Below, in pieces: positions 1 to 51,758 of a DNA stretch of 51,758 nucleotides. The notes beneath the pieces are model-generated. The model did no database searches. It was not told the DNA's origin and worked only from the letters and a program-made list of their open reading frames with translations. Position 1 is the stretch's first letter. Every line of letters begins with the position of its first letter. Source of the stretch: a virus; the IMG/VR virus record IMGVR_UViG_3300025131_000059, positions 1-51,758 of that record; one strand, given 5' to 3'. A program made the position numbers and the translations under genes.

Positions 1-1
1 C

Positions 2-139
2 ACCGCTTCCTCCGTGCCCGTTGACGGATCTGGGTCATGGAAGTTGAGAGACGGTATGGATTGCTGCGTGGCGGATGATGGAGCTGTTCGCTGTCTCTCC
101 TTCCTTTTTTTGGAAGGTGTGCATGACTCGTCATTGTAA
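2..139 (+). CDS. C-terminal fragment of an unidentified gene (5' end outside window)
   Basis: The reading frame starting at base 2 is open from the window edge to a TAA at 137-139, giving about 45 residues; the other two forward frames stop by base 47. The fragment contains a Cys-Cys pair and further Cys and Gly residues but no motif I recognise. It overlaps the next gene's ATG at 123, the tight packing seen elsewhere here, which supports it being the tail of a real gene. It is short, so chance openness is possible. Confidence 0.35.
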   Translation, partial: TASSVPVDGSGSWKLRDGMDCCVADDGAVRCLSFLFLEGVHDSSL

Positions 140-293
140 AATTTGCGGAAAAGAAATTGATTCTTTGCTGATCAACGGGCAGAGATCCCGTCACAGTTCG
201 CATGATTTTGAAAAGTGTTATGAAGAGATGATATATGAGCGAAGAAAAAAACAAACATCTTCGGCAGCTCGTCAAGAGGTGGATCAGGATTGA
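123..293 (+). CDS. small putative zinc-binding protein
   Basis: A 56-residue basic protein. The ATG at 123 is preceded by GGAAGG at good spacing, so I prefer it to in-frame starts further upstream. Near the N-terminus it has a CKICGK knuckle (CxxC), followed about 25-30 residues later by two His and a Cys, which could complete a single zinc site. Such small zinc-ribbon proteins are common in phages and may bind nucleic acid, but no role is assignable. It overlaps the next gene by about 60 bases. Confidence 0.6.
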   Translation: MTRHCKICGKEIDSLLINGQRSRHSSHDFEKCYEEMIYERRKKQTSSAARQEVDQD

Positions 294-537
294 GTTCCAG
301 TTTCGTCTCGGAACCTACGGGCACATCAATGCGATGGACTGTCAAAAAGAACTCGTCAAGGTAGAAGAGGATCTGAGAGAAGCCATCACAGGTCGCAGGA
401 TCCTCGTGGATGCGGGTCAGCGATTGGGATTGGATATTGAGGAGAAAAGATTTCCGAAAAAAAGAGCAAAGAAAAAAAGCAAGAAGGCCGATAATAAGGG
501 AGTGAAGATAACTGCTGGGAAAAGAAAGGATGCTTGA
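235..537 (+). CDS. hypothetical protein with lysine-rich tail
   Basis: A 100-residue protein that I do not recognise. It is mostly predicted helical. The last 30 residues are very rich in Lys and Arg (KKRAKKKSKK), suggesting binding to nucleic acid or another polyanion. It begins inside the preceding small gene and its stop (535-537) lies just before the next start, so it belongs to a run of translationally coupled small genes. Confidence 0.6.
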   Translation: MSEEKNKHLRQLVKRWIRIEFQFRLGTYGHINAMDCQKELVKVEEDLREAITGRRILVDAGQRLGLDIEEKRFPKKRAKKKSKKADNKGVKITAGKRKDA

Positions 538-538
538 A

Positions 539-1075
539 ATGAAATACTGTAACAACTATCGAGAAGGATTCACCCGAAGGATACTCACCACGCTGGGATG
601 GTGGTTTGTAGTATCTCTTTTTGTAACGATCCTGCTGACTTCGTTTGTTGATGTGGAAGATGTTCCTGAACCCGTCCAGAAGGAGAATACAATGAAGAAA
701 AGCAAATTGGAACTTGACTTGAGTCAGGTGTGGCAGGATGAACCTGATCTCTTTTTATGGGCGGTCGGTCAGCTGGAAGGTGGACCAGTAGACAATCCAT
801 ATTGCGTTCAACCAGATACGGCTCGAGAGGGGGCGATTGCAGCGGGGATGAATCTGGATCGAGTTGACCTGACCAATCGTCACCACGTCATTGCGATCTA
901 TTATCATTATGGAGTGAAGAACGGCGTGGAAAATACTGAGCAGATGTTCCGAGTCTATCGCAAAGGGAAGCGAGGACAGAATTGGGAGACTGCCCGAGAG
1001 TATGCCGAACGAGGAATGAATTTGATCTGGGATGTAAAAAGGAAAGGAACTATCAATGTCAAAGTTGATTCATAG
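539..1075 (+). CDS. membrane-anchored protein with weak lysozyme/transglycosylase-like pattern
   Basis: A 178-residue protein. ATG 539 is chosen over ATG 530 because AAGG lies nine bases before it. Residues about 14-37 are a hydrophobic segment following Arg residues (GWWFVVSLFVTILL), a likely signal anchor placing the rest outside the inner membrane. The outer domain has GQLEGG, with Glu about residue 80, and a later Gly/Arg/Tyr-rich stretch with AREYAERGMNL. That layout loosely resembles lysozyme-like folds, where a Glu in an ExGG context is catalytic. A signal-anchor muralytic enzyme is therefore possible. This is inference from a weak pattern, and the family is not recognised with confidence. 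Confidence 0.55.
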   Translation: MKYCNNYREGFTRRILTTLGWWFVVSLFVTILLTSFVDVEDVPEPVQKENTMKKSKLELDLSQVWQDEPDLFLWAVGQLEGGPVDNPYCVQPDTAREGAIAAGMNLDRVDLTNRHHVIAIYYHYGVKNGVENTEQMFRVYRKGKRGQNWETAREYAERGMNLIWDVKRKGTINVKVDS

Positions 1076-1445
1076 AATATGTGAAGAGATTCCGTTGACA
1101 GGAGATTTGAAAACGGATTTGAGAGATGTTTGGCCGAAGCGGTGGAAAGAAGCGGAGGAGTGTTTGCTTTCTCTTCAGCAGACTAACCAAGCCATTGCCC
1201 AACGGGTTCTCGGAGAGCGGGAAAAGTCCAACGCTCAAAAACGAGCGGAAGAAGCGGAAGAACTTTCCAAGCAACTCGCTCAAGCGGTTACGGTTTACAC
1301 CAGAGAGCTTCAATACAACGGGATGCCCGAAGATCTGATGATGCCGTTGTTGGTGAGCTTCCAGTACCGAATACAGAGCAACATCGAAGCTCAGATATTC
1401 AAAGATGCATTGGAAGCGGAAGAGGAGGGGATGGATGATGAGTGA
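1056..1445 (+). CDS. hypothetical coiled-coil protein
   Basis: A 129-residue protein starting within the end of the previous gene. Residues about 45-80 are Glu/Lys/Ala-rich with heptad-like spacing, so a coiled coil is likely, and the C-terminus is acidic. No enzymatic motif is visible. Its last codons overlap the ATG of the first glycosyltransferase, so it is probably cotranscribed with the sugar cassette, but nothing links it to that function. Confidence 0.6.
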   Translation: MSKLIHRICEEIPLTGDLKTDLRDVWPKRWKEAEECLLSLQQTNQAIAQRVLGEREKSNAQKRAEEAEELSKQLAQAVTVYTRELQYNGMPEDLMMPLLVSFQYRIQSNIEAQIFKDALEAEEEGMDDE

Positions 1446-2043
1446 TTTGTTGGTTGTAGGATATTACACGGACGATCTTGTGTATGCTCAGTATTACAAA
1501 CGCTGGCGGGATAGTCTACAAGAGTTGGGTTATGAGTCCGAGGCATTCGTGATAGCGGATCGAGGAAGTTGGCAAGCCAATACGCAAGCTAAGGCGGAGA
1601 TCCTCTATGAATTTGCGTTGAACAATATGGGAAGGCGGTGCTTGTATCTGGACGTGGATGCGGTTGTCCTCGGTTCTCTGGATTACTTTGAAACGCTCGA
1701 AGCGGATGTGGGTTGTCATATCCGCAGGGCACGTCAGGAACTACTCTCAGGCACAATCTATTTTCAAGCCAACGAACGGGTCATTGAACTATTCAAAGTG
1801 TGGGAGGATGAGAATTTGACACACGGAACGCTGTGGGAGCAGAGAAACCTTCACGCAGCTATTCGGAAGAGCAAGGATATCAAATTTGAAAACATTCCTC
1901 CCGAGTATTGTTTCATTTTCGATCTCATGCAAAAAGAGTTTCCGAACGTCACGCCGATAATCAAGCACATGCAAGCCTCAAGAGAAGCAAAGCAAAGGAG
2001 AAGAGATGGAAGTCTGGTATGCGATTCCCAGTGCGAATCCTGA
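1435..2043 (+). CDS. GT-A type glycosyltransferase
   Basis: A 202-residue protein. Start 1435 (tandem ATG ATG) is preceded by GAGGAGGGG. The N-terminus (LLVVGYYTDD) begins like nucleotide-diphospho-sugar transferases of the GT-A fold. The segment CLYLDVDAVVLG holds the DxD motif that binds metal and sugar nucleotide. GT-A enzymes of this kind move one sugar from a nucleotide donor to a glycan, protein or base. It is the first of five overlapping cassette genes; the second starts 38 bases before its stop. Donor and acceptor cannot be read from the sequence. The short length suggests a minimal single-domain enzyme. Confidence 0.75.
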   Translation: MMSDLLVVGYYTDDLVYAQYYKRWRDSLQELGYESEAFVIADRGSWQANTQAKAEILYEFALNNMGRRCLYLDVDAVVLGSLDYFETLEADVGCHIRRARQELLSGTIYFQANERVIELFKVWEDENLTHGTLWEQRNLHAAIRKSKDIKFENIPPEYCFIFDLMQKEFPNVTPIIKHMQASREAKQRRRDGSLVCDSQCES

Positions 2044-2674
2044 GAAATGTCAACGGGCATTTCAGGCTTGGCAAGCGATGGGCTACAGGACAATGGTGCT
2101 TCTCGATGAAGGGATGCCCGAAGTGCCCGCAGCGGATAAGATCCTGTACACGAAGGATTATCAAGGGTGGCCGAAGGCGTTGGGTCAGTTGTGTCGAGAA
2201 GTCGATTCAGATATTGTAGTCACGGGCGGGGATGATATGTTTCCAGATCCATACGTGGTAGCGGAGGAGATCGGTTGGCAGTTTCAAGATGCGTATCCAG
2301 ATTTGTTTGGCGTGATGCAACCTACGGGGGATGATTGGATGAAAGACAAGTTTGGTCATCCTGCCGCAGCGAGGATCTGCGGAAGTCCGTGGTTGGGGCG
2401 GAAGGTTATTGATGAATTGAACGAGGGCAGAGGAGTTTTTTGGCCTGAGTATTTTCATTTTTTTGCTGATGAAGAATTATATGAGGTGACCACCAAGTTG
2501 AGGATCCTCTGGCAACGATCCGATCTTAATCACTATCACGATCACTGGTCACGGCAACGCCGTCAGCGTCCAGTCTATCTCAACAAGGCTCGAGACCATT
2601 GGGACATAGACAAAGCGTTGTTCAACACAAGAAGGGCTGCGGGTTTTCCGCACCACCAGCCAAAGGTGAAATGA
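2006..2674 (+). CDS. GT-A type glycosyltransferase
   Basis: A 222-residue protein with AAGGAG before ATG 2006. IVVTGGDDMFPDP is a DxD-like metal site typical of GT2/GT-A folds, preceded by a short Rossmann-like start (YAIPSANPEKCQRAF). The middle contains an acceptor-loop-like His/Trp-rich stretch with FHFFADEE, in which acidic residues are placed like the catalytic base of GT2 enzymes. It overlaps both neighbours in the cassette. Family assignment is good; the substrate is unknown. Confidence 0.72.
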   Translation: MEVWYAIPSANPEKCQRAFQAWQAMGYRTMVLLDEGMPEVPAADKILYTKDYQGWPKALGQLCREVDSDIVVTGGDDMFPDPYVVAEEIGWQFQDAYPDLFGVMQPTGDDWMKDKFGHPAAARICGSPWLGRKVIDELNEGRGVFWPEYFHFFADEELYEVTTKLRILWQRSDLNHYHDHWSRQRRQRPVYLNKARDHWDIDKALFNTRRAAGFPHHQPKVK

Positions 2675-3483
2675 TGAAAGAAAATTTAGAACCAGTCACG
2701 GCCACGTGGTGTCAGAGTTTGAATCTGGGAGATAAGGTCACGCCGTTCTTGATCGAGCGGATGACAGGAAGGTTTCCGATCTATTCGGAACCGTCAGTTG
2801 AGGGCATAAAATTATATGCGTGCGGATCTATTTTGGATTGGGTTACCAAAGATGGGATTGTTTGGGGAAGCGGGATCGGATCCCGAAGCGAGATGTTGAC
2901 GGAAGGAGCCAGCGTGCGATGCGTTCGTGGACCATACACCGCAACGGTTTGTGCTGGCGAAGATGAAAAAGCAGCGAAGAAAACACCGCAGGGGGATCCC
3001 GCATTGCTTTTGCCCGCATATATTCCGCCTTCTTCGCAAAAGCAGCATCCCATCGGATTTGTTCCTCATTACGTGGATCAGCAACGAGCGTATTGGATGC
3101 ACTGGAAAGATCGAGAGGAGATCAAAATCATAAACATCCTTCAGCCTATTGAAACCGTGGTGAAAGAGATTACAGAATGTGAATTCATTTTCTCTTCCGC
3201 TCTTCATGGATTGATCGTGGCGGATGCTTATGGGATCCCGAATCGACAAGTGAATGTGGGAGATGATATTGGGGGTGATGGTATAAAGTTCTGGGATTAT
3301 TTTGCGAGTGTCGGACGCGCTCCTGTTATGCCTTCCGATTGTCGAACCTCTCGGGAACTTCCTTTGAAGTTTCTTGACAGATACAAAAAGCGATGGGAAG
3401 CAGAATACAAGGACGATTGGATTGGACAACGTCAAATGGATCTCATTGACACTTGTCCATTCACGGAAGGGTGTTTGAAATGA
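2671..3483 (+). CDS. polysaccharide pyruvyl transferase family protein
   Basis: A 270-residue protein. ATG 2671 overlaps the previous stop. Motifs match the polysaccharide pyruvyl transferase family (CsaB/WcaK-like): NLGDKVTPFLIERM near the N-terminus, IVWGSGIGS, VRGPYTA, and the hallmark SSALHGLIVADAYGIP in the C-terminal half. Family members transfer pyruvate from phosphoenolpyruvate as a ketal onto a sugar of a surface polymer, adding negative charge; some homologues are sugar transferases. Between glycosyltransferases, the simplest reading is a cassette that builds and pyruvylates a short glycan. A pyruvyl transferase is unusual cargo for a phage structural region. Confidence 0.82.
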   Translation: MMKENLEPVTATWCQSLNLGDKVTPFLIERMTGRFPIYSEPSVEGIKLYACGSILDWVTKDGIVWGSGIGSRSEMLTEGASVRCVRGPYTATVCAGEDEKAAKKTPQGDPALLLPAYIPPSSQKQHPIGFVPHYVDQQRAYWMHWKDREEIKIINILQPIETVVKEITECEFIFSSALHGLIVADAYGIPNRQVNVGDDIGGDGIKFWDYFASVGRAPVMPSDCRTSRELPLKFLDRYKKRWEAEYKDDWIGQRQMDLIDTCPFTEGCLK

Positions 3484-4361
3484 AAATCGTAGGCGTGATG
3501 GTAGTTCGCAATGAGGAATGGGTGCTGGGTCTTTCACTTCGGGCTGCGTTGAAGTGGGTGGACGTTATGGTGGTGTTGAATAATGGATCCTTGGATGCTT
3601 CGCAAGCGATTATTGACGAGGTCAAATTGGAACAGCCTGAGCGGATCGTGTGCCTGTATTCGAGTGCCGAAGGTTATTGGGATGAGATGGTTGACCGTCA
3701 AAGAACTCTCGAAGCAGCGAGGGAAGCGGGAGCCACCCACATCGCCATCATAGATGCTGACGAGGTGCTGACGGGAAACCTTTTGGTACATATGCGTGGC
3801 TACCTCGATCAATTGGCGGAGAAACAATTGCTGGATCTTCCGATGATTGCTCCTTGGCGGGGATTGGAAGTGTTTCGAGATGATCAGAGCGTTTGGAGCC
3901 GATCCCGAATCACGGTGGCCTTTCGAGATCATTCTGATTTGTGTTGGCATAATCGAGAGGCGGGATATGCCCATCATCATCGGCCTCCTCACGGAGCGTG
4001 GGAGCATCGAAGAAATCCCGTGCCAGATAAGAGTTGCGGAGGCGTGATGCACCTCCAGTGGGTCAATTGGGATCGTTTGAAAGCAAAACACGCATGGTAT
4101 AAAATTCAAGAGCGGATCCGTTGGCCTGACTTGTCTCGTTCTTCGGTTACAGCTTTGAACAAAACTTATGGACAAGCATTGAACGAGGAAGGAATGAAAA
4201 CTTCAGTGATGAAAAACAAGTGGACAGCTCCGTATGAGGAGTGGTTGGATCACTTGTCCCTAGAAGGAGAAAGTTGGCACGCAGAGGAAGCACGAGACAT
4301 GATACAAAATGATGATGGTTCGTTGTTGGATGGGTTGGATCTTTTTGGAGTGATAAAATGA
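3480..4361 (+). CDS. glycosyltransferase family 2 protein
   Basis: A 293-residue protein starting in an ATGA overlap with the pyruvyl transferase stop. It begins with VGVMVVRNEEWVL, the usual GT2 start, followed by LNNGSLDASQ where GT2 proteins have the NxSxD donor-binding turn. THIAIIDADEVL carries the DxD metal motif near residue 100. The remainder is Trp/His-rich and probably forms the acceptor site. The donor sugar is unknown. Its stop overlaps the next gene by ATGA, so all five cassette genes are likely translated from one message. Confidence 0.8.
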   Translation: MKIVGVMVVRNEEWVLGLSLRAALKWVDVMVVLNNGSLDASQAIIDEVKLEQPERIVCLYSSAEGYWDEMVDRQRTLEAAREAGATHIAIIDADEVLTGNLLVHMRGYLDQLAEKQLLDLPMIAPWRGLEVFRDDQSVWSRSRITVAFRDHSDLCWHNREAGYAHHHRPPHGAWEHRRNPVPDKSCGGVMHLQWVNWDRLKAKHAWYKIQERIRWPDLSRSSVTALNKTYGQALNEEGMKTSVMKNKWTAPYEEWLDHLSLEGESWHAEEARDMIQNDDGSLLDGLDLFGVIK

Positions 4362-5980
4362 ATGTAGTTGGTATGAGTCTTTTTGTGATACAAGACGAAG
4401 AAAATCAAAGGCCAGATCGTTGGTGGTTCTATTTGAAATTTTTGTCTTCGGTTCTTCGGGCGTTTCCGAATGTTTTTCCTGACTGGGAATTGCACTTGTA
4501 CCATGACGAAAATATCTTTCGTGGATATTATGGATCCACACTCTTTTCATTCGCTCGTCAGCCCAATAGTTTTTTGAAATTGATATACAGCGGAAAAGAG
4601 AATCCAACCTTATGCGAAGGAATGCTTTGGCGATTGCGTCCGATCTGGGAGTCAGATGCTGAGTATGTGTTTTGTCGAGACGTGGATGCGCTTCCGATGC
4701 CTCGAGATCGGTATGCTTGCGAAGAGTTCATTGAGAGCGGTTGGGATGTTCATAGCATCACGGATAATGAAGCTCACGGATCTCCCATCATGGGAGGCTT
4801 GTGCGGGTTTCGTTCTGAAGCCATTCGGGAACTCTGGCCAACGTGGGAGGCTTTTTGCGGAGCTGCGGAAATGGAAAATGAGCACGGAAAGGATCAGATG
4901 TTTTTGCAGCGACATATTTGGAAACATCTCGCCAACAGAGCCATGTCTCATCGGTTCGTCAATCCCAGATCATATGGGGAGAAGCGATTGCGCAGTGAAG
5001 TCTCTCCGAATGTCGCATTGAATGAGACGGTTGTCCGTGATGGTGATAGTTTGAGTCCTTGCCTCGGAGACGGTTTCCAACACACCCCAGCGGTCAAGTG
5101 GTATGATTCTCATTGCGATACGTCTATGATTCAGGAATGCGAAAGACGAACGCACCAAGCGACAATCCAAGACGGCAACCCACCACCAATGAGACGTGTG
5201 GTGTTGTCTTGCAATCTCAACAGAGATTATTCTTTTTTTGCTCCGTTGACTTCGATGCTTTGGAGTGAGCTCACGGATTACATCCCCACGATCATGCTTG
5301 TAGGATCCTGTGAAGAATGGCAGGGATCTGTTTTGAACTGGTCTCGGGAGGCAGGAGCGGAGATTCATTTCATTGATAGGATCGAAGGTTTCAATGATGC
5401 CACCGTTGCGCAGGTGAGTCGATTGTTTGCGTGGCACTTGATATATTATGGGGAGCCATTAGATGAGCGAGTGTATCTGTTGACGAGTGATATGGATCTC
5501 TGGCCTTTGACGGGAGTTCCTTTTCATCGAGAAACTCCCTATGACCATGTCCATTTGTATTATGGAAATGTGTACGCTCACGAACCTGACCCGAAGTATC
5601 CCATTGGGTACATCGGAGCGAAGGTGAGAACATGGCGGCAGATCCTTTCTATGGCTTTGGAAGAGGCGTTGAAAGGCGTTCGAGATGAGGCTGATGGAAT
5701 GAAGGTTTGGTGCTATGATGAATCATTCTTCGGCAAGCGGATTCACGAATGGGAAGGAGAAAAAGAAATCATTGCGAGACGGGGAGCACCGCCAGTTGAC
5801 CGCATAGATCGGAGTTGTTGGCGAGAAATTCAAGCAGGAGATATAGATGCTCATCTGCTCAGGCCAGGTTATTCAGAAGCCAATTGGCCTCGGTTACGGG
5901 AGTTGTTGAGCAAAATCATACCGCACCGAATGGCTTGGTGTGATGAGTATTATGAAACTTTTATGAAGGAGAATTTCTGA
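4358..5980 (+). CDS. two-domain glycosyltransferase
   Basis: A 540-residue protein with two tandem GT-A-like halves. The first has VFCRDVDALPMPRDR (DxD about residue 108) followed by a glycine-rich segment SPIMGGLCGFR. The second, after a Pro-rich linker near residue 277, starts with VVLSCNLNRDYSFF and has LLTSDMDLWPLTG (about residue 361) and YIGAKVRTW. Bifunctional enzymes of this shape add two successive sugars or polymerise a disaccharide. It closes the cassette, beginning in an ATGA overlap and ending in a TGATG overlap with a mini-ORF. I infer a pathway role from the gene order only. Confidence 0.75.
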   Translation: MNVVGMSLFVIQDEENQRPDRWWFYLKFLSSVLRAFPNVFPDWELHLYHDENIFRGYYGSTLFSFARQPNSFLKLIYSGKENPTLCEGMLWRLRPIWESDAEYVFCRDVDALPMPRDRYACEEFIESGWDVHSITDNEAHGSPIMGGLCGFRSEAIRELWPTWEAFCGAAEMENEHGKDQMFLQRHIWKHLANRAMSHRFVNPRSYGEKRLRSEVSPNVALNETVVRDGDSLSPCLGDGFQHTPAVKWYDSHCDTSMIQECERRTHQATIQDGNPPPMRRVVLSCNLNRDYSFFAPLTSMLWSELTDYIPTIMLVGSCEEWQGSVLNWSREAGAEIHFIDRIEGFNDATVAQVSRLFAWHLIYYGEPLDERVYLLTSDMDLWPLTGVPFHRETPYDHVHLYYGNVYAHEPDPKYPIGYIGAKVRTWRQILSMALEEALKGVRDEADGMKVWCYDESFFGKRIHEWEGEKEIIARRGAPPVDRIDRSCWREIQAGDIDAHLLRPGYSEANWPRLRELLSKIIPHRMAWCDEYYETFMKENF

Positions 5981-6045
5981 TGGATCCATACGCAACGATA
6001 GTTTCGATGACCGAGGATCTTTCTGAATTGGAGAATCTAGTTTGA
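5980..6045 (+). CDS. 21-codon mini-ORF, coupled
   Basis: ATG at 5980 shares its A with the TGA of the glycosyltransferase gene, and the ORF ends at TGA 6043-6045, which itself overlaps the TTG start of the next gene. The 21-residue acidic product begins MDPYATIV. No function is visible. The double overlap suggests it is translated, either as a micropeptide or as a ribosome relay into the next gene. Chance cannot be excluded at this length. Confidence 0.4.
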   Translation: MDPYATIVSMTEDLSELENLV

Positions 6046-6224
6046 GCAGTGGCAATCCTATCGAGAAACTCAAAGAGCAGAAATGGTTGACGGAGCATCT
6101 TGAAAAGAAGATGAAGGAAGATTTCTACGGAGAAATTCACGTGACCTTTCACGCAGGTCGAGTCATGCACGTAACTGATCACGAAAAACATCTGCCTCCA
6201 ACTCGAAAAAACGCCCAAAAATAA
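6042..6224 (+). CDS. hypothetical small protein (TTG start)
   Basis: A 60-residue protein with a TTG start overlapping the previous TGA. It is charged, with KLKEQKWLTEHLEKKM at the N-terminus and a His-containing C-terminal half. No family is recognised. It is the last gene before the 6321-6358 terminator, so it marks the 3' end of the upstream transcription unit. Confidence 0.5.
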   Translation: MSSGNPIEKLKEQKWLTEHLEKKMKEDFYGEIHVTFHAGRVMHVTDHEKHLPPTRKNAQK

Positions 6225-6251
6225 AATCAAAAAATTTTTGCTTTTTTCTTT

Positions 6252-6279
6252 TTGAGAAACGCTTTTGATCTTTTATGAT
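6252..6279 (+). promoter_or_regulatory. sigma70-type promoter with palindromic -10 region
   Basis: TTGAGA (6252-6257) and TATGAT (6274-6279) are separated by 16 bases. The -10 sits inside the palindrome CTTTTA-TGA-TAAAAG (6270-6284). A second perfect 9-bp inverted repeat, GCTTTTGAT (6261-6269) / ATCAAAAGC (6298-6306), flanks it. Transcripts would start near 6286 and meet the terminator at 6321 almost at once. The bases after the -10 resemble the right-arm promoter family (AAGGTAGAAAG). Confidence 0.5.
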
Positions 6280-6320
6280 AAAAGGTAGAAAGTGAATATC
6301 AAAAGCATAGAAGCATCCGA

Positions 6321-6358
6321 GCACGGAGCCTCCTACAAAAGGTTCCGTGCTTTTTTTT
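6321..6358 (+). terminator. intrinsic terminator
   Basis: GCACGGAGCC (6321-6330), a 10-base loop and GGTTCCGTGC (6341-6350) form a 10-bp stem with one G-U pair, followed directly by eight T. This is a canonical Rho-independent terminator separating the sugar cassette from the head genes. Confidence 0.9.
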
Positions 6359-6374
6359 GTGGCTGGAGAAACTT

Positions 6375-7781
6375 ATGAAAAACATATTCAATACCGTGAC
6401 TGCCAATCTTTCAGGAAAAGTGCGTCATGCTCGTTTGGAGGATCGAGACTATTTGGTTGCGCCGATGGTGATGATTGTTGAAGGCGTTTTGAACGGATCC
6501 GATGGCCCACTGATGTATCCCGAAGATGAGCTGAGGAAATTTCCTGGCGTTTGGGATCACAAACCCATCGTGGTGTATCATCCCGAGATAGATGGCCAGC
6601 CTGTTACAGCGTGTCGGCCAGAGATCCTCGACAACCGCAAGGTTGGTATGATCATGAACACTCGCTTCGAGGAGAACAAACTCAAAGCGGAGGCGTGGTT
6701 GGAAAAGGATCGCATTGGAAAGGTCGATGACCGAATCACCGATGCGATCCAAAACAACGCCATGATGGAATTGTCTACAGGGTTATATGCTGACGTGGAT
6801 CCAACAGCGGGATCCTTCAATGACGAACCATATGACGCTGTTCTCCGAAACTACAAACCAGACCACCTCGCATTGCTCCCCGATAAAGTTGGAGCGTGTT
6901 CGATTGCTGACGGCGGGGGATTTCTTCGCAACCAAGTCTCTCATCAGGCTCTTCGGGATGATCTCCAATCGCTCATAACCAAGAACAGAAACCCGAACGG
7001 AAAAGATCAGCTCAATTATATCTGGGTGATGGATACGTTTGATGATGGCTTCTTTATTTTCGAGGAAAACAATTTGCTTTATCAGATGGGATACAAGGTC
7101 AACGGAGATGTTGTATCATTAGAAGGTTCACCGCAAAGAGTGGTACGCCGATATGAGTACGTGGTAGTGAACGGTAACAAGAAAATACAGAACCTCATTT
7201 ATGAGAAGGAGTATGAAATGGATATTGAGAAAATCGTTCAGGAATTGATTGACAATGGAAAGTGGACTGAAGAGGATCGTGAATTCCTCCTGAGTCAAAA
7301 TGAAGAAGGTCTCAAGCACCTACAGGAAAGAAAACCTGTGGAGAATGAGGAAGAGGATCCGCCAGCTGAAGAGGATCCCCCAGCAGAAGATCCTCCTGCC
7401 GAAGAAGGTGGAGAGGAAGAAGCCCCCACGGGCAACGTGGAGCAACCCGCTCCAATTACGGCAGAGAAGTTCATCAGCAACGCTCCGCCAGAAATCAAAG
7501 AAGTCCTCGAGCAAGGACAGAAACAGCTCCAAGGTGTTCGCAATGCTTTGATTGAAAAGATCCGAGCGAACAAGAAGAACACATTCACCGAAGATCAATT
7601 GAAATCCAAATCCATCGAGGACTTGGAAGCGATTGCGAAGCTGGCGGTGAATAGCGAAGAGGAACTGCCCAAGGCAGATTTCTCAGGACAGGCTCCTGTC
7701 ACGAAGAACGAAGAAGATGAGCATGTGGAAGAACCGCTTGTGGCGGTGACCATGAACTTCGACAAGAGCAAAGACAAATAA
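6375..7781 (+). CDS. DUF2213-type head maturation protease / scaffold
   Basis: A 468-residue protein. ATG 6375 follows GGAG at seven bases. Residues about 1-190 match the DUF2213 family of phage head proteases: EGVLNGSDGPLMYPEDEL, WDHKPIVVYHPE, KVGMIMNTRF, AEAWLEKDRI and MMELSTGLYADV, ending with DHLALLPDKVGACS. The C-terminal half is a charged scaffold-like region with tandem E-D-P-P-A-E repeats (DNA about 7351-7410), then helical Gln/Lys/Glu-rich sequence. Protease-scaffold fusions drive HK97-fold procapsid assembly and are then degraded. Its position just before the decoration and capsid genes fits. The catalytic residues were not identified by eye. Confidence 0.85.
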   Translation: MKNIFNTVTANLSGKVRHARLEDRDYLVAPMVMIVEGVLNGSDGPLMYPEDELRKFPGVWDHKPIVVYHPEIDGQPVTACRPEILDNRKVGMIMNTRFEENKLKAEAWLEKDRIGKVDDRITDAIQNNAMMELSTGLYADVDPTAGSFNDEPYDAVLRNYKPDHLALLPDKVGACSIADGGGFLRNQVSHQALRDDLQSLITKNRNPNGKDQLNYIWVMDTFDDGFFIFEENNLLYQMGYKVNGDVVSLEGSPQRVVRRYEYVVVNGNKKIQNLIYEKEYEMDIEKIVQELIDNGKWTEEDREFLLSQNEEGLKHLQERKPVENEEEDPPAEEDPPAEDPPAEEGGEEEAPTGNVEQPAPITAEKFISNAPPEIKEVLEQGQKQLQGVRNALIEKIRANKKNTFTEDQLKSKSIEDLEAIAKLAVNSEEELPKADFSGQAPVTKNEEDEHVEEPLVAVTMNFDKSKDK

Positions 7782-7841
7782 CGGGGATGTCCTCGTTGGT
7801 GCTTGATTATTATCAAATGATAAAATGAAAGGAATGATAAA

Positions 7842-8270
7842 ATGCCAAACACGATTCAATTAGACGGTGATTACAAAAAAGAAGAAGCACTTGCCAATGC
7901 TGCTCTGAGTCCTGGCCATTTGGTCGAGCTGATGAGTACAGGAAAGATCCGAAAGCACTCGCAAGAAGGCGGTCATTCACAACTCGGTGTAGCGGTGGAA
8001 GATGCTCTGCAAGGTCAGATCACCACTCACGCTTATGAAGCTGCAGAGCTGGTGACCTATCACATTCAGATGCGTGGAACTCGGTTCCAAGGCATCGTGA
8101 AGTCAGGTGAAACAATCGTCAAGGGTCAAGCCTTGTACTCAGCTGGAGATGGAACACTCATCAGCTTTAGCACTTTGACCTCGGGTAACAATGCCAATCA
8201 AGTCATTGCGTATGCGGAAGAGGCCGTGACTGCGGCAACCGATACGCTGACCGATGTACGAGCTGCATAG
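7842..8270 (+). CDS. head decoration protein
   Basis: A 142-residue beta-rich, Gly/Ala/Thr-rich protein with no charged repeats. AALSPGHLVELMSTGKIRKH followed by a central Gly-rich barrel-like segment resembles the small capsid-stabilising proteins encoded immediately before major capsid genes. Its place between the protease/scaffold and the capsid gene is typical. ATG 7842 follows AAAGGAATG. The upstream gap contains TTATCA-AA-TGATAA (7810-7823) and a repeated ATGATAAAATG. Function comes mainly from position and composition. Confidence 0.7.
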   Translation: MPNTIQLDGDYKKEEALANAALSPGHLVELMSTGKIRKHSQEGGHSQLGVAVEDALQGQITTHAYEAAELVTYHIQMRGTRFQGIVKSGETIVKGQALYSAGDGTLISFSTLTSGNNANQVIAYAEEAVTAATDTLTDVRAA

Positions 8271-8321
8271 ACCAGTTGTCTATGTGTTTTCATAAGAACC
8301 AGAAAAAGAAAGGAATACAAA

Positions 8322-9371
8322 ATGGACTTTTTCATGAATGGATCAGCGGTTGGTCAGGTAGCTCAAACGCTTCTCTCCAACGATTTCGACACAGATGTAC
8401 TGCGTCCGTACATCGGTGATGATGGACAAACCTACATCACAAGAAACGAAGGTGGCGAACCCAAAGCTGTTCGTGTGGCAAACGCCACCGCAACGCTTCG
8501 GAAAGATGACTGGAAGATTTTGGATGAGGCGATTGTCCGTGTGGCACAGCCTCGTCTCAAGTTTGTCGGTGATCTCCGCTCCCGAGGACTGACTTACAGT
8601 ATCCCGAATGGGATGGGCAAGACGGTTCTGGAAACCGAGACCATGAGCGACATTGATGATGCGATCATCTCGATGGACGGTCTCAGGCAGTCTCAGGGTG
8701 ATCGTCCAGTGTTCGAGCTGACGAACTTGCCCCTGCCGATTATCCATAAGGATTTCCACTACTCCTCAAGGCAGATCGCTGCGAGCAGGAATGGCGGAAG
8801 TCCGTTGGATACAACCACGGCAGAATTGGCGGCACGAAAAGTCGCTGAGCAAGTTGAGAAACTCGCTCTGGGACGTTCCAGCACGTATGCGTATGGTGGC
8901 GGAACGATCTATGGCCTGTCGAACTACACCAACAACCTCACCAAGACACTCACCACTCCCGTGGCTGCGTCAGACGTGGGAACCACGTTGTTGGCCGAAG
9001 TTCTGGCGATGCGTGAACAGGCTCGAGCTGTTTACCATTATGGGCCATGGATGATCTATCACGCTCCGAACTGGGATCAGTATTTGGATGATGATTTCAA
9101 AGCCAACTCAGACATCACCGTGCGTGAACGTCTGGGAAAAATTCCCGACATCCTCGGTGTCCAGACAGTTGACTATCTCCAGAACTACGATCTGGCGTTA
9201 GTTCAGATGACCTCGGACGTTGTCCGTGAAGTCATTGGAATGGAAATGACTACGGTTCAGTGGGAGTCCAGCGGTGGACTTCAGCAGAACTTCAAGGTCA
9301 TGACCATCATGGTTCCGCAGTTCCGAGCTGACCAAAATAGCAATACGGGAATTGTCTACGGATCCATCTAG
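8322..9371 (+). CDS. major capsid protein (encapsulin-like HK97 fold)
   Basis: A 349-residue protein whose length, order and sequence style match major capsid proteins of the encapsulin-related group. LPLPIIHKDFHYSSRQI followed by the helical AELAARKVAEQVEKLAL corresponds to the spine-helix region, and later GPWMIYHAPNWDQYLDDDF and RERLGKIPDILGVQTVDYL match the A-domain part. AAAGGAATAC precedes ATG 8322. A strong hairpin follows, as expected for a very highly expressed gene. No extra decoration domain is visible. Confidence 0.9.
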   Translation: MDFFMNGSAVGQVAQTLLSNDFDTDVLRPYIGDDGQTYITRNEGGEPKAVRVANATATLRKDDWKILDEAIVRVAQPRLKFVGDLRSRGLTYSIPNGMGKTVLETETMSDIDDAIISMDGLRQSQGDRPVFELTNLPLPIIHKDFHYSSRQIAASRNGGSPLDTTTAELAARKVAEQVEKLALGRSSTYAYGGGTIYGLSNYTNNLTKTLTTPVAASDVGTTLLAEVLAMREQARAVYHYGPWMIYHAPNWDQYLDDDFKANSDITVRERLGKIPDILGVQTVDYLQNYDLALVQMTSDVVREVIGMEMTTVQWESSGGLQQNFKVMTIMVPQFRADQNSNTGIVYGSI

Positions 9372-9412
9372 GTTTCGTGGATCATCTTTGTTAGGATGTT
9401 GGTGTATCGCCA

Positions 9413-9454
9413 CAAGACGGACTGGCATTGGCCAGCCAGTCCGTCTTGGATTTT
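9413..9454 (+). terminator. strong hairpin after the capsid gene
   Basis: CAAGACGGACTGGC (9413-9426) and GCCAGTCCGTCTTG (9435-9448) form a perfect 14-bp stem with loop ATTGGCCA, followed by GATTTTAC. The T-tract is short, so this may terminate only partly or protect the 3' end of the capsid message. Placement after a major capsid gene is common in phages. Confidence 0.75.
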
Positions 9455-9480
9455 ACAAACGGCCAATGGAGACTATAATC

Positions 9481-9924
9481 ATGACCGATGAAAAAAAGAT
9501 ACGTTACTTTGTATTCAAGGATCCCAAGAACGGTTCTCACGTAGAGGACGACAAAGTGTACAGGCCTGGTGACAGGGTTCCCAGTACAAAAGATCTTGCC
9601 TCTTCCTTCCCGTTCAAGTTTGAAGAAGCATCTTCAAAAGAAGCCACTGGGCCACTCACTCATTTGAACTCCAAAGAGGAAGAGAAAGCGGAAGAACCTG
9701 TGCCCGAGGTCGTTGAAGAAGTGGAACCCGTAGTGAATCGGTTGGGCGTGGATATCACCAGCCGATACAAAGAAGCATCGGACGCGCATGTGCTTGTTTT
9801 GAAAGTCGGCAAGGCCGCAAAAACAAGATACATCGTTGTGGGTGAAGATAGTCCTGATGTGCCTTTGACGGATAAATCGATGAAGAAAACAGAGCTGGAA
9901 ACTTTTCTGGCAACACTCGGATAA
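9481..9924 (+). CDS. hypothetical structural-region protein
   Basis: A 147-residue protein. GGAG lies nine bases before ATG 9481. It has an N-terminal compact part (IRYFVFKDPKNGSHV), an acidic Glu/Val/Pro linker about residues 60-80, and a C-terminal part ending TDKSMKKTELETFLATLG, reminiscent of small helix-extended-helix or SAP-like ends. Between the capsid and connector genes, a minor head role is likely but not shown. Confidence 0.6.
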   Translation: MTDEKKIRYFVFKDPKNGSHVEDDKVYRPGDRVPSTKDLASSFPFKFEEASSKEATGPLTHLNSKEEEKAEEPVPEVVEEVEPVVNRLGVDITSRYKEASDAHVLVLKVGKAAKTRYIVVGEDSPDVPLTDKSMKKTELETFLATLG

Positions 9925-9928
9925 TCAT

Positions 9929-10594
9929 ATGCAATGGAATCCAGAACAATGGTGGAAGGGAGAAGATATCATCTTGATCGGTGGTGGCAGTTCCCTTCGT
10001 GGATTCGATTGGGAAAGGCTCCGAGACCATCGGGTCATTGGGATCAATGACGCTTATCAGTTAGGAGAAGAGATTTGCGATGCTGTAGTGTTCGGAGATT
10101 TGAAGTGGTACACAGCACGTCAGCAATATCTCCAGCATTTCAAGAATCCCGTGTTTTCCAATCAGCCTTCTCTGCACGTAGGATCCCCAATTTGGCTGCG
10201 TACTATGCGGAGAGAGAAGAACGGACTCAGCCATGGCGGTTTGTACTGGGGCAACAACACGGGTTGCGTAGCGGTCAACCTCGCACTCCTTCTCGGAGCA
10301 CGGCGGGTTATGTTATTGGGTTTTGACATGAAAGTCGGATCTGACAAGAAACTCAACTGGCATCCTTCGGAGGCTCGAGTCACCGAGCAAACTTTCATGA
10401 GGTTTGAAAAAGGATTCCGAATCATCGCAAAAGAACTGAATGAGAAATTCCCTGACCGAGAAATTATCAACCTTGGTCCAGACTCCGATTTGGATCTGTT
10501 TCCTTTTCGGGATTTGGACACTTACTTAGGAGACGCAAATGAAACGCATAACAATACTATTGGTGCTGGCGCTTGTAGCGTTGGCGGGATGTAG
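9929..10594 (+). CDS. MptE-like (DUF115-related) protein
   Basis: A 221-residue protein with a Rossmann-like N-terminus, IILIGGGSSLRGFDWERL and VIGINDAY, then DAVVFGDLKWY, CVAVNLALLLGARRVMLLGFDM and a His/Glu-rich segment. This pattern matches phage proteins related to 6-hydroxymethylpterin diphosphokinase MptE and to some sialyltransferase-like enzymes, which bind nucleotides or nucleotide sugars. In phages they often sit among head genes and their real substrate is unknown. Given the upstream sugar cassette, a sugar-transfer role is worth considering. Its last 56 bases overlap the next gene in another frame. Confidence 0.65.
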   Translation: MQWNPEQWWKGEDIILIGGGSSLRGFDWERLRDHRVIGINDAYQLGEEICDAVVFGDLKWYTARQQYLQHFKNPVFSNQPSLHVGSPIWLRTMRREKNGLSHGGLYWGNNTGCVAVNLALLLGARRVMLLGFDMKVGSDKKLNWHPSEARVTEQTFMRFEKGFRIIAKELNEKFPDREIINLGPDSDLDLFPFRDLDTYLGDANETHNNTIGAGACSVGGM

Positions 10595-10973
10595 CGGCAT
10601 TCAAGCCACTCCGAAGATGGAAGCTCAGATCGCAACCAACGCAGCGGAAGCAACCGCACGCCTCGCTACTGAGCAGACGAAGGAGTCAGCCACCGCAGGC
10701 ATTGCTACCAACGCAAAAGTGTTCGCCAATTATTATGACAATGCTACAGTGAATGTTTTTGCGTATTGGTTTGACGCTCGGAAACAGATTTGGTGCAACG
10801 CAACTTACTATACGTTGATCAAAAAGACGAAGGTGGCGAGTGAAACCATTGACAAGAATACTAAGGCCGATGATAAGTATGATGAGCCAACCATCAAAGC
10901 TCTCTATATTGAAGAAAACAAATGGTTGCAGCAAGTCAATGACGGCCTAAAAGGAACTGACATCCAAAGGTAG
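10539..10973 (+). CDS. phage-encoded lipoprotein
   Basis: A 144-residue protein with a clear lipoprotein signal: KR start, hydrophobic ILLVLALVALAGC, with lipobox LAGC and Cys about residue 18. The mature part is Ala/Thr-rich helical, then charged. It would be lipidated and held in a membrane. Phage lipoproteins act in superinfection exclusion or as outer spanins; this one is long for a spanin and has no Pro-rich region. It starts inside the preceding gene (56-base overlap), so the two are coupled. Two small membrane proteins follow. Confidence 0.7.
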   Translation: MKRITILLVLALVALAGCSGIQATPKMEAQIATNAAEATARLATEQTKESATAGIATNAKVFANYYDNATVNVFAYWFDARKQIWCNATYYTLIKKTKVASETIDKNTKADDKYDEPTIKALYIEENKWLQQVNDGLKGTDIQR

Positions 10974-11012
10974 TATTTTGCCCGAGGAAGTCGCACTGAT
11001 AAGGAGACACTT

Positions 11013-11342
11013 ATGAGTTTGACAATGGAAGAATTGAAGGCCAGAGGTTTGGGACTCTCGGAAGAGTTCATCGACACTTATGGTCCAGCCGTCATCGCAA
11101 TGTCTTCGCAAGAGGCGTTGAACCTGATTGAGCTTTTGGCGAATGGAAAAGAACTGGAAGCATGGGCGTTGGTTCTGGAAAAGAAATCTGGTGATGACGC
11201 TTTGGCTGAGTTCGTAACGATTACTGCCGCATGGAATGCTGAGAATCAAAAGAATGCGTCATCACTGGCTCTCCAAAAGGAAGCGATTACGGCGTTGTTA
11301 AAAGGATGCCTGATAATATCGCTTGCATTGGTGGGTCTTTAA
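11013..11342 (+). CDS. hypothetical protein with C-terminal membrane segment
   Basis: A 109-residue protein. AAGGAGA precedes ATG 11013. The first 85 residues are helical and soluble-looking; the end (LLKGCLIISLALVGL) is a hydrophobic tail that could insert in the membrane. Its stop lies 40 bases before a holin-like gene. Together with the lipoprotein it forms a small membrane-associated group in the middle of the head genes. A lysis role is possible but unproven. Confidence 0.55.
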   Translation: MSLTMEELKARGLGLSEEFIDTYGPAVIAMSSQEALNLIELLANGKELEAWALVLEKKSGDDALAEFVTITAAWNAENQKNASSLALQKEAITALLKGCLIISLALVGL

Positions 11343-11382
11343 CTTTTACGCTGCTTGGAAGATAGTAGTAAGGATGTGGATC

Positions 11383-11601
11383 ATGGATAAAGCACAGACG
11401 ATAAAATGGTTGTCAGCTTCGGTTATCCGAGGCGTGGCGTGGGCATTGGCAGCGTGGTTCGGTATGTCTGCAACCGCATCCAATGAAACTTCCACGATGA
11501 TCACCGATAGCGTTATTGGTTTGGTGCTGGCAGGAGTTTCGATTTATACCAGCATCAAAGGAAGAAAGAAACTCTTGTCAACACCTCCGCCAAAAGGATA
11601 A
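11383..11601 (+). CDS. small two-segment membrane protein, holin candidate
   Basis: A 72-residue protein from ATG 11383 (AAGG ten bases before; upstream in-frame starts lack a site). Two hydrophobic segments are visible: SVIRGVAWALAAWFGM and SVIGLVLAGVSIYTSI. They are joined by a short polar loop and followed by a basic tail (KGRKK). Size, two segments and a basic C-terminus fit class II holins. No endolysin is adjacent, so the lysis assignment is inference. A structural membrane protein is the alternative. Confidence 0.55.
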   Translation: MDKAQTIKWLSASVIRGVAWALAAWFGMSATASNETSTMITDSVIGLVLAGVSIYTSIKGRKKLLSTPPPKG

Positions 11602-11607
11602 TGAAAA

Positions 11608-12021
11608 ATGGCAAGAACTACATATTCAGCCGTAGCGTTGATCATTGAGGTTGACGCAAACATCAGCACGGATCTCGCACCGTTTATCGAAGTGGCAAAC
11701 GCTCTGGTGACAGACGTATGCAATACAACAGATTATACTGCAGCAAAGCTGGAGTTGATAGAACGATGGTTGAGTGCTCACTTTTATGCGATGCGGGATC
11801 CTCTGGCTGAAAACGAGAAGGCAGGAGAAGTCGGTCAGAAGTTTTTCGGAAAGGTTGATTTGGGCTTGCAGCATACTCGGTACGGTCAGATGGTTTTGAT
11901 TTTGGACACTGACGGAGATTTGGCTGCGTTGAATAACAGAGCAACGAAAGGCAGAGCCAAGGTCACTCTTTCTGCCAGTTGGCTGGGAACGGAAGATTGG
12001 GACGAAAACAATAACACATGA
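11608..12021 (+). CDS. head-tail connector (adaptor) protein
   Basis: A 137-residue protein. The N-terminal helical segment with LELIERWLSAHFYAMRDPL is followed by KAGEVGQKFFGKVDLGLQ and TRYGQMVLILDTDGDLAAL, a pattern shared by siphovirus adaptor proteins in this slot. They join the portal ring to the head-closure ring. Gene order (adaptor, closure, gp10-like, completion, tube) supports it. It overlaps the next gene by ATGA. Confidence 0.7.
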   Translation: MARTTYSAVALIIEVDANISTDLAPFIEVANALVTDVCNTTDYTAAKLELIERWLSAHFYAMRDPLAENEKAGEVGQKFFGKVDLGLQHTRYGQMVLILDTDGDLAALNNRATKGRAKVTLSASWLGTEDWDENNNT

Positions 12022-12365
12022 GCATCATCACTAAAATGTTGAAGCAGGACGCTGTCTATTGGGGAGCAGCGGTCAATGACGGAGACGGCGGTCAAACCTT
12101 CCCCACGGGAGTTGCTATCACTTGTCGATGGACGAATGTGGATGGTGATGTTCCTGATTCTCGGGATCTCTCTGAGATGTCTTCGCATAAGATCTATGTC
12201 AGTCAGGACGTTGCCATTGGTGGTTATCTGTACTTGGGAGATATTGCTGACGTGGATGACGGGGCTGATAGTCCTCTCACTACGGCGGGAGCGATTATGA
12301 TCAAAGGTTTCCGCAAGATGCCCAACTTCAAGGCCACCGAATTTCTACGGGGGGTCAGTGTGTGA
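12018..12365 (+). CDS. head closure / neck protein
   Basis: A 115-residue beta-rich protein in an ATGA overlap with the adaptor gene. Size, position before the HK97 gp10-like gene and the small-barrel style (ITCRWTNVDGD, HKIYVSQDVAIGGYLYLGD) fit head-closure proteins. No catalytic motif is expected or seen. Assigned mainly by synteny. Confidence 0.6.
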   Translation: MSIITKMLKQDAVYWGAAVNDGDGGQTFPTGVAITCRWTNVDGDVPDSRDLSEMSSHKIYVSQDVAIGGYLYLGDIADVDDGADSPLTTAGAIMIKGFRKMPNFKATEFLRGVSV

Positions 12366-12742
12366 TGGCAAAAACAACAGTCAAAATCAAAGGACTCAAC
12401 GAGGTTCGAGCGAACCTGCGAAAAGTCACTATGCATATACACGGCAACGCTCGTGCCGCGATGGTAGAGACCGTGGCAACAATTCAACGTGAGTCGATGA
12501 GAAGAACTCCCGTGGATACGGGAAATTTGATGGGCGGTCATCGCACGAAAGTCGGTGGGCACGGGAAGAAGGTTTGGGGCATCATCTACGTGTTGGCCAA
12601 TTATGCGTTGTTTGTTCATGAGGCTCCTCCGAGCACTGTCTTCAAATCCAAATGGCCTCGTGGCCGCAAGTATTTAGAGCGCGCCATCACTGACAATTTG
12701 ACGATGATCAAAGCAAACATTTTGAAGTGGGTGAAAGTATAA
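12365..12742 (+). CDS. HK97 gp10-like neck/tail protein
   Basis: A 125-residue protein; ATG 12365 overlaps the previous TGA (a GTG three bases earlier is the alternative). MAKTTVKIKGLNEVRANLRK followed by RTPVDTGNLMGGHRTK and IIYVLANYALFVHE is the hallmark of the HK97 gp10-like family. These proteins act at the head-tail junction or as tail completion factors in siphoviruses. Its C-terminus is basic and amphipathic. Confidence 0.85.
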   Translation: MAKTTVKIKGLNEVRANLRKVTMHIHGNARAAMVETVATIQRESMRRTPVDTGNLMGGHRTKVGGHGKKVWGIIYVLANYALFVHEAPPSTVFKSKWPRGRKYLERAITDNLTMIKANILKWVKV

Positions 12743-13251
12743 TGGTAAGCAATTGGAATGATACAACTTGGCCTGTGGACTACGCTGCTCCAGTGGAAGC
12801 GGATAAGCTGGTATGGTATCCTGTATGCCGTATCGTCCGAGCGTATCTCATCGAACAGACGGTTGGAGTTGCTTATGATTCAGGCACTGACTGGTCGATC
12901 TGTACGGCGGAGCAATTGGATCTTCCTGAAAATCTGATAACCATTTATGATGAGGCCAGCAACATTCGTTCTCGTTCGTTGGCCAGCGGGAATCAAAATG
13001 ATCCCGTGATTTCGATCCACGTGCGATCTATTTTACAAGACGTGGGCGTGTACAAAGCAAAACGCATCCAACACGTTCTCGATAAGATAAGCGGATGGTC
13101 ATGGGCGGGAGTCGGTGACGGTACGTTTGATCAAGCAATAGTAGTGAATTCATCGGAGCGTCAACGGGGAGTGTTTCCCTTGGGTCGTGATGAAAACAAT
13201 TTATGGGCATTCAATATGGAATACTCATTGGTGATTAGAAATATAACATAA
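12742..13251 (+). CDS. tail completion / minor tail protein
   Basis: A 169-residue protein; ATG 12742 forms TAATG with the previous stop. It lies between the gp10-like gene and the tail tube gene, where tail terminator or completion proteins are found. The sequence has mixed alpha/beta character with DPVISIHVRSILQDVG and IVVNSSERQRGVFPLGRD. I recognise no specific family, so the call is from position. Confidence 0.6.
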   Translation: MVSNWNDTTWPVDYAAPVEADKLVWYPVCRIVRAYLIEQTVGVAYDSGTDWSICTAEQLDLPENLITIYDEASNIRSRSLASGNQNDPVISIHVRSILQDVGVYKAKRIQHVLDKISGWSWAGVGDGTFDQAIVVNSSERQRGVFPLGRDENNLWAFNMEYSLVIRNIT

Positions 13252-13264
13252 GAAGGAGTCACAA

Positions 13265-13708
13265 ATGAAAGCTGACACACTGAAAGACGGAAAAGGAACC
13301 ACGATCACTTTTGCGGATCACGCGAATTTATTTTTGCGGATTGATCCCACAAGTATCACACCTCCAGGCATGGAAGGCGGTGATCCAATTGACACGACAT
13401 CGCTGTCCAACACTTCGTATCGGACGAAGTACCCGCAGTCATTGATGGAAATGACCAATGGTAGTTTCACGGCTGCCTACGATCCTGATGCGATGGAAGA
13501 TGCGTATGCCGCTATCAATGACAACAACCTTATCACTTTCACCTTCCCTGACGGGATGGCGGTTGCGGTTTGGGGTTATCTCAAAACCTTCACGCCTGGC
13601 GAAGTGGTAGTGGGTGAACAACCTACGGCGGAGTGTGAGATTGTTATCACACTTGAGAATGCATCGAGCGTTGAAACAGCCCCAGATTGGGAAGCTGGCT
13701 CGGCGTAA
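13265..13708 (+). CDS. major tail tube protein
   Basis: A 147-residue protein preceded by AAGGAG. It begins in a beta-rich style (GTTITFADHANLFLRID), then has DTTSLSNTSYRTKYPQSL, where tail tube proteins commonly show an I-D-x-T-x-x start, and TFTPGEVVVGEQPTAECEI. These features and its place before the tail chaperones identify the repeating subunit of a non-contractile tube. No sheath gene accompanies it, which supports siphovirus morphology. Confidence 0.8.
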   Translation: MKADTLKDGKGTTITFADHANLFLRIDPTSITPPGMEGGDPIDTTSLSNTSYRTKYPQSLMEMTNGSFTAAYDPDAMEDAYAAINDNNLITFTFPDGMAVAVWGYLKTFTPGEVVVGEQPTAECEIVITLENASSVETAPDWEAGSA

Positions 13709-13744
13709 TTTATTTTTGATAATTGAAAAGAGAAGGAGACCATC

Positions 13745-14143
13745 ATGAGAGAGTTTTCAAGTGCAGCAAAAACAGAAGAGATCCGAGTTGACGATCAGTT
13801 GTACGTGATCCATGAATTGACTCAGGCTTCTCGTGACATATATCTCAAAGAACTTTCTTCCACTTTGAAAGTGCGTATGATAAGCACGGGTGAGAAGGAC
13901 GCTCAAGGGAAAGATGTGATGCGAAGAGAAGTTGACATGTTGGATTTGACGGGCAGTCAGGTTACGCTTTTGGCAGCGACAATGAAAATTGTTGATGACG
14001 AAGGAGAGCAAAAAAAGATTGAGAAGTCAACTCTCAAGAATTGGCCAGCAGGAATGGTTGAGAAAATCGCAGCTGTGTCCTCGAAGCTGAATGGATTGGA
14101 AGTGGCTGAGGCTCTTCTGGAAGCAGACGCTGAAAAAAACTGA
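13745..14143 (+). CDS. tail assembly chaperone, short form (gpG-like)
   Basis: A 132-residue helical protein with AAGGAG upstream. It lies between the tube and tape measure genes. Its last sense codons GAA AAA AAC are followed at once by TGA and contain the slippery heptamer A AAA AAC (14134-14140). A -1 shift joins it exactly to the next reading frame, giving a fused product of about 245 residues. This is the conserved G/GT arrangement of long-tailed phages, where both forms coat and chaperone the tape measure. Confidence 0.85.
   Translation: MREFSSAAKTEEIRVDDQLYVIHELTQASRDIYLKELSSTLKVRMISTGEKDAQGKDVMRREVDMLDLTGSQVTLLAATMKIVDDEGEQKKIEKSTLKNWPAGMVEKIAAVSSKLNGLEVAEALLEADAEKN
14134..14140 (+). 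promoter_or_regulatory. programmed -1 frameshift slippery site
   Basis: A AAA AAC lies in the X XXY YYZ register relative to the upstream frame and directly abuts the TGA stop (14141-14143). Slipping one base back continues with CTG AAT GAG in the frame of the downstream ORF, with no stop until 14481. Confidence 0.85.
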
Positions 14144-14157
14144 ATGAGGGGGGAGGT

Positions 14158-14481
14158 TTGTTGTGGTGTAAAATTGCCCAAGCAACGGGCATGTCGATAG
14201 AAGCAGCGCAGCAAACGCTCTCCCTTTCAGAAGTCCGTTTGTGGGAAGCGTTTTTCAAAACGGAGTATCAGCGGTTGGAACGGTCTGATTGGTACATGGC
14301 TCAGATAGCTATGAAGATTCATCAGACCATAGCAGAGAAAGGTCGAAGGTTCAAGGTGAAAGATTTCTTGCTGACATTTTATAATCCTGATGCGTCTTTT
14401 GCGGGTGAGAAAGAGGATCAAGGCAAGATGATGCATTGGGTTCGGTCTTTGATCGCTGCTGGAAAGAAGAAAACAAAATGA
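14158..14481 (+). CDS. tail assembly chaperone, frameshift extension (gpT-like)
   Basis: About 107 residues from the first possible independent start (TTG 14158); the open frame begins at the slip point, 14140. There is no good ATG, and the Gly-rich junction reads in frame from the upstream gene, so it is probably made only as the C-terminal part of a -1 fusion. It has a helical, Trp-containing sequence (SEVRLWEAFFKTEYQR) like other GT extensions that contact the tape measure. A GGGGGGAGG run (14148-14156) lies just after the slip site and could allow weak separate initiation. Confidence 0.8.
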   Translation: MLWCKIAQATGMSIEAAQQTLSLSEVRLWEAFFKTEYQRLERSDWYMAQIAMKIHQTIAEKGRRFKVKDFLLTFYNPDASFAGEKEDQGKMMHWVRSLIAAGKKKTK

Positions 14482-17045
14482 TTCCCAAATCACTTGGCAA
14501 TATGTCGGCAATGATCTCGCTCGATACAGCTGGTGTCGATACGGGGGCAGCTCTCACTATGCGGAAGTTGCAAACCATGCAATCAACGCTTCGCAGCAAA
14601 GGTCTTTTGACTCTGGGTATCGGTCTGGCCTTTGCTGCACCGTTGGCGATTGCGTCCAAATCATTTGCTTCTTTCGAGCAGCAGATGGCCAACGTCTCCA
14701 CTATGGTTGACGATACGGAAAAGCATATGGGGAGGCTGACGCAGGGTGTAACGGCGATGTCAATGGAGTTCGGTCAGGGAACCGAAACTATATCAAAAGG
14801 TTTGTATGATATTCTGTCGGCCACTATTCCAGCGGAGAAGGCGTTGGGCGTTCTTTCTGTATCTGCTCGAGCAGCGATTGCAGGCGTGACCGATACAGGC
14901 GTTGCGGCTGATGCGATTACTACATTGTTGAGTTCCTACGGCCTCGGAGCTGAACATGCGGCCAGCATGTCGGATCTTCTCTTTGGGATCGTCAAACGAG
15001 GCAAGACCACTTTCGCAGAATTGGCTCCCACCATAGGGTTGGTTGCGTCATCAGCAGCATCAGCAGGGGTTTCCGTAGAGGAGTTGGGTGCCTCGATTGC
15101 TACGTTGACCCGTAACGGTGTGCGCACGGCCAATGCGGTAACGGCCACCAATGCTATTATTATGGGGTTTATGAAACCAACGAAGCAAGCAGCAGCATAC
15201 GCCAAAGACAAACTCGGATTTTCTCTGGGCGTGGCAACGCTCAAGGCGGAAGGATTGGAGAAGGTTTTCAAGCGGATAGCGCATTTGCCTCCTGACGCTA
15301 TTGCGAAGCTGTTTCCAAACATTCGAGCGTTGCGGGGTCTCCTTCCTGCGTTGAAGAGCATGAAGGGTTTCTCGAAGGATATTGGATTGCTCACGGCACG
15401 AGCGGGGATGACGGATGCTGCTTACAAGAAGATGTCCAAAACTCTTTCCTTCGCTATGGCTCGTGTCAAGCAGTCGATGATGGCGGTGCTGGTGACGGTG
15501 GGATCGGCGTTGGCTCCTGCGTTGATGTCGATAGGAAGAGCGTTGGCGGTAGCAGCGAAGCACGTGCGGGGATTCGTAGAAAGAAACAAAACGCTCATCA
15601 AAGTTCTGGCGGTGGTTGCCGTGAGTCTCATTTCTATCGGAACGGCGATGTTGCTGGCTTCGGGAGTTCTGATGCTGGTGACGAAGGCGGTGGGAGGTTT
15701 GGTATTCATCGGGAAGGCGTTGTTTGGGGTTTTGACTTTGATCACGGCTCATCCGATTATTGCTTTTGTTCTTTTGCTCGGTGCTGCTTTCGTATACATC
15801 GCAGGAACAGGCGACACGTTCATGGAGAAACTCAAAAGCATCGGAAACGTCATCATGACTTTTTTGACTCCTGCGATCTCTTGGTTGAAAACGGCGTTCA
15901 CGGTAGCGTGGGCAGCGATTCAAACGGCGTTCAAAGCAGCAGTTGCTTTTCTCATTCCCGTCTTTGAAGCCATCCGCACGAAGATCCGAGAGATTGTTGT
16001 GGCGGTGGTTTCGTTTTTGACTCCCGTATTTATCACGTTGGGTGAAGTCTTTTCGCAGGTGGCGGATACGTTGATTGCTTATTGGCAGATGATAGGTGAT
16101 ATCATCGGGATCGTTGTGGCGGCAGTCAGCGAGGTAGTCACTGCCATGGTGGACACCTTAGTGGAAGCCTTCACAACGTACCTGATGCCTGTGCTTGTTA
16201 AGGTGGGAGAGTTCTTCACGTGGCTCGGAGGCTTGATTCAGACGGCCTTCGGGGCTGCGGTAGAATGGGTCAAAGGAGCGTTGATGGATTTGGAGTTTGC
16301 CTTTTTGAATTGGAGGCTGGTCAGTGCGTGGATCCTCAACGGGTTCGTGTTGTTTGCGGTTTCGAGTTTTTGGAAAATCATTCATCAGATCAAAAACATT
16401 CCCACGTATTTGAAATGGGTTGCGGACAACTGGAGAGATATTTTTCAGACGATGTGGAACGCCATCAAAACCTTCTCCATGAACGTGGGAAAGAATTTGG
16501 CTGGCTTGTGGAAAGCCATTTGGGGTTTCATGAAGGGAGAAGGTTGGAATTTCAAATGGACGGGATTGATGGATGGTTTTGAAAACACAATCAAAGAGTT
16601 TCCGAAGATCGCCGAACGAGTCATTGGGCCAGTTGAGCAGAGTCTTGTGGATAAGCAGAAAAAGATCAACGCAGAGTTGATTGCCGCTCGGGCAGCGTAT
16701 GACAAATTGAAGGCGGAGAAGGACGCTGGGCGGGGTGTTCCCGAAGATACTGGCCCAGAAGCAGAAGAAACACCGAAGGTTCCCGAAGCAATCAAGCTGG
16801 ATACTTCGGACGCATCCCCAGACATCGCTGCGGCGGTGGCGGAAGGAGTTCAAGCGAAATCCTCGTTGGCTGGAATGGTCGAGAAAGGATCCGCCGCAGC
16901 CTTTGCCGCAGTGGTCAAGAGCGACAGTGTCGCCAAGACCACCGCACGCAATACTTCTACAATGGTGAAGTATCAAAAGAAAGCTGTTCAGTTGTTACAA
17001 GAAGCAACTACAAAACCAAAGGTCGTTGATCTTGGTTTATCATAG
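14478..17045 (+). CDS. tape measure protein
   Basis: An 855-residue protein starting in an ATGA overlap. Ala/Gly/Ser-rich helical sequence dominates. The N-terminal 300 residues resemble the TP901-type tape measure core (FASFEQQMANVSTMVDD, SKGLYDILSATIPAEKAL). Long hydrophobic stretches occur at about residues 370-440 and 515-570, usual for tape measures that help DNA cross the inner membrane. It sets tail length; by the usual relation of about 0.15 nm per residue the tail would be roughly 130 nm. The C-terminus (about 720-800) is Glu/Lys/Ala-rich. Confidence 0.92.
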   Translation: MIPKSLGNMSAMISLDTAGVDTGAALTMRKLQTMQSTLRSKGLLTLGIGLAFAAPLAIASKSFASFEQQMANVSTMVDDTEKHMGRLTQGVTAMSMEFGQGTETISKGLYDILSATIPAEKALGVLSVSARAAIAGVTDTGVAADAITTLLSSYGLGAEHAASMSDLLFGIVKRGKTTFAELAPTIGLVASSAASAGVSVEELGASIATLTRNGVRTANAVTATNAIIMGFMKPTKQAAAYAKDKLGFSLGVATLKAEGLEKVFKRIAHLPPDAIAKLFPNIRALRGLLPALKSMKGFSKDIGLLTARAGMTDAAYKKMSKTLSFAMARVKQSMMAVLVTVGSALAPALMSIGRALAVAAKHVRGFVERNKTLIKVLAVVAVSLISIGTAMLLASGVLMLVTKAVGGLVFIGKALFGVLTLITAHPIIAFVLLLGAAFVYIAGTGDTFMEKLKSIGNVIMTFLTPAISWLKTAFTVAWAAIQTAFKAAVAFLIPVFEAIRTKIREIVVAVVSFLTPVFITLGEVFSQVADTLIAYWQMIGDIIGIVVAAVSEVVTAMVDTLVEAFTTYLMPVLVKVGEFFTWLGGLIQTAFGAAVEWVKGALMDLEFAFLNWRLVSAWILNGFVLFAVSSFWKIIHQIKNIPTYLKWVADNWRDIFQTMWNAIKTFSMNVGKNLAGLWKAIWGFMKGEGWNFKWTGLMDGFENTIKEFPKIAERVIGPVEQSLVDKQKKINAELIAARAAYDKLKAEKDAGRGVPEDTGPEAEETPKVPEAIKLDTSDASPDIAAAVAEGVQAKSSLAGMVEKGSAAAFAAVVKSDSVAKTTARNTSTMVKYQKKAVQLLQEATTKPKVVDLGLS

Positions 17046-17054
17046 GAAAAGCAT

Positions 17055-18065
17055 ATGGCATTTACACTGAAATATATTGATGTGAAAATGGGCAAGAGCA
17101 GCCCGCATGGTCAAGATCGCACGTACAAATTAGAGTATCAAGTGACCTCCGATGCAGCGACAACTTTAGGCGCGGCTGCGGATTATCTGGTGAGCAATCT
17201 TCCGTCCACGCTGACTTCCTACGGCGATGCAAATGCGAAGCTGGAAGATTTCTCCTGTAACGCTTTAGAAGAAGGATCCGTGTTGTTGAAGTTCGGCGGC
17301 ACCGCCAACTATGAAAAGAAAAGATCCTCTCAATCAAATGAAGATGAAAATTCTTCAGATGAAGTCCAGATCCGTTTCGGGCAAAACTCATATGAGAAAG
17401 TCAAATACTCTTCTTTTGACGCAAACAAAAAGAAAGTCGCTGTTTTGAATTCTGCTGGTGCTCGGTTTGGAGAACCTTTGTTGCAGGTTGAAAAACGATT
17501 ACAAATCACGGTGTCCAAAACCTACAACAAGTCCGTTATCAATCCAGCGAGTTTTCAACGGTATTTCGATTCAGTCAATCTCAATGCAATCCGCATCGCA
17601 GACATTCCCATTATCCAAAGGGGTGGGCATATGAAATCCATTTCACCAGTAGCACAACGAATCACTGGCGATGACTATGACTGGCGAATCACTTATGAGA
17701 TTGAAGTCAGAGGAAACGGCGAGACGTATGACCGAGAGGTTCTGGATCAGGGTTTCTACTTTTTGGAAGAAGTCAACGGATATGAAAACGCCGCAGCGAT
17801 CAAAGCCAATCCCAATGGGTTTGTTTTGAGACTCAAAAAGGATGGAGGTTCAACTGGTGTTTCTTATTATCGAAAAGTACATGCCAAGGTCTTGAATGAG
17901 GATGGCGAAGAAGAAACCTCGAAGGAACCCGTGTTGTTGGATGGTAAGGGCGGGTTGTTGTTCGACACAACGCCAGGAAATGAAAAGTACATCGTGTATA
18001 GGTCTCATCCCGAAAAGAATTGGAGCGTGTTGGATCTTCCCAAAACCGTAGCGGAGGGATTGTGA
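17055..18065 (+). CDS. tail tip / distal tail region protein
   Basis: A 336-residue protein immediately after the tape measure, where distal tail or baseplate-hub proteins lie. It is beta-rich, with a Ser/Glu/Asp-rich loop about residues 90-105 and a C-terminal part containing YEIEVRGNGETYDREVLDQG and KYIVYRSHPEKNW. I do not recognise a named family. A virion tip role is inferred from position. Confidence 0.6.
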   Translation: MAFTLKYIDVKMGKSSPHGQDRTYKLEYQVTSDAATTLGAAADYLVSNLPSTLTSYGDANAKLEDFSCNALEEGSVLLKFGGTANYEKKRSSQSNEDENSSDEVQIRFGQNSYEKVKYSSFDANKKKVAVLNSAGARFGEPLLQVEKRLQITVSKTYNKSVINPASFQRYFDSVNLNAIRIADIPIIQRGGHMKSISPVAQRITGDDYDWRITYEIEVRGNGETYDREVLDQGFYFLEEVNGYENAAAIKANPNGFVLRLKKDGGSTGVSYYRKVHAKVLNEDGEEETSKEPVLLDGKGGLLFDTTPGNEKYIVYRSHPEKNWSVLDLPKTVAEGL

Positions 18066-18958
18066 TGCCTAAGAATGAAGGCGTATTGATTCGCAAAGAC
18101 AATGCCGCAGCTCTTGGCGAAGTTGCCCGCGAGTTTGGCGGCATCCCCAAGTCCGAAGTTGGCGAACGAGTTGAACGGGGAAACGCTCCGAGGAAACCAG
18201 ATCACAATCTCATCAGCGTGTATAATAATTCGGCAGTGGTGTTGGTGCCTTCTAACATTGTTCAAATTTACAAAACAGGAAGCGTTCAAGATCGTTCGCC
18301 TATCATGACGAGGGAGTTGGGTAATGTGGCTTGGCACGCTTCTACTCCTAATGGAGTGAATGAGGGAACCTATGCGGTGATGCTTACTCAAGCAACTATC
18401 GAAGGGATTGGAAAGGCTTTGGTTGCGGGCGTTGTGAAAGTTCGGTTAGATGATACGAATGAAGGGCTGTTCGCCAATCCTCAATACAATAATCTTACCA
18501 GCATGGCTACTGAGCCCGTTGGAATGTTCAAAGTATTGTATGTGGATACGGCGGGAGATTCTGATACATGGGGTTTCATTCAATTGGCAGTTCCTATGGA
18601 TGAAGAATTTGACGCTGAAATCACGGGCAATACTTCTTTGGGGGGTAACCAATGGACATATTCATTCAAGCAGATAGAGAAGTTGACCGCTGATTATGGA
18701 AATTGGACAGATGTTTCTGGAGGTTGGATCGGCGCAGCAGCTCTCAATCGAATAGAGGATATCAACGCAGCCACAGGCGTGCAGGGTAATGGAGTTGATG
18801 CGGCCAATCTGGATCCAGCTGGTACGGGTTCGGATACGTTCTTCATAAAAGAATGTCCAACGGGCACACCAGTAAGGATGAAGCGGATCCGTTTTGCTGA
18901 CGGCACTTCTGAGTTTTGGTTCTCTTATAGTAATGGGGTTGATGGAGGGTGTAGCTGA
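18065..18958 (+). CDS. tail protein, unknown
   Basis: A 297-residue protein; ATG 18065 overlaps the previous TGA. The first 40 residues are charged (LGEVAREFGGIPKSEVGER); the rest is beta-rich with Gly, Asn and Thr. It is probably part of the tail tip or adhesion apparatus. It ends with Gly-Cys-Ser and is followed with a one-base overlap by a protein whose N-terminus is also Cys-rich, which may be coincidence or hint at joint metal or disulfide chemistry. Confidence 0.55.
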   Translation: MPKNEGVLIRKDNAAALGEVAREFGGIPKSEVGERVERGNAPRKPDHNLISVYNNSAVVLVPSNIVQIYKTGSVQDRSPIMTRELGNVAWHASTPNGVNEGTYAVMLTQATIEGIGKALVAGVVKVRLDDTNEGLFANPQYNNLTSMATEPVGMFKVLYVDTAGDSDTWGFIQLAVPMDEEFDAEITGNTSLGGNQWTYSFKQIEKLTADYGNWTDVSGGWIGAAALNRIEDINAATGVQGNGVDAANLDPAGTGSDTFFIKECPTGTPVRMKRIRFADGTSEFWFSYSNGVDGGCS

Positions 18959-19995
18959 TGACTGGTAATAATCTCAGAGCTGGATGTTGTTGTAACGATA
19001 CGATGTACGTGATCCACGATCCAGATGTTGGTGATGGCTCCACGCAAAAGTTTGAGATTGATGGCGGAGGTTCAGCCATTCCTCAATGGGGTTATAACAC
19101 AGGTGATAATGGTAGAAGGATACGGGTTGGGAATGATGGCCATGTCTATGTTGTGGGTGGTTATGGTGACCCAGCAGGAGCAATCGTTTGGAAGTTGACT
19201 TTGGAAGGGGCGTTGGTTTGGTCGGATGGTCTTTCAGTCGGGTGTCTTTTTGGTTATGGTGTTTGGGTTGATGCGAATGATAATGTTTATGTTATTGGTT
19301 CTCGACCAAACACGGCGGGATATAATGTTTATGATAATGTCGGGAAGTATAACTCGGCTGGAGTTTTGCAATGGGGATTCAATACAAAACCTTATGCTAA
19401 CAGAGTGGATGTTTATGATATTGCAGTAGACTCCAATGGGAATGTTTATTTGACCTTCCCCAAAACAAAATACCCAACAGCGGGGGGTTCCGATTATGAT
19501 TGGATGAAACTGGACTCAGATGGAAACTTGATTGATGGCGGTGTGTTGGGTGCGGGTTCCAGTTACTCCACCAGAGCAATAACAGTTGACTCCAACGACA
19601 ATGTTTATGCAACCGTGTACGATAAGATTCAAAAGTTGGGGGGTTGGTCTTACACGGCACAAGACTATTTATTGGATATAACGACCGATGATGATGGAAA
19701 TGTTTATGCTTGCGGAGGCCAAGCGGGAATGATGAAAGACCAACTTTACAAACTCACTTCCGCTGGCGCGTTGGTTTGGAGTGAGGTTGTCAAGAGTCAT
19801 CATTATAATGTCCTTGAAGGCCTTTCAATTCAAAATTCCAAAGGGCTTGTTTATGTCGCAGCCAAACAAGGAGTATGGAATGCTGGAGGGGGAGTTTGGA
19901 GAGTGAACTCAGCGGATGGAAGTACATATGACCATCCTCTTTCTGCGAGCATAGAAGATTACTTGCGAGTTGCGGTGGGCCCGACATCATGGTGA
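18958..19995 (+). CDS. beta-propeller tail protein (candidate receptor-binding)
   Basis: A 345-residue protein with at least five blade-like repeats of a D-x-N/D-G/D-N-V-Y type: NDGHVYVVGG, VDANDNVYVIG, VDSNGNVYLTF, VDSNDNVYATV and TDDDGNVYACG. This is typical of NHL/SBBP-like beta-propellers, and KYNSAGVLQWGF and KLTSAGALVWS repeat between blades. The N-terminus begins RAGCCCNDTMYV. Propellers at phage tail ends usually bind ligands, so a receptor-binding role is plausible. It overlaps both neighbours, so it belongs to the tail operon. Confidence 0.75.
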   Translation: MTGNNLRAGCCCNDTMYVIHDPDVGDGSTQKFEIDGGGSAIPQWGYNTGDNGRRIRVGNDGHVYVVGGYGDPAGAIVWKLTLEGALVWSDGLSVGCLFGYGVWVDANDNVYVIGSRPNTAGYNVYDNVGKYNSAGVLQWGFNTKPYANRVDVYDIAVDSNGNVYLTFPKTKYPTAGGSDYDWMKLDSDGNLIDGGVLGAGSSYSTRAITVDSNDNVYATVYDKIQKLGGWSYTAQDYLLDITTDDDGNVYACGGQAGMMKDQLYKLTSAGALVWSEVVKSHHYNVLEGLSIQNSKGLVYVAAKQGVWNAGGGVWRVNSADGSTYDHPLSASIEDYLRVAVGPTSW

Positions 19996-20315
19996 GACAT
20001 TATCATATAGAAGATAGGCATGCGATTTGTTTGAGTTGTGATCACTCAAGCGAGAATGCGAGATATTGTGACTTGTGGAAAGAGGGTTGTTTTGAAAAAG
20101 AACGCACGAAGTTTGAAACAAAATGCCCGTTGGGCAAATGGAAAGAAGTGGATGCGAGTTCGGAGTGTAAGTTTCGATCCTGTAGAGGGTGTCACGGACA
20201 ACCTGAATGCGGTAGTGGTGTAGGTGGCGATTGTGATTTTGGAATAGGCTCTTTTTATAGATGCGAAGTATGGCGAGATGCTTATGGAGTTGAAAAACTG
20301 AATGCTGATAACTGA
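19989..20315 (+). CDS. cysteine-rich small protein
   Basis: A 108-residue protein with eleven cysteines, including CLSC, CRGC and KCPLGKW. The CPLGKW ending of a Cys cluster recurs in small phage and environmental-bacterial proteins of unknown role and probably marks a metal-binding or disulfide knot. It begins seven bases before the stop of the propeller gene. A small Cys-rich virion component or assembly factor is possible; no function is known. Confidence 0.6.
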   Translation: MVRHYHIEDRHAICLSCDHSSENARYCDLWKEGCFEKERTKFETKCPLGKWKEVDASSECKFRSCRGCHGQPECGSGVGGDCDFGIGSFYRCEVWRDAYGVEKLNADN

Positions 20316-20874
20316 TTATACATTAGAATGGACTGCTTTGAATGAGGCTACAATTACGTGGGCAGGCGGAGCTACCGATGTGTACTGGACTATTTATGTC
20401 AATGGGAAAGTGCTGGATCAGTTTGAAGATTCAGGTTCAATCTCAAAAACAATTTCGCTTCGGGAAGATGATAATCATACAATCGCCATTGTAAAATCTT
20501 CAACGATCCCGCTAGAGGCTATGCCGTCACCCGAAGCAGCAGTGCTTCTCCGCCCAACGGTGCGATGGGTACGGGTTCCTGCGGCTTCTTCCTATGTATT
20601 GTATTTTGTTGATGCAAATGATAGCAACTATGAATACATCTTGGACACGATATTTGCTGACGAGGATTCGCCAGACGTATATGAATGGCGGTTCCCGAGT
20701 GACTTGGAATTTGCAGGAGAAGATGTGGTGCGTGTGAAGGTTGTTGCTGAAGGTAGTTTCGGAACCGCAGCAGCTCCTTCGATTGTTTCAGGATTTGTGG
20801 GTGGGCATCCCGCTCACGCTTACAGCATTACTTCGGGAGACGGCAGCGTGTTGACCATTGATCGGGAAAGGTGA
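20302..20874 (+). CDS. Ig/fibronectin-like domain tail protein
   Basis: A 190-residue beta-sandwich-like protein. Two similar segments, YTLEWTALNEATITWAGG near the N-terminus and PTVRWVRVPAASSYVLYFVD about residue 85, have the alternating pattern of fibronectin-III/Ig-like domains, which are common adhesion modules on phage tails. ATG 20302 overlaps the previous gene by 14 bases. Family call by pattern only. Confidence 0.6.
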   Translation: MLITDYTLEWTALNEATITWAGGATDVYWTIYVNGKVLDQFEDSGSISKTISLREDDNHTIAIVKSSTIPLEAMPSPEAAVLLRPTVRWVRVPAASSYVLYFVDANDSNYEYILDTIFADEDSPDVYEWRFPSDLEFAGEDVVRVKVVAEGSFGTAAAPSIVSGFVGGHPAHAYSITSGDGSVLTIDRER

Positions 20875-20879
20875 TTGTT

Positions 20880-21227
20880 ATGGCTGGTATTGAACGAGAA
20901 GAATTTGTTGAACAGAACGGCAAGTGCCAATTGAAATTTCAAAAATTGGAGAGTGAAATGAACACACTGAAAGAAGCAACAGCACATACGAGCGGACAAG
21001 TCGATCAGATTCATGGGATAGTTTGCGGTGATGGGAATGGGAAGCCAGGGATTCGTGAGCAGTTCCGAAATCAAGAACGCGCACGGGAACGGACAGAAGA
21101 TCGTCTTCAACTCGTTGAAGAACACATAGCAAATTACAGTTGGAAATTATGGCAGAAGTTCGCAGCGGTCTTGGTGGTAGGCTGCGCGGTGGCTAGTGTG
21201 ATTATCCAATTGGTGAGAATTTTATAA
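20880..21227 (+). CDS. coiled coil plus C-terminal membrane segment (XhlA/holin-like)
   Basis: A 115-residue protein; ATG 20880 is preferred because GGAAAGG lies before it (GTG 20871 is the alternative). Residues about 5-80 are charged and helical. The end (WQKFAAVLVVGCAVASVIIQLV) is one membrane-spanning segment. This coiled-coil-then-anchor layout resembles haemolysin XhlA-type and accessory holin proteins. Located among the tail fibre genes, it is a second candidate for a lysis role, but no endolysin is beside it. Confidence 0.6.
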   Translation: MAGIEREEFVEQNGKCQLKFQKLESEMNTLKEATAHTSGQVDQIHGIVCGDGNGKPGIREQFRNQERARERTEDRLQLVEEHIANYSWKLWQKFAAVLVVGCAVASVIIQLVRIL

Positions 21228-21228
21228 A

Positions 21229-22722
21229 ATGATACCGAATGAACTACAATTGTATTATTCTTCCTCTGAGGTGGCCTCGGATGGTGGATCTTTGCCCCAA
21301 AAGACGGTGACAGATGATGCCGCCAATCGGTATACTATTGATTGGTCAGACGCCAGCGGTATTGATTGGAGTTATGCGGTTGGATGGTTCGATAATGATA
21401 CAACCACGGTGGCTCTCCGAGGCGTGCTGTTTTCGGTGTGGAGTGCTACGGGATCCGCTATCACGTTGGCAACGCAACTTCCCACCGAACCGCAAACGGG
21501 AGACACCTTCAGATTGGCTCAGGGTCTCAGCTTCCAATCATCAATGAAGATACCTATCAATGCAGTGAACGCTTCCGCTCCTGAATTGGCTACGGTAGAG
21601 TTGGTTTTCCTTTCGGGCGTTACAATAAAGCAATGCCGATCCGATGCGGATCTGTACGTGCGCTACGATGCTGATGATGAAACAATCACGATCTCATTGG
21701 ATAATGAGACTTGGAATTGTTCTTCAGCGTTGGATGTCTCTTCGGCAGTCACAGATGGATACGTTCAAACAACTACAGGAGAATGGTTGAGCATTGACGT
21801 AGATGACACGGCACTGCCCGCCACTTCAACAACTCAGCGGATCCTTGTTTCAGAAATTCATAATGCGATCTTGCCTGTGGTGTGGGTTGAAAGTGAAAGT
21901 TTCGATCTGGTGCTTCATCATTTTGCCGTGATGGAAAATGAAAGCAGCGGAACCGAGGACATCACAGCCTTCGCAAACGAGATCGCATCCACTACGCTTG
22001 CCGCTCAATATAATGATGGTGATGAATATATTGATCTCACGGACGGTGAAGGATTTCCTGGCAGAGACTTTTGGCTTCATCTGGATGAGTCCATAGATGA
22101 CATTCGATACGTGACTCAGCGAGCAGGGAACAGATGCTATTTGGCGGATACGAGTGATTGGATGATTGTTCCTTTCAATCAGGGCACAACAGAACCTCCC
22201 ACAGGACAAAGAGTGGAAGATTTAACAACACAAACAGCGGGGATGCTTAGAGCCGTTTATGTTACAAGTGGTTCATGGGCGTTGAATGATGCAGCGGGTT
22301 TCTTGTGGGTCTCTGACTATGAAGGTGCTTCTCCTTGGAACACGGGGGAGTTCGTTGAGGAGTCACCGCAGCCTGGAGATGTATACTGCGAGACTGATGG
22401 GACTCCTTATTTTGGCATCAGAGAAAAGGCACGCCAACCCATCTGGTATTCGGGAGACACTGTTCAGAACTATCCTGATTTTGATTTGGCTTTGATCGCT
22501 CCTGAAAGTTCTTCGGAGTACACTTCCATTGAGCATCCGCAAGACACAATTCCAACTTCTTTTTCGCCGTGGTTTGAAGGAGCGGTATACTGGGAAAAAG
22601 AAATTGATGATTCATCTTTCTCCAGCGAACAGATTGCCTTGGTCTTTCGCAGGATCCTATTGGAAGGTATTCAAGGCAATCTACAAATAGAACAAAATCT
22701 CTTTTTCGATTGGGAGACATAA
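21229..22722 (+). CDS. large tail/virion surface protein
   Basis: A 497-residue beta-rich, acidic protein (many Asp, Thr, Ser and Trp). It starts two bases after the previous stop. It contains repeated W-x-D and G-x-T type turns and no catalytic motif that I can see. It is followed immediately by fibre-like genes, so it is probably part of the distal tail or a fibre base. Confidence 0.6.
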   Translation: MIPNELQLYYSSSEVASDGGSLPQKTVTDDAANRYTIDWSDASGIDWSYAVGWFDNDTTTVALRGVLFSVWSATGSAITLATQLPTEPQTGDTFRLAQGLSFQSSMKIPINAVNASAPELATVELVFLSGVTIKQCRSDADLYVRYDADDETITISLDNETWNCSSALDVSSAVTDGYVQTTTGEWLSIDVDDTALPATSTTQRILVSEIHNAILPVVWVESESFDLVLHHFAVMENESSGTEDITAFANEIASTTLAAQYNDGDEYIDLTDGEGFPGRDFWLHLDESIDDIRYVTQRAGNRCYLADTSDWMIVPFNQGTTEPPTGQRVEDLTTQTAGMLRAVYVTSGSWALNDAAGFLWVSDYEGASPWNTGEFVEESPQPGDVYCETDGTPYFGIREKARQPIWYSGDTVQNYPDFDLALIAPESSSEYTSIEHPQDTIPTSFSPWFEGAVYWEKEIDDSSFSSEQIALVFRRILLEGIQGNLQIEQNLFFDWET

Positions 22723-22723
22723 A

Positions 22724-23440
22724 ATGAAATTTGATGAAAAAACAGCACAGATGATTTTAACGGCAGATGAGAGTTCTGATACAACTTGCTTCCCGTTATT
22801 TGTCACTGCTGCAACAGGGGGAGTAGCACCAAAGACTGGCTCAAACCTAACCTTCAATTCTGCTACTGGTGTCTTAGGTGCGGAAAGCCTTACTCTGGAG
22901 AATTCATCTGGAACTGATGCCAGTATCACTATGGATGGCACGGGTGCTTATACAGGAGTATTCAGGTGGGAATCCGATAACAACCGATTTGTTTTTCAAA
23001 ACATTTTCAAATTGACTTCGGGAAAACAGATTCATTTCGGATTCACCACCAATAACATCAGCGGTTCAGCGGATGGTGTTCTGGATATCAATGCGACCAA
23101 TCGAATACAAACAACGGGCGGGTTGATAAATACGCCTGATGCGATAACAGCAACAGATGCGGGGGTTGCAGCATCATTGACTACATTGAATACCGAAGTA
23201 ACAACCAATGGTGATAGCGACCTTGATAATGTCACGCTGGCCAACGGTACTTCGGGGCAAATTAAGCATATTTATTGCGTAGTGGAGGGCAACGCAGCGG
23301 ACACTTGGAAAATAACACCCGCTACAATGTGTGGTGGAACTCAGATTACTTTTTCGGGTGTCGGCGAAGGTTGCACGATGGTTTATGCTGATAATGAGGG
23401 CTGGGTTGTAGTAGCTAATAATGGTGGCACAATTTCATAA
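22724..23440 (+). CDS. tail fibre protein
   Basis: A 238-residue protein. FPLFVTAATGGVAPKTGSN followed by LTFNSATGVLGAESLTLE is a recurrent N-terminal pattern of phage fibre proteins, in which each repeat forms part of a trimeric beta shaft. The C-terminal 80 residues (QIKHIYCVVEGNAADTW) form a compact beta head. The start follows two bases after the previous stop. No sialidase or esterase motif is seen. Confidence 0.75.
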   Translation: MKFDEKTAQMILTADESSDTTCFPLFVTAATGGVAPKTGSNLTFNSATGVLGAESLTLENSSGTDASITMDGTGAYTGVFRWESDNNRFVFQNIFKLTSGKQIHFGFTTNNISGSADGVLDINATNRIQTTGGLINTPDAITATDAGVAASLTTLNTEVTTNGDSDLDNVTLANGTSGQIKHIYCVVEGNAADTWKITPATMCGGTQITFSGVGEGCTMVYADNEGWVVVANNGGTIS

Positions 23441-23455
23441 GGAAAGGAAATAAAA

Positions 23456-23671
23456 ATGCCAGAGCTTAAATTTACGATCAAGAACGCATCGTGGGTAACG
23501 CGGATTCAAAATGCTTATAAGCAAGCATTCCCGAAGCCTGATGGTGTAACGGATGTCCAGTGGACAAAGCGAATGATTGCCCAACAGGTCAGGCAGTTTG
23601 TTCACCAACAAGAATGGGAAGCTGCTGAGAATGCGATCAGCGTGGATGTGCCCGATGATGTTATGTTATAG
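23456..23671 (+). CDS. hypothetical protein
   Basis: A 71-residue protein preceded by AAGGAAA. It is mostly helical (WVTRIQNAYKQAFPKP, MIAQQVRQFVHQQEWEAAEN) and is placed between fibre genes. No family is recognised; a fibre accessory role would be guesswork. Confidence 0.6.
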   Translation: MPELKFTIKNASWVTRIQNAYKQAFPKPDGVTDVQWTKRMIAQQVRQFVHQQEWEAAENAISVDVPDDVML

Positions 23672-23700
23672 TATAGGAATGATTCATTGAGGAGACCAAA

Positions 23701-23946
23701 ATGAACGAATTACAAATGATGGTGGTGGTGCCGAACGGACAGCAGGCTCAGTTACTTATGGCCTTGTGTAAGGCTGCATTGTCTTCGGGAGATTTGAACA
23801 TGGCTGATCTTGCAGTCACGGTGTCTAAATCTATCCACGTGAACGATGACGTGATAGGATTGGTGTTCCCAGTTCCAACTCCCGAGGAGCCAGAGGATGT
23901 ACCCGTAGACAACAGAGAACCGCCTGTGTTTGAGGAAGAAGGATAA
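23701..23946 (+). CDS. hypothetical protein with acidic Pro-rich tail
   Basis: An 81-residue protein with GAGGAGA before ATG 23701. The first 55 residues look like one small alpha/beta domain; the end is Pro/Glu/Val-rich (PTPEEPEDVPVDN) and probably flexible. It lies between fibre-region genes and is not recognised. The preceding gap holds an AT-rich stretch (TTATAGTATAGG, about 23666) that could act as a weak promoter. Confidence 0.55.
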   Translation: MNELQMMVVVPNGQQAQLLMALCKAALSSGDLNMADLAVTVSKSIHVNDDVIGLVFPVPTPEEPEDVPVDNREPPVFEEEG

Positions 23947-23950
23947 CAAT

Positions 23951-24547
23951 ATGGCAAATGAGATTCAATACCGACATACGACGACTGGAGCGGATACGAT
24001 TTATGCTGTGGTACGAAAAGCAGTGACGAATCAGTATTGGGATACCACAGGTTCACCTGCTTTTGAGACACTTGTTCCAGCGAGTTGGACAGATTATGAC
24101 ATTGCTATGTCGGAGACTCCTGCTAGTGGCTACACTTACACAGGAGCTTTTCCAGCAGGCATAACAGCAGGTAGATACAATGTAGACATCTATCTTCGAG
24201 CAGGCGGTTCTCCAGCTATCACTGACACGCTTCTTGCTACGGGTGTTATGGATTGGGACGGAGCCGCTGAAATTCTTCCGTCCACAATAGATGCTACGGC
24301 AGATGCGATCTTAGTAGACACCAACGAGCTTCAAGCCCAATTTGATGATGTGGATTCGACTGGAACCGAAGTCATTACAGCTGCTAAGGCCATGGAAATT
24401 TGCTTAGCAATTCTTGGAGGCAACGCCACCTTCAACACCAACACTCGAGTCTGGACGATCTATGGCCGTGATGGTTCTACTTCCCTGTGGACGGTGACAG
24501 AATCCAATACTGTAAATGGAACCCGAACTGCTAGCACGAAAGTGTAG
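23951..24547 (+). CDS. tail fibre/appendage protein
   Basis: A 198-residue protein from ATG 23951. The N-terminal part (RHTTTGADTIYAVVR, FPAGITAGRYNVDIYLR) is a small beta domain. A helical stalk follows (ATADAILVDTNELQAQF) and then a short beta end (NTRVWTIYGRDGSTSLWT). This N-domain plus alpha stalk order is common in phage appendage proteins. Bases 24437-24460 inside the end segment recur exactly at 51026-51049. Confidence 0.6.
   Translation: MANEIQYRHTTTGADTIYAVVRKAVTNQYWDTTGSPAFETLVPASWTDYDIAMSETPASGYTYTGAFPAGITAGRYNVDIYLRAGGSPAITDTLLATGVMDWDGAAEILPSTIDATADAILVDTNELQAQFDDVDSTGTEVITAAKAMEICLAILGGNATFNTNTRVWTIYGRDGSTSLWTVTESNTVNGTRTASTKV
24437..24460 (+). repeat. 24-base exact repeat, copy 1 (copy 2 at 51026-51049)
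   Basis: The 24 bases starting ACCAACACTCGAG and ending GACGATC occur identically and in the same orientation 26.6 kb away inside a minus-strand gene. The repeat includes the palindrome ACTCGAGT. Flanking bases differ on both sides. Confidence 0.85.
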
Positions 24548-24554
24548 GTGAAAC

Positions 24555-25247
24555 ATGTGGCCTTCTTATCACTGGCCGTCATATCATTGGCCTGAAAGAC
24601 ATTGGCCATTAGTTCCTAATCACGTGGAACAGGTAGCCAGATCCCTGCGCACACGCAGACTCCTCGATGAGAGGTGGCACGTGGTGCTAGTTGATGCGAC
24701 TGGCGTGCGAAGGGGATTGGGCTGGATGGACGTGCCTACCACCGCCGCAGGAACCATTACCGTGCCTGCGTGGATTCCTGACGGACTGTATGATGTAGAG
24801 ATCGAAACCTATGGAATGGCATGGAGCGGTTTGATTCAGAAAAACATCGGATCTATTTTGATTGACAGTGGCGCTTCCGAACGAGCGGAAGAAGGTTTGC
24901 CGCTGCTTACCAATTTGAGATACGATTGGAATGAAGGTTACATTCGCTTGCGTTGGGATGGTGAGGTTGCTCCTGAGGATTCTGGATTGGTCTCCACTGG
25001 AATCTGGCTGGATAATGGAGTTCCGAATTTCGGGACGGATCCCACCTACACCATCCCACTTTTTTCCAATTTCACCACTCATCAATATATCCTGTTTGAA
25101 AATCAAACCTATACGCACGCAGGGGTCGCAGCCATTCGGGATTCGGATACAGGCGATGGGGCTTGGATCCTCCTGCCGACATTAGCAGAGGATGATGCTG
25201 GTGCGGTGACGGTAGTGAATCCGTCAACGGTGATCGTGGAAGGTTGA
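24555..25247 (+). CDS. tail protein with N-terminal HWP repeats
   Basis: A 230-residue protein beginning with three near-identical W-P-x-x-H blocks (SYHWPSYHWPERHWP). Related aromatic-Pro repeats start other phage tail proteins and may dock to the tail tip. A basic helix and beta-rich domains follow, then an acidic end. It is the last gene of the left arm. Its TGA (25245-25247) touches the stop of the converging right-arm gene with no spacer. Confidence 0.6.
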   Translation: MWPSYHWPSYHWPERHWPLVPNHVEQVARSLRTRRLLDERWHVVLVDATGVRRGLGWMDVPTTAAGTITVPAWIPDGLYDVEIETYGMAWSGLIQKNIGSILIDSGASERAEEGLPLLTNLRYDWNEGYIRLRWDGEVAPEDSGLVSTGIWLDNGVPNFGTDPTYTIPLFSNFTTHQYILFENQTYTHAGVAAIRDSDTGDGAWILLPTLAEDDAGAVTVVNPSTVIVEG

Positions 25248-25829
25248 TTATAATCCGATCACTTCCCCAGTTTCCAGCTCTTCGATGTTGGTGACCATAA
25301 TGAATTGAACGCCCATTTCTTTTGACAAGGCTTCCATCATCTCCTTCACCTTTCCTCGGTAGTGAGCGGAAGGAGATTTGAAAGGTTCATCCATCACCAG
25401 CACTCTTCGGCACAAAGGACGTTTGAGCATCATACAGGTCAGACGAAGGGCAAGAGCAGCCACATCCACGCATCCACCTCCCGAGGCCGTCAGCGGATCC
25501 ACTTGCTTTCCGTCACGCTCAAAAACCAGTTGAGCTTCGGTGCGTCCTCGCTTCCGTTCAAATAGGATCCTGAACTCATACGGTTCCTCAAACACCGAGG
25601 ACAAACATCTGCTCACCACACCAGCGATTCGGGCGTGAACTTTCTGTTGGATGCTTTGAGATATGTTTTGAACTATTTCACGAGCCTCTTCCAGCGTTTC
25701 CTTTTCGTGGAGCACGTGATCTCGAGCGTCACGAGCGTCAGCCACGAGTTTTCGAGAGGCTTCATATTCAGCGGAGAGCTGAGTGACTTTATCATTCCAC
25801 TGGGATAGCTGACTGGGGATCTCAGGCAT
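25248..25829 (-). CDS. Rad50/SbcC-like C-terminal half (signature and Walker B)
   Basis: A 193-residue protein; ATG 25829 follows GGAGGAG. Residues about 5-65 are coiled coil. The ABC signature loop appears as LTASGGGCVDVAALALRL (SGGG about 116-119), Walker B as RRVLVMDEPF with D147 and E148, followed by a D-loop-like SPSAHY and, near the end, VTNIEEL. There is no Walker A, which is supplied by the separate protein encoded at 26975-27979. With the Mre11-like gene between them, these pieces should form a recombination nuclease that resects DNA ends. It overlaps the small coiled-coil gene by eight bases. Confidence 0.88.
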   Translation of the reverse strand: MPEIPSQLSQWNDKVTQLSAEYEASRKLVADARDARDHVLHEKETLEEAREIVQNISQSIQQKVHARIAGVVSRCLSSVFEEPYEFRILFERKRGRTEAQLVFERDGKQVDPLTASGGGCVDVAALALRLTCMMLKRPLCRRVLVMDEPFKSPSAHYRGKVKEMMEALSKEMGVQFIMVTNIEELETGEVIGL

Positions 25830-26073
25830 GTAAGATCTCCTCCCATTCGTTCTCGAAAGTCTCCAAAGCGTCATTGAATTCTTTTTGGGCTTGTGCGGTT
25901 TCCTTTTCCATCTGGCGTAGTTTGGTCTTGGCTTCTTTCAAAGTCGCACATCCCGTAGTTTCTTTCAGTTGCTTGAGAAGGAGATCCAGCTGGCCTTTGG
26001 CTTGGTCTTTGTTTCGGGTGAGATCTTCTATTTGTTGCTTGAGTTCTTCGTATCTTTCGACTGCGGTTGTCAT
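25822..26073 (-). CDS. small coiled-coil protein between Mre11 and Rad50 C-half
   Basis: An 83-residue, almost entirely coiled-coil protein (ERYEELKQQIEDLTRN, LLKQLKETTGCATLKEAK) with one Cys near the middle. It starts in an ATGA overlap with the Mre11-like gene and overlaps the Rad50 C-half start by eight bases. Its position and composition suggest it supplies part of the Rad50 coiled-coil arm or clamps the two halves together. This is inference; no domain besides the coil is visible. Confidence 0.75.
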   Translation of the reverse strand: MTTAVERYEELKQQIEDLTRNKDQAKGQLDLLLKQLKETTGCATLKEAKTKLRQMEKETAQAQKEFNDALETFENEWEEILHA

Positions 26074-26987
26074 TTGGTTTTCTCCATCGCTTCGTATAGT
26101 TTTGCTTGTGTTTCTTTGCTGGGTTTCTTTTTGTCGATGTAACGCTGAACAGCTGCTCGGAAGTCCAGCGGATTTCTCACGAGTCCATCAAGAGCTTCCA
26201 TGAACTCTGTCACGTCCAGTTCGGAAGTTTTAGGCTCCTCCACTCCTCGTTCCAGAACGTCTTTGGATGTATCGAGGAGATGTGTATGAATAGATCCGTT
26301 GTCCATTATCAATCCCACTTGCGGAGTGTAGTCAGCTTCGTCCGTTTTTCTTCGCATCAGGGTTCCGCAATTGAATACGGTTGTTGTCTTTTTGTCTTCT
26401 CGCAAAGTGTATTGAAATCCTTTATGATTATCACCGAAGATGACAACGTCAAATTGCTTCAACCATTTTCGTTTGTTGGTGAGTCGCTGTTCTTTCGGTG
26501 CGTTGGGATAGCTGTGCCCTTGAATCCAGCAATACTCGTGAACGAGCGCAATGTTGATTTTCTCGGAGCGCATGTTTTTTATTTTTTGTACTGGAACGCC
26601 CCACGGAAATCCGTACACATCCATCTTTGCATAACAGGTTCTTTGAAGTGGCATTAAGTCTCTGATGGTTTGTGCTAAGAACAAAGATGCGTATGCACTT
26701 TTGTAAATGGAAGTGTAGTTGTGCTGAGGAAGATCATGTTGGCCTGGCACCGCCACCACTCTGGGCAGATGGGCCATTGCCCAATTGATAAGTTCTGGCG
26801 GCGAGTTCCACCGATCCAATACATCACCAGCACAGATGATAGGTGCCTCGTGTTTGCGGGCGAGTTCACGAAGTTCATCCAGCGGTCGTTGCATCGCTTT
26901 CAACCAGTTGGGTTCTTTCGCACGGCATCGAGGAGGGTTGAGTTGTAGATGAATATCTGCGCAGGCAATTGCTATCACTTTCCGCAT
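26070..26987 (-). CDS. Mre11/SbcD-like nuclease
   Basis: A 305-residue metallophosphoesterase; ATG 26987 has AAGGTG before it (GTG 26996 is the alternative). Motifs run in order: IACADIHL (D-x-H), ICAGDVLDRW (G-D-x-x-D), VAVPGQHDLP (G-N-H-D with Gln for Asn), LVHEYC and FGDNHKGF (G-H-x-H-like with Asn replacing His). Family members cut DNA ends and hairpins using two manganese ions in complex with Rad50. Its start codon lies inside the codons of the zinc-hook end of the Rad50 N-half. The two substitutions are worth noting but the metal-binding core looks intact. Confidence 0.88.
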   Translation of the reverse strand: MRKVIAIACADIHLQLNPPRCRAKEPNWLKAMQRPLDELRELARKHEAPIICAGDVLDRWNSPPELINWAMAHLPRVVAVPGQHDLPQHNYTSIYKSAYASLFLAQTIRDLMPLQRTCYAKMDVYGFPWGVPVQKIKNMRSEKINIALVHEYCWIQGHSYPNAPKEQRLTNKRKWLKQFDVVIFGDNHKGFQYTLREDKKTTTVFNCGTLMRRKTDEADYTPQVGLIMDNGSIHTHLLDTSKDVLERGVEEPKTSELDVTEFMEALDGLVRNPLDFRAAVQRYIDKKKPSKETQAKLYEAMEKTK

Positions 26988-27979
26988 AGTGGACACCTTT
27001 TGAATTTGGTTTTCATTTTCTCTTTTTCTTCTTTTAGCAGATCCGTGTTCAGATCATAATCGGTTCGCACACGTTGAGTACGGGCGATTATGATCTGAAG
27101 ATCCTTCTTTTGTTTTTCTCGTCTGTTCCAGCGGGAGAACCGAACGGTGAGAGCTTTGACGGGCGGGATCTTCACCGCTGCTTTCTTCTCCGCTTCTTCC
27201 ACGGATCCGATGAGATCCCGAAGAGCGGAAACCTTCCGCTCCAATCCAGCAGCTTTCCGTCCTGCCGTAACGCAGATGCCCGCTCCTCGCACCACTTTTG
27301 CCGCTGTTTTGTACCTCTCGGTGATAGCTTCTACCTCTGACACCTGTTTTTGGCTTAGATCAAGGATTTGGCGGTGTTTCTGGTGTATAGCGGAGAGCTT
27401 GCGGACATTGTCCAGATCCTTCTTCAATCTGGGGATGTGGCGAAGGTTCTTGCGATTACTTCGGGCGGCAATCAACGCCTCCTCTCGATCATCAACCAAC
27501 ACCTGCGTCTTGCGGATCTCGGAAGCCAGATTGCTCATCGTAGAATCCATCAGCTCCAAGTCCACGATCTTGTTCAGACTTCGGCTGACTTCTCCCGCCG
27601 ATAAGCTGAACCAAAAAGGAGAATCAAATTGGCCTTGGAAATTCAGATCACTTATTGATAAGAAGTTGGCGATGGGTTGGGGTACATCTCTGCCGAAGGC
27701 TTTGTACAGCTGGTCTCCCATTCGGTAGGTGTTGGTGTTCCCTTCCCACCGCCTTTCAATTTCCACACCATCCACGGTCAGCGTGACGGATACTTTTTTG
27801 CTGTTCCAGTTCAGGAACTCGTTTCCAGCAGGTCGATTCAGGCACACCCATTCAATCGCACGGCGGATAGCGGATTTGCCCGCATCGCTTTTGCCTACGA
27901 TGGTGGTGATGTTTTCGGTGAAATCCAAATACAATCGTTTGTGTGCTTGGAATCCTTCGATGTCTATGATTTCAATCAT
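26975..27979 (-). CDS. Rad50/SbcC-like N-terminal half ending at a zinc hook
   Basis: A 334-residue protein. Walker A is GKSDAGKS (29-36), preceded by IEGFQAHKRLYLDF, the usual Rad50/SbcC start, and followed by a Q-loop-like LNFQGQFDSPFW. A coiled coil follows to the end, where the protein stops at KRCPLCGK. CxxC (C329, C332) is a zinc-hook motif, normally at the middle of Rad50. The gene therefore ends exactly where the arm would turn back, and the returning arm and signature half are encoded separately downstream. There is no frameshift or stop-codon relic, so the split looks stable. Confidence 0.88.
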   Translation of the reverse strand: MIEIIDIEGFQAHKRLYLDFTENITTIVGKSDAGKSAIRRAIEWVCLNRPAGNEFLNWNSKKVSVTLTVDGVEIERRWEGNTNTYRMGDQLYKAFGRDVPQPIANFLSISDLNFQGQFDSPFWFSLSAGEVSRSLNKIVDLELMDSTMSNLASEIRKTQVLVDDREEALIAARSNRKNLRHIPRLKKDLDNVRKLSAIHQKHRQILDLSQKQVSEVEAITERYKTAAKVVRGAGICVTAGRKAAGLERKVSALRDLIGSVEEAEKKAAVKIPPVKALTVRFSRWNRREKQKKDLQIIIARTQRVRTDYDLNTDLLKEEKEKMKTKFKRCPLCGK

Positions 27980-28191
27980 GAAAAAAGACTTTCTTGGAAC
28001 ATCGGTTTCACCACGAGAAATTTTGGTGAGTGGTGGTTCTTCGGTTTGTACTTCGGGTTGGGTGTATATGAATGATTGGTTCCCAATCGTTTGATTGCTT
28101 TTTGTGCGTACACAGCTTTGGTATATTTGGCAATGATCTCATAGGGGATCCCGTTCACGATTACTTTTTCAACTTTCTTCTTCTTGGTCAT
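27976..28191 (-). CDS. hypothetical basic protein
   Basis: A 71-residue Lys/Tyr/His-rich protein that starts within the end of the nuclease gene and whose stop overlaps the Rad50 N-half ATG. It begins with KKKKVEKVIVNGIPYEII, perhaps a small beta hairpin, and then becomes Pro/His/Lys-rich. A DNA-binding accessory is possible; no family is recognised. Confidence 0.6.
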   Translation of the reverse strand: MTKKKKVEKVIVNGIPYEIIAKYTKAVYAQKAIKRLGTNHSYTPNPKYKPKNHHSPKFLVVKPMFQESLFS

Positions 28192-28762
28192 TACTTCCTC
28201 CTGATAATTCCCTGATCACTCTGGCCACGTCTTTCGGTGTTACCATTAGAAAAAAGTCTGTTAGTTGTATTTGTAGGATCCGTCCGTGGATGGCTTTTGT
28301 TTTTATAATGAGAGAGGGTTCGTTCATTCTCATTTTATTGTTCAATCCTTGAGCCATTCTAAAAGGAAGGAGGATGGTGCTTTCTCTTTGATCCCTTTGG
28401 TGAATGACCATCCAGCTTATGGCAAGTGCTTCATCTCGGGATCGTATGGCTTGTTTCATAAAAGAGACCAATTCGGGTTCTTTCATTCGTTCTTTTTTGT
28501 CCACGATGTTACTGGCGAGTGCGGCTGGATAACCTCGCTTGAGTTCGATGGCAAAGAGATCTATCAGCGGTTGTCCAATCGGATCCGTGGCTTGAACATC
28601 TCCGTGATTTCCAAAGGTGCGTTTGTTCTTTTTACTGCGCACGGTGGCTCTGGCTCCGCTTCCCGCCGTTCTCCAAAACACGTCATCCCTTTGACCGTGT
28701 GTCCACCACAAACTTAGTTCCTTGCAAATTTTTCTCTCATATGGGGTTCCTTTGTTCGCCAT
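28169..28762 (-). CDS. PD-(D/E)XK-like nuclease (possible Holliday-junction resolvase)
   Basis: A 197-residue protein from ATG 28762 (GGAG ten bases before). GTPYERKICKELSLWW opens like archaeal-type resolvases and other PD-(D/E)XK nucleases. DVFWRTAGSGARATVR, GNHGDVQATDPIGQPL and FAIELKRGYPA provide the G-D and E-x-K catalytic set. Such enzymes cut branched or structured DNA. It lies in the recombination operon between the flap nuclease and the Rad50/Mre11 genes, which agrees with resolving recombination intermediates. Substrate specificity cannot be read. Confidence 0.72.
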   Translation of the reverse strand: MANKGTPYERKICKELSLWWTHGQRDDVFWRTAGSGARATVRSKKNKRTFGNHGDVQATDPIGQPLIDLFAIELKRGYPAALASNIVDKKERMKEPELVSFMKQAIRSRDEALAISWMVIHQRDQRESTILLPFRMAQGLNNKMRMNEPSLIIKTKAIHGRILQIQLTDFFLMVTPKDVARVIRELSGGSNDQEEES

Positions 28763-28763
28763 G

Positions 28764-29642
28764 CTAGCATACTCCTGTGTACGGGCCAATTTTCAATAGT
28801 GTAACCATTCCGAGGTTGCGCACGCCTTCCCGCCATTGTCTTTCGTTGGGAAGGGATTTGTGCGGATTGGGCTCAGGCGTTTCATGCCAAGGGAGCGTGA
28901 CCAATTTCAAATTGCGTTTGTGAATTGCTTTGCTTCCTCGGGAGTTGATGGCGATGGCTTTTTTGCTTTCGGGTTTCAATTTGTTTCGTAGAAATTGAAT
29001 GGCTGTTTTTTCTCCAATCCCTTGAACGCCTCGGACGTTGTCGCTGATACATCCAGCGTATGCTTTGACGTCAGCCCATCGAGAAGGAAGGATCTTGTAG
29101 TCATTTACGAAAGAATGATATGTGGTTTCCTTTCGGGTTCGAGGATCGTACATAGAAACCTTCTCGGTCAGGCACTGAAACATATCGTGATCAGCAGTTA
29201 CAATCACGCAAGAATCTTTTGGGTGTTTCTCGGAAATCTCCAACGCAGCCTTCGCAATCCAATCATCACTTTCGATCCGAGGACTCATCAACACATTCCC
29301 ATATCCCATCGAAGGCAGAATGTGTACCCGAAGATCTCGTGTGCTCTTTCTGAATCGGCGTGCTTCCTTCTTCGCCACACCCAACTCTTCTTCTGAAAGG
29401 TTCTTCGGAGTTTCTTGGCGTTGGGCTTTGTACGGCGTGTAATGATCTCTTCGGATACTCACGCCCATGTCCCAGCAGAACACGGGGTACAAAGCGTCAA
29501 ATTGTTTTTGGATTGAGAGAACCTCGCTCAAAAAACCATACGCAATTTCGGTAGGTTGTCCGTTGTGCGAAAGTTCATCCATAGTATATCGTGCCCTGTG
29601 ACAAAGATAATTACAATCAATCAACAACCAAGTATCACCCAT
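28764..29642 (-). CDS. 5'-3' exonuclease / flap endonuclease (FEN-like)
   Basis: A 292-residue PIN-like nuclease similar in plan to the N-terminal domain of DNA polymerase I and to T5 D15. LLIDCNYLCHRA carries the first Asp. ESDDWIAKAA and IVTADHDMFQCL hold the central acidic cluster. AGCISDNVRGVQGIGEKTA is the final Asp plus the helix-hairpin-helix DNA-binding loop. It removes RNA primers and 5' flaps, a role that the separate polymerase lacks. SD AAAGGA lies before ATG 29642. Confidence 0.88.
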   Translation of the reverse strand: MGDTWLLIDCNYLCHRARYTMDELSHNGQPTEIAYGFLSEVLSIQKQFDALYPVFCWDMGVSIRRDHYTPYKAQRQETPKNLSEEELGVAKKEARRFRKSTRDLRVHILPSMGYGNVLMSPRIESDDWIAKAALEISEKHPKDSCVIVTADHDMFQCLTEKVSMYDPRTRKETTYHSFVNDYKILPSRWADVKAYAGCISDNVRGVQGIGEKTAIQFLRNKLKPESKKAIAINSRGSKAIHKRNLKLVTLPWHETPEPNPHKSLPNERQWREGVRNLGMVTLLKIGPYTGVC

Positions 29643-29669
29643 GACAAATTTCCTTTCATCCTTGATTGG

Positions 29670-30767
29670 TTATGTGTAACGTGGTTTCCTTTTCACTTCG
29701 CATTTCTCTTCGATCTCGTCCCAGACTTCCTGAACAATCATCCGCAGATCTTTTTCCAGCTCGTTCTTTTCGATGTACTGAATGAATCTTTCTACGGTTC
29801 CCGTGAAGTCAAATTCCTTGGGTTGGAAAAATGCTCCGCTTCTCCAATGACCTTCTGCGATGAGATAGTTCACGCAGCCTCCTACGTCATCGAAGCCAAA
29901 TGAATAATAGATCGGTATGGTCACCTTGCGGTCTTTTCCTTTGATTCTGTTTTTCTTTGTTTGGATAATAGAATCCACGCCAATGATTCGGGGTTTTCCT
30001 TTGACGTGTCGTTTGAGTTTCTTTCCGCAGGAACTCCAGATGGCCAACGTGGCATAGAAAGTGAGAGCGTGTCCACCAGAGCGGGTCTTTTTAGCGAATC
30101 CAAAATCAAAGTTGTCTCGGGTTTGACTGATAACGATGAGAATGGATCCTGACTTTCGGATCCTACTGAGCAACCTGCGGATCCCAGCGGAGTTCTTTTT
30201 TGCTTTCCCGTCTCCGAAAGAACCTGTGGTGGTCTTTCCTTTGCGGTGAGCTTCTTTTTGATCCTCGAATTTGTCTTGTTCAGCATCGCTGCTCAGGGAG
30301 TCCATTGAGTCGAGAATGTATATGAAGGGTTGTCCAGCTTTGATCGCATCGTCAATGTTGTAGTAAAATTCCTCAATGGTCGTGCTGCATCCGTTGTTGA
30401 GGTCATAAGGATCCTTGCTAGTTTTTTTGTTCGGTGGTTCGATGCGTTCGGCAACTTTGGATCCAAAGAATTTCGAGATGTCCATCAGTGCCCCGTCCTC
30501 ACTGTTGTCGTAGATGAATCGGTAGTCATCGAAGTTCTTATTGTTCGCAGCTTCAGCGAGGCACGTCAGAGAGAGGAAGGTTTTGCCGCTGCTGGAGTCT
30601 CCTACAAGGTGGTAGTATTTGCCCTTCATGAATCCTCGGTTGATATGGTCTGAGATAGCGAGGTTCAAAAGAGTCGATCCCGTGGATACAAAATCCTGAA
30701 CGGAAGGTTTGCGTGCTTTCTTCTTTTTTTTTCTGAGCTGCTTTTTTAGTTGTTCTGTTTTTGCCAT
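29670..30767 (-). CDS. RecA/UvsX-like recombinase
   Basis: A 365-residue protein; ATG 30767 is chosen because AGGT precedes it (an in-frame ATG at 30782 overlaps the upstream hairpin). After a Lys-rich leader comes STGSTLLNLAIS, Walker A GDSSSGKT (56-63) and Walker B FIYILDSMDSL, then ILIVISQTRDNF, which corresponds to the L1/L2 region. It forms a filament on single-stranded DNA and drives strand exchange and recombination-dependent replication with the SSB and UvsY-like partners encoded upstream. A stable RNA hairpin lies 16 bases before its start. Confidence 0.88.
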   Translation of the reverse strand: MAKTEQLKKQLRKKKKKARKPSVQDFVSTGSTLLNLAISDHINRGFMKGKYYHLVGDSSSGKTFLSLTCLAEAANNKNFDDYRFIYDNSEDGALMDISKFFGSKVAERIEPPNKKTSKDPYDLNNGCSTTIEEFYYNIDDAIKAGQPFIYILDSMDSLSSDAEQDKFEDQKEAHRKGKTTTGSFGDGKAKKNSAGIRRLLSRIRKSGSILIVISQTRDNFDFGFAKKTRSGGHALTFYATLAIWSSCGKKLKRHVKGKPRIIGVDSIIQTKKNRIKGKDRKVTIPIYYSFGFDDVGGCVNYLIAEGHWRSGAFFQPKEFDFTGTVERFIQYIEKNELEKDLRMIVQEVWDEIEEKCEVKRKPRYT

Positions 30768-30782
30768 GTTCGTACCTGTCAT

Positions 30783-30815
30783 GGGGTGGAGTCGAAACCG
30801 TTCCAACTCCACCCC
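30783..30815 (-). promoter_or_regulatory. intercistronic RNA hairpin before recombinase gene
   Basis: In minus-strand RNA, 33 bases fold into a near-perfect stem: a 10-bp G/C-rich base (GGGGTGGAGT with ACTCCACCCC), then five more pairs including two G-U, around a three-base loop. The G-U pairs would be A-C mismatches in plus-strand RNA. No T-tract follows, and the recombinase ribosome binding site begins a few bases later, so it is not an ordinary terminator. Confidence 0.75.
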
Positions 30816-30835
30816 ACACTACTTTAACAAAAGGA

Positions 30836-32092
30836 TCATCCATTAGCTTCTTCGTCACACTCGTTCCAAACATCGCACTTGTCGCACTCGTCCAGAGTCT
30901 CCAGATCTTTTCCGAAGGTTCCGCCGTGAGGGCATTTACCTTTTTTGCTTTTGCCCTTTTTGGATTTGTCCTTCGATGATTTCGCTGAACTCTTGGACGC
31001 TGAGGACTTTTTTGCTTTTTTGATCAGCGTGAGATCCTCTGGAGCAAAAGACAACTCATCGCCGTCATCGAACGTGATGGTGACATCGTCTCCGTCAACG
31101 TCTTTTACAACGCCTTCATAGTCATCACCTTCAATTTCGGCACTGACCCGATCTCCCTTTTCAATTTCAACATCGTCATCCCCAACTTCGGGTTCGGGTT
31201 CTCCTTCAGGTTCTTCATCTTCCTCGGGTTCGGGTTCTCCTTCGGGTTCTTCATCTTCCTCGGGTTCGGGATCTGGATCATCATCAGGCTCATTGTCTTC
31301 GTCAGGATCTCCCGCTGCCGCACGGTCTGCGTCATCCTCATCTTCATCAGGATCTTCGTTAAGATCCTCGTTCTGATGGAAGATGGCTTCCAGTTCGTCA
31401 TAGGTTTTCTCAATGAGAAGATCGTCCAAGCACACAGTCTCATCGAGGATGTCAGCGTCAAAATCTTCCTTGCGAGGTTTGAAGTTGACACTGGAAACTT
31501 TGTAACTGGTTCTCCCGCCGAATTTGTTTTCAGCGATAACGAGCTTCAGCACCAGCCCACCTTCCAACTCGCAGAACTCGTCCAAGCTCTCGTCATCGTC
31601 TTGGTTGTTGATCTCATCGTTGAGTTTCTCTCCGAAGAAGAAGTTGCTGATGTCCCACAGCATTACTTTTTCGGGTTCCTTCATATCCACCACGTGGAAC
31701 AACTGACGATAGGAAGGCTTCAATGATTTGACCATCTCGTCCTGCGGATCTTTTTGCTTCTTCATCCAATCGCAAATCGGGCAGGGTTTCTTGAAGGTTC
31801 GGTTCAAGCAGCAGTAACTGTCTTGGTTGGCTCCTATGTTACGGTGGATCCAATAGGATCTCTCATAGTGGAGCGTGCCTTCATCGGCGTTGGGGTTTCC
31901 TTCTCCCGTCCAATACGGGATAATGCTGACACGTTTGACTCCCATCTTGTCGAGTTTGAAGAAGTCCATTTCATTGGCTGGCTTCTTCACGGAGGTTCGT
32001 TCAAAACCTCCTGACTGTTGATTGGCTGCCGCTTTCTTGGCGTTCTTCGCAGCCATTCCTTTTTTATACTTTTTGTTTTTCTTCTTCGACAT
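30836..32092 (-). CDS. gp32-like single-stranded DNA-binding protein with extra domains
   Basis: A 418-residue protein. The N-terminal part is basic (KKKNKKYKKGMAAKNAKK). The core contains YWIHRNIGANQDSYCCLN and KPCPICDWMKK, whose cysteines match the zinc site of T4 gp32-like SSBs. Residues about 255-300 are an acidic linker with a 12-residue repeat (EPEPEEDEEPEG). An SH3/KOW-like unit follows (KGDRVSAEIEGDDYEGVV), then a Ser/Lys tract and a terminal Cys cluster, CPHGGTFG to CDKCDVWNEC. It coats single-stranded DNA; the acidic region probably recruits partners. The terminal zinc-like module is unusual compared with T4 gp32. Confidence 0.82.
   Translation of the reverse strand: MSKKKNKKYKKGMAAKNAKKAAANQQSGGFERTSVKKPANEMDFFKLDKMGVKRVSIIPYWTGEGNPNADEGTLHYERSYWIHRNIGANQDSYCCLNRTFKKPCPICDWMKKQKDPQDEMVKSLKPSYRQLFHVVDMKEPEKVMLWDISNFFFGEKLNDEINNQDDDESLDEFCELEGGLVLKLVIAENKFGGRTSYKVSSVNFKPRKEDFDADILDETVCLDDLLIEKTYDELEAIFHQNEDLNEDPDEDEDDADRAAAGDPDEDNEPDDDPDPEPEEDEEPEGEPEPEEDEEPEGEPEPEVGDDDVEIEKGDRVSAEIEGDDYEGVVKDVDGDDVTITFDDGDELSFAPEDLTLIKKAKKSSASKSSAKSSKDKSKKGKSKKGKCPHGGTFGKDLETLDECDKCDVWNECDEEANG
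31188..31269 (-). repeat. 36-bp tandem repeat in SSB gene
   Basis: Two copies of a 36-bp unit start at 31188 and 31224, with a partial third at 31260. They encode the acidic EPEPEEDEEPEG linker. One substitution separates the copies, so copy number may vary between relatives. Confidence 0.85.
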
Positions 32093-32237
32093 CGGGTGCT
32101 CCTTTTCTATTGAGTGTTTGATGTTTGCCGTTATAATAGGCTGCTGTGATCACTTTGATCGTTGTGTATAAAATCGTGCATGGGATAATCAATATGAGAA
32201 TGATTACCCGCTTGATTGTTTCTGTTAAAAATTTCAT
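32064..32237 (-). CDS. small membrane protein
   Basis: A 57-residue protein read directly. ATG 32237 forms an ATGA overlap with the UvsY-like stop, and the TAA at 32066-32064 lies inside the SSB gene (29-base overlap). Residues about 10-32 (VIILILIIPCTILY) are a membrane-spanning segment flanked by Lys and Arg; the end is charged. It may attach replication proteins to the membrane, but this is speculation. Coupling on both sides supports that it is translated. Confidence 0.6.
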   Translation of the reverse strand: MKFLTETIKRVIILILIIPCTILYTTIKVITAAYYNGKHQTLNRKGAPDVEEEKQKV

Positions 32238-32713
32238 GATTGGTTTTTCAATTTGTCGGCGGATTTCTGACTGATGCGGTTCGTGGGCTTGGCGAAGTAT
32301 CCTTGTCCGTGAAGTGCGATCAATCCTTCCAACGCTCTCTTCCGATGCTCGAGGGCATTCATGAAAGCCTGAAGCACGTCAATGTCGTGGAGTGCTTGGA
32401 GTTCCAGATCTCGATATTGTTCCACATTGTCATCCATCGCAACCGCTTCGGCAACTGCTCCCACGGTTGGTTTTTCTTTCAGGCCATGCTCTTCAGGATC
32501 CTTTCGGATCTTCTTGGCGGTTTCGGCCTGACAGACTTCCAACTCACTTTTGAATCGGCGTGCTTTGTCTTTCGCTTCCGCCAGTTCCAACGCTCGGGTG
32601 ATAACGAGTCTGGGTTGTTCCAAGCAATGCTTTTCAAGCAATAACAAATCCAGATCGAATATGTCAATGTCCAAGTCTTTCTTTTTTGCTTTTTTCTTTT
32701 TCACTGTCTTCAT
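32234..32713 (-). CDS. UvsY-like recombination mediator
   Basis: A 159-residue helical protein with a Lys-rich N-terminus. CLEQPRLVITRALELAEAKD and the C-terminal EHRKRALEGLIALHGQGYFAKP resemble phage UvsY-type mediators, which displace SSB and load the recombinase on single-stranded DNA. It sits beside SSB and RecA-like genes, exactly the needed partners. SD AAGGAG precedes ATG 32713, and a clear promoter element lies at 32734-32739. Confidence 0.72.
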   Translation of the reverse strand: MKTVKKKKAKKKDLDIDIFDLDLLLLEKHCLEQPRLVITRALELAEAKDKARRFKSELEVCQAETAKKIRKDPEEHGLKEKPTVGAVAEAVAMDDNVEQYRDLELQALHDIDVLQAFMNALEHRKRALEGLIALHGQGYFAKPTNRISQKSADKLKNQS

Positions 32714-32733
32714 TTTCTTTCTCCTTCTACCTT

Positions 32734-32746
32734 ATTATAGATCACA
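32734..32746 (-). promoter_or_regulatory. early promoter element, copy at UvsY-like gene
   Basis: On the minus strand, GATCTATAATAAG with a perfect -10 (TATAAT, 32739-32734) and downstream GTAGAAGGAG. It falls in the 42-base gap before the gene at 32713. A consensus -35 is absent at 17 bases; TTGAAA occurs at 14. Confidence 0.65.
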
Positions 32747-32755
32747 AATCATTTT

Positions 32756-33685
32756 TCAATCCATTTTATCATGAACAACTTCCCAACACGATGCCGTGAG
32801 CCCAGCTTTCTTGCTGTCATAGAAGTTCTGTTGAAAAGCGTAGATGATCCGCCATGCTTTTTCGGCTAGTTTTCCTCCTCCGAGCAGCACAGAGTTTGCA
32901 TATCCCAAAACCAACCATCGAACGCTCTCAGGATCGTCATCCAGTTCCTTGAGAATGCCCGAGATTTTCTGCCAGCTGGGATTTGGAGAAATCAAAGCAC
33001 GAGCCAGTTCAATCGCTTGTGCTTTCATGTCGATATTCTGAATGGCGTTGAGCATTTCTTCGTCATCTTCAATTCCCATTATAGCATTCAAGCTCACCAA
33101 AGCAGAACGGGCGGAACCTTCGGACACCTCCACCAACCGATCCGCACACTCTTCAGTAATGATGATTTGTTCTTTTCGGCAGACGTAGTTGATCAGGCGT
33201 TTCATATCCGTATTCTTCAACAGCTTCACTACGATCTTCGTTGAGCGGGTGTGTATTGTTTTCTTGAGCTTCTGGGGATCGGTAGTGCTCAAAAAGAAAT
33301 AGGCATGAGATGGCGTGTCCTCTAACATTTTCAAAAAGGCATCCTGAGCCTCTCCCGTCATGCGATGGCATTCGTCTATATGCCAGATGCGGCAGGATCC
33401 CGAGATGGGAGACAGACTCAGATGCTTTTGAATGAAACGCACCATATCAATCCCACGCAAAATACTGCAATTGATTTCTTTGAAATCCTGATCGCCGCAG
33501 TCCATTTCTTTTTTCAGGATCCTCGCCAGCGTAGTTTTGCCGCAACCACTTGGCCCAGAGAAGAGGAGCGTGTGAGGCACTCGCTTGTTCTTGATCATCT
33601 CGTTCAATACTTTGACGGGTTCGGGTTGTCCCCAAACTCTTTTGAGGTCAGTGGGTCGATGCTTTTTGTACAATTCAGTTTTCAA
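32756..33685 (-). CDS. DNA polymerase clamp loader ATPase
   Basis: A 309-residue AAA+ protein. I prefer TTG 33685 (AAGGAG six bases before) over ATG 33706, which would overlap the polymerase gene further. ELYKKHRPTDLKRVWGQ, Walker A GPSGCGKTT, Walker B IWHIDECHRM, sensor 1 FFLSTTDPQ and an SRC-like IHTRSTK segment match clamp loader small subunits (DnaX / T4 gp44). It opens the sliding clamp (36281-37300) and loads it for the polymerase encoded beside it. A single loader gene suggests a homomeric motor or unseen partner. Confidence 0.88.
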   Translation of the reverse strand: MKTELYKKHRPTDLKRVWGQPEPVKVLNEMIKNKRVPHTLLFSGPSGCGKTTLARILKKEMDCGDQDFKEINCSILRGIDMVRFIQKHLSLSPISGSCRIWHIDECHRMTGEAQDAFLKMLEDTPSHAYFFLSTTDPQKLKKTIHTRSTKIVVKLLKNTDMKRLINYVCRKEQIIITEECADRLVEVSEGSARSALVSLNAIMGIEDDEEMLNAIQNIDMKAQAIELARALISPNPSWQKISGILKELDDDPESVRWLVLGYANSVLLGGGKLAEKAWRIIYAFQQNFYDSKKAGLTASCWEVVHDKMD

Positions 33686-35066
33686 TTTTGATCTCCTTTT
33701 TGTCATTCCAACTTTGGCCTTCATATGCAATCTCTGCGTCTATTCGTAGAGGCACCGAAATCCATTTCCATTTTCGTGCGAGATCTCGGGTCATTATTTT
33801 CTTTGCGGCAGCGAGATAATCCTGAACTTCATCGACAGGAACGTCAGCCACGATGCTATCATGGATCTGTCCTACAATCTTTGCTCCGCTTCGGTTTCTC
33901 TCGATCCATTTTTGTAACCTCGTCAGGCTCCAAAGCAAACAATGAAAAGCGGATCCCTGAATTGGGGCGTTGATCGCTTCGTTCCTTTTGAAAACTCCGT
34001 TCTCAATGAAGCCAGTCAGCGTCTGCCACCCGCCGTTCTTTTGATATTCACTCCACCACTTCTCTTTCCATTCCGCATATACTTTGAAACGACTGCCCCA
34101 GAAATTTGCTTCAACTTCTTGGATATGTTTTTCAAATGTTCGTGCCTTCGGTTTCTGCTTAGGATCGCAGGCACCCAATCGAGTGATGCCTTGTTCTTTG
34201 AGATGGTCGGTGACCAGCGTTCCGTTCTTCATGCTCAACTTCCCGCTCACGATATGATCCCAGAGATTGCGTGCGCAGTTGATATAGTAGTCTCCATAGA
34301 ATTGCGGGAAGATGAATTTGTTTTTGCCTCCGTATCGTAACTGCTTGGTCACTTGATCGGTGTCCATCATATAGCATTCCGCTGCCATGTCTCGGTGCAT
34401 GTCCAATGAAAGATCTTCTACATAGGCCGTCAACCGAGGATCGTGATGATAGCAACAGGAGATCCCCACTTCAATTCCGCTGTAGTCAAGTTCAACCAGA
34501 GCGTGGCCAACCCGAGGAATGAACGCTTGCCGAATCAGATCGGCAATCCATTCTAACCTGATTGGGATGTTTTGGAAATTAGGTCTTTCACTGCTTCCAC
34601 GGAAGGTGGAAACGAGATGAAGAGAGAAGATTGGGTGAAGAAATCCGTCAACAGTTTCCTTTTGGATTCCGTAGAGGTAGGTGGAGAGTGCTTTTTGTAA
34701 TTTGGAGATCTTGAGAAACCGTTTGACATAAGGGATTGACAAGCTGGAGAGACTTTCCTCATCAGTTCGAGGCCGTCCAGTAGGTGTTCGATTGACGCAC
34801 GCGTGCCCCATGCGATTGAAGAGAACCTCTCCAAGTTGCTCACGGCTGTTGAAGTTGGCACTCCTCCCAAATGTAGTTTTCCAAACTTGAGTGACTTCAT
34901 CTTCTTCAAGAGAGCGGTACAAGTTGGCGATGCGTCTTTTTGTTTTCCCAATAGCTCCTTCGAGATAATCCGTATCAATTCTGATTCCATTGGATTCGAT
35001 CCTGCTGAGGGTTTGGAGTCCTTCGTGAAGTAGTTTGTACGCTTCGGGGGTGGTGGCTCTACTCAT
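33675..35066 (-). CDS. family A DNA polymerase, polymerase domain only
   Basis: A 463-residue protein lacking any exonuclease domain. TFRGSSERPNFQNIP, motif A VELDYSGIEVG (D194), motif B/O-helix around RYGGKNKFIFPQFYG, and motif C VGQIHDSIVADVP are all present. It starts inside the last codons of the exonuclease/UDG gene (eight-base overlap), so the two are translationally coupled and probably work as one holoenzyme. The O-helix has an insertion between the Arg and the Phe-Tyr-Gly compared with typical Pol I. About 80 residues between motifs B and C are Trp/Lys-rich. Confidence 0.92.
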   Translation of the reverse strand: MSRATTPEAYKLLHEGLQTLSRIESNGIRIDTDYLEGAIGKTKRRIANLYRSLEEDEVTQVWKTTFGRSANFNSREQLGEVLFNRMGHACVNRTPTGRPRTDEESLSSLSIPYVKRFLKISKLQKALSTYLYGIQKETVDGFLHPIFSLHLVSTFRGSSERPNFQNIPIRLEWIADLIRQAFIPRVGHALVELDYSGIEVGISCCYHHDPRLTAYVEDLSLDMHRDMAAECYMMDTDQVTKQLRYGGKNKFIFPQFYGDYYINCARNLWDHIVSGKLSMKNGTLVTDHLKEQGITRLGACDPKQKPKARTFEKHIQEVEANFWGSRFKVYAEWKEKWWSEYQKNGGWQTLTGFIENGVFKRNEAINAPIQGSAFHCLLWSLTRLQKWIERNRSGAKIVGQIHDSIVADVPVDEVQDYLAAAKKIMTRDLARKWKWISVPLRIDAEIAYEGQSWNDKKEIKIEN

Positions 35067-36288
35067 GACATTTTCCCGTTTGGAGTTTGGAGATCCGTTC
35101 CATTTGTATTTGCGCCAGTTTGTATTCTAGCAACGCATCCATTCCATTATACAAAAGCAGATCCGTCAAGTTGATCTGATTTATTTTGTTGAACTTGCTT
35201 TCGGCGGAGTCTTTGAGATAAGGTTGAATGTGATCGTCATAAGGAGGCTGTCCCAGTTGGACGTAGGATTGAAACTTGAGTCCAGTGACTCCCGCCTGAT
35301 TGTTCAGTACATGAGCGGCAAGCATCGTGTCCCATTTCCAATTCTTGACTTCCACTCCGAGGATCTTCTGTGTCCACCGATCCTCGAACTTCAAGTTGGC
35401 TGCAATCTTTCCGCAATCACTTTGTAGAAGTTCTTGGGTTGCTTCAATCACTTCTCCCATCCACGGGAAGGCAATTGTTTTGGTTCCTCCCGTACAAACT
35501 GCGCATGAATATATTCTGGCTCCTTTGTATTCGGGCTTCAAGCAGTTCGTCTCATAATCAAAAGCAATATCATCCCCCAGTAGGATCCATTGACGAAGAA
35601 GGCGTGCAGCTTCTTCGGGATCGTGAATGATGCGTATTTCTTTTTGGAGGTCAGGGATCTTTTCCCACGGTTTGGAATGTCTCTTTTTGATAGCGGATCT
35701 CAAGTGCTTCCGAAACCAGAGTGCCAATCCTCGGTTGCGTTCTTCTTCGAGAAGCTGCCACGGGTGATAAGTAGGAACGATCCATGCGTTGGGATTTTGC
35801 GAAGGAACAATGAACCCAGCCCACTTGGTAGTTGGGCCAGGCGATTCCTTCCAAGTGTGTCCGATGAGACTTTGGATGGCGGTGTTTCCGAGAAGAACGA
35901 CAACGGTGGGTTTCTTTTCTTCGATGACTTGGAACAGGTTGCCACGACAACATAGGATCTCTGCACCGTTCGGCGTTCGTCCTTTCGGTGGACGACATCG
36001 CACTGCGTGAGTTCGCCAACAGTCCTTGTCCAGATGAACGCCCAAAGAGGTGAGTGTTTTTCGTAGGAGCAATCCTGCCTCTCCGCCGAACGAGTCGTGG
36101 TTGGCATCTTCTTTTTGATCAGGAGCTTCACCCACGATCAATATGCTTTTGTCTCCTTCACCTACCATCGGCATTTTAGGACAGGCGCATGAACGAGACA
36201 ACCCGCATTTCCCGCAGAGAGGAACTTTGCTCAATGGTCGGTCATTCGTTTGTAGTAGTTCGGACGTTGTCCAGAATCCCTTACTCAT
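35059..36288 (-). CDS. uracil-DNA glycosylase fused to 3'-5' exonuclease
   Basis: A 409-residue two-domain protein; ATG 36288 overlaps the clamp stop. Residues about 20-205 are a family 4-type UDG: CGKCGLSRSCACP and CCRG provide iron-sulfur cysteines, GEAPDQKED (53-61) is the catalytic loop, VLLGNTAIQSL and TYHPWQLL the later motifs. Residues about 225-405 are a DnaQ/Pol I-type proofreading domain: IAFDYETN (Exo I), ANLKFEDRWT (Exo II) and GMDALLEYKLA (Exo III). It would remove uracil and polymerase errors. SPO1-type phage polymerases carry UDG-exo-pol in one chain; here the chain is split before the polymerase domain. Confidence 0.88.
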   Translation of the reverse strand: MSKGFWTTSELLQTNDRPLSKVPLCGKCGLSRSCACPKMPMVGEGDKSILIVGEAPDQKEDANHDSFGGEAGLLLRKTLTSLGVHLDKDCWRTHAVRCRPPKGRTPNGAEILCCRGNLFQVIEEKKPTVVVLLGNTAIQSLIGHTWKESPGPTTKWAGFIVPSQNPNAWIVPTYHPWQLLEEERNRGLALWFRKHLRSAIKKRHSKPWEKIPDLQKEIRIIHDPEEAARLLRQWILLGDDIAFDYETNCLKPEYKGARIYSCAVCTGGTKTIAFPWMGEVIEATQELLQSDCGKIAANLKFEDRWTQKILGVEVKNWKWDTMLAAHVLNNQAGVTGLKFQSYVQLGQPPYDDHIQPYLKDSAESKFNKINQINLTDLLLYNGMDALLEYKLAQIQMERISKLQTGKCHE

Positions 36289-37300
36289 CCTCAATGACTC
36301 CCAGATACGTCACGAACACATAACTGCCGTTGTCCACTTTCAACGCCTTCTCGGATACTTCGCACTTGTTGAATCGGTTCGTGATGTCGGAAAGGAGTTT
36401 GGGAGAGATCATGAATTCCAACGCTCGTCCTTTGTAGGAGGTGGGGCGGGTTTCGGTGTAGCTGCCGTTTGGGCCATCACCCGTGATTCGGATCCGCTTG
36501 GGTCTCATGTCCACTTTGACTTCGTTGTGTTCTTCTTCTCTGCTGAAAACCTCGGCACGCTCCGCCATCTCAGTAAGTGCTTTGGGAAGTTTGACGGGAT
36601 CTCCTGACACATCCAACACTTTGTCCATCGGCGGGAAATCTTCGGCATATTGCCGACAGCTGAGGGTGAGTCCTTTTTTATTTCGGAAGTGAATCCAACT
36701 CTCCGTTATCGCCCACTCATACATTACAGCTCTGCCAACTTCTTTCATTGCTTCGTGACGAACCAAAATTGACTTGTCCAATCCCGTGTCCATAGCGTAT
36801 CGAGTGATTTGGAAGTTGTCGCACGCTTCGATCCATTTGGGAGCGACATGAACGCACGTCAATGAGAAGTGACTCTCATCGGTACTGGCTGACTGACGAA
36901 CGAGATCCACCGCTTGACTGAATCCTTCGGGAATGTCCAACCATTCATCCTTCTTCTTCGGTACGTCCACCACGTCAATACCCAAGAGGATTTCGCTTTC
37001 CATTCTGATGCGCACTTCCTTCCGCTTCCCTTTGATGATGAGTGATCCTTCTTCCGTATCCAGCATCAATTTCTCATCGCTGATTTTATGAAGGACATCA
37101 ATGAGTGGACGGGCTTGTACAGCTCCTTCGATGTCACCCACGTCACATTTGTAAGAGCATGCAACCTCGTCATTGTACGTGAACACCCGTTTGTTTTTGA
37201 AAACCACGCAGCTGCTTTGCTCTACAATATCACGGGCGTTCAATCCTGGTGCCACGTTCTCCAATTGCGCCAACAGTTCTTCTCTGTCCACTTGATTCAT
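36281..37300 (-). CDS. sliding clamp (DnaN-like)
   Basis: A 339-residue protein from ATG 37300 (GAAAGGA upstream; earlier in-frame starts have no site). It shows the repeating beta-clamp style: an N-terminal helix with DREELLAQLENV, RPLIDVLHKISDEKLML, KGKRKEVRIRM, FSQAVDLVRQSAS and LTLSCRQYAEDFPPMDKVL. It forms a ring that tethers the polymerase. Its order beside the UDG-exo, polymerase and clamp loader genes supports the call. Sequence similarity to cellular DnaN looks distant. Confidence 0.8.
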   Translation of the reverse strand: MNQVDREELLAQLENVAPGLNARDIVEQSSCVVFKNKRVFTYNDEVACSYKCDVGDIEGAVQARPLIDVLHKISDEKLMLDTEEGSLIIKGKRKEVRIRMESEILLGIDVVDVPKKKDEWLDIPEGFSQAVDLVRQSASTDESHFSLTCVHVAPKWIEACDNFQITRYAMDTGLDKSILVRHEAMKEVGRAVMYEWAITESWIHFRNKKGLTLSCRQYAEDFPPMDKVLDVSGDPVKLPKALTEMAERAEVFSREEEHNEVKVDMRPKRIRITGDGPNGSYTETRPTSYKGRALEFMISPKLLSDITNRFNKCEVSEKALKVDNGSYVFVTYLGVIEDE

Positions 37301-37313
37301 TTTCGATGTCCTT

Positions 37314-38081
37314 TCATCTGTTTGTGTATATGGTAGCAACCCGTGCTGGGTTGAGTCTCTTCTTGTAAGTTTCCAATCCACGCTGTCCCAGATCTCCTCC
37401 GTCATTGACGAGCGGAGGATGATCTTTGAACCACTGGGCGTTTCGATAAAAGCACAAACGCAAAAACGCTTGCGCACACGGTTCTCCGTTGTCGATACAA
37501 AATCGGAAGTTGGTGAACCTCCAATTGTAATCAGCCACGTTCATTCCGATGAGATTGTCATCGCCATCGAGCAAAATCCAGCGGTGGTTTCCGTTGAGAA
37601 CGTAGTCCACCAAGATGTCTGGATCATAGATAGAGTCTTTGCGATCCGCCCACGCCATCAATAGCGTTTCGATCTTCTCATCCAGAGTGGATCCGAGCAC
37701 GCTCATGGGAACATATTGAAGGTCAGAATGAGCACGCAAAAAGGTGTTCGTGTTTTTTCGGAAGTTTGCCCAGCGTTGACCGCTCAAGTCGCAAAGAAAT
37801 TCTTCATGGCGGTAGATGTACTGACGATCCAACGCCTCTCCTTCGGACGCATCCAAGAAGCTGCTCCACCATTTGGCTCCTGTATGAATCAAAACATTCT
37901 CTTCCTCGAACAGCGGAGGAAAGAACCAACCGCCATCGTCATCGGTGTAACCGCTCAAGTGTCCCAGACGTGTCCAGACCAATCCTTTGCGCTCAATGTA
38001 TTCATCGCTGACCCAAAAGTTCGGTTCAATCTTCTTCTGTCTCAGGTGGAGCCAATAGGTTGAATCCTTTTTTCTTTCCAT
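37314..38081 (-). CDS. GNAT/DUF2156-like acyltransferase-related protein
   Basis: A 255-residue protein from ATG 38081; a GTG at 38147 with GGAGG upstream is an alternative but would overlap a small gene over its whole extension. The C-terminal end VNDGGDLGQRGLETYKKRLNP is typical of GNAT-fold DUF2156-like proteins found in phages. FRKNTNTFLRA and WILLDGDDNLIGMNVADYNWR fit the same fold. Members transfer acyl or aminoacyl groups to small molecules or nucleotides. It lies five genes from the radical SAM/PLP/amidoligase group and could join the same pathway. Confidence 0.6.
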   Translation of the reverse strand: MERKKDSTYWLHLRQKKIEPNFWVSDEYIERKGLVWTRLGHLSGYTDDDGGWFFPPLFEEENVLIHTGAKWWSSFLDASEGEALDRQYIYRHEEFLCDLSGQRWANFRKNTNTFLRAHSDLQYVPMSVLGSTLDEKIETLLMAWADRKDSIYDPDILVDYVLNGNHRWILLDGDDNLIGMNVADYNWRFTNFRFCIDNGEPCAQAFLRLCFYRNAQWFKDHPPLVNDGGDLGQRGLETYKKRLNPARVATIYTNR

Positions 38082-38184
38082 CACTTTTGCCTTTGCTTCC
38101 TTTGCTTGTTCCGAAGCGTTTGTTTTTGATTTTGCTAATGAGGGCACGGCTCACGCCTCCGCTCTTTCTACTTTTTCCGCCCAT
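38026..38184 (-). CDS. small basic protein
   Basis: A 52-residue Gly/Lys/Ser-rich protein read directly. ATG 38184 lies three bases after the previous stop with AAAGGA upstream; the stop is TGA 38028-38026. The body (MGGKSRKSGGVSRALISKI) is basic and the end acidic (LLAPPETEED). It overlaps the start of the GNAT-like gene in another frame, and which of the two extends through 38081-38147 decides that gene's start. Function unknown. Confidence 0.55.
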   Translation of the reverse strand: MGGKSRKSGGVSRALISKIKNKRFGTSKGSKGKSDGKKKGFNLLAPPETEED

Positions 38185-38187
38185 GTG

Positions 38188-38937
38188 TCATTCATCCTTT
38201 CCCAGCTCGTCATATACGCATAAACCAATCACGCATTCCATCGGGAAGCGTTTGTCTGTGCTTTCGATCCATGCGATGTTCTTATCAAAACTCCATTCCA
38301 GATTATCCGCAAAAGCGTACAACGCAGCGAAGTCCTGCGTGCGGATCCCGATGGGCTCGAACTCATCCAACTCTTGCGATGCTACGGCGTTCAATCCCAC
38401 GCTCTCTTTTTTCGTGATGGTGATGATTGAACCTGAATAAATATCTCGCTGGACAATACGCAATTTGCCTTTGCGTGCGGAGAACTCGATGTGGCTCAGG
38501 TTCTCGTCCAGTAGTTTGAACAGATCGGATCCCAAGATCACGCTGTTGCCTTCGGGCTTCTCGAATTTTTCAAAAAGACTCCGCACATTGTCAGGCGTTC
38601 TTTCGGGAGTCTTACAAGATTTGGTCTTGGTGTATTTGTCGGTGCGGGTAATGAATTTGATGCGGCCACCTTCCTCGAGAAACTCCTTGGATTCATAGTC
38701 ATCCGCTCGGAAGGAGACGGGAGAAGCAAAGGTTGAATCCTGCTTCCTCAAAGGGAAATGAATCAGCACCGTAGAGTCCTGATTGAGAATGAAAATCTTT
38801 TTGTTCAAGCAATAGATCGTATTGCGCAACCTCCCGTTCTGCGTCAATGCGGCAGCGTGTGAAAAGATGTCTTCCACGGTCTGATTGATTTTGGTGTTTC
38901 TTTTTTTCTTCGCTGCCTTCTTTTTCTTTTTGGCCAT
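38188..38937 (-). CDS. hypothetical protein, Lys-rich start
   Basis: A 249-residue protein with AAAGGA before ATG 38937. A highly basic leader (MAKKKKKAAKKKRNTK) is followed by a beta-rich body with VILGSDLFKLLDENLSHIEF and KLRIVQRDIYSG. The alternating beta pattern is faintly clamp-like, and it lies two genes from the sliding clamp, but no family can be claimed. The basic leader suggests DNA contact. Confidence 0.6.
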   Translation of the reverse strand: MAKKKKKAAKKKRNTKINQTVEDIFSHAAALTQNGRLRNTIYCLNKKIFILNQDSTVLIHFPLRKQDSTFASPVSFRADDYESKEFLEEGGRIKFITRTDKYTKTKSCKTPERTPDNVRSLFEKFEKPEGNSVILGSDLFKLLDENLSHIEFSARKGKLRIVQRDIYSGSIITITKKESVGLNAVASQELDEFEPIGIRTQDFAALYAFADNLEWSFDKNIAWIESTDKRFPMECVIGLCVYDELGKDE

Positions 38938-38938
38938 G

Positions 38939-40354
38939 TTATAATCCTTTTATGATGTCTTCAAGTATCCGCTCTCTGAAATCGGTGTCTTTGTATTTCC
39001 AAACCAATGAACCTTCATCGGTTCCCGCCACGTGCATTCCTCTTGACCAGCTGTGGGAGTAGGCACTTTGGTTCCCTTCAGTATTCCAAAGTGCCTTCAC
39101 ATCCCTGTACAACGCTGCACTCAAAAAGCCTCCGTGTTTGTTGACGTAGTTGACGAAGTTTTTCCATGATGTCGGTTTGCCTTTTCGTTTTTGAATATAA
39201 CGAGCTGCAGTGACAGTGCATCCATAATTGAATCCGCCTCGGAACCAATCACCAACCTCGCAACATACCATCTGATTATTGTCGGGAGCATTTCCCATAT
39301 CGAACGTGGAACAAGAGAAACCTCGCTCACGAAACATCTGCATGAACTTTCCCAATAGCAAACTTCCCGCTGCTTGCGAGTCGCACCCGAGGAGAAACAA
39401 TCTGTCCCAATCGTATCCCATGTTATGAAAACTTTGCCTGATGCCAGGATTCTTTGCGGTGTATGAATAGGTGTCGAAGGTTATATGACGACAACCGATT
39501 TCCCAAACATCTTTCATGTATTGTTCCACGTCCTCTTTTTTGTCGTTCAGAAAAACCAAGAACGGTTCAATGCGAGGCACCACACGCACGCCAGCTTTCA
39601 CGAGTTTCTCCATTGCACGCAATCGTCTGCGATACGAAGGTGCGCCAGGTTCCAGTTCTTTCAGGAACTCATTGTCAGAAGAAATCAAAGTCATATGAAC
39701 AGCTGCTCGTCCTGCGTTACGTGCGAGTGCCTCCACATAATCGTCTCGACCAACCAAAGCACTTTTGGTGTTTATCATTACAGGATAAGAAATGTCAGCG
39801 AGATACTCCAGAAGTTCCAAGCTGATTCCTTTTTCTTTTTCATCATCGAGAAAGTCCTCAAAGCGGATCCCGAACCTCATTGGAATTTCCAAGCCTATGG
39901 CTTTGGCTACGGCGGCACCCGAAGCGAAGGAGTGAGGATCCTTTCCACGGTTCTTCATAAGCACATCCAGTTCCTTTTTATACATGGTGGCATTACAATG
40001 ACGGAACCCCATTGTTTTGGAATTGTCGAAGAAGGCCGTGTACAAACTCGCTCGAAAGGCATTGGCGTAGCAATACTTGCAACCGAACGGGCAGAGCAAT
40101 CCATCCCACGTATCAATATTCAGAGGCATCGGACACGCCTGAGCACGGCACGATACTTCTACGAAACTGTTCAGCTCTTCGAGGTTCAGGAGACGTTCCT
40201 GAGGGATCCATTTACTCTCGGTGAGTTTGAATTCTTGGTATTGAGTTTTGCGTCCTTTCTCTTTGACGGGTTGGATCTTTCCTTTCTCGTCAACGAGTTT
40301 GCGAGTGCGTGGGATCACGTTCGCAACTATGGATCTCAGTTCATAATAATCCAT
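38939..40354 (-). CDS. radical SAM protein, SPL/Rv2578c-like (first copy)
   Basis: A 471-residue protein. ATG 40354 (AAGGG five bases before) is preferred to GTG 40360. CPMPLNIDTWDGLLC leads into CPFGCKYCYA, the CX3CX2C iron-sulfur site (about C88, C92, C95). MRFGIRFEDF and LLEYLADISYPVMINTKSAL follow, as in the spore photoproduct lyase/Rv2578c group that acts on DNA or nucleotides, although the usual T-D-P-Y-Q motif is degenerate here. It would cleave S-adenosylmethionine to a 5'-deoxyadenosyl radical. It is a paralogue of the protein at 42680-43744. The C-terminal 170 residues hold more cysteines and may bind a second cluster. Confidence 0.85.
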   Translation of the reverse strand: MDYYELRSIVANVIPRTRKLVDEKGKIQPVKEKGRKTQYQEFKLTESKWIPQERLLNLEELNSFVEVSCRAQACPMPLNIDTWDGLLCPFGCKYCYANAFRASLYTAFFDNSKTMGFRHCNATMYKKELDVLMKNRGKDPHSFASGAAVAKAIGLEIPMRFGIRFEDFLDDEKEKGISLELLEYLADISYPVMINTKSALVGRDDYVEALARNAGRAAVHMTLISSDNEFLKELEPGAPSYRRRLRAMEKLVKAGVRVVPRIEPFLVFLNDKKEDVEQYMKDVWEIGCRHITFDTYSYTAKNPGIRQSFHNMGYDWDRLFLLGCDSQAAGSLLLGKFMQMFRERGFSCSTFDMGNAPDNNQMVCCEVGDWFRGGFNYGCTVTAARYIQKRKGKPTSWKNFVNYVNKHGGFLSAALYRDVKALWNTEGNQSAYSHSWSRGMHVAGTDEGSLVWKYKDTDFRERILEDIIKGL

Positions 40355-40356
40355 GG

Positions 40357-40860
40357 TCACCCTTCCATCATCTTTTTTACTTCGGGCAATTCTTTGTTAT
40401 TGTTCAGAACAGCTTTTGTGAAAGGCTTGACGTGATCTTTCAATTGGTATCCCGTTCGGTGACAGTCTTTCATAAGGGTGTCCAATTTGGATGCGGTCTT
40501 TTCATAGAAGTTTGGATCACCTTTTCCGAGTTTTGGAACGAGGCCAAAACCTTTTTTTGATTTCTTCCCCTCTTTCTGTTCGGCAATCATATCCAGCAGG
40601 ATCATCCCAGCTGCGTAGTTGCTTTTTGCCGCCAGTAGTGTGTGGGCAACAGTTGAGTCCTTGTCATCTTCTCGTTTTATCACGCAGTGGTTTTTGTTTT
40701 TGTAGATGTGTCCGAACTTTGTTCTGTCTTCCACGTTTGAAAAGACATGCGTGTTCTTCCTATTGACTTTCAGATCGCCAAAAGGCAAAAAGCCATCCAC
40801 GCCTTCAAACACAAGGGATTCCACACGTGTCGCTTTCATACTATATTTTGATCCTGACAT
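40357..40860 (-). CDS. hypothetical protein
   Basis: A 167-residue basic protein between the radical SAM and amidoligase genes, with SD GAAGGAG before ATG 40860 and the promoter element at 40882 just upstream. It contains FEGVDGFLPFGDLKVNRKN, KSNYAAGMILLDMIAEQ and a Lys/Pro-rich C-terminus. No motif is recognised. Since its own promoter seems to drive it and the following radical SAM gene, it may be a dedicated partner in the cluster. Confidence 0.6.
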   Translation of the reverse strand: MSGSKYSMKATRVESLVFEGVDGFLPFGDLKVNRKNTHVFSNVEDRTKFGHIYKNKNHCVIKREDDKDSTVAHTLLAAKSNYAAGMILLDMIAEQKEGKKSKKGFGLVPKLGKGDPNFYEKTASKLDTLMKDCHRTGYQLKDHVKPFTKAVLNNNKELPEVKKMMEG

Positions 40861-40881
40861 TTTTATTTCTCCTTCTGTCTT

Positions 40882-40894
40882 ATTATAGATTGAT
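40882..40894 (-). promoter_or_regulatory. early promoter element, copy before 40860 gene
   Basis: Minus-strand AATCTATAATAAG (TATAAT at 40887-40882) followed by ACAGAAGGAGAAAT and the ATG at 40860. It shares 12-13 bases with three other right-arm copies. Confidence 0.65.
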
Positions 40895-40914
40895 GATATC
40901 GAAACAATCTGACT

Positions 40915-41826
40915 TTATGGAATAAGGTGCTCAAAACCTTCCGAACCTATCGCATCAAATGTTCCGTCCAGTATTTTCCTGATGTTCTCTTCTATGACAT
41001 CACGTTTGTTTTTCGTAATGGATGTCGCATGCCATCTTTTTTCTTTCCAACCCACGAAGGGTTCTGTTTTCGGTAGTTCTTTTATTTTGTACGTGTTGTC
41101 AAATAGTTGTCTGATGTTTCCGTTGTCTAATGCGCATAGCAAATAATCTCGGCACCAGTGGATCGCATTCAAAACTTCTTCTGGATTCACTGAGGCGGAG
41201 AAATGACGAAACTCTATTGTGTCTGTTTGTAGAAGTTGGCGGAGACTGATTGCCGCCCGAGGTTGAGCGTGCCATAGTGGGCTCCCTTTTTTGCTTTGCG
41301 GAACTTCTAACTCAAAGAACCTTTTGATTGATTTGGCTTGTAGTTGTTTTTGTACTCGGTTTATTGGAATGGAAGTCCAGTGACTCATTCTCATCCACCG
41401 CTGACGTTTCACCGCTTCTTTGTGTTCTCGGGCAGATGGGAAATCGAAGCGAGTGGGAATGGGCAACGGATCCACATGATGATAAATGTCGGTGTTTTCC
41501 GATATGAATTTTTGGATCTTTTTCAGAACGTCCAAGTTGTCTTTCAATCCTGGCATGCGAATGTGAACATGCAAACCCGCTCGATGAGTCGCCACCGCTC
41601 TCGGGTGCTTCTTCAAAAACTTTTGAAGGAGTTTGATTTGTTCCTCGGGTGTTTCCGTTGCGGGTGTATTGATTTCTCCTCCAAATGGATAGCTCTTCAG
41701 GGAAGGATCCGTTGCGATCCCGTTACTGTTACAAGCGTTTGGTTCTGGATCTCTTCCGAAACCTTCCCAACCTTTCCGAGTATCCCAATCACCGAACTCG
41801 TGCTCACAACCGTATGTCCATTTCAT
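40915..41826 (-). CDS. amidoligase (glutamine synthetase-like carboxylate-amine ligase)
   Basis: A 303-residue protein; ATG 41826 is in an ATGA overlap with the PLP-enzyme stop, with AAGGAG seven bases before. YGCEHEFGDW (metal-binding E-x-E/H-E start), YPFGGEINTPA, AGLHVHIRMPG and a late DTIEFRHFSAS match the amidoligase_2 family of glutamine synthetase-like COOH-NH2 ligases. They activate a carboxylate with ATP and join it to an amine, typically attaching amino acids or amines to small molecules, peptides or cell-wall parts. Coupling to a PLP enzyme and radical SAM gene suggests it charges or consumes a modified amino acid. Confidence 0.85.
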   Translation of the reverse strand: MKWTYGCEHEFGDWDTRKGWEGFGRDPEPNACNSNGIATDPSLKSYPFGGEINTPATETPEEQIKLLQKFLKKHPRAVATHRAGLHVHIRMPGLKDNLDVLKKIQKFISENTDIYHHVDPLPIPTRFDFPSAREHKEAVKRQRWMRMSHWTSIPINRVQKQLQAKSIKRFFELEVPQSKKGSPLWHAQPRAAISLRQLLQTDTIEFRHFSASVNPEEVLNAIHWCRDYLLCALDNGNIRQLFDNTYKIKELPKTEPFVGWKEKRWHATSITKNKRDVIEENIRKILDGTFDAIGSEGFEHLIP

Positions 41827-42683
41827 ATCCATTCTCCTTCATGGCCTATATTCCAAAACAAAATCGGTTCTTCAATTGGTCGGTGCGTTCTCATAAGCCA
41901 CTGCCACGCCTTGCGGTCATAGAAAGCATGACACGGAAAAGGGCAAGGCTCCTCGGATCGTTCGGTGTACTCCCATCCCAAGTCAACCAATTTCAAATTC
42001 TTTCTTTTAATTCCAGTGATCCCGCCTTCCACCTTTTTGGCTTTGAAAAGGATCTTCTTTTTTTTCTGAATGACGTTTCCTGTCCGACACATAATGCCGA
42101 ACGCCTTGCAGCCTTCGGGAAGTTTCCTCAACAGTCCAGCAAAGATTGTTCCCGATCCTACGCAACACACCACCGTCCGAAGAGTGATCTTTTTCAGAGT
42201 CCTTTGAAACTCTCTAGCGGTTTCGTGAATCGTCTGTTCCAAAGGCAATCCCAAGTCCAGCATCTCCGCTTCTTTTCCAAACTCGTTCCGCAATCTTTTT
42301 CTACAGATATGATAATTCACTCTTGCCATTCCCGCTTCCACTTTGCGGATCGTGGCGTTGCACTTCTTCCAGTGCTTCCGATGGATCTTCAGAACCTCAT
42401 GCGGTTCTTTGTATTGAGGATCGTATATGACGGCCTGTAAGCCAAGTTGTTGGCACGCCCATGCAACTCCCCATCCAGCCATGCTGATGCTCGTCTCGGT
42501 GTATCCTACCACGCGCAATCCCTTTTCCTTCCGCTCGGATAAGTAAGTATACACGCCTCTCATTTTGCTGAATGGCGGGGATCCTTCTGGCCCGCAGAGA
42601 TCTTCCCGCTTGACGTGGATGGTTCTGCCTCCTGCTTCGTAGGTTTCAATGGGGGTGTTTTTTCTCATCGTCAGTTTCGTCAT
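41823..42683 (-). CDS. PLP-dependent enzyme (ACC deaminase/D-cysteine desulfhydrase-like fold)
   Basis: A 286-residue fold-type II PLP protein; ATG 42683 overlaps the radical SAM stop (ATGA), GGGAG upstream. HVKREDLCGP and PPFSKMRGVYTYL place the likely Schiff-base lysine at K40. SISMAGWGVAWACQQLGLQ is the substrate/Asn-loop region. CVGSGTIFAGLL (GSGT 176-179) is the phosphate-binding loop. Family members eliminate, replace or deaminate amino acids. It lacks the usual S-N-H after the first loop, so the reaction may differ. The gene lies between an amidoligase and a radical SAM gene with overlaps on both sides, strongly suggesting a shared pathway. Confidence 0.82.
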   Translation of the reverse strand: MTKLTMRKNTPIETYEAGGRTIHVKREDLCGPEGSPPFSKMRGVYTYLSERKEKGLRVVGYTETSISMAGWGVAWACQQLGLQAVIYDPQYKEPHEVLKIHRKHWKKCNATIRKVEAGMARVNYHICRKRLRNEFGKEAEMLDLGLPLEQTIHETAREFQRTLKKITLRTVVCCVGSGTIFAGLLRKLPEGCKAFGIMCRTGNVIQKKKKILFKAKKVEGGITGIKRKNLKLVDLGWEYTERSEEPCPFPCHAFYDRKAWQWLMRTHRPIEEPILFWNIGHEGEWI

Positions 42684-43744
42684 AACACTCCCGCATCTTT
42701 CATAGTATAGAAGTCACCCTTTTTTCCCGTCAGTATTTTCAAGCCTTCTTCTTTGTTTCCAATCCCTTCCCATGTGGTGTTCTCGATGTGTTCTTTGTCG
42801 TGTCCTGCTTGTAGCATACTTTTCCAATAGTGAGTATTGAAGAGGGACGGGTTGGGCACGTTGATTCCGCAGCAGGTGTTCGCTTGTTCTTTCCAATCGG
42901 ATCCCGTGTTCACAAAATCAGGACACCCCAAACGGATCCCCACGTCATCGGCAATCTCGCATAATTTCTTTTGGATCTTCCGCCAAGGCCGATCCTGATT
43001 CATCGTCCAGATCTTCTCGATGTCCAATCCAATTGAATGGAACCGTTTGGCTACGTGGTCATTGAGATGAAGATTATATGTATTGTAGCTCTCCACGCCG
43101 ATGTCTTTCAACCTGAGCAGGAGATCTCGGAACTGTTCGGTGGTATGCAATCCTGGAATGAAGGGTTCACCGTTGACTCCCACAGCATATCCTGTTCGCA
43201 CCCAGCGTCTCATTATGCGGAACCGCTTGTCAATGGGCGTGGTTCTTTTTCGTTCCAGCGTTTCCCAATCCCATTCGGCGCCAGGAGAAATCACGGGCAT
43301 CACCGTGAGTAGTTTTTTGTCTCGAGCTTCTTGAAGAAGAGGTTCGCACAAAACCAAGTTCCCGAGGAAGTGGGTTTGAATTACGAACGTCCAATTCAAA
43401 TCTATCAAGTGCTGAAGGATCCGCATGGATACTTTGTGTTTGATTTCGGCGGGTTGGAAAGGATCCGTTTTGTTGCCGAAGCGTATTGTTTTTTTGAGGC
43501 GGAGTGCGTTTGCCAAACTGGTTTTGGGATTCTTGTTTTTCAATCCCGCTTCCAGCTTTCGGCGGATCTGTTCGGGATCCGCTGGCCGAAGATCTTGCCC
43601 CCACGTCCGATTCAACTTGCGCAAATAGCAATGGTGGCAATCCGCTTCGCAGTTCCAATAACTGTCAATAGAAAAAGGCAGTGGACAATAGAGGCAATCA
43701 CCTCTAATGCCCACTGCCGATTTGTATGTTTTGGTGTCTGCCAT
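42680..43744 (-). CDS. radical SAM protein, SPL/Rv2578c-like (second copy)
   Basis: A 354-residue protein from ATG 43744, immediately after the H1-like stop; no strong SD, so coupling is likely. CLYCPLPFSIDSYW leads into CEADCHHCYL, the CX3CX2C cluster site (C32, C36, C39). RFGNKTDPFQPAE is the T-D-P-x-Q motif of the SPL/Rv2578c group, followed by LQHLIDLNWTFVIQTHFL. The shared C-P-x-P-x-x-I-D then CX3CX2CY layout makes it a paralogue of the 38939 protein. It has extra cysteines in the C-terminal part (TCCGINVP). A radical reaction on a nucleotide or amino acid is expected. Confidence 0.85.
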   Translation of the reverse strand: MADTKTYKSAVGIRGDCLYCPLPFSIDSYWNCEADCHHCYLRKLNRTWGQDLRPADPEQIRRKLEAGLKNKNPKTSLANALRLKKTIRFGNKTDPFQPAEIKHKVSMRILQHLIDLNWTFVIQTHFLGNLVLCEPLLQEARDKKLLTVMPVISPGAEWDWETLERKRTTPIDKRFRIMRRWVRTGYAVGVNGEPFIPGLHTTEQFRDLLLRLKDIGVESYNTYNLHLNDHVAKRFHSIGLDIEKIWTMNQDRPWRKIQKKLCEIADDVGIRLGCPDFVNTGSDWKEQANTCCGINVPNPSLFNTHYWKSMLQAGHDKEHIENTTWEGIGNKEEGLKILTGKKGDFYTMKDAGVL

Positions 43745-43745
43745 A

Positions 43746-44369
43746 CTACAGAGCAACAACTTTCCCGACAACACGAGCGTTGTCACCATCGACTTCAATG
43801 AGGCCGAGGATTTGGCATTCCAACATTACGCGTTTTGTATGCCAGACAGCTTCTTTGTCGTTTCCACGGCCTCCGTGCGCCATGTACTCTTCGTTGGTCT
43901 TTTCTGCGATCTCGTTGACCGTGAATTTCTTTTTCTTCAGGTTGGCAATCGCTTCAATGATCAACTTCTGACGTGTTGGTTTCTTCTTCGCAACTTTCTT
44001 CGCAGTTTTCTTCGGTTCGGGTTCCTTTTTCTTTGCTGCTTTTTTCGCTGCCTTCTTCGCAACTTTCTTCGCAACTTTCTTCGCAGTTTTCTTCGGTTCG
44101 GGTTCCTTTTTCTTTGCTGCTTTTTTCGCTGCCTTCTTCTTCACGGGTTTCTTATCTTCTACGATCTCCAAGGCATTGCCTTCGCTGATCGTGATCTCGA
44201 TGTCCTCCAGATTGGTGCGCTGTTCTTCATTCAGCTTTTCGAGGTCAGTGTCCTCGCTCTTGGCGAGAACTTTACATTTGTTGGCCAGCTGGGTGTCACT
44301 CCATTTGTAGGCCGTTCCATATCCTAATGCCGTGAAAATTTCAACAACTTCTTTTTTAGTGATAATCAT
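43746..44369 (-). CDS. histone H1-like / nucleoid-binding protein
   Basis: A 207-residue protein; ATG 44369 follows AAGGAG. It has three parts: a helical N-terminal domain (about 1-70), a central Lys/Ala/Pro tract with a 27-residue repeat (KKEPEPKKTAKKVAKK), and a C-terminal winged-helix-like domain (LIIEAIANLKKKKFTVNEI, LECQILGLIEVDGDNARVV). The central tract is the AlaLys-rich DNA-coating type seen in bacterial H1-like proteins. It probably compacts or coats DNA or regulates transcription. Confidence 0.78.
   Translation of the reverse strand: MIITKKEVVEIFTALGYGTAYKWSDTQLANKCKVLAKSEDTDLEKLNEEQRTNLEDIEITISEGNALEIVEDKKPVKKKAAKKAAKKKEPEPKKTAKKVAKKVAKKAAKKAAKKKEPEPKKTAKKVAKKKPTRQKLIIEAIANLKKKKFTVNEIAEKTNEEYMAHGGRGNDKEAVWHTKRVMLECQILGLIEVDGDNARVVGKVVAL
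43986..44139 (-). repeat. 81-bp tandem repeat in H1-like gene
   Basis: Two nearly identical copies, 43986-44058 and 44067-44139, have a period of 81 bp (27 codons) and encode the Lys/Ala/Pro tract. The near-identity at DNA level indicates recent duplication or ongoing conversion. Confidence 0.9.
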
Positions 44370-44422
44370 TTTTGGTCTCCTTGTGTTAGTGTTTTTGATT
44401 GTCACGTTTTTGCTTCCGTCTT

Positions 44423-44435
44423 ATTATAGATCAAA
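44423..44435 (-). promoter_or_regulatory. early promoter element, copy before H1-like gene
   Basis: Minus-strand GATCTATAATAAG (TATAAT at 44428-44423) followed by ACGGAAGC; TTGATA lies 15 bases before the -10. It sits in the gap between 44470 and 44369 and would drive the H1-like, radical SAM, PLP and amidoligase genes. Confidence 0.65.
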
Positions 44436-44469
44436 AGACTCTCTATCAACCAAACGCTTTATGCTTTTT

Positions 44470-44703
44470 TCAAAAGTTTTTTCGATCTTCCGCCATTTGG
44501 AAGATCTCGTTGCAAACTCCTTTCCATTTACTATTGTTGAAGGCAATGGCTCGGATCTGTTTTGGGGATCTTCCGTTGGACAGATGATCCTCCACGAAAT
44601 CTTCGAGCGTCCTTTTTTGAACTTCCTCGGGCGGGGTTTTTCCAATCGCACTTTCGTGTTTTCTTTTCGTTGCGGCTTTTTTGATTTTCAGATCTACTTT
44701 CAT
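44470..44703 (-). CDS. hypothetical small basic protein
   Basis: A 77-residue protein with GAAAGGA before ATG 44703. The first 20 residues are Lys-rich, followed by helical sequence (EEVQKRTLEDFVEDHLS, SPKQIRAIAFNNSKW) that could be a small helix-turn-helix. It follows the helicase gene with a 13-base gap. No family identified. Confidence 0.65.
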   Translation of the reverse strand: MKVDLKIKKAATKRKHESAIGKTPPEEVQKRTLEDFVEDHLSNGRSPKQIRAIAFNNSKWKGVCNEIFQMAEDRKNF

Positions 44704-44716
44704 TTTGATTTTCCTT

Positions 44717-46111
44717 TCACCAACAAGATTTCACGCACATGTTCGCCAGTGACAGGCAGGTCGCTACATGTACGCATCGGGTTTCCACGAACTCATCTTC
44801 ACGCAACACAACCCAGTTGAGGCGCATGAGTCCCATTTCTTTTTCTTCCATCGTCTGACAAAGTCCGATCATCCCTGTCACGTGATCGTTCTTCATTCGT
44901 GCTTCGCTGAAATTGCTTCGATCCAAGATGTATGATTTGTAGGCAGCGGCATCCGATTGAGTTGCCGTCAGTACCAAACAATGATACTGCTGACTCAATC
45001 CTCGGAGCCTCCGCCATGTGTCTCCGATCTGATCACGCCGATCCCATCCGCCTTTCTCGCTTTCCAACAGGTCAGCGTAGTCAATCACGATCACGTCAGG
45101 CACCCATCCATCTCTACTCCAACCCAGAAGGACATCTTTGATTTCTTGAATGGTGAGGTCAGAAGGATGCGCACTCACTCGGAGATAGCTGGTGGTGCTT
45201 TTGATTCTTTTTTTCTGGAGACGTTCGGAGGCTTCTACCACCTGTTGGGTAGTGAGTGGCGTTTTGAATTCACGCAATTCATGTTCCACTTCTGCTGCTG
45301 ACTCTTCGGGATCTCTGATCAGGCTGGTTGGGTATTTCACGGTGCGGGCTTTTCGAGGCCACTGGGCAATGCGGGTAGCGAATCGGCGAGTGATCTGCTT
45401 GAGGCTCATATCACCTGCCTCAAAGAAGGCCACACGCCTTCTTTGAAGTGCCGCACGAAAGGCAACATCCAACAACCAGAATGTTTTGCCTCGTTTGCTT
45501 GGGCCAAGGAAGGAGATGAATCCATCACGGCATAGATCCGTTCCAAAGAACTCTCCGAGTGCGCCAGGATATTTCACCAACGTCTCTTCCGTTTGATTGT
45601 CCAAGGAGTTGGCGATGGCTTGTTCATCTTGAAAGACATCAATCCATTCGTTCTCTCCCAGCTTCACGCTGCTCCATTCGTTGACTCGTTGTTCGGCCTC
45701 GGACGCACTGCCCGTGTCGAGATCTCCTTGGATCTGTTCGGCAAGTTTTTCCAATCGCACTTTCGTGAAATAGGATCCTGCGATGTCAATCAGATATTCT
45801 TCGTTGAGTTCCCGTTCTGCTTCTTCATAATCATCGCTCAAGTTTGCCAAGAAGGATCCGATCAATTCACCTGCGGCATTTTCGAGATTGCGTGACATCC
45901 AGCTCTCGAACAGAGATTGGATTTGTCCTTGCGGTGCTTCATCGTATTTTTGAAGGTAGTCCACGCACCACGATCCGATAAGGTTACACCACGAGGATCG
46001 AAACATGTTACCATCCCAACGGTTGGCGATGCGTCCGCAGACGGTAGTGCTCACGATCATTCCCGTGAGCAATTGCTTTTCCTGATTGGCCTCAATCTTT
46101 TGAATTTTCAT
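44717..46111 (-). CDS. replicative DnaB-like helicase
   Basis: A 464-residue protein; ATG 46111 follows GGAGAAG. The N-terminal 170 residues are helical, as in DnaB. Walker A is GPSKRGKT (203-210), then RRRVAFFEAGDMSLKQI, and Walker B PDVIVIDYADLLE followed by LSQQYHCLVLTATQS, which fit the RecA-fold motor domain of DnaB-type hexamers. It unwinds the fork in front of the polymerase. Its N-terminus has several Cys and Trp residues (NMFRSSWCNLIGSWC), which is unusual. It overlaps the previous gene by 20 bases. Confidence 0.88.
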   Translation of the reverse strand: MKIQKIEANQEKQLLTGMIVSTTVCGRIANRWDGNMFRSSWCNLIGSWCVDYLQKYDEAPQGQIQSLFESWMSRNLENAAGELIGSFLANLSDDYEEAERELNEEYLIDIAGSYFTKVRLEKLAEQIQGDLDTGSASEAEQRVNEWSSVKLGENEWIDVFQDEQAIANSLDNQTEETLVKYPGALGEFFGTDLCRDGFISFLGPSKRGKTFWLLDVAFRAALQRRRVAFFEAGDMSLKQITRRFATRIAQWPRKARTVKYPTSLIRDPEESAAEVEHELREFKTPLTTQQVVEASERLQKKRIKSTTSYLRVSAHPSDLTIQEIKDVLLGWSRDGWVPDVIVIDYADLLESEKGGWDRRDQIGDTWRRLRGLSQQYHCLVLTATQSDAAAYKSYILDRSNFSEARMKNDHVTGMIGLCQTMEEKEMGLMRLNWVVLREDEFVETRCVHVATCLSLANMCVKSCW

Positions 46112-46829
46112 ATATCTTCTCCGCCAGCTGATTGTACAAAGAACCGTTGCCACACCATTCACAACTCCACTTGTGTCCGATTATCCGCCAGTGTGAATGT
46201 TTTTCATTCCATGCGTGGCCTATCAAATCCCCGTTCCAGTTGTCTCGAGAAACCACGTTGCGATGAACCCATCGCATCCATTGAAGGATCTGGAAGTCAG
46301 ATGGAGGCAACTTGCTTATCAGATACGCTCGGAACCGTTCCAGATGAGGCGGAAGGTCAATCAGGGAGTGGATCCGTTTGATCCACGCCTCATAGCTATC
46401 GAGAGACACCTGAATCGTTGCGAGGATGTGTCCTCTCGAAGAAACAGGCCATTCAAGGGCAGATAGCTGCCTGAGGATCCCTTGTGGCTTACATTTGGGA
46501 TTCTCCACGTGTAAGAAGTCCTCGGGATTCTCTCTTTGATAGGCTTGACGGATCCGTGCGAACTTCTCCCGAAATCCTCCCGCCGAATATACATGAGGGA
46601 TATATTTGTCAGTGATGTTATCGCAATACCATTTCAGGATCTTTTGAAGATCCTCTTCCTCCACGCCATCTTCGGAGCGCATCAATCTGAACTCCCGCTC
46701 CCATCGAGCCAGAGAAATTCCTTTGGAAATTTTGCCTGCTTGTTTGAGGGAGGAGAAAAGGGTCATGGCATCTTCTCGGGATTGGCTGAACTCTTCTATT
46801 GTTTCTGGTTGTATGAATCCTCGGTTCAT
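46092..46829 (-). CDS. hypothetical replication protein, possible helicase loader
   Basis: A 245-residue protein starting in an ATGA overlap with the primase stop. It is basic, Trp-rich and helical, with IGHKWSCEWCGNGSLY near the C-terminus (a lone CxxC). It lies between primase and helicase, where loader or accessory genes are commonly found. No AAA motif is visible, so a DnaC-type loader is not supported; a T4 gp59-like or unrelated loader is possible but unproven. Confidence 0.6.
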   Translation of the reverse strand: MNRGFIQPETIEEFSQSREDAMTLFSSLKQAGKISKGISLARWEREFRLMRSEDGVEEEDLQKILKWYCDNITDKYIPHVYSAGGFREKFARIRQAYQRENPEDFLHVENPKCKPQGILRQLSALEWPVSSRGHILATIQVSLDSYEAWIKRIHSLIDLPPHLERFRAYLISKLPPSDFQILQWMRWVHRNVVSRDNWNGDLIGHAWNEKHSHWRIIGHKWSCEWCGNGSLYNQLAEKIYENSKD

Positions 46830-47692
46830 TTGAATACGGCCTTTCTGATTTTCTGAATTTCTTTCGGCGATGCTGATCCTGGATCTTCCGCATCTATTTG
46901 AATGTTGATTGTCTGACCCGAGAAGAGACTCAAGCACCTGCATAATTCCATCGCCTCTTTTTGAGCGGGTACAGAATTATCAAAGCACACCGCTCGGACG
47001 GGATATTGACTCATCAGTTTGATTTGCGAAGGAGTCACGTTCAATCCGAGGGTGGCCACCGCTCCTCTTCCGATCCGCCAAGCGTCAGTCGCACCTTCTA
47101 CGATAATGACGGCGTGTGCGGCCAAGTCAGCTCCGTAGAGGAGATGCTTGTGGTTGATGATTTCTTCTTCGGGTGCGGCTGAGATGTAGCGTGGTTTGTT
47201 CTTCTCTCCAATCGCTCGGGTTGTCCACGACACAAATTCAAAATTCTGATAGATCGGAATGAACAAACGCCAAGCCAGCTTCGGAGCAATTCCAATTCCT
47301 TTCACTTGCCACACTTCTTCGATTTCTTGCGCATCAAATCCTCGTTCTTCCAGATACGTTCGGTGAGCATCCCGCATCAGGCGGATTGGAGCAGGGAATT
47401 TCAACGTGCCTCGTTTGTTGATGGTCTTTGCTATGCGTTTGGGGATCTCTCGAAGGGATTCCAGTGCCTTCGCATAAGGCATTCCCGAGACTACGTGAAG
47501 AACATAGGGCAAGTTTTTTCTTCCGCACTGCCAGCAGTTACATCCCAAGGAGGTTTCATTGATTCCAAGATGAAACTTGCCGCTTCCTCTTCCGCAGTCA
47601 GGGCAGTCGATCTGGATCCATCCTTCTCGGGAGTGCTTGCCTTCAGCTTGGTACGGGATCGAAAGTTTGGTCAGGAGATCGGTGATGTTCAT
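46826..47692 (-). CDS. DnaG-like DNA primase
   Basis: A 288-residue protein. The N-terminal zinc-ribbon has CPDCGRGSGKFHLG and CNCWQCGRKN, a four-cysteine version of CHC2-type primase fingers. The central part resembles the primase core (RTYLEERGFDAQEIEEVW) and the TOPRIM motif is HAVIIVEGATDAWRIG, with CFDNSV in place of the usual D-x-D. It makes RNA primers for lagging-strand synthesis. It is shorter than cellular DnaG, lacking the C-terminal helicase-binding domain. Confidence 0.88.
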   Translation of the reverse strand: MNITDLLTKLSIPYQAEGKHSREGWIQIDCPDCGRGSGKFHLGINETSLGCNCWQCGRKNLPYVLHVVSGMPYAKALESLREIPKRIAKTINKRGTLKFPAPIRLMRDAHRTYLEERGFDAQEIEEVWQVKGIGIAPKLAWRLFIPIYQNFEFVSWTTRAIGEKNKPRYISAAPEEEIINHKHLLYGADLAAHAVIIVEGATDAWRIGRGAVATLGLNVTPSQIKLMSQYPVRAVCFDNSVPAQKEAMELCRCLSLFSGQTINIQIDAEDPGSASPKEIQKIRKAVFK

Positions 47693-47693
47693 T

Positions 47694-49046
47694 TCATTTC
47701 TCCTCTAATGAATGGATCAGAGCATCATACAAATTGAAATCGTTCTTGACGTTCTTCCCGTCCATCGTGTCAGCAATTACGTTTTGTTTTTTCTGAATCA
47801 ACTCGCATAGCATTTCTTCTATCGTTCCTTTGGCTACGATGTAGGTGATCTGGGCAGCGTTCTTTTGTCCGATACGGTGGATGCGATCTTCGGCCTGAGT
47901 ATGGTTCGCTGGAACCCAATCGAGTTCCGCAAACAGCACGTTACTCGATGCGGTGAGGGTGATACCCGTTCCTGCGGCAATGACGTTACCAAAAAACAAA
48001 CGGATCTTTTTTTGGTGCTGGAAGGAGTTGACTGCTTTCTGTTTGTTGAGCGGTGAGGTACTTCCATCCAACACCACCGAGTTCCTCGGATACAAGTCAT
48101 GAAGTCCACGCACAACTTTCTTATGAACGCCGAACACCACCAGCTTTTCATCCGTCTCTTCTAAGAAGCTGTCAATCCATTTTTTGACGGCCTCCATTTT
48201 CAAGTCCATCGCTTTCCTTTTCAAGTATCCCATTTTGTTCAACACCAGAGCCTTCTTCACTCGGTGAACTTTGGAGGGTTTGTTTTCGTGTAGCCAGCGG
48301 AGGAAGTTGTCACGCACTTTTTTGTACTCGGTCAACTTCACCGATATGGGAACCACGGTGCGGATCTTGTCAGGGAGTTCTTTCAGAACGTCCTTTTTGC
48401 GTCTGCGTATCAACATGTGTCGATTGAGTCTGGTGTGAAGTTCTTCGAGGTGTTCCGCTCCTTTGTATATCCACTTGCCGTTCTTGAGTTCGGGTTTGCA
48501 ATAACGGGCAGCGTAGGCAAGGAAGTCATTGAATACTTCGGGATACAGCAGGTGAATCATCGGCCAAAGTTCGGCAGGACAATTCAACATTGGCGTTCCC
48601 GAGATCGCAATGATATGTTTGAATCGAGTTGCTAATGCTAGCAGCATCTGCGTTCGTTGAGCGGATCGGTTCTTTGCGTAATGACACTCATCAATGATGA
48701 GGGTTTTGAACCCGCCCGTCCGCAGCTTCTTTCCCCACGCATTCAGGATCTTGTAATTGATAATCGTGATGGGGAGATCAATTTTGATATTTTCTTTTTT
48801 GGCGGTCATCCCGTTCAACACTCGACTGAGCATGCCCGCTTTGGTGGAGGCTTCTTTTTCCCATACCCATTTCAAATGAGCAGGGCACACCACCAAAGCA
48901 GGCAAGGCAATCTCGGGATTCTCTTTCACCCACCATAACGCTTGAAGGGTTTTCCCGAGTCCCATTTCATCGGCCAGCAACGCTCGTCCTTTGAAGTGGG
49001 AAATCCATCGCACTCCTTTCTTTTGATATTTGAAAAGGATGCTCAT
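47694..49046 (-). CDS. SNF2-family ATPase / helicase
   Basis: A 450-residue protein. Motifs I (DEMGLGKT), Ia (LVVCPAHLKWVWEKE), II (LIIDECHYAK, DECH), III (ISGTPMLN), V (AAGTGITLTAS) and VI (QAEDRIHRIGQ) are all clear, closest in style to SMARCAL1/HepA-type single-domain SNF2 proteins. These translocate along double-stranded DNA, remodelling protein-DNA complexes or reversing forks. It lies between the sigma factor and primase. No fused HARP or nuclease domain is present. Confidence 0.9.
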   Translation of the reverse strand: MSILFKYQKKGVRWISHFKGRALLADEMGLGKTLQALWWVKENPEIALPALVVCPAHLKWVWEKEASTKAGMLSRVLNGMTAKKENIKIDLPITIINYKILNAWGKKLRTGGFKTLIIDECHYAKNRSAQRTQMLLALATRFKHIIAISGTPMLNCPAELWPMIHLLYPEVFNDFLAYAARYCKPELKNGKWIYKGAEHLEELHTRLNRHMLIRRRKKDVLKELPDKIRTVVPISVKLTEYKKVRDNFLRWLHENKPSKVHRVKKALVLNKMGYLKRKAMDLKMEAVKKWIDSFLEETDEKLVVFGVHKKVVRGLHDLYPRNSVVLDGSTSPLNKQKAVNSFQHQKKIRLFFGNVIAAGTGITLTASSNVLFAELDWVPANHTQAEDRIHRIGQKNAAQITYIVAKGTIEEMLCELIQKKQNVIADTMDGKNVKNDFNLYDALIHSLEEK

Positions 49047-49582
49047 TGAAGCACTTCCCGTATTTCATCAACAACAGCTCGGAAGCGATGCGCATTCCAT
49101 CCTTCTTTTTTGATCGTCTCTTCTCGCACGGAAGATCTGATGTTTGCAAAAGATCCTCCTTTGCTATCTATGATTGTTTGGATTTCATTTGGCGTATTCA
49201 AAACCAAATCCAAAACCGTTTGAGTGTCTTCACTCACGGCATCATAGACATGCGTCCAAAACTCTCTCGGTTCTTCTGATGCTATTGGATCCAGTTCTCC
49301 TCCTCGTTGGAATCGGTTACAATACCGTGCCGCTCTCCGCCACGCATCAAACAAATGCGTTCGAACGTAACTGACCAGAAGAGTAGTGAAGGCGTTTCCA
49401 TAAGAAGGGTCAAAGGCTTTGTATGCTTTTACAAAAGCCAAACACGCTTCCGAGTATAGTTCATCCAGAGATAGAAGGGAGCCGTGTCGCTCGATGAATC
49501 GGTGACACATGTCGTGTAGAAGTTGTTTGACATCTCGGTACGTTTGGTCAAAAGCATCCGTGGTAATGGTTGTACATATCAT
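49043..49582 (-). CDS. RNA polymerase sigma factor-like protein
   Basis: A 179-residue protein. HRFIERHGSLLSLDELYSEA and AYKAFDPSYGNAFTTLL are region 2 of sigma70-type factors, the core-binding and -10 melting part; SYVRTHLFDAWRR continues it. The C-terminal 80 residues hold a region 4-like helical part (ARYCNRF linker, then GWNAHRFRAVVDEIREVL). It likely redirects host RNA polymerase to a later gene class. It overlaps the SNF2 gene by ATGA and is preceded by a promoter element at 49603. Confidence 0.82.
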   Translation of the reverse strand: MICTTITTDAFDQTYRDVKQLLHDMCHRFIERHGSLLSLDELYSEACLAFVKAYKAFDPSYGNAFTTLLVSYVRTHLFDAWRRAARYCNRFQRGGELDPIASEEPREFWTHVYDAVSEDTQTVLDLVLNTPNEIQTIIDSKGGSFANIRSSVREETIKKEGWNAHRFRAVVDEIREVLQ

Positions 49583-49602
49583 AATCGTCTCCTGTCTTTC
49601 TT

Positions 49603-49615
49603 ATTATAGATTTGA
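49603..49615 (-). promoter_or_regulatory. early promoter element, copy before sigma factor gene
   Basis: Minus-strand AATCTATAATAAG (TATAAT at 49608-49603) followed by AAAGACAGGAGACG and the ATG at 49582. TTCATA, 17 bases before the -10, is a fair -35. Confidence 0.65.
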
Positions 49616-49624
49616 ATTTGTTGT

Positions 49625-49858
49625 TTATGAAGGTGGGTGCAAAACTGCGGGCGGAAACAATATGGCTTTTTCAGTCACACCCAGAACTCCCGCCAGAAGC
49701 TGTACATGCTTCCAGCGTGGACGGTGTTTGTTTGCTTCCAGTTCTGAAATACAGTTTTGTGAAATGCCTGTCTTCACGGACAGTTCCTGCTGGGTTAGTT
49801 TTTTGCGGGTTCTCAGCACCCGCAGATAGGTTCCTATCAGAAGTGGTTCTTTTTTCAT
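49625..49858 (-). CDS. Cro/CI-type HTH regulator
   Basis: A 77-residue single-domain protein with SD GAAGGAG. LGTYLRVLRTRKKLTQQELS followed by GISQNCISELEANKHRP is the XRE-family helix-turn-helix, with the usual T-Q-x-E-L and S-x-I-S-x-L-E core. The C-terminus is hydrophobic and Pro-rich. It lacks a peptidase or dimer domain, so Cro-like action is likelier than LexA-type cleavage. Its target is plausibly the palindrome 49882-49911 directly upstream, giving autoregulation. Confidence 0.85.
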   Translation of the reverse strand: MKKEPLLIGTYLRVLRTRKKLTQQELSVKTGISQNCISELEANKHRPRWKHVQLLAGVLGVTEKAILFPPAVLHPPS

Positions 49859-49881
49859 TGCGTCTCCTTCGCATTAGGGTT

Positions 49882-49911
49882 TCGAGTATCGATCAAGTCT
49901 ATGATACTCGA
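49882..49911. promoter_or_regulatory. palindromic operator upstream of HTH gene
   Basis: TCGAGTATC (49882-49890) and GATACTCGA (49903-49911) form a perfect 9-bp inverted repeat around a 12-base spacer. It lies in the 92-base gap between the HTH gene start and the upstream gene stop, where a promoter must be. The half-site spacing (about two helical turns) fits a dimeric HTH repressor. Confidence 0.7.
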
Positions 49912-49950
49912 TATACTTTTTCATTCCTAATTAAAAATGTAATTGCTTTT

Positions 49951-50901
49951 TTATTGGTTCAGTATGTCCAAGATCGCTTTCACTTTTTCAGCACTCAGAG
50001 CGTCTGTAATGGCGAGTCTGTACAAAGGGTTGTCTTTTGTCCAACGATATGCCTTGGTCATTCGTCCTACACGGTTTTCAGATTTGAATTCACCAGCATC
50101 ACCTTTGTAGATCTCCAACGCTTCGTCCACTCTTCTTTTTTGACCTCGGGAGCCATGATGGTAGTCCCATGTGTCATATCCTTTTTCAAACTTCCCGTTC
50201 AGAGGAGTCTCATGAAGCAGCTCGAAGGCTCCAACACGAAAGTCTTCAGCAATAGTTTCCTGTTGTTTGGCTCGGTTCAGTTTCCCTTCCCGTCTTGCCA
50301 ACCATTCCAAAATCACTTCTTTGATTTTCTTAGCGTTGGTGGTTCCATCTTTCTTGATGATGTACTTGCGTGACGGACGATCTTCAATCAAAGCGTAACT
50401 GGCAGAAAGTTCAATGCGAAGTTCGGCTGGCCTTCTGCTCCATACGTCTCCAGGATATACCAACGTGGCCGCAATGGATACTACGTTGTTGGGGAATTTG
50501 ATCATTGTTTCTTCTCCGTAGGATGCGGTGTCTCCCAACTCGAAATCCACATCATCAAACTTCGGATCCTTTTTCATGGAGGAGTACACATGCTTGATTG
50601 CTTTCCGAACTTTGGCATTGATCTGTTCTTCGATTTGCTTTGCTTTTTCTTCTTCCTTCACAACGCTCGGCATTACAACTTCGCAAAGATCTTTGTTGCG
50701 TTCCATCATCGCTTCATGAGTTTGTTTCTGCGATTCTATATGCTCTTGGAATTTCACTTTGATGCTTTCCAAAGTTGTTTTGCTCAGGAGCATTTTTGTT
50801 TCTTCGATCTCCTTTCTCAGTTCGTGCATCTTCGTATTGTTTGTTTGGATTTGTTCTTCAACTGATTTTACGCTCGTGTAATTTCTGTCATTGTATTTCA
50901 T
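49951..50901 (-). CDS. hypothetical coiled-coil protein
   Basis: A 316-residue protein with GAAAGGA before ATG 50901. Residues about 10-110 form a long coiled coil (QIQTNNTKMHELRKEIEE, LSKTTLESIKVKFQEH). The middle is beta-rich (FELGDTASYGEETMIKF), and the C-terminal part is basic with Arg/Lys clusters. It resembles structural scaffolds more than an enzyme. It is at the head of the early operon visible here; its role is unknown. Confidence 0.65.
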   Translation of the reverse strand: MKYNDRNYTSVKSVEEQIQTNNTKMHELRKEIEETKMLLSKTTLESIKVKFQEHIESQKQTHEAMMERNKDLCEVVMPSVVKEEEKAKQIEEQINAKVRKAIKHVYSSMKKDPKFDDVDFELGDTASYGEETMIKFPNNVVSIAATLVYPGDVWSRRPAELRIELSASYALIEDRPSRKYIIKKDGTTNAKKIKEVILEWLARREGKLNRAKQQETIAEDFRVGAFELLHETPLNGKFEKGYDTWDYHHGSRGQKRRVDEALEIYKGDAGEFKSENRVGRMTKAYRWTKDNPLYRLAITDALSAEKVKAILDILNQ

Positions 50902-50953
50902 GATTCTTTTCCTTTCATAGTAGTTTGCAATTTCATTTCCATTTCAAAGTGTT

Positions 50954-51133
50954 TCAGATTTTCTTTTCCCAATGGGCAATTTGTTTTTTCAGGCCTCGGA
51001 TCTTCCGTGCTCGGAAGGATTTCATACCAACACTCGAGTCTGGACGATCCTCACATAGCACAAACTCCTCTTCCCATTCTCTCAATTCAGTTTCCAACCG
51101 CTCGATTATCTCTTGGGGTTCATATATTTTCAT
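50954..51133 (-). CDS. small hypothetical protein
   Basis: A 59-residue protein read directly: ATG 51133, in an ATGA overlap with the next upstream gene, and TGA 50956-50954. It is helical and charged (EIIERLETELREWEEEF, RARKIRGLKKQIAHWEKKI) with an acidic first half and a basic second half. Bases 51026-51049 are the second copy of the 24-base repeat, read here in the opposite sense from the tail gene. Function unknown. Confidence 0.65.
   Translation of the reverse strand: MKIYEPQEIIERLETELREWEEEFVLCEDRPDSSVGMKSFRARKIRGLKKQIAHWEKKI
51026..51049 (+). repeat. 24-base exact repeat, copy 2 (copy 1 at 24437-24460)
   Basis: Identical over 24 bases to the tail gene copy and in the same orientation on the + strand, but lying in a gene on the other strand. 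It therefore encodes a different peptide (EDRPDSSVG here, TNTRVWTI there), so protein similarity does not explain it. Confidence 0.85.
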
Positions 51134-51264
51134 TTTGATTTTCCTTTCTTGATGTTTTCTTTTTTCATTCTTCGGGCAACTTCTTTTTCTCTTTCAATTT
51201 CTTCTCGCACATGTCGTGCTACCATACTCGTTTGGATTTCTTTTTGCTTCTTGGTGAGTTTCAT
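51130..51264 (-). CDS. small basic protein
   Basis: A 44-residue Lys/Arg/Glu-rich protein read directly. ATG 51264 follows the SD AGGAG that comes right after a stable hairpin; TGA 51132-51130 overlaps the next start. It begins MKLTKKQKEIQTSMVARHV and is mostly one helix. Nothing else can be said. Confidence 0.6.
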   Translation of the reverse strand: MKLTKKQKEIQTSMVARHVREEIEREKEVARRMKKENIKKGKSK

Positions 51265-51278
51265 TTTCGTCTCCTATC

Positions 51279-51314
51279 ATATGGGCTGGACTCCCGAAGA
51301 AGCCCAGCCCATAT
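51279..51314 (-). promoter_or_regulatory. UUCG-capped RNA hairpin before ribosome binding site
   Basis: In minus-strand RNA, 36 bases fold into a 16-bp stem: ATATGGGCTGG pairs with CCAGCCCATAT, then G-U, then CTTC with GGAG, closed by the C(UUCG)G tetraloop, one of the most stable known. G-U pairs would be lost in plus-strand RNA. No U-tract follows; the next gene's SD (GATAGGAGACG) begins at once. Confidence 0.75.
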
Positions 51315-51318
51315 CGTT

Positions 51319-51758
51319 TCATTTCATTTCCACTATGTCTCCAAAGGGAACCTTCGGAAGTTCGTGACGCCACGGGCAGGGAGTCGCAACCCACAGCGTT
51401 GGATAGTCAGGCTCCTCTTCAGGAAAGCGTCCATCCAAGTCCGTCAGATATATCAAACACGCTGGTTCAATATCTTCCTTCTCAATCCATTCAAACACGG
51501 GAGTGAATCGAGTTCCACCGCCACCAATCGGTTTCGGTTCAATCGGCATATCCGCTCGGGTGAAAGTCTCGGTTCCTCGGACTTCATAATCACAATACAC
51601 AACTCGCACTGTCGTGTCATAATGTTCGAGGATGGAGGAGGCTTCCTTCGCAAACTTGCTCAGCGTCTGCGTGTCAACCGATCCGCTGGTATCAATCGCC
51701 AGCACGATCTCGGGCAACTCCTCGCTAATCAAACTCGGAAGAACCAACCCACGTCCAA
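51319..51758 (-). CDS. VWA-like (DUF2201-type) protein, 5' end outside window
   Basis: The frame is open from the window edge (51758) to TGA 51321-51319; about 146 residues of the C-terminal part are seen. LPEIVLAIDTSGSVD is a VWA domain with the D-x-S-x-S metal (MIDAS) site, followed by GGGGTRFTPVFEW and LIYLTDLDGRFPEEEPD, typical of the DUF2201/VWA-like family. Their N-terminal part is a predicted metallopeptidase-like domain. Family members usually act with a MoxR-type AAA ATPase, which could lie just outside. In phages the role is not established. Confidence 0.75.
   Translation of the reverse strand, partial: GRGLVLPSLISEELPEIVLAIDTSGSVDTQTLSKFAKEASSILEHYDTTVRVVYCDYEVRGTETFTRADMPIEPKPIGGGGTRFTPVFEWIEKEDIEPACLIYLTDLDGRFPEEEPDYPTLWVATPCPWRHELPKVPFGDIVEMK

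Follow-up and report, generated by a model that had tools for sequence, protein, structure and literature searches.

A bacteriophage gene block encoding two radical SAM proteins, a PLP enzyme and an amidoligase raises the question of what these enzymes make together and to which molecule the product is joined. The block lies on the minus strand of the window (the whole 51,758 nt stretch analysed; IMG/VR record IMGVR_UViG_3300025131_000059) and includes, as one coupled unit, genes for a radical SAM protein designated rSAM-A (42680..43744), a fold-type II PLP enzyme (41823..42683), an amidoligase resembling glutamine synthetase (GS; 40915..41832), a small protein without an assigned function, U1 (40357..40860), and the radical SAM protein rSAM-B (38939..40360), which starts at GTG 40360 or ATG 40354. 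The PLP enzyme and rSAM-A genes overlap by ATGA (TTATGAC), as do the amidoligase and PLP enzyme genes if the amidoligase starts at its second ATG (41826); from the first ATG this overlap is 10 nt. The GTG start of rSAM-B overlaps U1. A preliminary description of the sequence had proposed both this coupling, which the overlaps confirm, and promoter elements at 44423 and 40882. Exact copies of the promoter-like CTATAATAAGAC were found on the minus strand at both places, namely at 44418..44429 ahead of the gene designated U0 and at 40877..40888 ahead of U1 and rSAM-B. With up to 2 mismatches, the window contains 7 such sites against 1.72 expected, and none of 100 shuffles reached 7.

A chance neighbourhood was ruled out, because both rSAM genes are conserved in tens of other viral contigs. 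rSAM-A was found at 32 viral loci and rSAM-B at 76, with rSAM-B also present in two short MAG contigs in the genome-contig search. An array with these two at its core is present in 59 distinct viral contigs, including contigs that end near the array (7 cut upstream). Because the Louvain clustering that defined gene families covered at most 10 kb of flank and used the longest ORFs that do not overlap, the presence counts for the arrays are lower bounds. The array lies mostly between DnaB (48/59) and clamp/polymerase genes (clamp in 52/59). In the window, it is followed on the minus strand by replication genes (33675..37300) for a clamp-like protein (36281-37300; ORF listed to 37477), UDG plus exonuclease (35059-36294) and a family-A polymerase (33675-35066), assigned from phrog_947 (3.7e-37), PF03167 with PF01612, and similarity to the polymerase region of Pseudomonas phage M6. 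No published description of the rSAM-A/rSAM-B array was met in the literature searched, and an earlier one may exist.

The suggestion that a GNAT-like gene and an adjacent gene of no assigned function belong to the block held, since both, on the minus strand, are kept in most arrays: GN (37314..38147; GNAT/LPG_synthase_C-like) in 53 of 59 and U2 (38188..38937) in 54. GN matches PF09924 (LPG_synthase_C) at 5.6e-5, below the family cut-off, and from its sequence is possibly an acyl or aminoacyl transferase; the search among phages returned no match. U2 belongs to no Pfam family in the Pfam scan and has weak profile similarity to the sliding clamp of the array (hhalign 71.6%, E 3.5e-5). The lysine-rich U0 (43746..44405, minus strand) that precedes rSAM-A was clustered in 29 of the 59 arrays, and U1 was found in the window virus alone among the clustered loci. 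A variable slot of the array is occupied by a PLP enzyme, flavin lyase, aldo-keto reductase, methyltransferase-like or DUF362 protein, and in the window virus by the amidoligase, the only such case among the arrays (1/59); none was found in the 21 other large rSAM-B records.

Both rSAM proteins are assigned to the radical SAM superfamily from the motif present in each and, for rSAM-A, from homology to rSAM-B. The cluster motif CX3CX2C of rSAM-A corresponds to C32/C36/C39, and C20, C274 and C291-C292 are also conserved. PF04055 matches rSAM-B above the cut-off (35 bits) and rSAM-A below it (12.2 bits). That the two are paralogues, as first described, was confirmed by hhalign, which gave 97.1% from alignments of 4 and 3 sequences and 99.7% (E 1.2e-26) from alignments of 53 each, and by recovery of rSAM-A with the rSAM-B profile at 6e-12. 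The pattern C-x(11-13)-CX3CX2C is common to rSAM-A, rSAM-B and three M6-type rSAM proteins. The M6-type rSAM is related at the level of superfamily and Cys pattern, but by sequence it is not orthologous: the alignment of rSAM-B with it spans only 95 columns, and the rSAM of M6 itself is not reached by an rSAM-B profile at E 0.001. Searches of PDB sequences with the rSAM-A, rSAM-B and M6-type rSAM profiles gave no credible match. The solved fold nearest to the rSAM-B model is spore photoproduct lyase (SPL; Z 15.0 over 258 residues, rmsd 3.9-4.0, 14% identity), ahead of SuiB by less than 1 Z unit. The alignment used for this model comprised 30 of the 42 rows initially listed; L046 and L075 were dropped for stops in the given range, and L055, L058, L068, L079, L083, L085, L086, L091, L104 and L109 were omitted unchecked. 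SPL acts on thymine in DNA to repair a dimer of that base; the role proposed for rSAM-B is instead the building of a modification.

The PLP enzyme is placed by sequence in fold type II and in the family of phage M6 gp052 (35.8% identical), with matches to PF00291 (PALP; 2.5e-12, 47.2 bits against a cut-off of 35) and phrog_7093 (4e-47). The Schiff-base lysine K40 sits in PPFSKxRG, and S39, K40, R42 and G43 are at least 93% conserved in 31 sequences. A search of 50,697 phage records found homologues in 66, of which 53 are from Pseudomonas phages, with M6 at the top. The earlier label 'ACC-deaminase-type' is apt at the level of the fold, but the nearest relatives found are M6-type phage enzymes and matches among PDB sequences are weak (0.0045); a function as ACC deaminase or threonine dehydratase was therefore rejected. 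In an unrooted tree, the three PLP enzymes from transferase contexts group with five from arrays (support 1.000); with no outgroup, no direction of exchange is claimed.

The amidoligase is predicted to be a GS-like enzyme from its PF12224 profile match (4.5e-7, 30.4 bits against a cut-off of 22), its Glu/His/Arg site and its modelled fold. The model (pLDDT 90.7) has a GS/glutamate-cysteine-ligase fold and matches YbdK, glutamate-cysteine ligase and GS at Z 8.4 to 10.3; several rows of the underlying alignment, which are match ranges, lack ends. A broken enzyme was ruled out: the predicted active-site residues, the loss of which had been named as a refutation, are intact, with E10, E12, E53, H90, R192, T205, E207 and R209 invariant in 18/18 aligned sequences. 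The amidoligase profile found no credible match among PDB sequences, and the search in plasmids found none.

Homologous amidoligases occur at 19 distinct loci, comprising 17 from IMG/VR (with the window virus as L013), phage Simon and Vibrio phage 2.275.O. L022, L025 and L026 were merged with L021, L024 and L027, to which they are 99.9-100% identical, and L017 is counted here but absent from the 18-sequence tree. An enzyme predicted to produce a base-borne primary amine is present at 16 of the loci: a flavin-lyase family member at 11, an M6-type PLP enzyme at 3 (L014, L019 and the window) and QueF at 2. The amino acid:DNA transferase family is likewise present at 16/19, and transferase, kinase, HMUDK_hel and thymidylate synthase (TS) all occur together at 13. 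L028-L030 carry the transferase-family gene, as judged by PF18724 for L028 (4.1e-19) and by similarity to L028 for L029 and L030; for the latter two, kinase-like genes were called by eye (similarity to that of L028, 5e-5 and 0.026). The flavin lyase at L021 has PDB entries 8z2o and 8z79 ('Flavin-dependent lyase') as matches (1.9e-74); from the title, these are presumably the structures of Wen 2024. Only the flavin proteins of L021 and of the array L124 were compared with PDB, the best match of the latter being that of the L021 lyase (1.2e-28); the rest were called by similarity to that of Simon.

The combination of amidoligase and PLP enzyme, which the preliminary description did not recognise, is not unique to the window virus. 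It recurs with an rSAM gene in two thymidine-hypermodification clusters, L014 and L019, so the outcome that homologues never co-occur did not arise. Both loci also have kinase, transferase and hydroxymethylase genes. The order in L014 is HMUDK_hel-HMUDK-rSAM-ADDT-PLP-amidoligase-HAD-TS (HAD by eye), and the PLP/rSAM pair of L019 is about 7 kb away. The L014 amidoligase is sister to that of the window (support 0.999), followed by L019 (0.608).

Known thymidine hypermodification begins with 5-hydroxymethyluracil, a kinase and an amino acid:DNA transferase; Lee and colleagues (2022) reportedly described the roles of an rSAM isomerase, a PLP decarboxylase and a flavin lyase. The reported lack of TS-like, kinase and transferase genes in the window was upheld by profile searches of the window contig (G000) and of a sister contig (G001) that has 99.98% identity to it. 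Neither contains the transferase PF18724 (M6, 2.3e-48, and Simon, 2.2e-16, were positive), the 5-hmdU DNA kinase (PF18748/PF18723; M6 and Simon positive) or QueF. The TS-like hydroxymethylase PF00303 was searched by profile in G001 only and was not found; window positions 183-5323, absent from G001, were viewed as ORFs and in part scanned with Pfam. The protein encoded at 25248-25874 was considered as a kinase and rejected, being an SbcC-like ATPase by eye with a match to phrog_15167 'ATPase' and to no kinase family. ADDT and HMUDK_hel profiles matched 0/21 rSAM-B records of at least 50 kb (20 viruses, L100 and L110 being one) and 2/2 positive controls, and TS matches were found in 3/21, one of them weak with internal stops. 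PF18748 was searched only in G000 and G001, and none of the controls matched in the Tet_JBP search.

The pathways compared share parts with the block. The 5-NedU pathway of M6 (gp051-gp058) has a PLP enzyme of the same family and an rSAM with the same upstream Cys pattern, and adjoins replication genes. In contrast to the window virus, M6 encodes the transferase, the kinase and HMUDK_hel, each recognised by its profile, and its annotation includes a thymidylate synthase; it gave no match in the amidoligase search, whereas the window virus has an amidoligase and two other rSAM proteins. The flavin-lyase thymidine clusters (Simon, PQ683277; L015-L018, L021, L023, L024, L027, L031 and L032) carry a homologous amidoligase (42% in Simon, the closest named phage to have one) near the amine-making enzyme, but also ADDT, kinase and TS in 11/11 and an LMW-phosphatase-like gene in 10/11, none of which was found in the window virus.

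The block is best read as a transferase-independent DNA-base hypermodification array (probability about 0.6), because amidoligase loci keep amine-making enzymes and the transferase family, the array shares PLP enzymes (27/59) and flavin lyases (3/59) with transferase systems, it adjoins DnaB and clamp genes, the fold nearest to rSAM-B acts on thymine in DNA, and rSAM-A, rSAM-B and M6-type rSAM proteins share a Cys pattern. Counted against it are the single array with an amidoligase and the PLP enzyme in only 27/59, the short rSAM-B/M6 alignment, the narrow margin of SPL over SuiB, the resemblance of GN to aminoacyl transferases of the lipid/peptidoglycan kind, as would fit a different target, the peptidoglycan role given to GS-like amidoligases of other phages in the accessible part of one report, and the lack in the window of the LMW-phosphatase-like gene seen at 15/19 amidoligase loci. 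Of the original proposal that the block makes a modified amino acid or amine and joins it to a base, peptide or surface polymer, the single unit stands and the amino-acid or amine chemistry is likely; as to the target, homologues favour, without proving, a DNA base.

Most likely, bases of the virus's own DNA gain an amino-acid-derived group and then a cap, with the rSAM twins replacing the known first steps. rSAM-A and rSAM-B would act on DNA near the replication machinery to build or rearrange a base-borne amino-acid side chain, bypassing the 5-hmdU/kinase/transferase route; the 5-methyl of thymine is the most likely position. By its M6-family homology, the PLP enzyme may decarboxylate the amino acid carried by the base, which would leave a primary amine, e.g. 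5-(2-aminoethyl)dU. The amidoligase, given its intact GS-like site and the loci of its family, would use ATP to activate a carboxylate, perhaps that of an amino acid, and join it to the amine. The resulting amide-capped base could block restriction enzymes. More tentatively, the route may be hydroxymethyl-free, with twin SPL-like rSAMs coupling an amino acid directly to the thymine methyl carbon, a swappable tailoring slot in dozens of phages, and the amidoligase capping the amine, as the same family would in thymidine and 7-deazaguanine systems. With glycine as the amino acid, a single step would then yield what the M6-type PLP enzyme is proposed to act on.

The modified base could instead be one other than thymine, such as 7-deazaguanine or cytosine, with the array still making a base-borne amine for the amidoligase to cap. 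QueF at 2/19 amidoligase loci is in line with this, as is the cytosine system CmoX/CmoY, which, in the accessible part of the report, forms 5-carboxymethylcytosine and then its glycine amide (PMC12783734). There, an ATP-dependent ligase makes an amide on a base, as proposed for the window virus; however, the acid is on the base and CmoY, an asparagine-synthetase homologue, adds the amine, whereas in the window virus the amine is proposed to sit on the base and the amidoligase has a GS-like fold. With QueF missing from G000 and G001, and PLP and flavin-lyase homologues known from thymidine pathways, another base is unlikely. An ordinary 5-hmdU pathway, with kinase, transferase and hydroxymethylase too diverged to recognise or supplied by the host, would agree with the complete pathways beside homologous PLP enzymes and amidoligases in L014 and L019 and with the few TS matches in rSAM-B records, but the absence of ADDT and HMUDK_hel from all 21 of those records, and the silence in G000/G001 of profiles that detect M6 and Simon, make it quite improbable.

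Least probable is a modified amino acid or peptide made for the cell wall of the host or for its lipids, in which GN would transfer an aminoacyl group and the amidoligase would form a peptide-like bond. The weak LPG_synthase_C match of GN speaks for it, and a GGCT/ATP-grasp/amidoligase module of a LUZ24-like phage, which thus shares the amidoligase with the window virus, is predicted to modify peptidoglycan in the accessible text of PMC11945000. The Pfam scans of window proteins showed neither GGCT nor ATP-grasp in the proteins covered, so that module was rejected; most of the 59 arrays adjoin replication genes, and the enzymes they use for tailoring are ones that belong to DNA hypermodification.

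The array keeps some later enzymes of hypermodification without the 5-hmdU entry, kinase and transferase, which implies another entry chemistry, probably radical, that would span 59 or more distinct viral contigs. A general rule is further suggested by the loci of the amidoligase, namely that base-borne amines are capped by amide formation; it predicts new bases and a new kind of ligase, acting on DNA or on amines, that could serve in the laboratory.

On the minus strand, from position 44405 to 37314 of the window, which is a virus record, the genes lie in the order U0, rSAM-A, PLP, amidoligase, U1, rSAM-B, U2 and GN. Here rSAM-A and rSAM-B are paralogous radical SAM (rSAM) proteins, PLP is a fold-type II PLP enzyme, the amidoligase is glutamine synthetase-like (PF12224), GN is GNAT/LPG_synthase_C-like, and U0 to U2 have no assigned function. 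ATGA overlaps join rSAM-A, PLP and the amidoligase, and CTATAATAAGAC is present in two exact copies, one ahead of U0 and one ahead of U1. Clamp, UDG-exonuclease and polymerase genes follow directly after GN on the same strand; the UDG-superfamily domain adjoins the polymerase exonuclease (35059-36294). In another viral locus (L029:7736-10333), such a domain and the polymerase form one fused protein, as judged by eye. The sister contig G001 is 99.98% identical to the window across a 16.9-kb stretch and extends it, the two together spanning ~64.6 kb with matching ends. As the end of G001 repeats window positions 1-182, the ~64.6-kb genome is circular or permuted. A plus-strand run of sugar-transfer-like genes close to the head genes (1405-5980; Nucleotid_trans, PS_pyruv_trans, GT2-like and two without a family) possibly serves glycosylation of the virion, host surface or DNA.

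Profiles for the amino acid:DNA transferase (ADDT, PF18724), the 5-hmdU DNA kinase and its helical domain (HMUDK_hel) found no match in the window or G001, with Pseudomonas phage M6 and phage Simon (PQ683277) positive, and no thymidylate-synthase-like hydroxymethylase (TS) was found in G001. Judged by these available tests, the predicted pathway is not the plain 5-hmdU pathway. The PLP enzyme nevertheless belongs to the M6 gp052 family (phrog_7093, 4e-47; 35.8% identity to M6 gp052), and its lysine K40 is conserved. The M6-type cassette consists of hydroxymethylase, Nmad5, aGPT-Pplase1, kinase, rSAM, PLP and aGPT-Pplase2 (PMC9476957), and M6 DNA contains 5-(2-aminoethyl)deoxyuridine (PMC6449724).

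All 18 of 18 aligned amidoligase sequences keep the Glu, His and Arg of the catalytic site, and the model of the window's protein (mean pLDDT 90.7) aligned with YbdK, glutamate-cysteine ligase and glutamine synthetase (Z 8.4 to 10.3). A three-sequence profile identified 20 IMG/VR loci, equal to 17 distinct, which with Simon and Vibrio phage 2.275.O make 19 distinct amidoligase loci; none of the plasmid records searched gave a match. Transferase, kinase, HMUDK_hel and TS are all present in 13 of the 19, and three further loci each include a transferase-family gene (L028 by PF18724, 4.1e-19; those of L029 and L030 similar to it, 4e-104 and 1e-51), so that this family occurs in 16 of 19. A kinase-like gene was found in L028 (PF18748, 1.2e-8) and by eye in L029 and L030, and all three hypermodification clusters have a class-II glutamine-amidotransferase-like gene (PF13522 in L028), the L030 copy running off the contig end. 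An LMW-phosphatase-like gene is present in 15 loci (L015-L021, L024, L027-L032, L004) and was not found in L014, L023, L005 (the Vibrio phage 2.275.O stretch) or the window.

Amine-making enzymes were likewise found in 16 of the 19 loci, namely a flavin-lyase-family gene in 11 (that of L021 matching PDB entries named Flavin-dependent lyase, 1.9e-74), PLP in three (L014, L019 and the window) and QueF in two. In the published pathways, the product of a flavin lyase, of decarboxylation by a PLP enzyme or of QueF would in each case be a base bearing a primary amine. Given this common denominator, a base-borne amine is the likely acceptor of the amidoligase. L020 and L005 have the same amidoligase family in a neighbourhood of queuosine/7-deazaguanine genes, close to QueF, a setting suggestive of acylated preQ1 in the DNA. 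The sister of the window's amidoligase is that of L014 (support 0.999), followed by that of L019 (0.608), both from PLP-containing clusters; PLP directly precedes the amidoligase in L014, as in the window, and a PLP/rSAM pair lies ~7 kb from it in L019.

Profiles detected rSAM-B in 76 and rSAM-A in 32 viral loci, and the rSAM-B genes of 98 fetched loci reduced to 59 distinct arrays at 90% identity. These include U2 (54), GN (53), clamp (52), DnaB (48), rSAM-A (46), PolA (43) and UDG-exonuclease (32). Seven arrays are cut upstream, and the six uncut arrays without rSAM-A all have DUF362, the gene replacing rSAM-A in L042, L068, L079, L104, L107 and L109, often with a second rSAM-B-like gene. 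The variable tailoring position holds at least one named gene in 44 arrays and none in 15: PLP (27), methyltransferase-like (12), aldo-keto reductase (11), DUF362 (7), flavin lyase (3) or amidoligase (1). A PAPS-reductase-like gene was seen by eye near some arrays (L035:16547-17425, L089:799-1602). ADDT and kinase were found in 0 of 59 and TS in two. Among 21 whole rSAM-B records of at least 50 kb, representing 20 viruses, ADDT, HMUDK_hel and amidoligase were each absent (0/21) and TS matched three, one weakly and with internal stops; two control records were positive for ADDT, HMUDK_hel and TS. At E 0.001, the rSAM-B profile detected no genuine rSAM-B among 19 further records carrying hypermodification or amidoligase genes; its one match (1.9e-8) lay within the M6-type rSAM gene of L014, and it did not reach the rSAM of M6 itself.

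The rSAM-B model (mean pLDDT 81.1) matched spore photoproduct lyase first in both Foldseek and a second aligner (Z 15.0, 14% identity); SuiB came less than one Z unit behind. rSAM-A (53 of 55 distinct sequences), rSAM-B (53 of 59) and three M6-type rSAM proteins have in common an additional Cys, placed 11 to 13 residues ahead of the cluster motif. With the M6 type, rSAM-A aligned over 254 columns and rSAM-B over only 95, both at 96.4%. The predicted fold, the Cys and these alignments fit thymine chemistry in DNA but do not prove it. By eye, translations of rSAM-B include intein-like insertions at the CX3CX2C cysteines, at the first (e.g. L089, L093, L095, L099, L113, L124) or the third (e.g. 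L087, L097, L111, L125); the gene at L035:11919-14397 has such an insertion and is divided between two frames, and in several loci an HNH-like gene sits between the halves.

GN and the phage peptidoglycan-module precedent leave room for a cell-wall target in place of a DNA base. Against a DNA-base array in which the amidoligase forms an amide cap also stand the single virus from which an amidoligase with an rSAM array is known and the more than half of the 59 arrays in which PLP was not found. The main argument that the array would reach, by another entry, a base-borne amino-acid intermediate similar to that of the transferase systems is that the two share the PLP and flavin lyase families, together with the amidoligase, seen once in the array. 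Phage-wide, these families are rare (66, 18 and only 2 of 50,697 records, respectively; rSAM-A and GN 0, rSAM-B two weak partial matches). At a probability of about 0.6, we favour an array that modifies DNA bases and whose amidoligase caps the product as an amide; the bolder version, direct coupling, seems rather unlikely. In the favoured scheme, rSAM-A and rSAM-B would place an amino acid on the base by radical coupling or rearrangement, PLP would then take CO2 off it, and the amidoligase, with ATP, would join a carboxylate to the resulting base-borne amine. GN may attach a further group, or work where the amidoligase is missing, and U2, which has a weak hhalign match to the clamp (71.6%), may tether the system to it.
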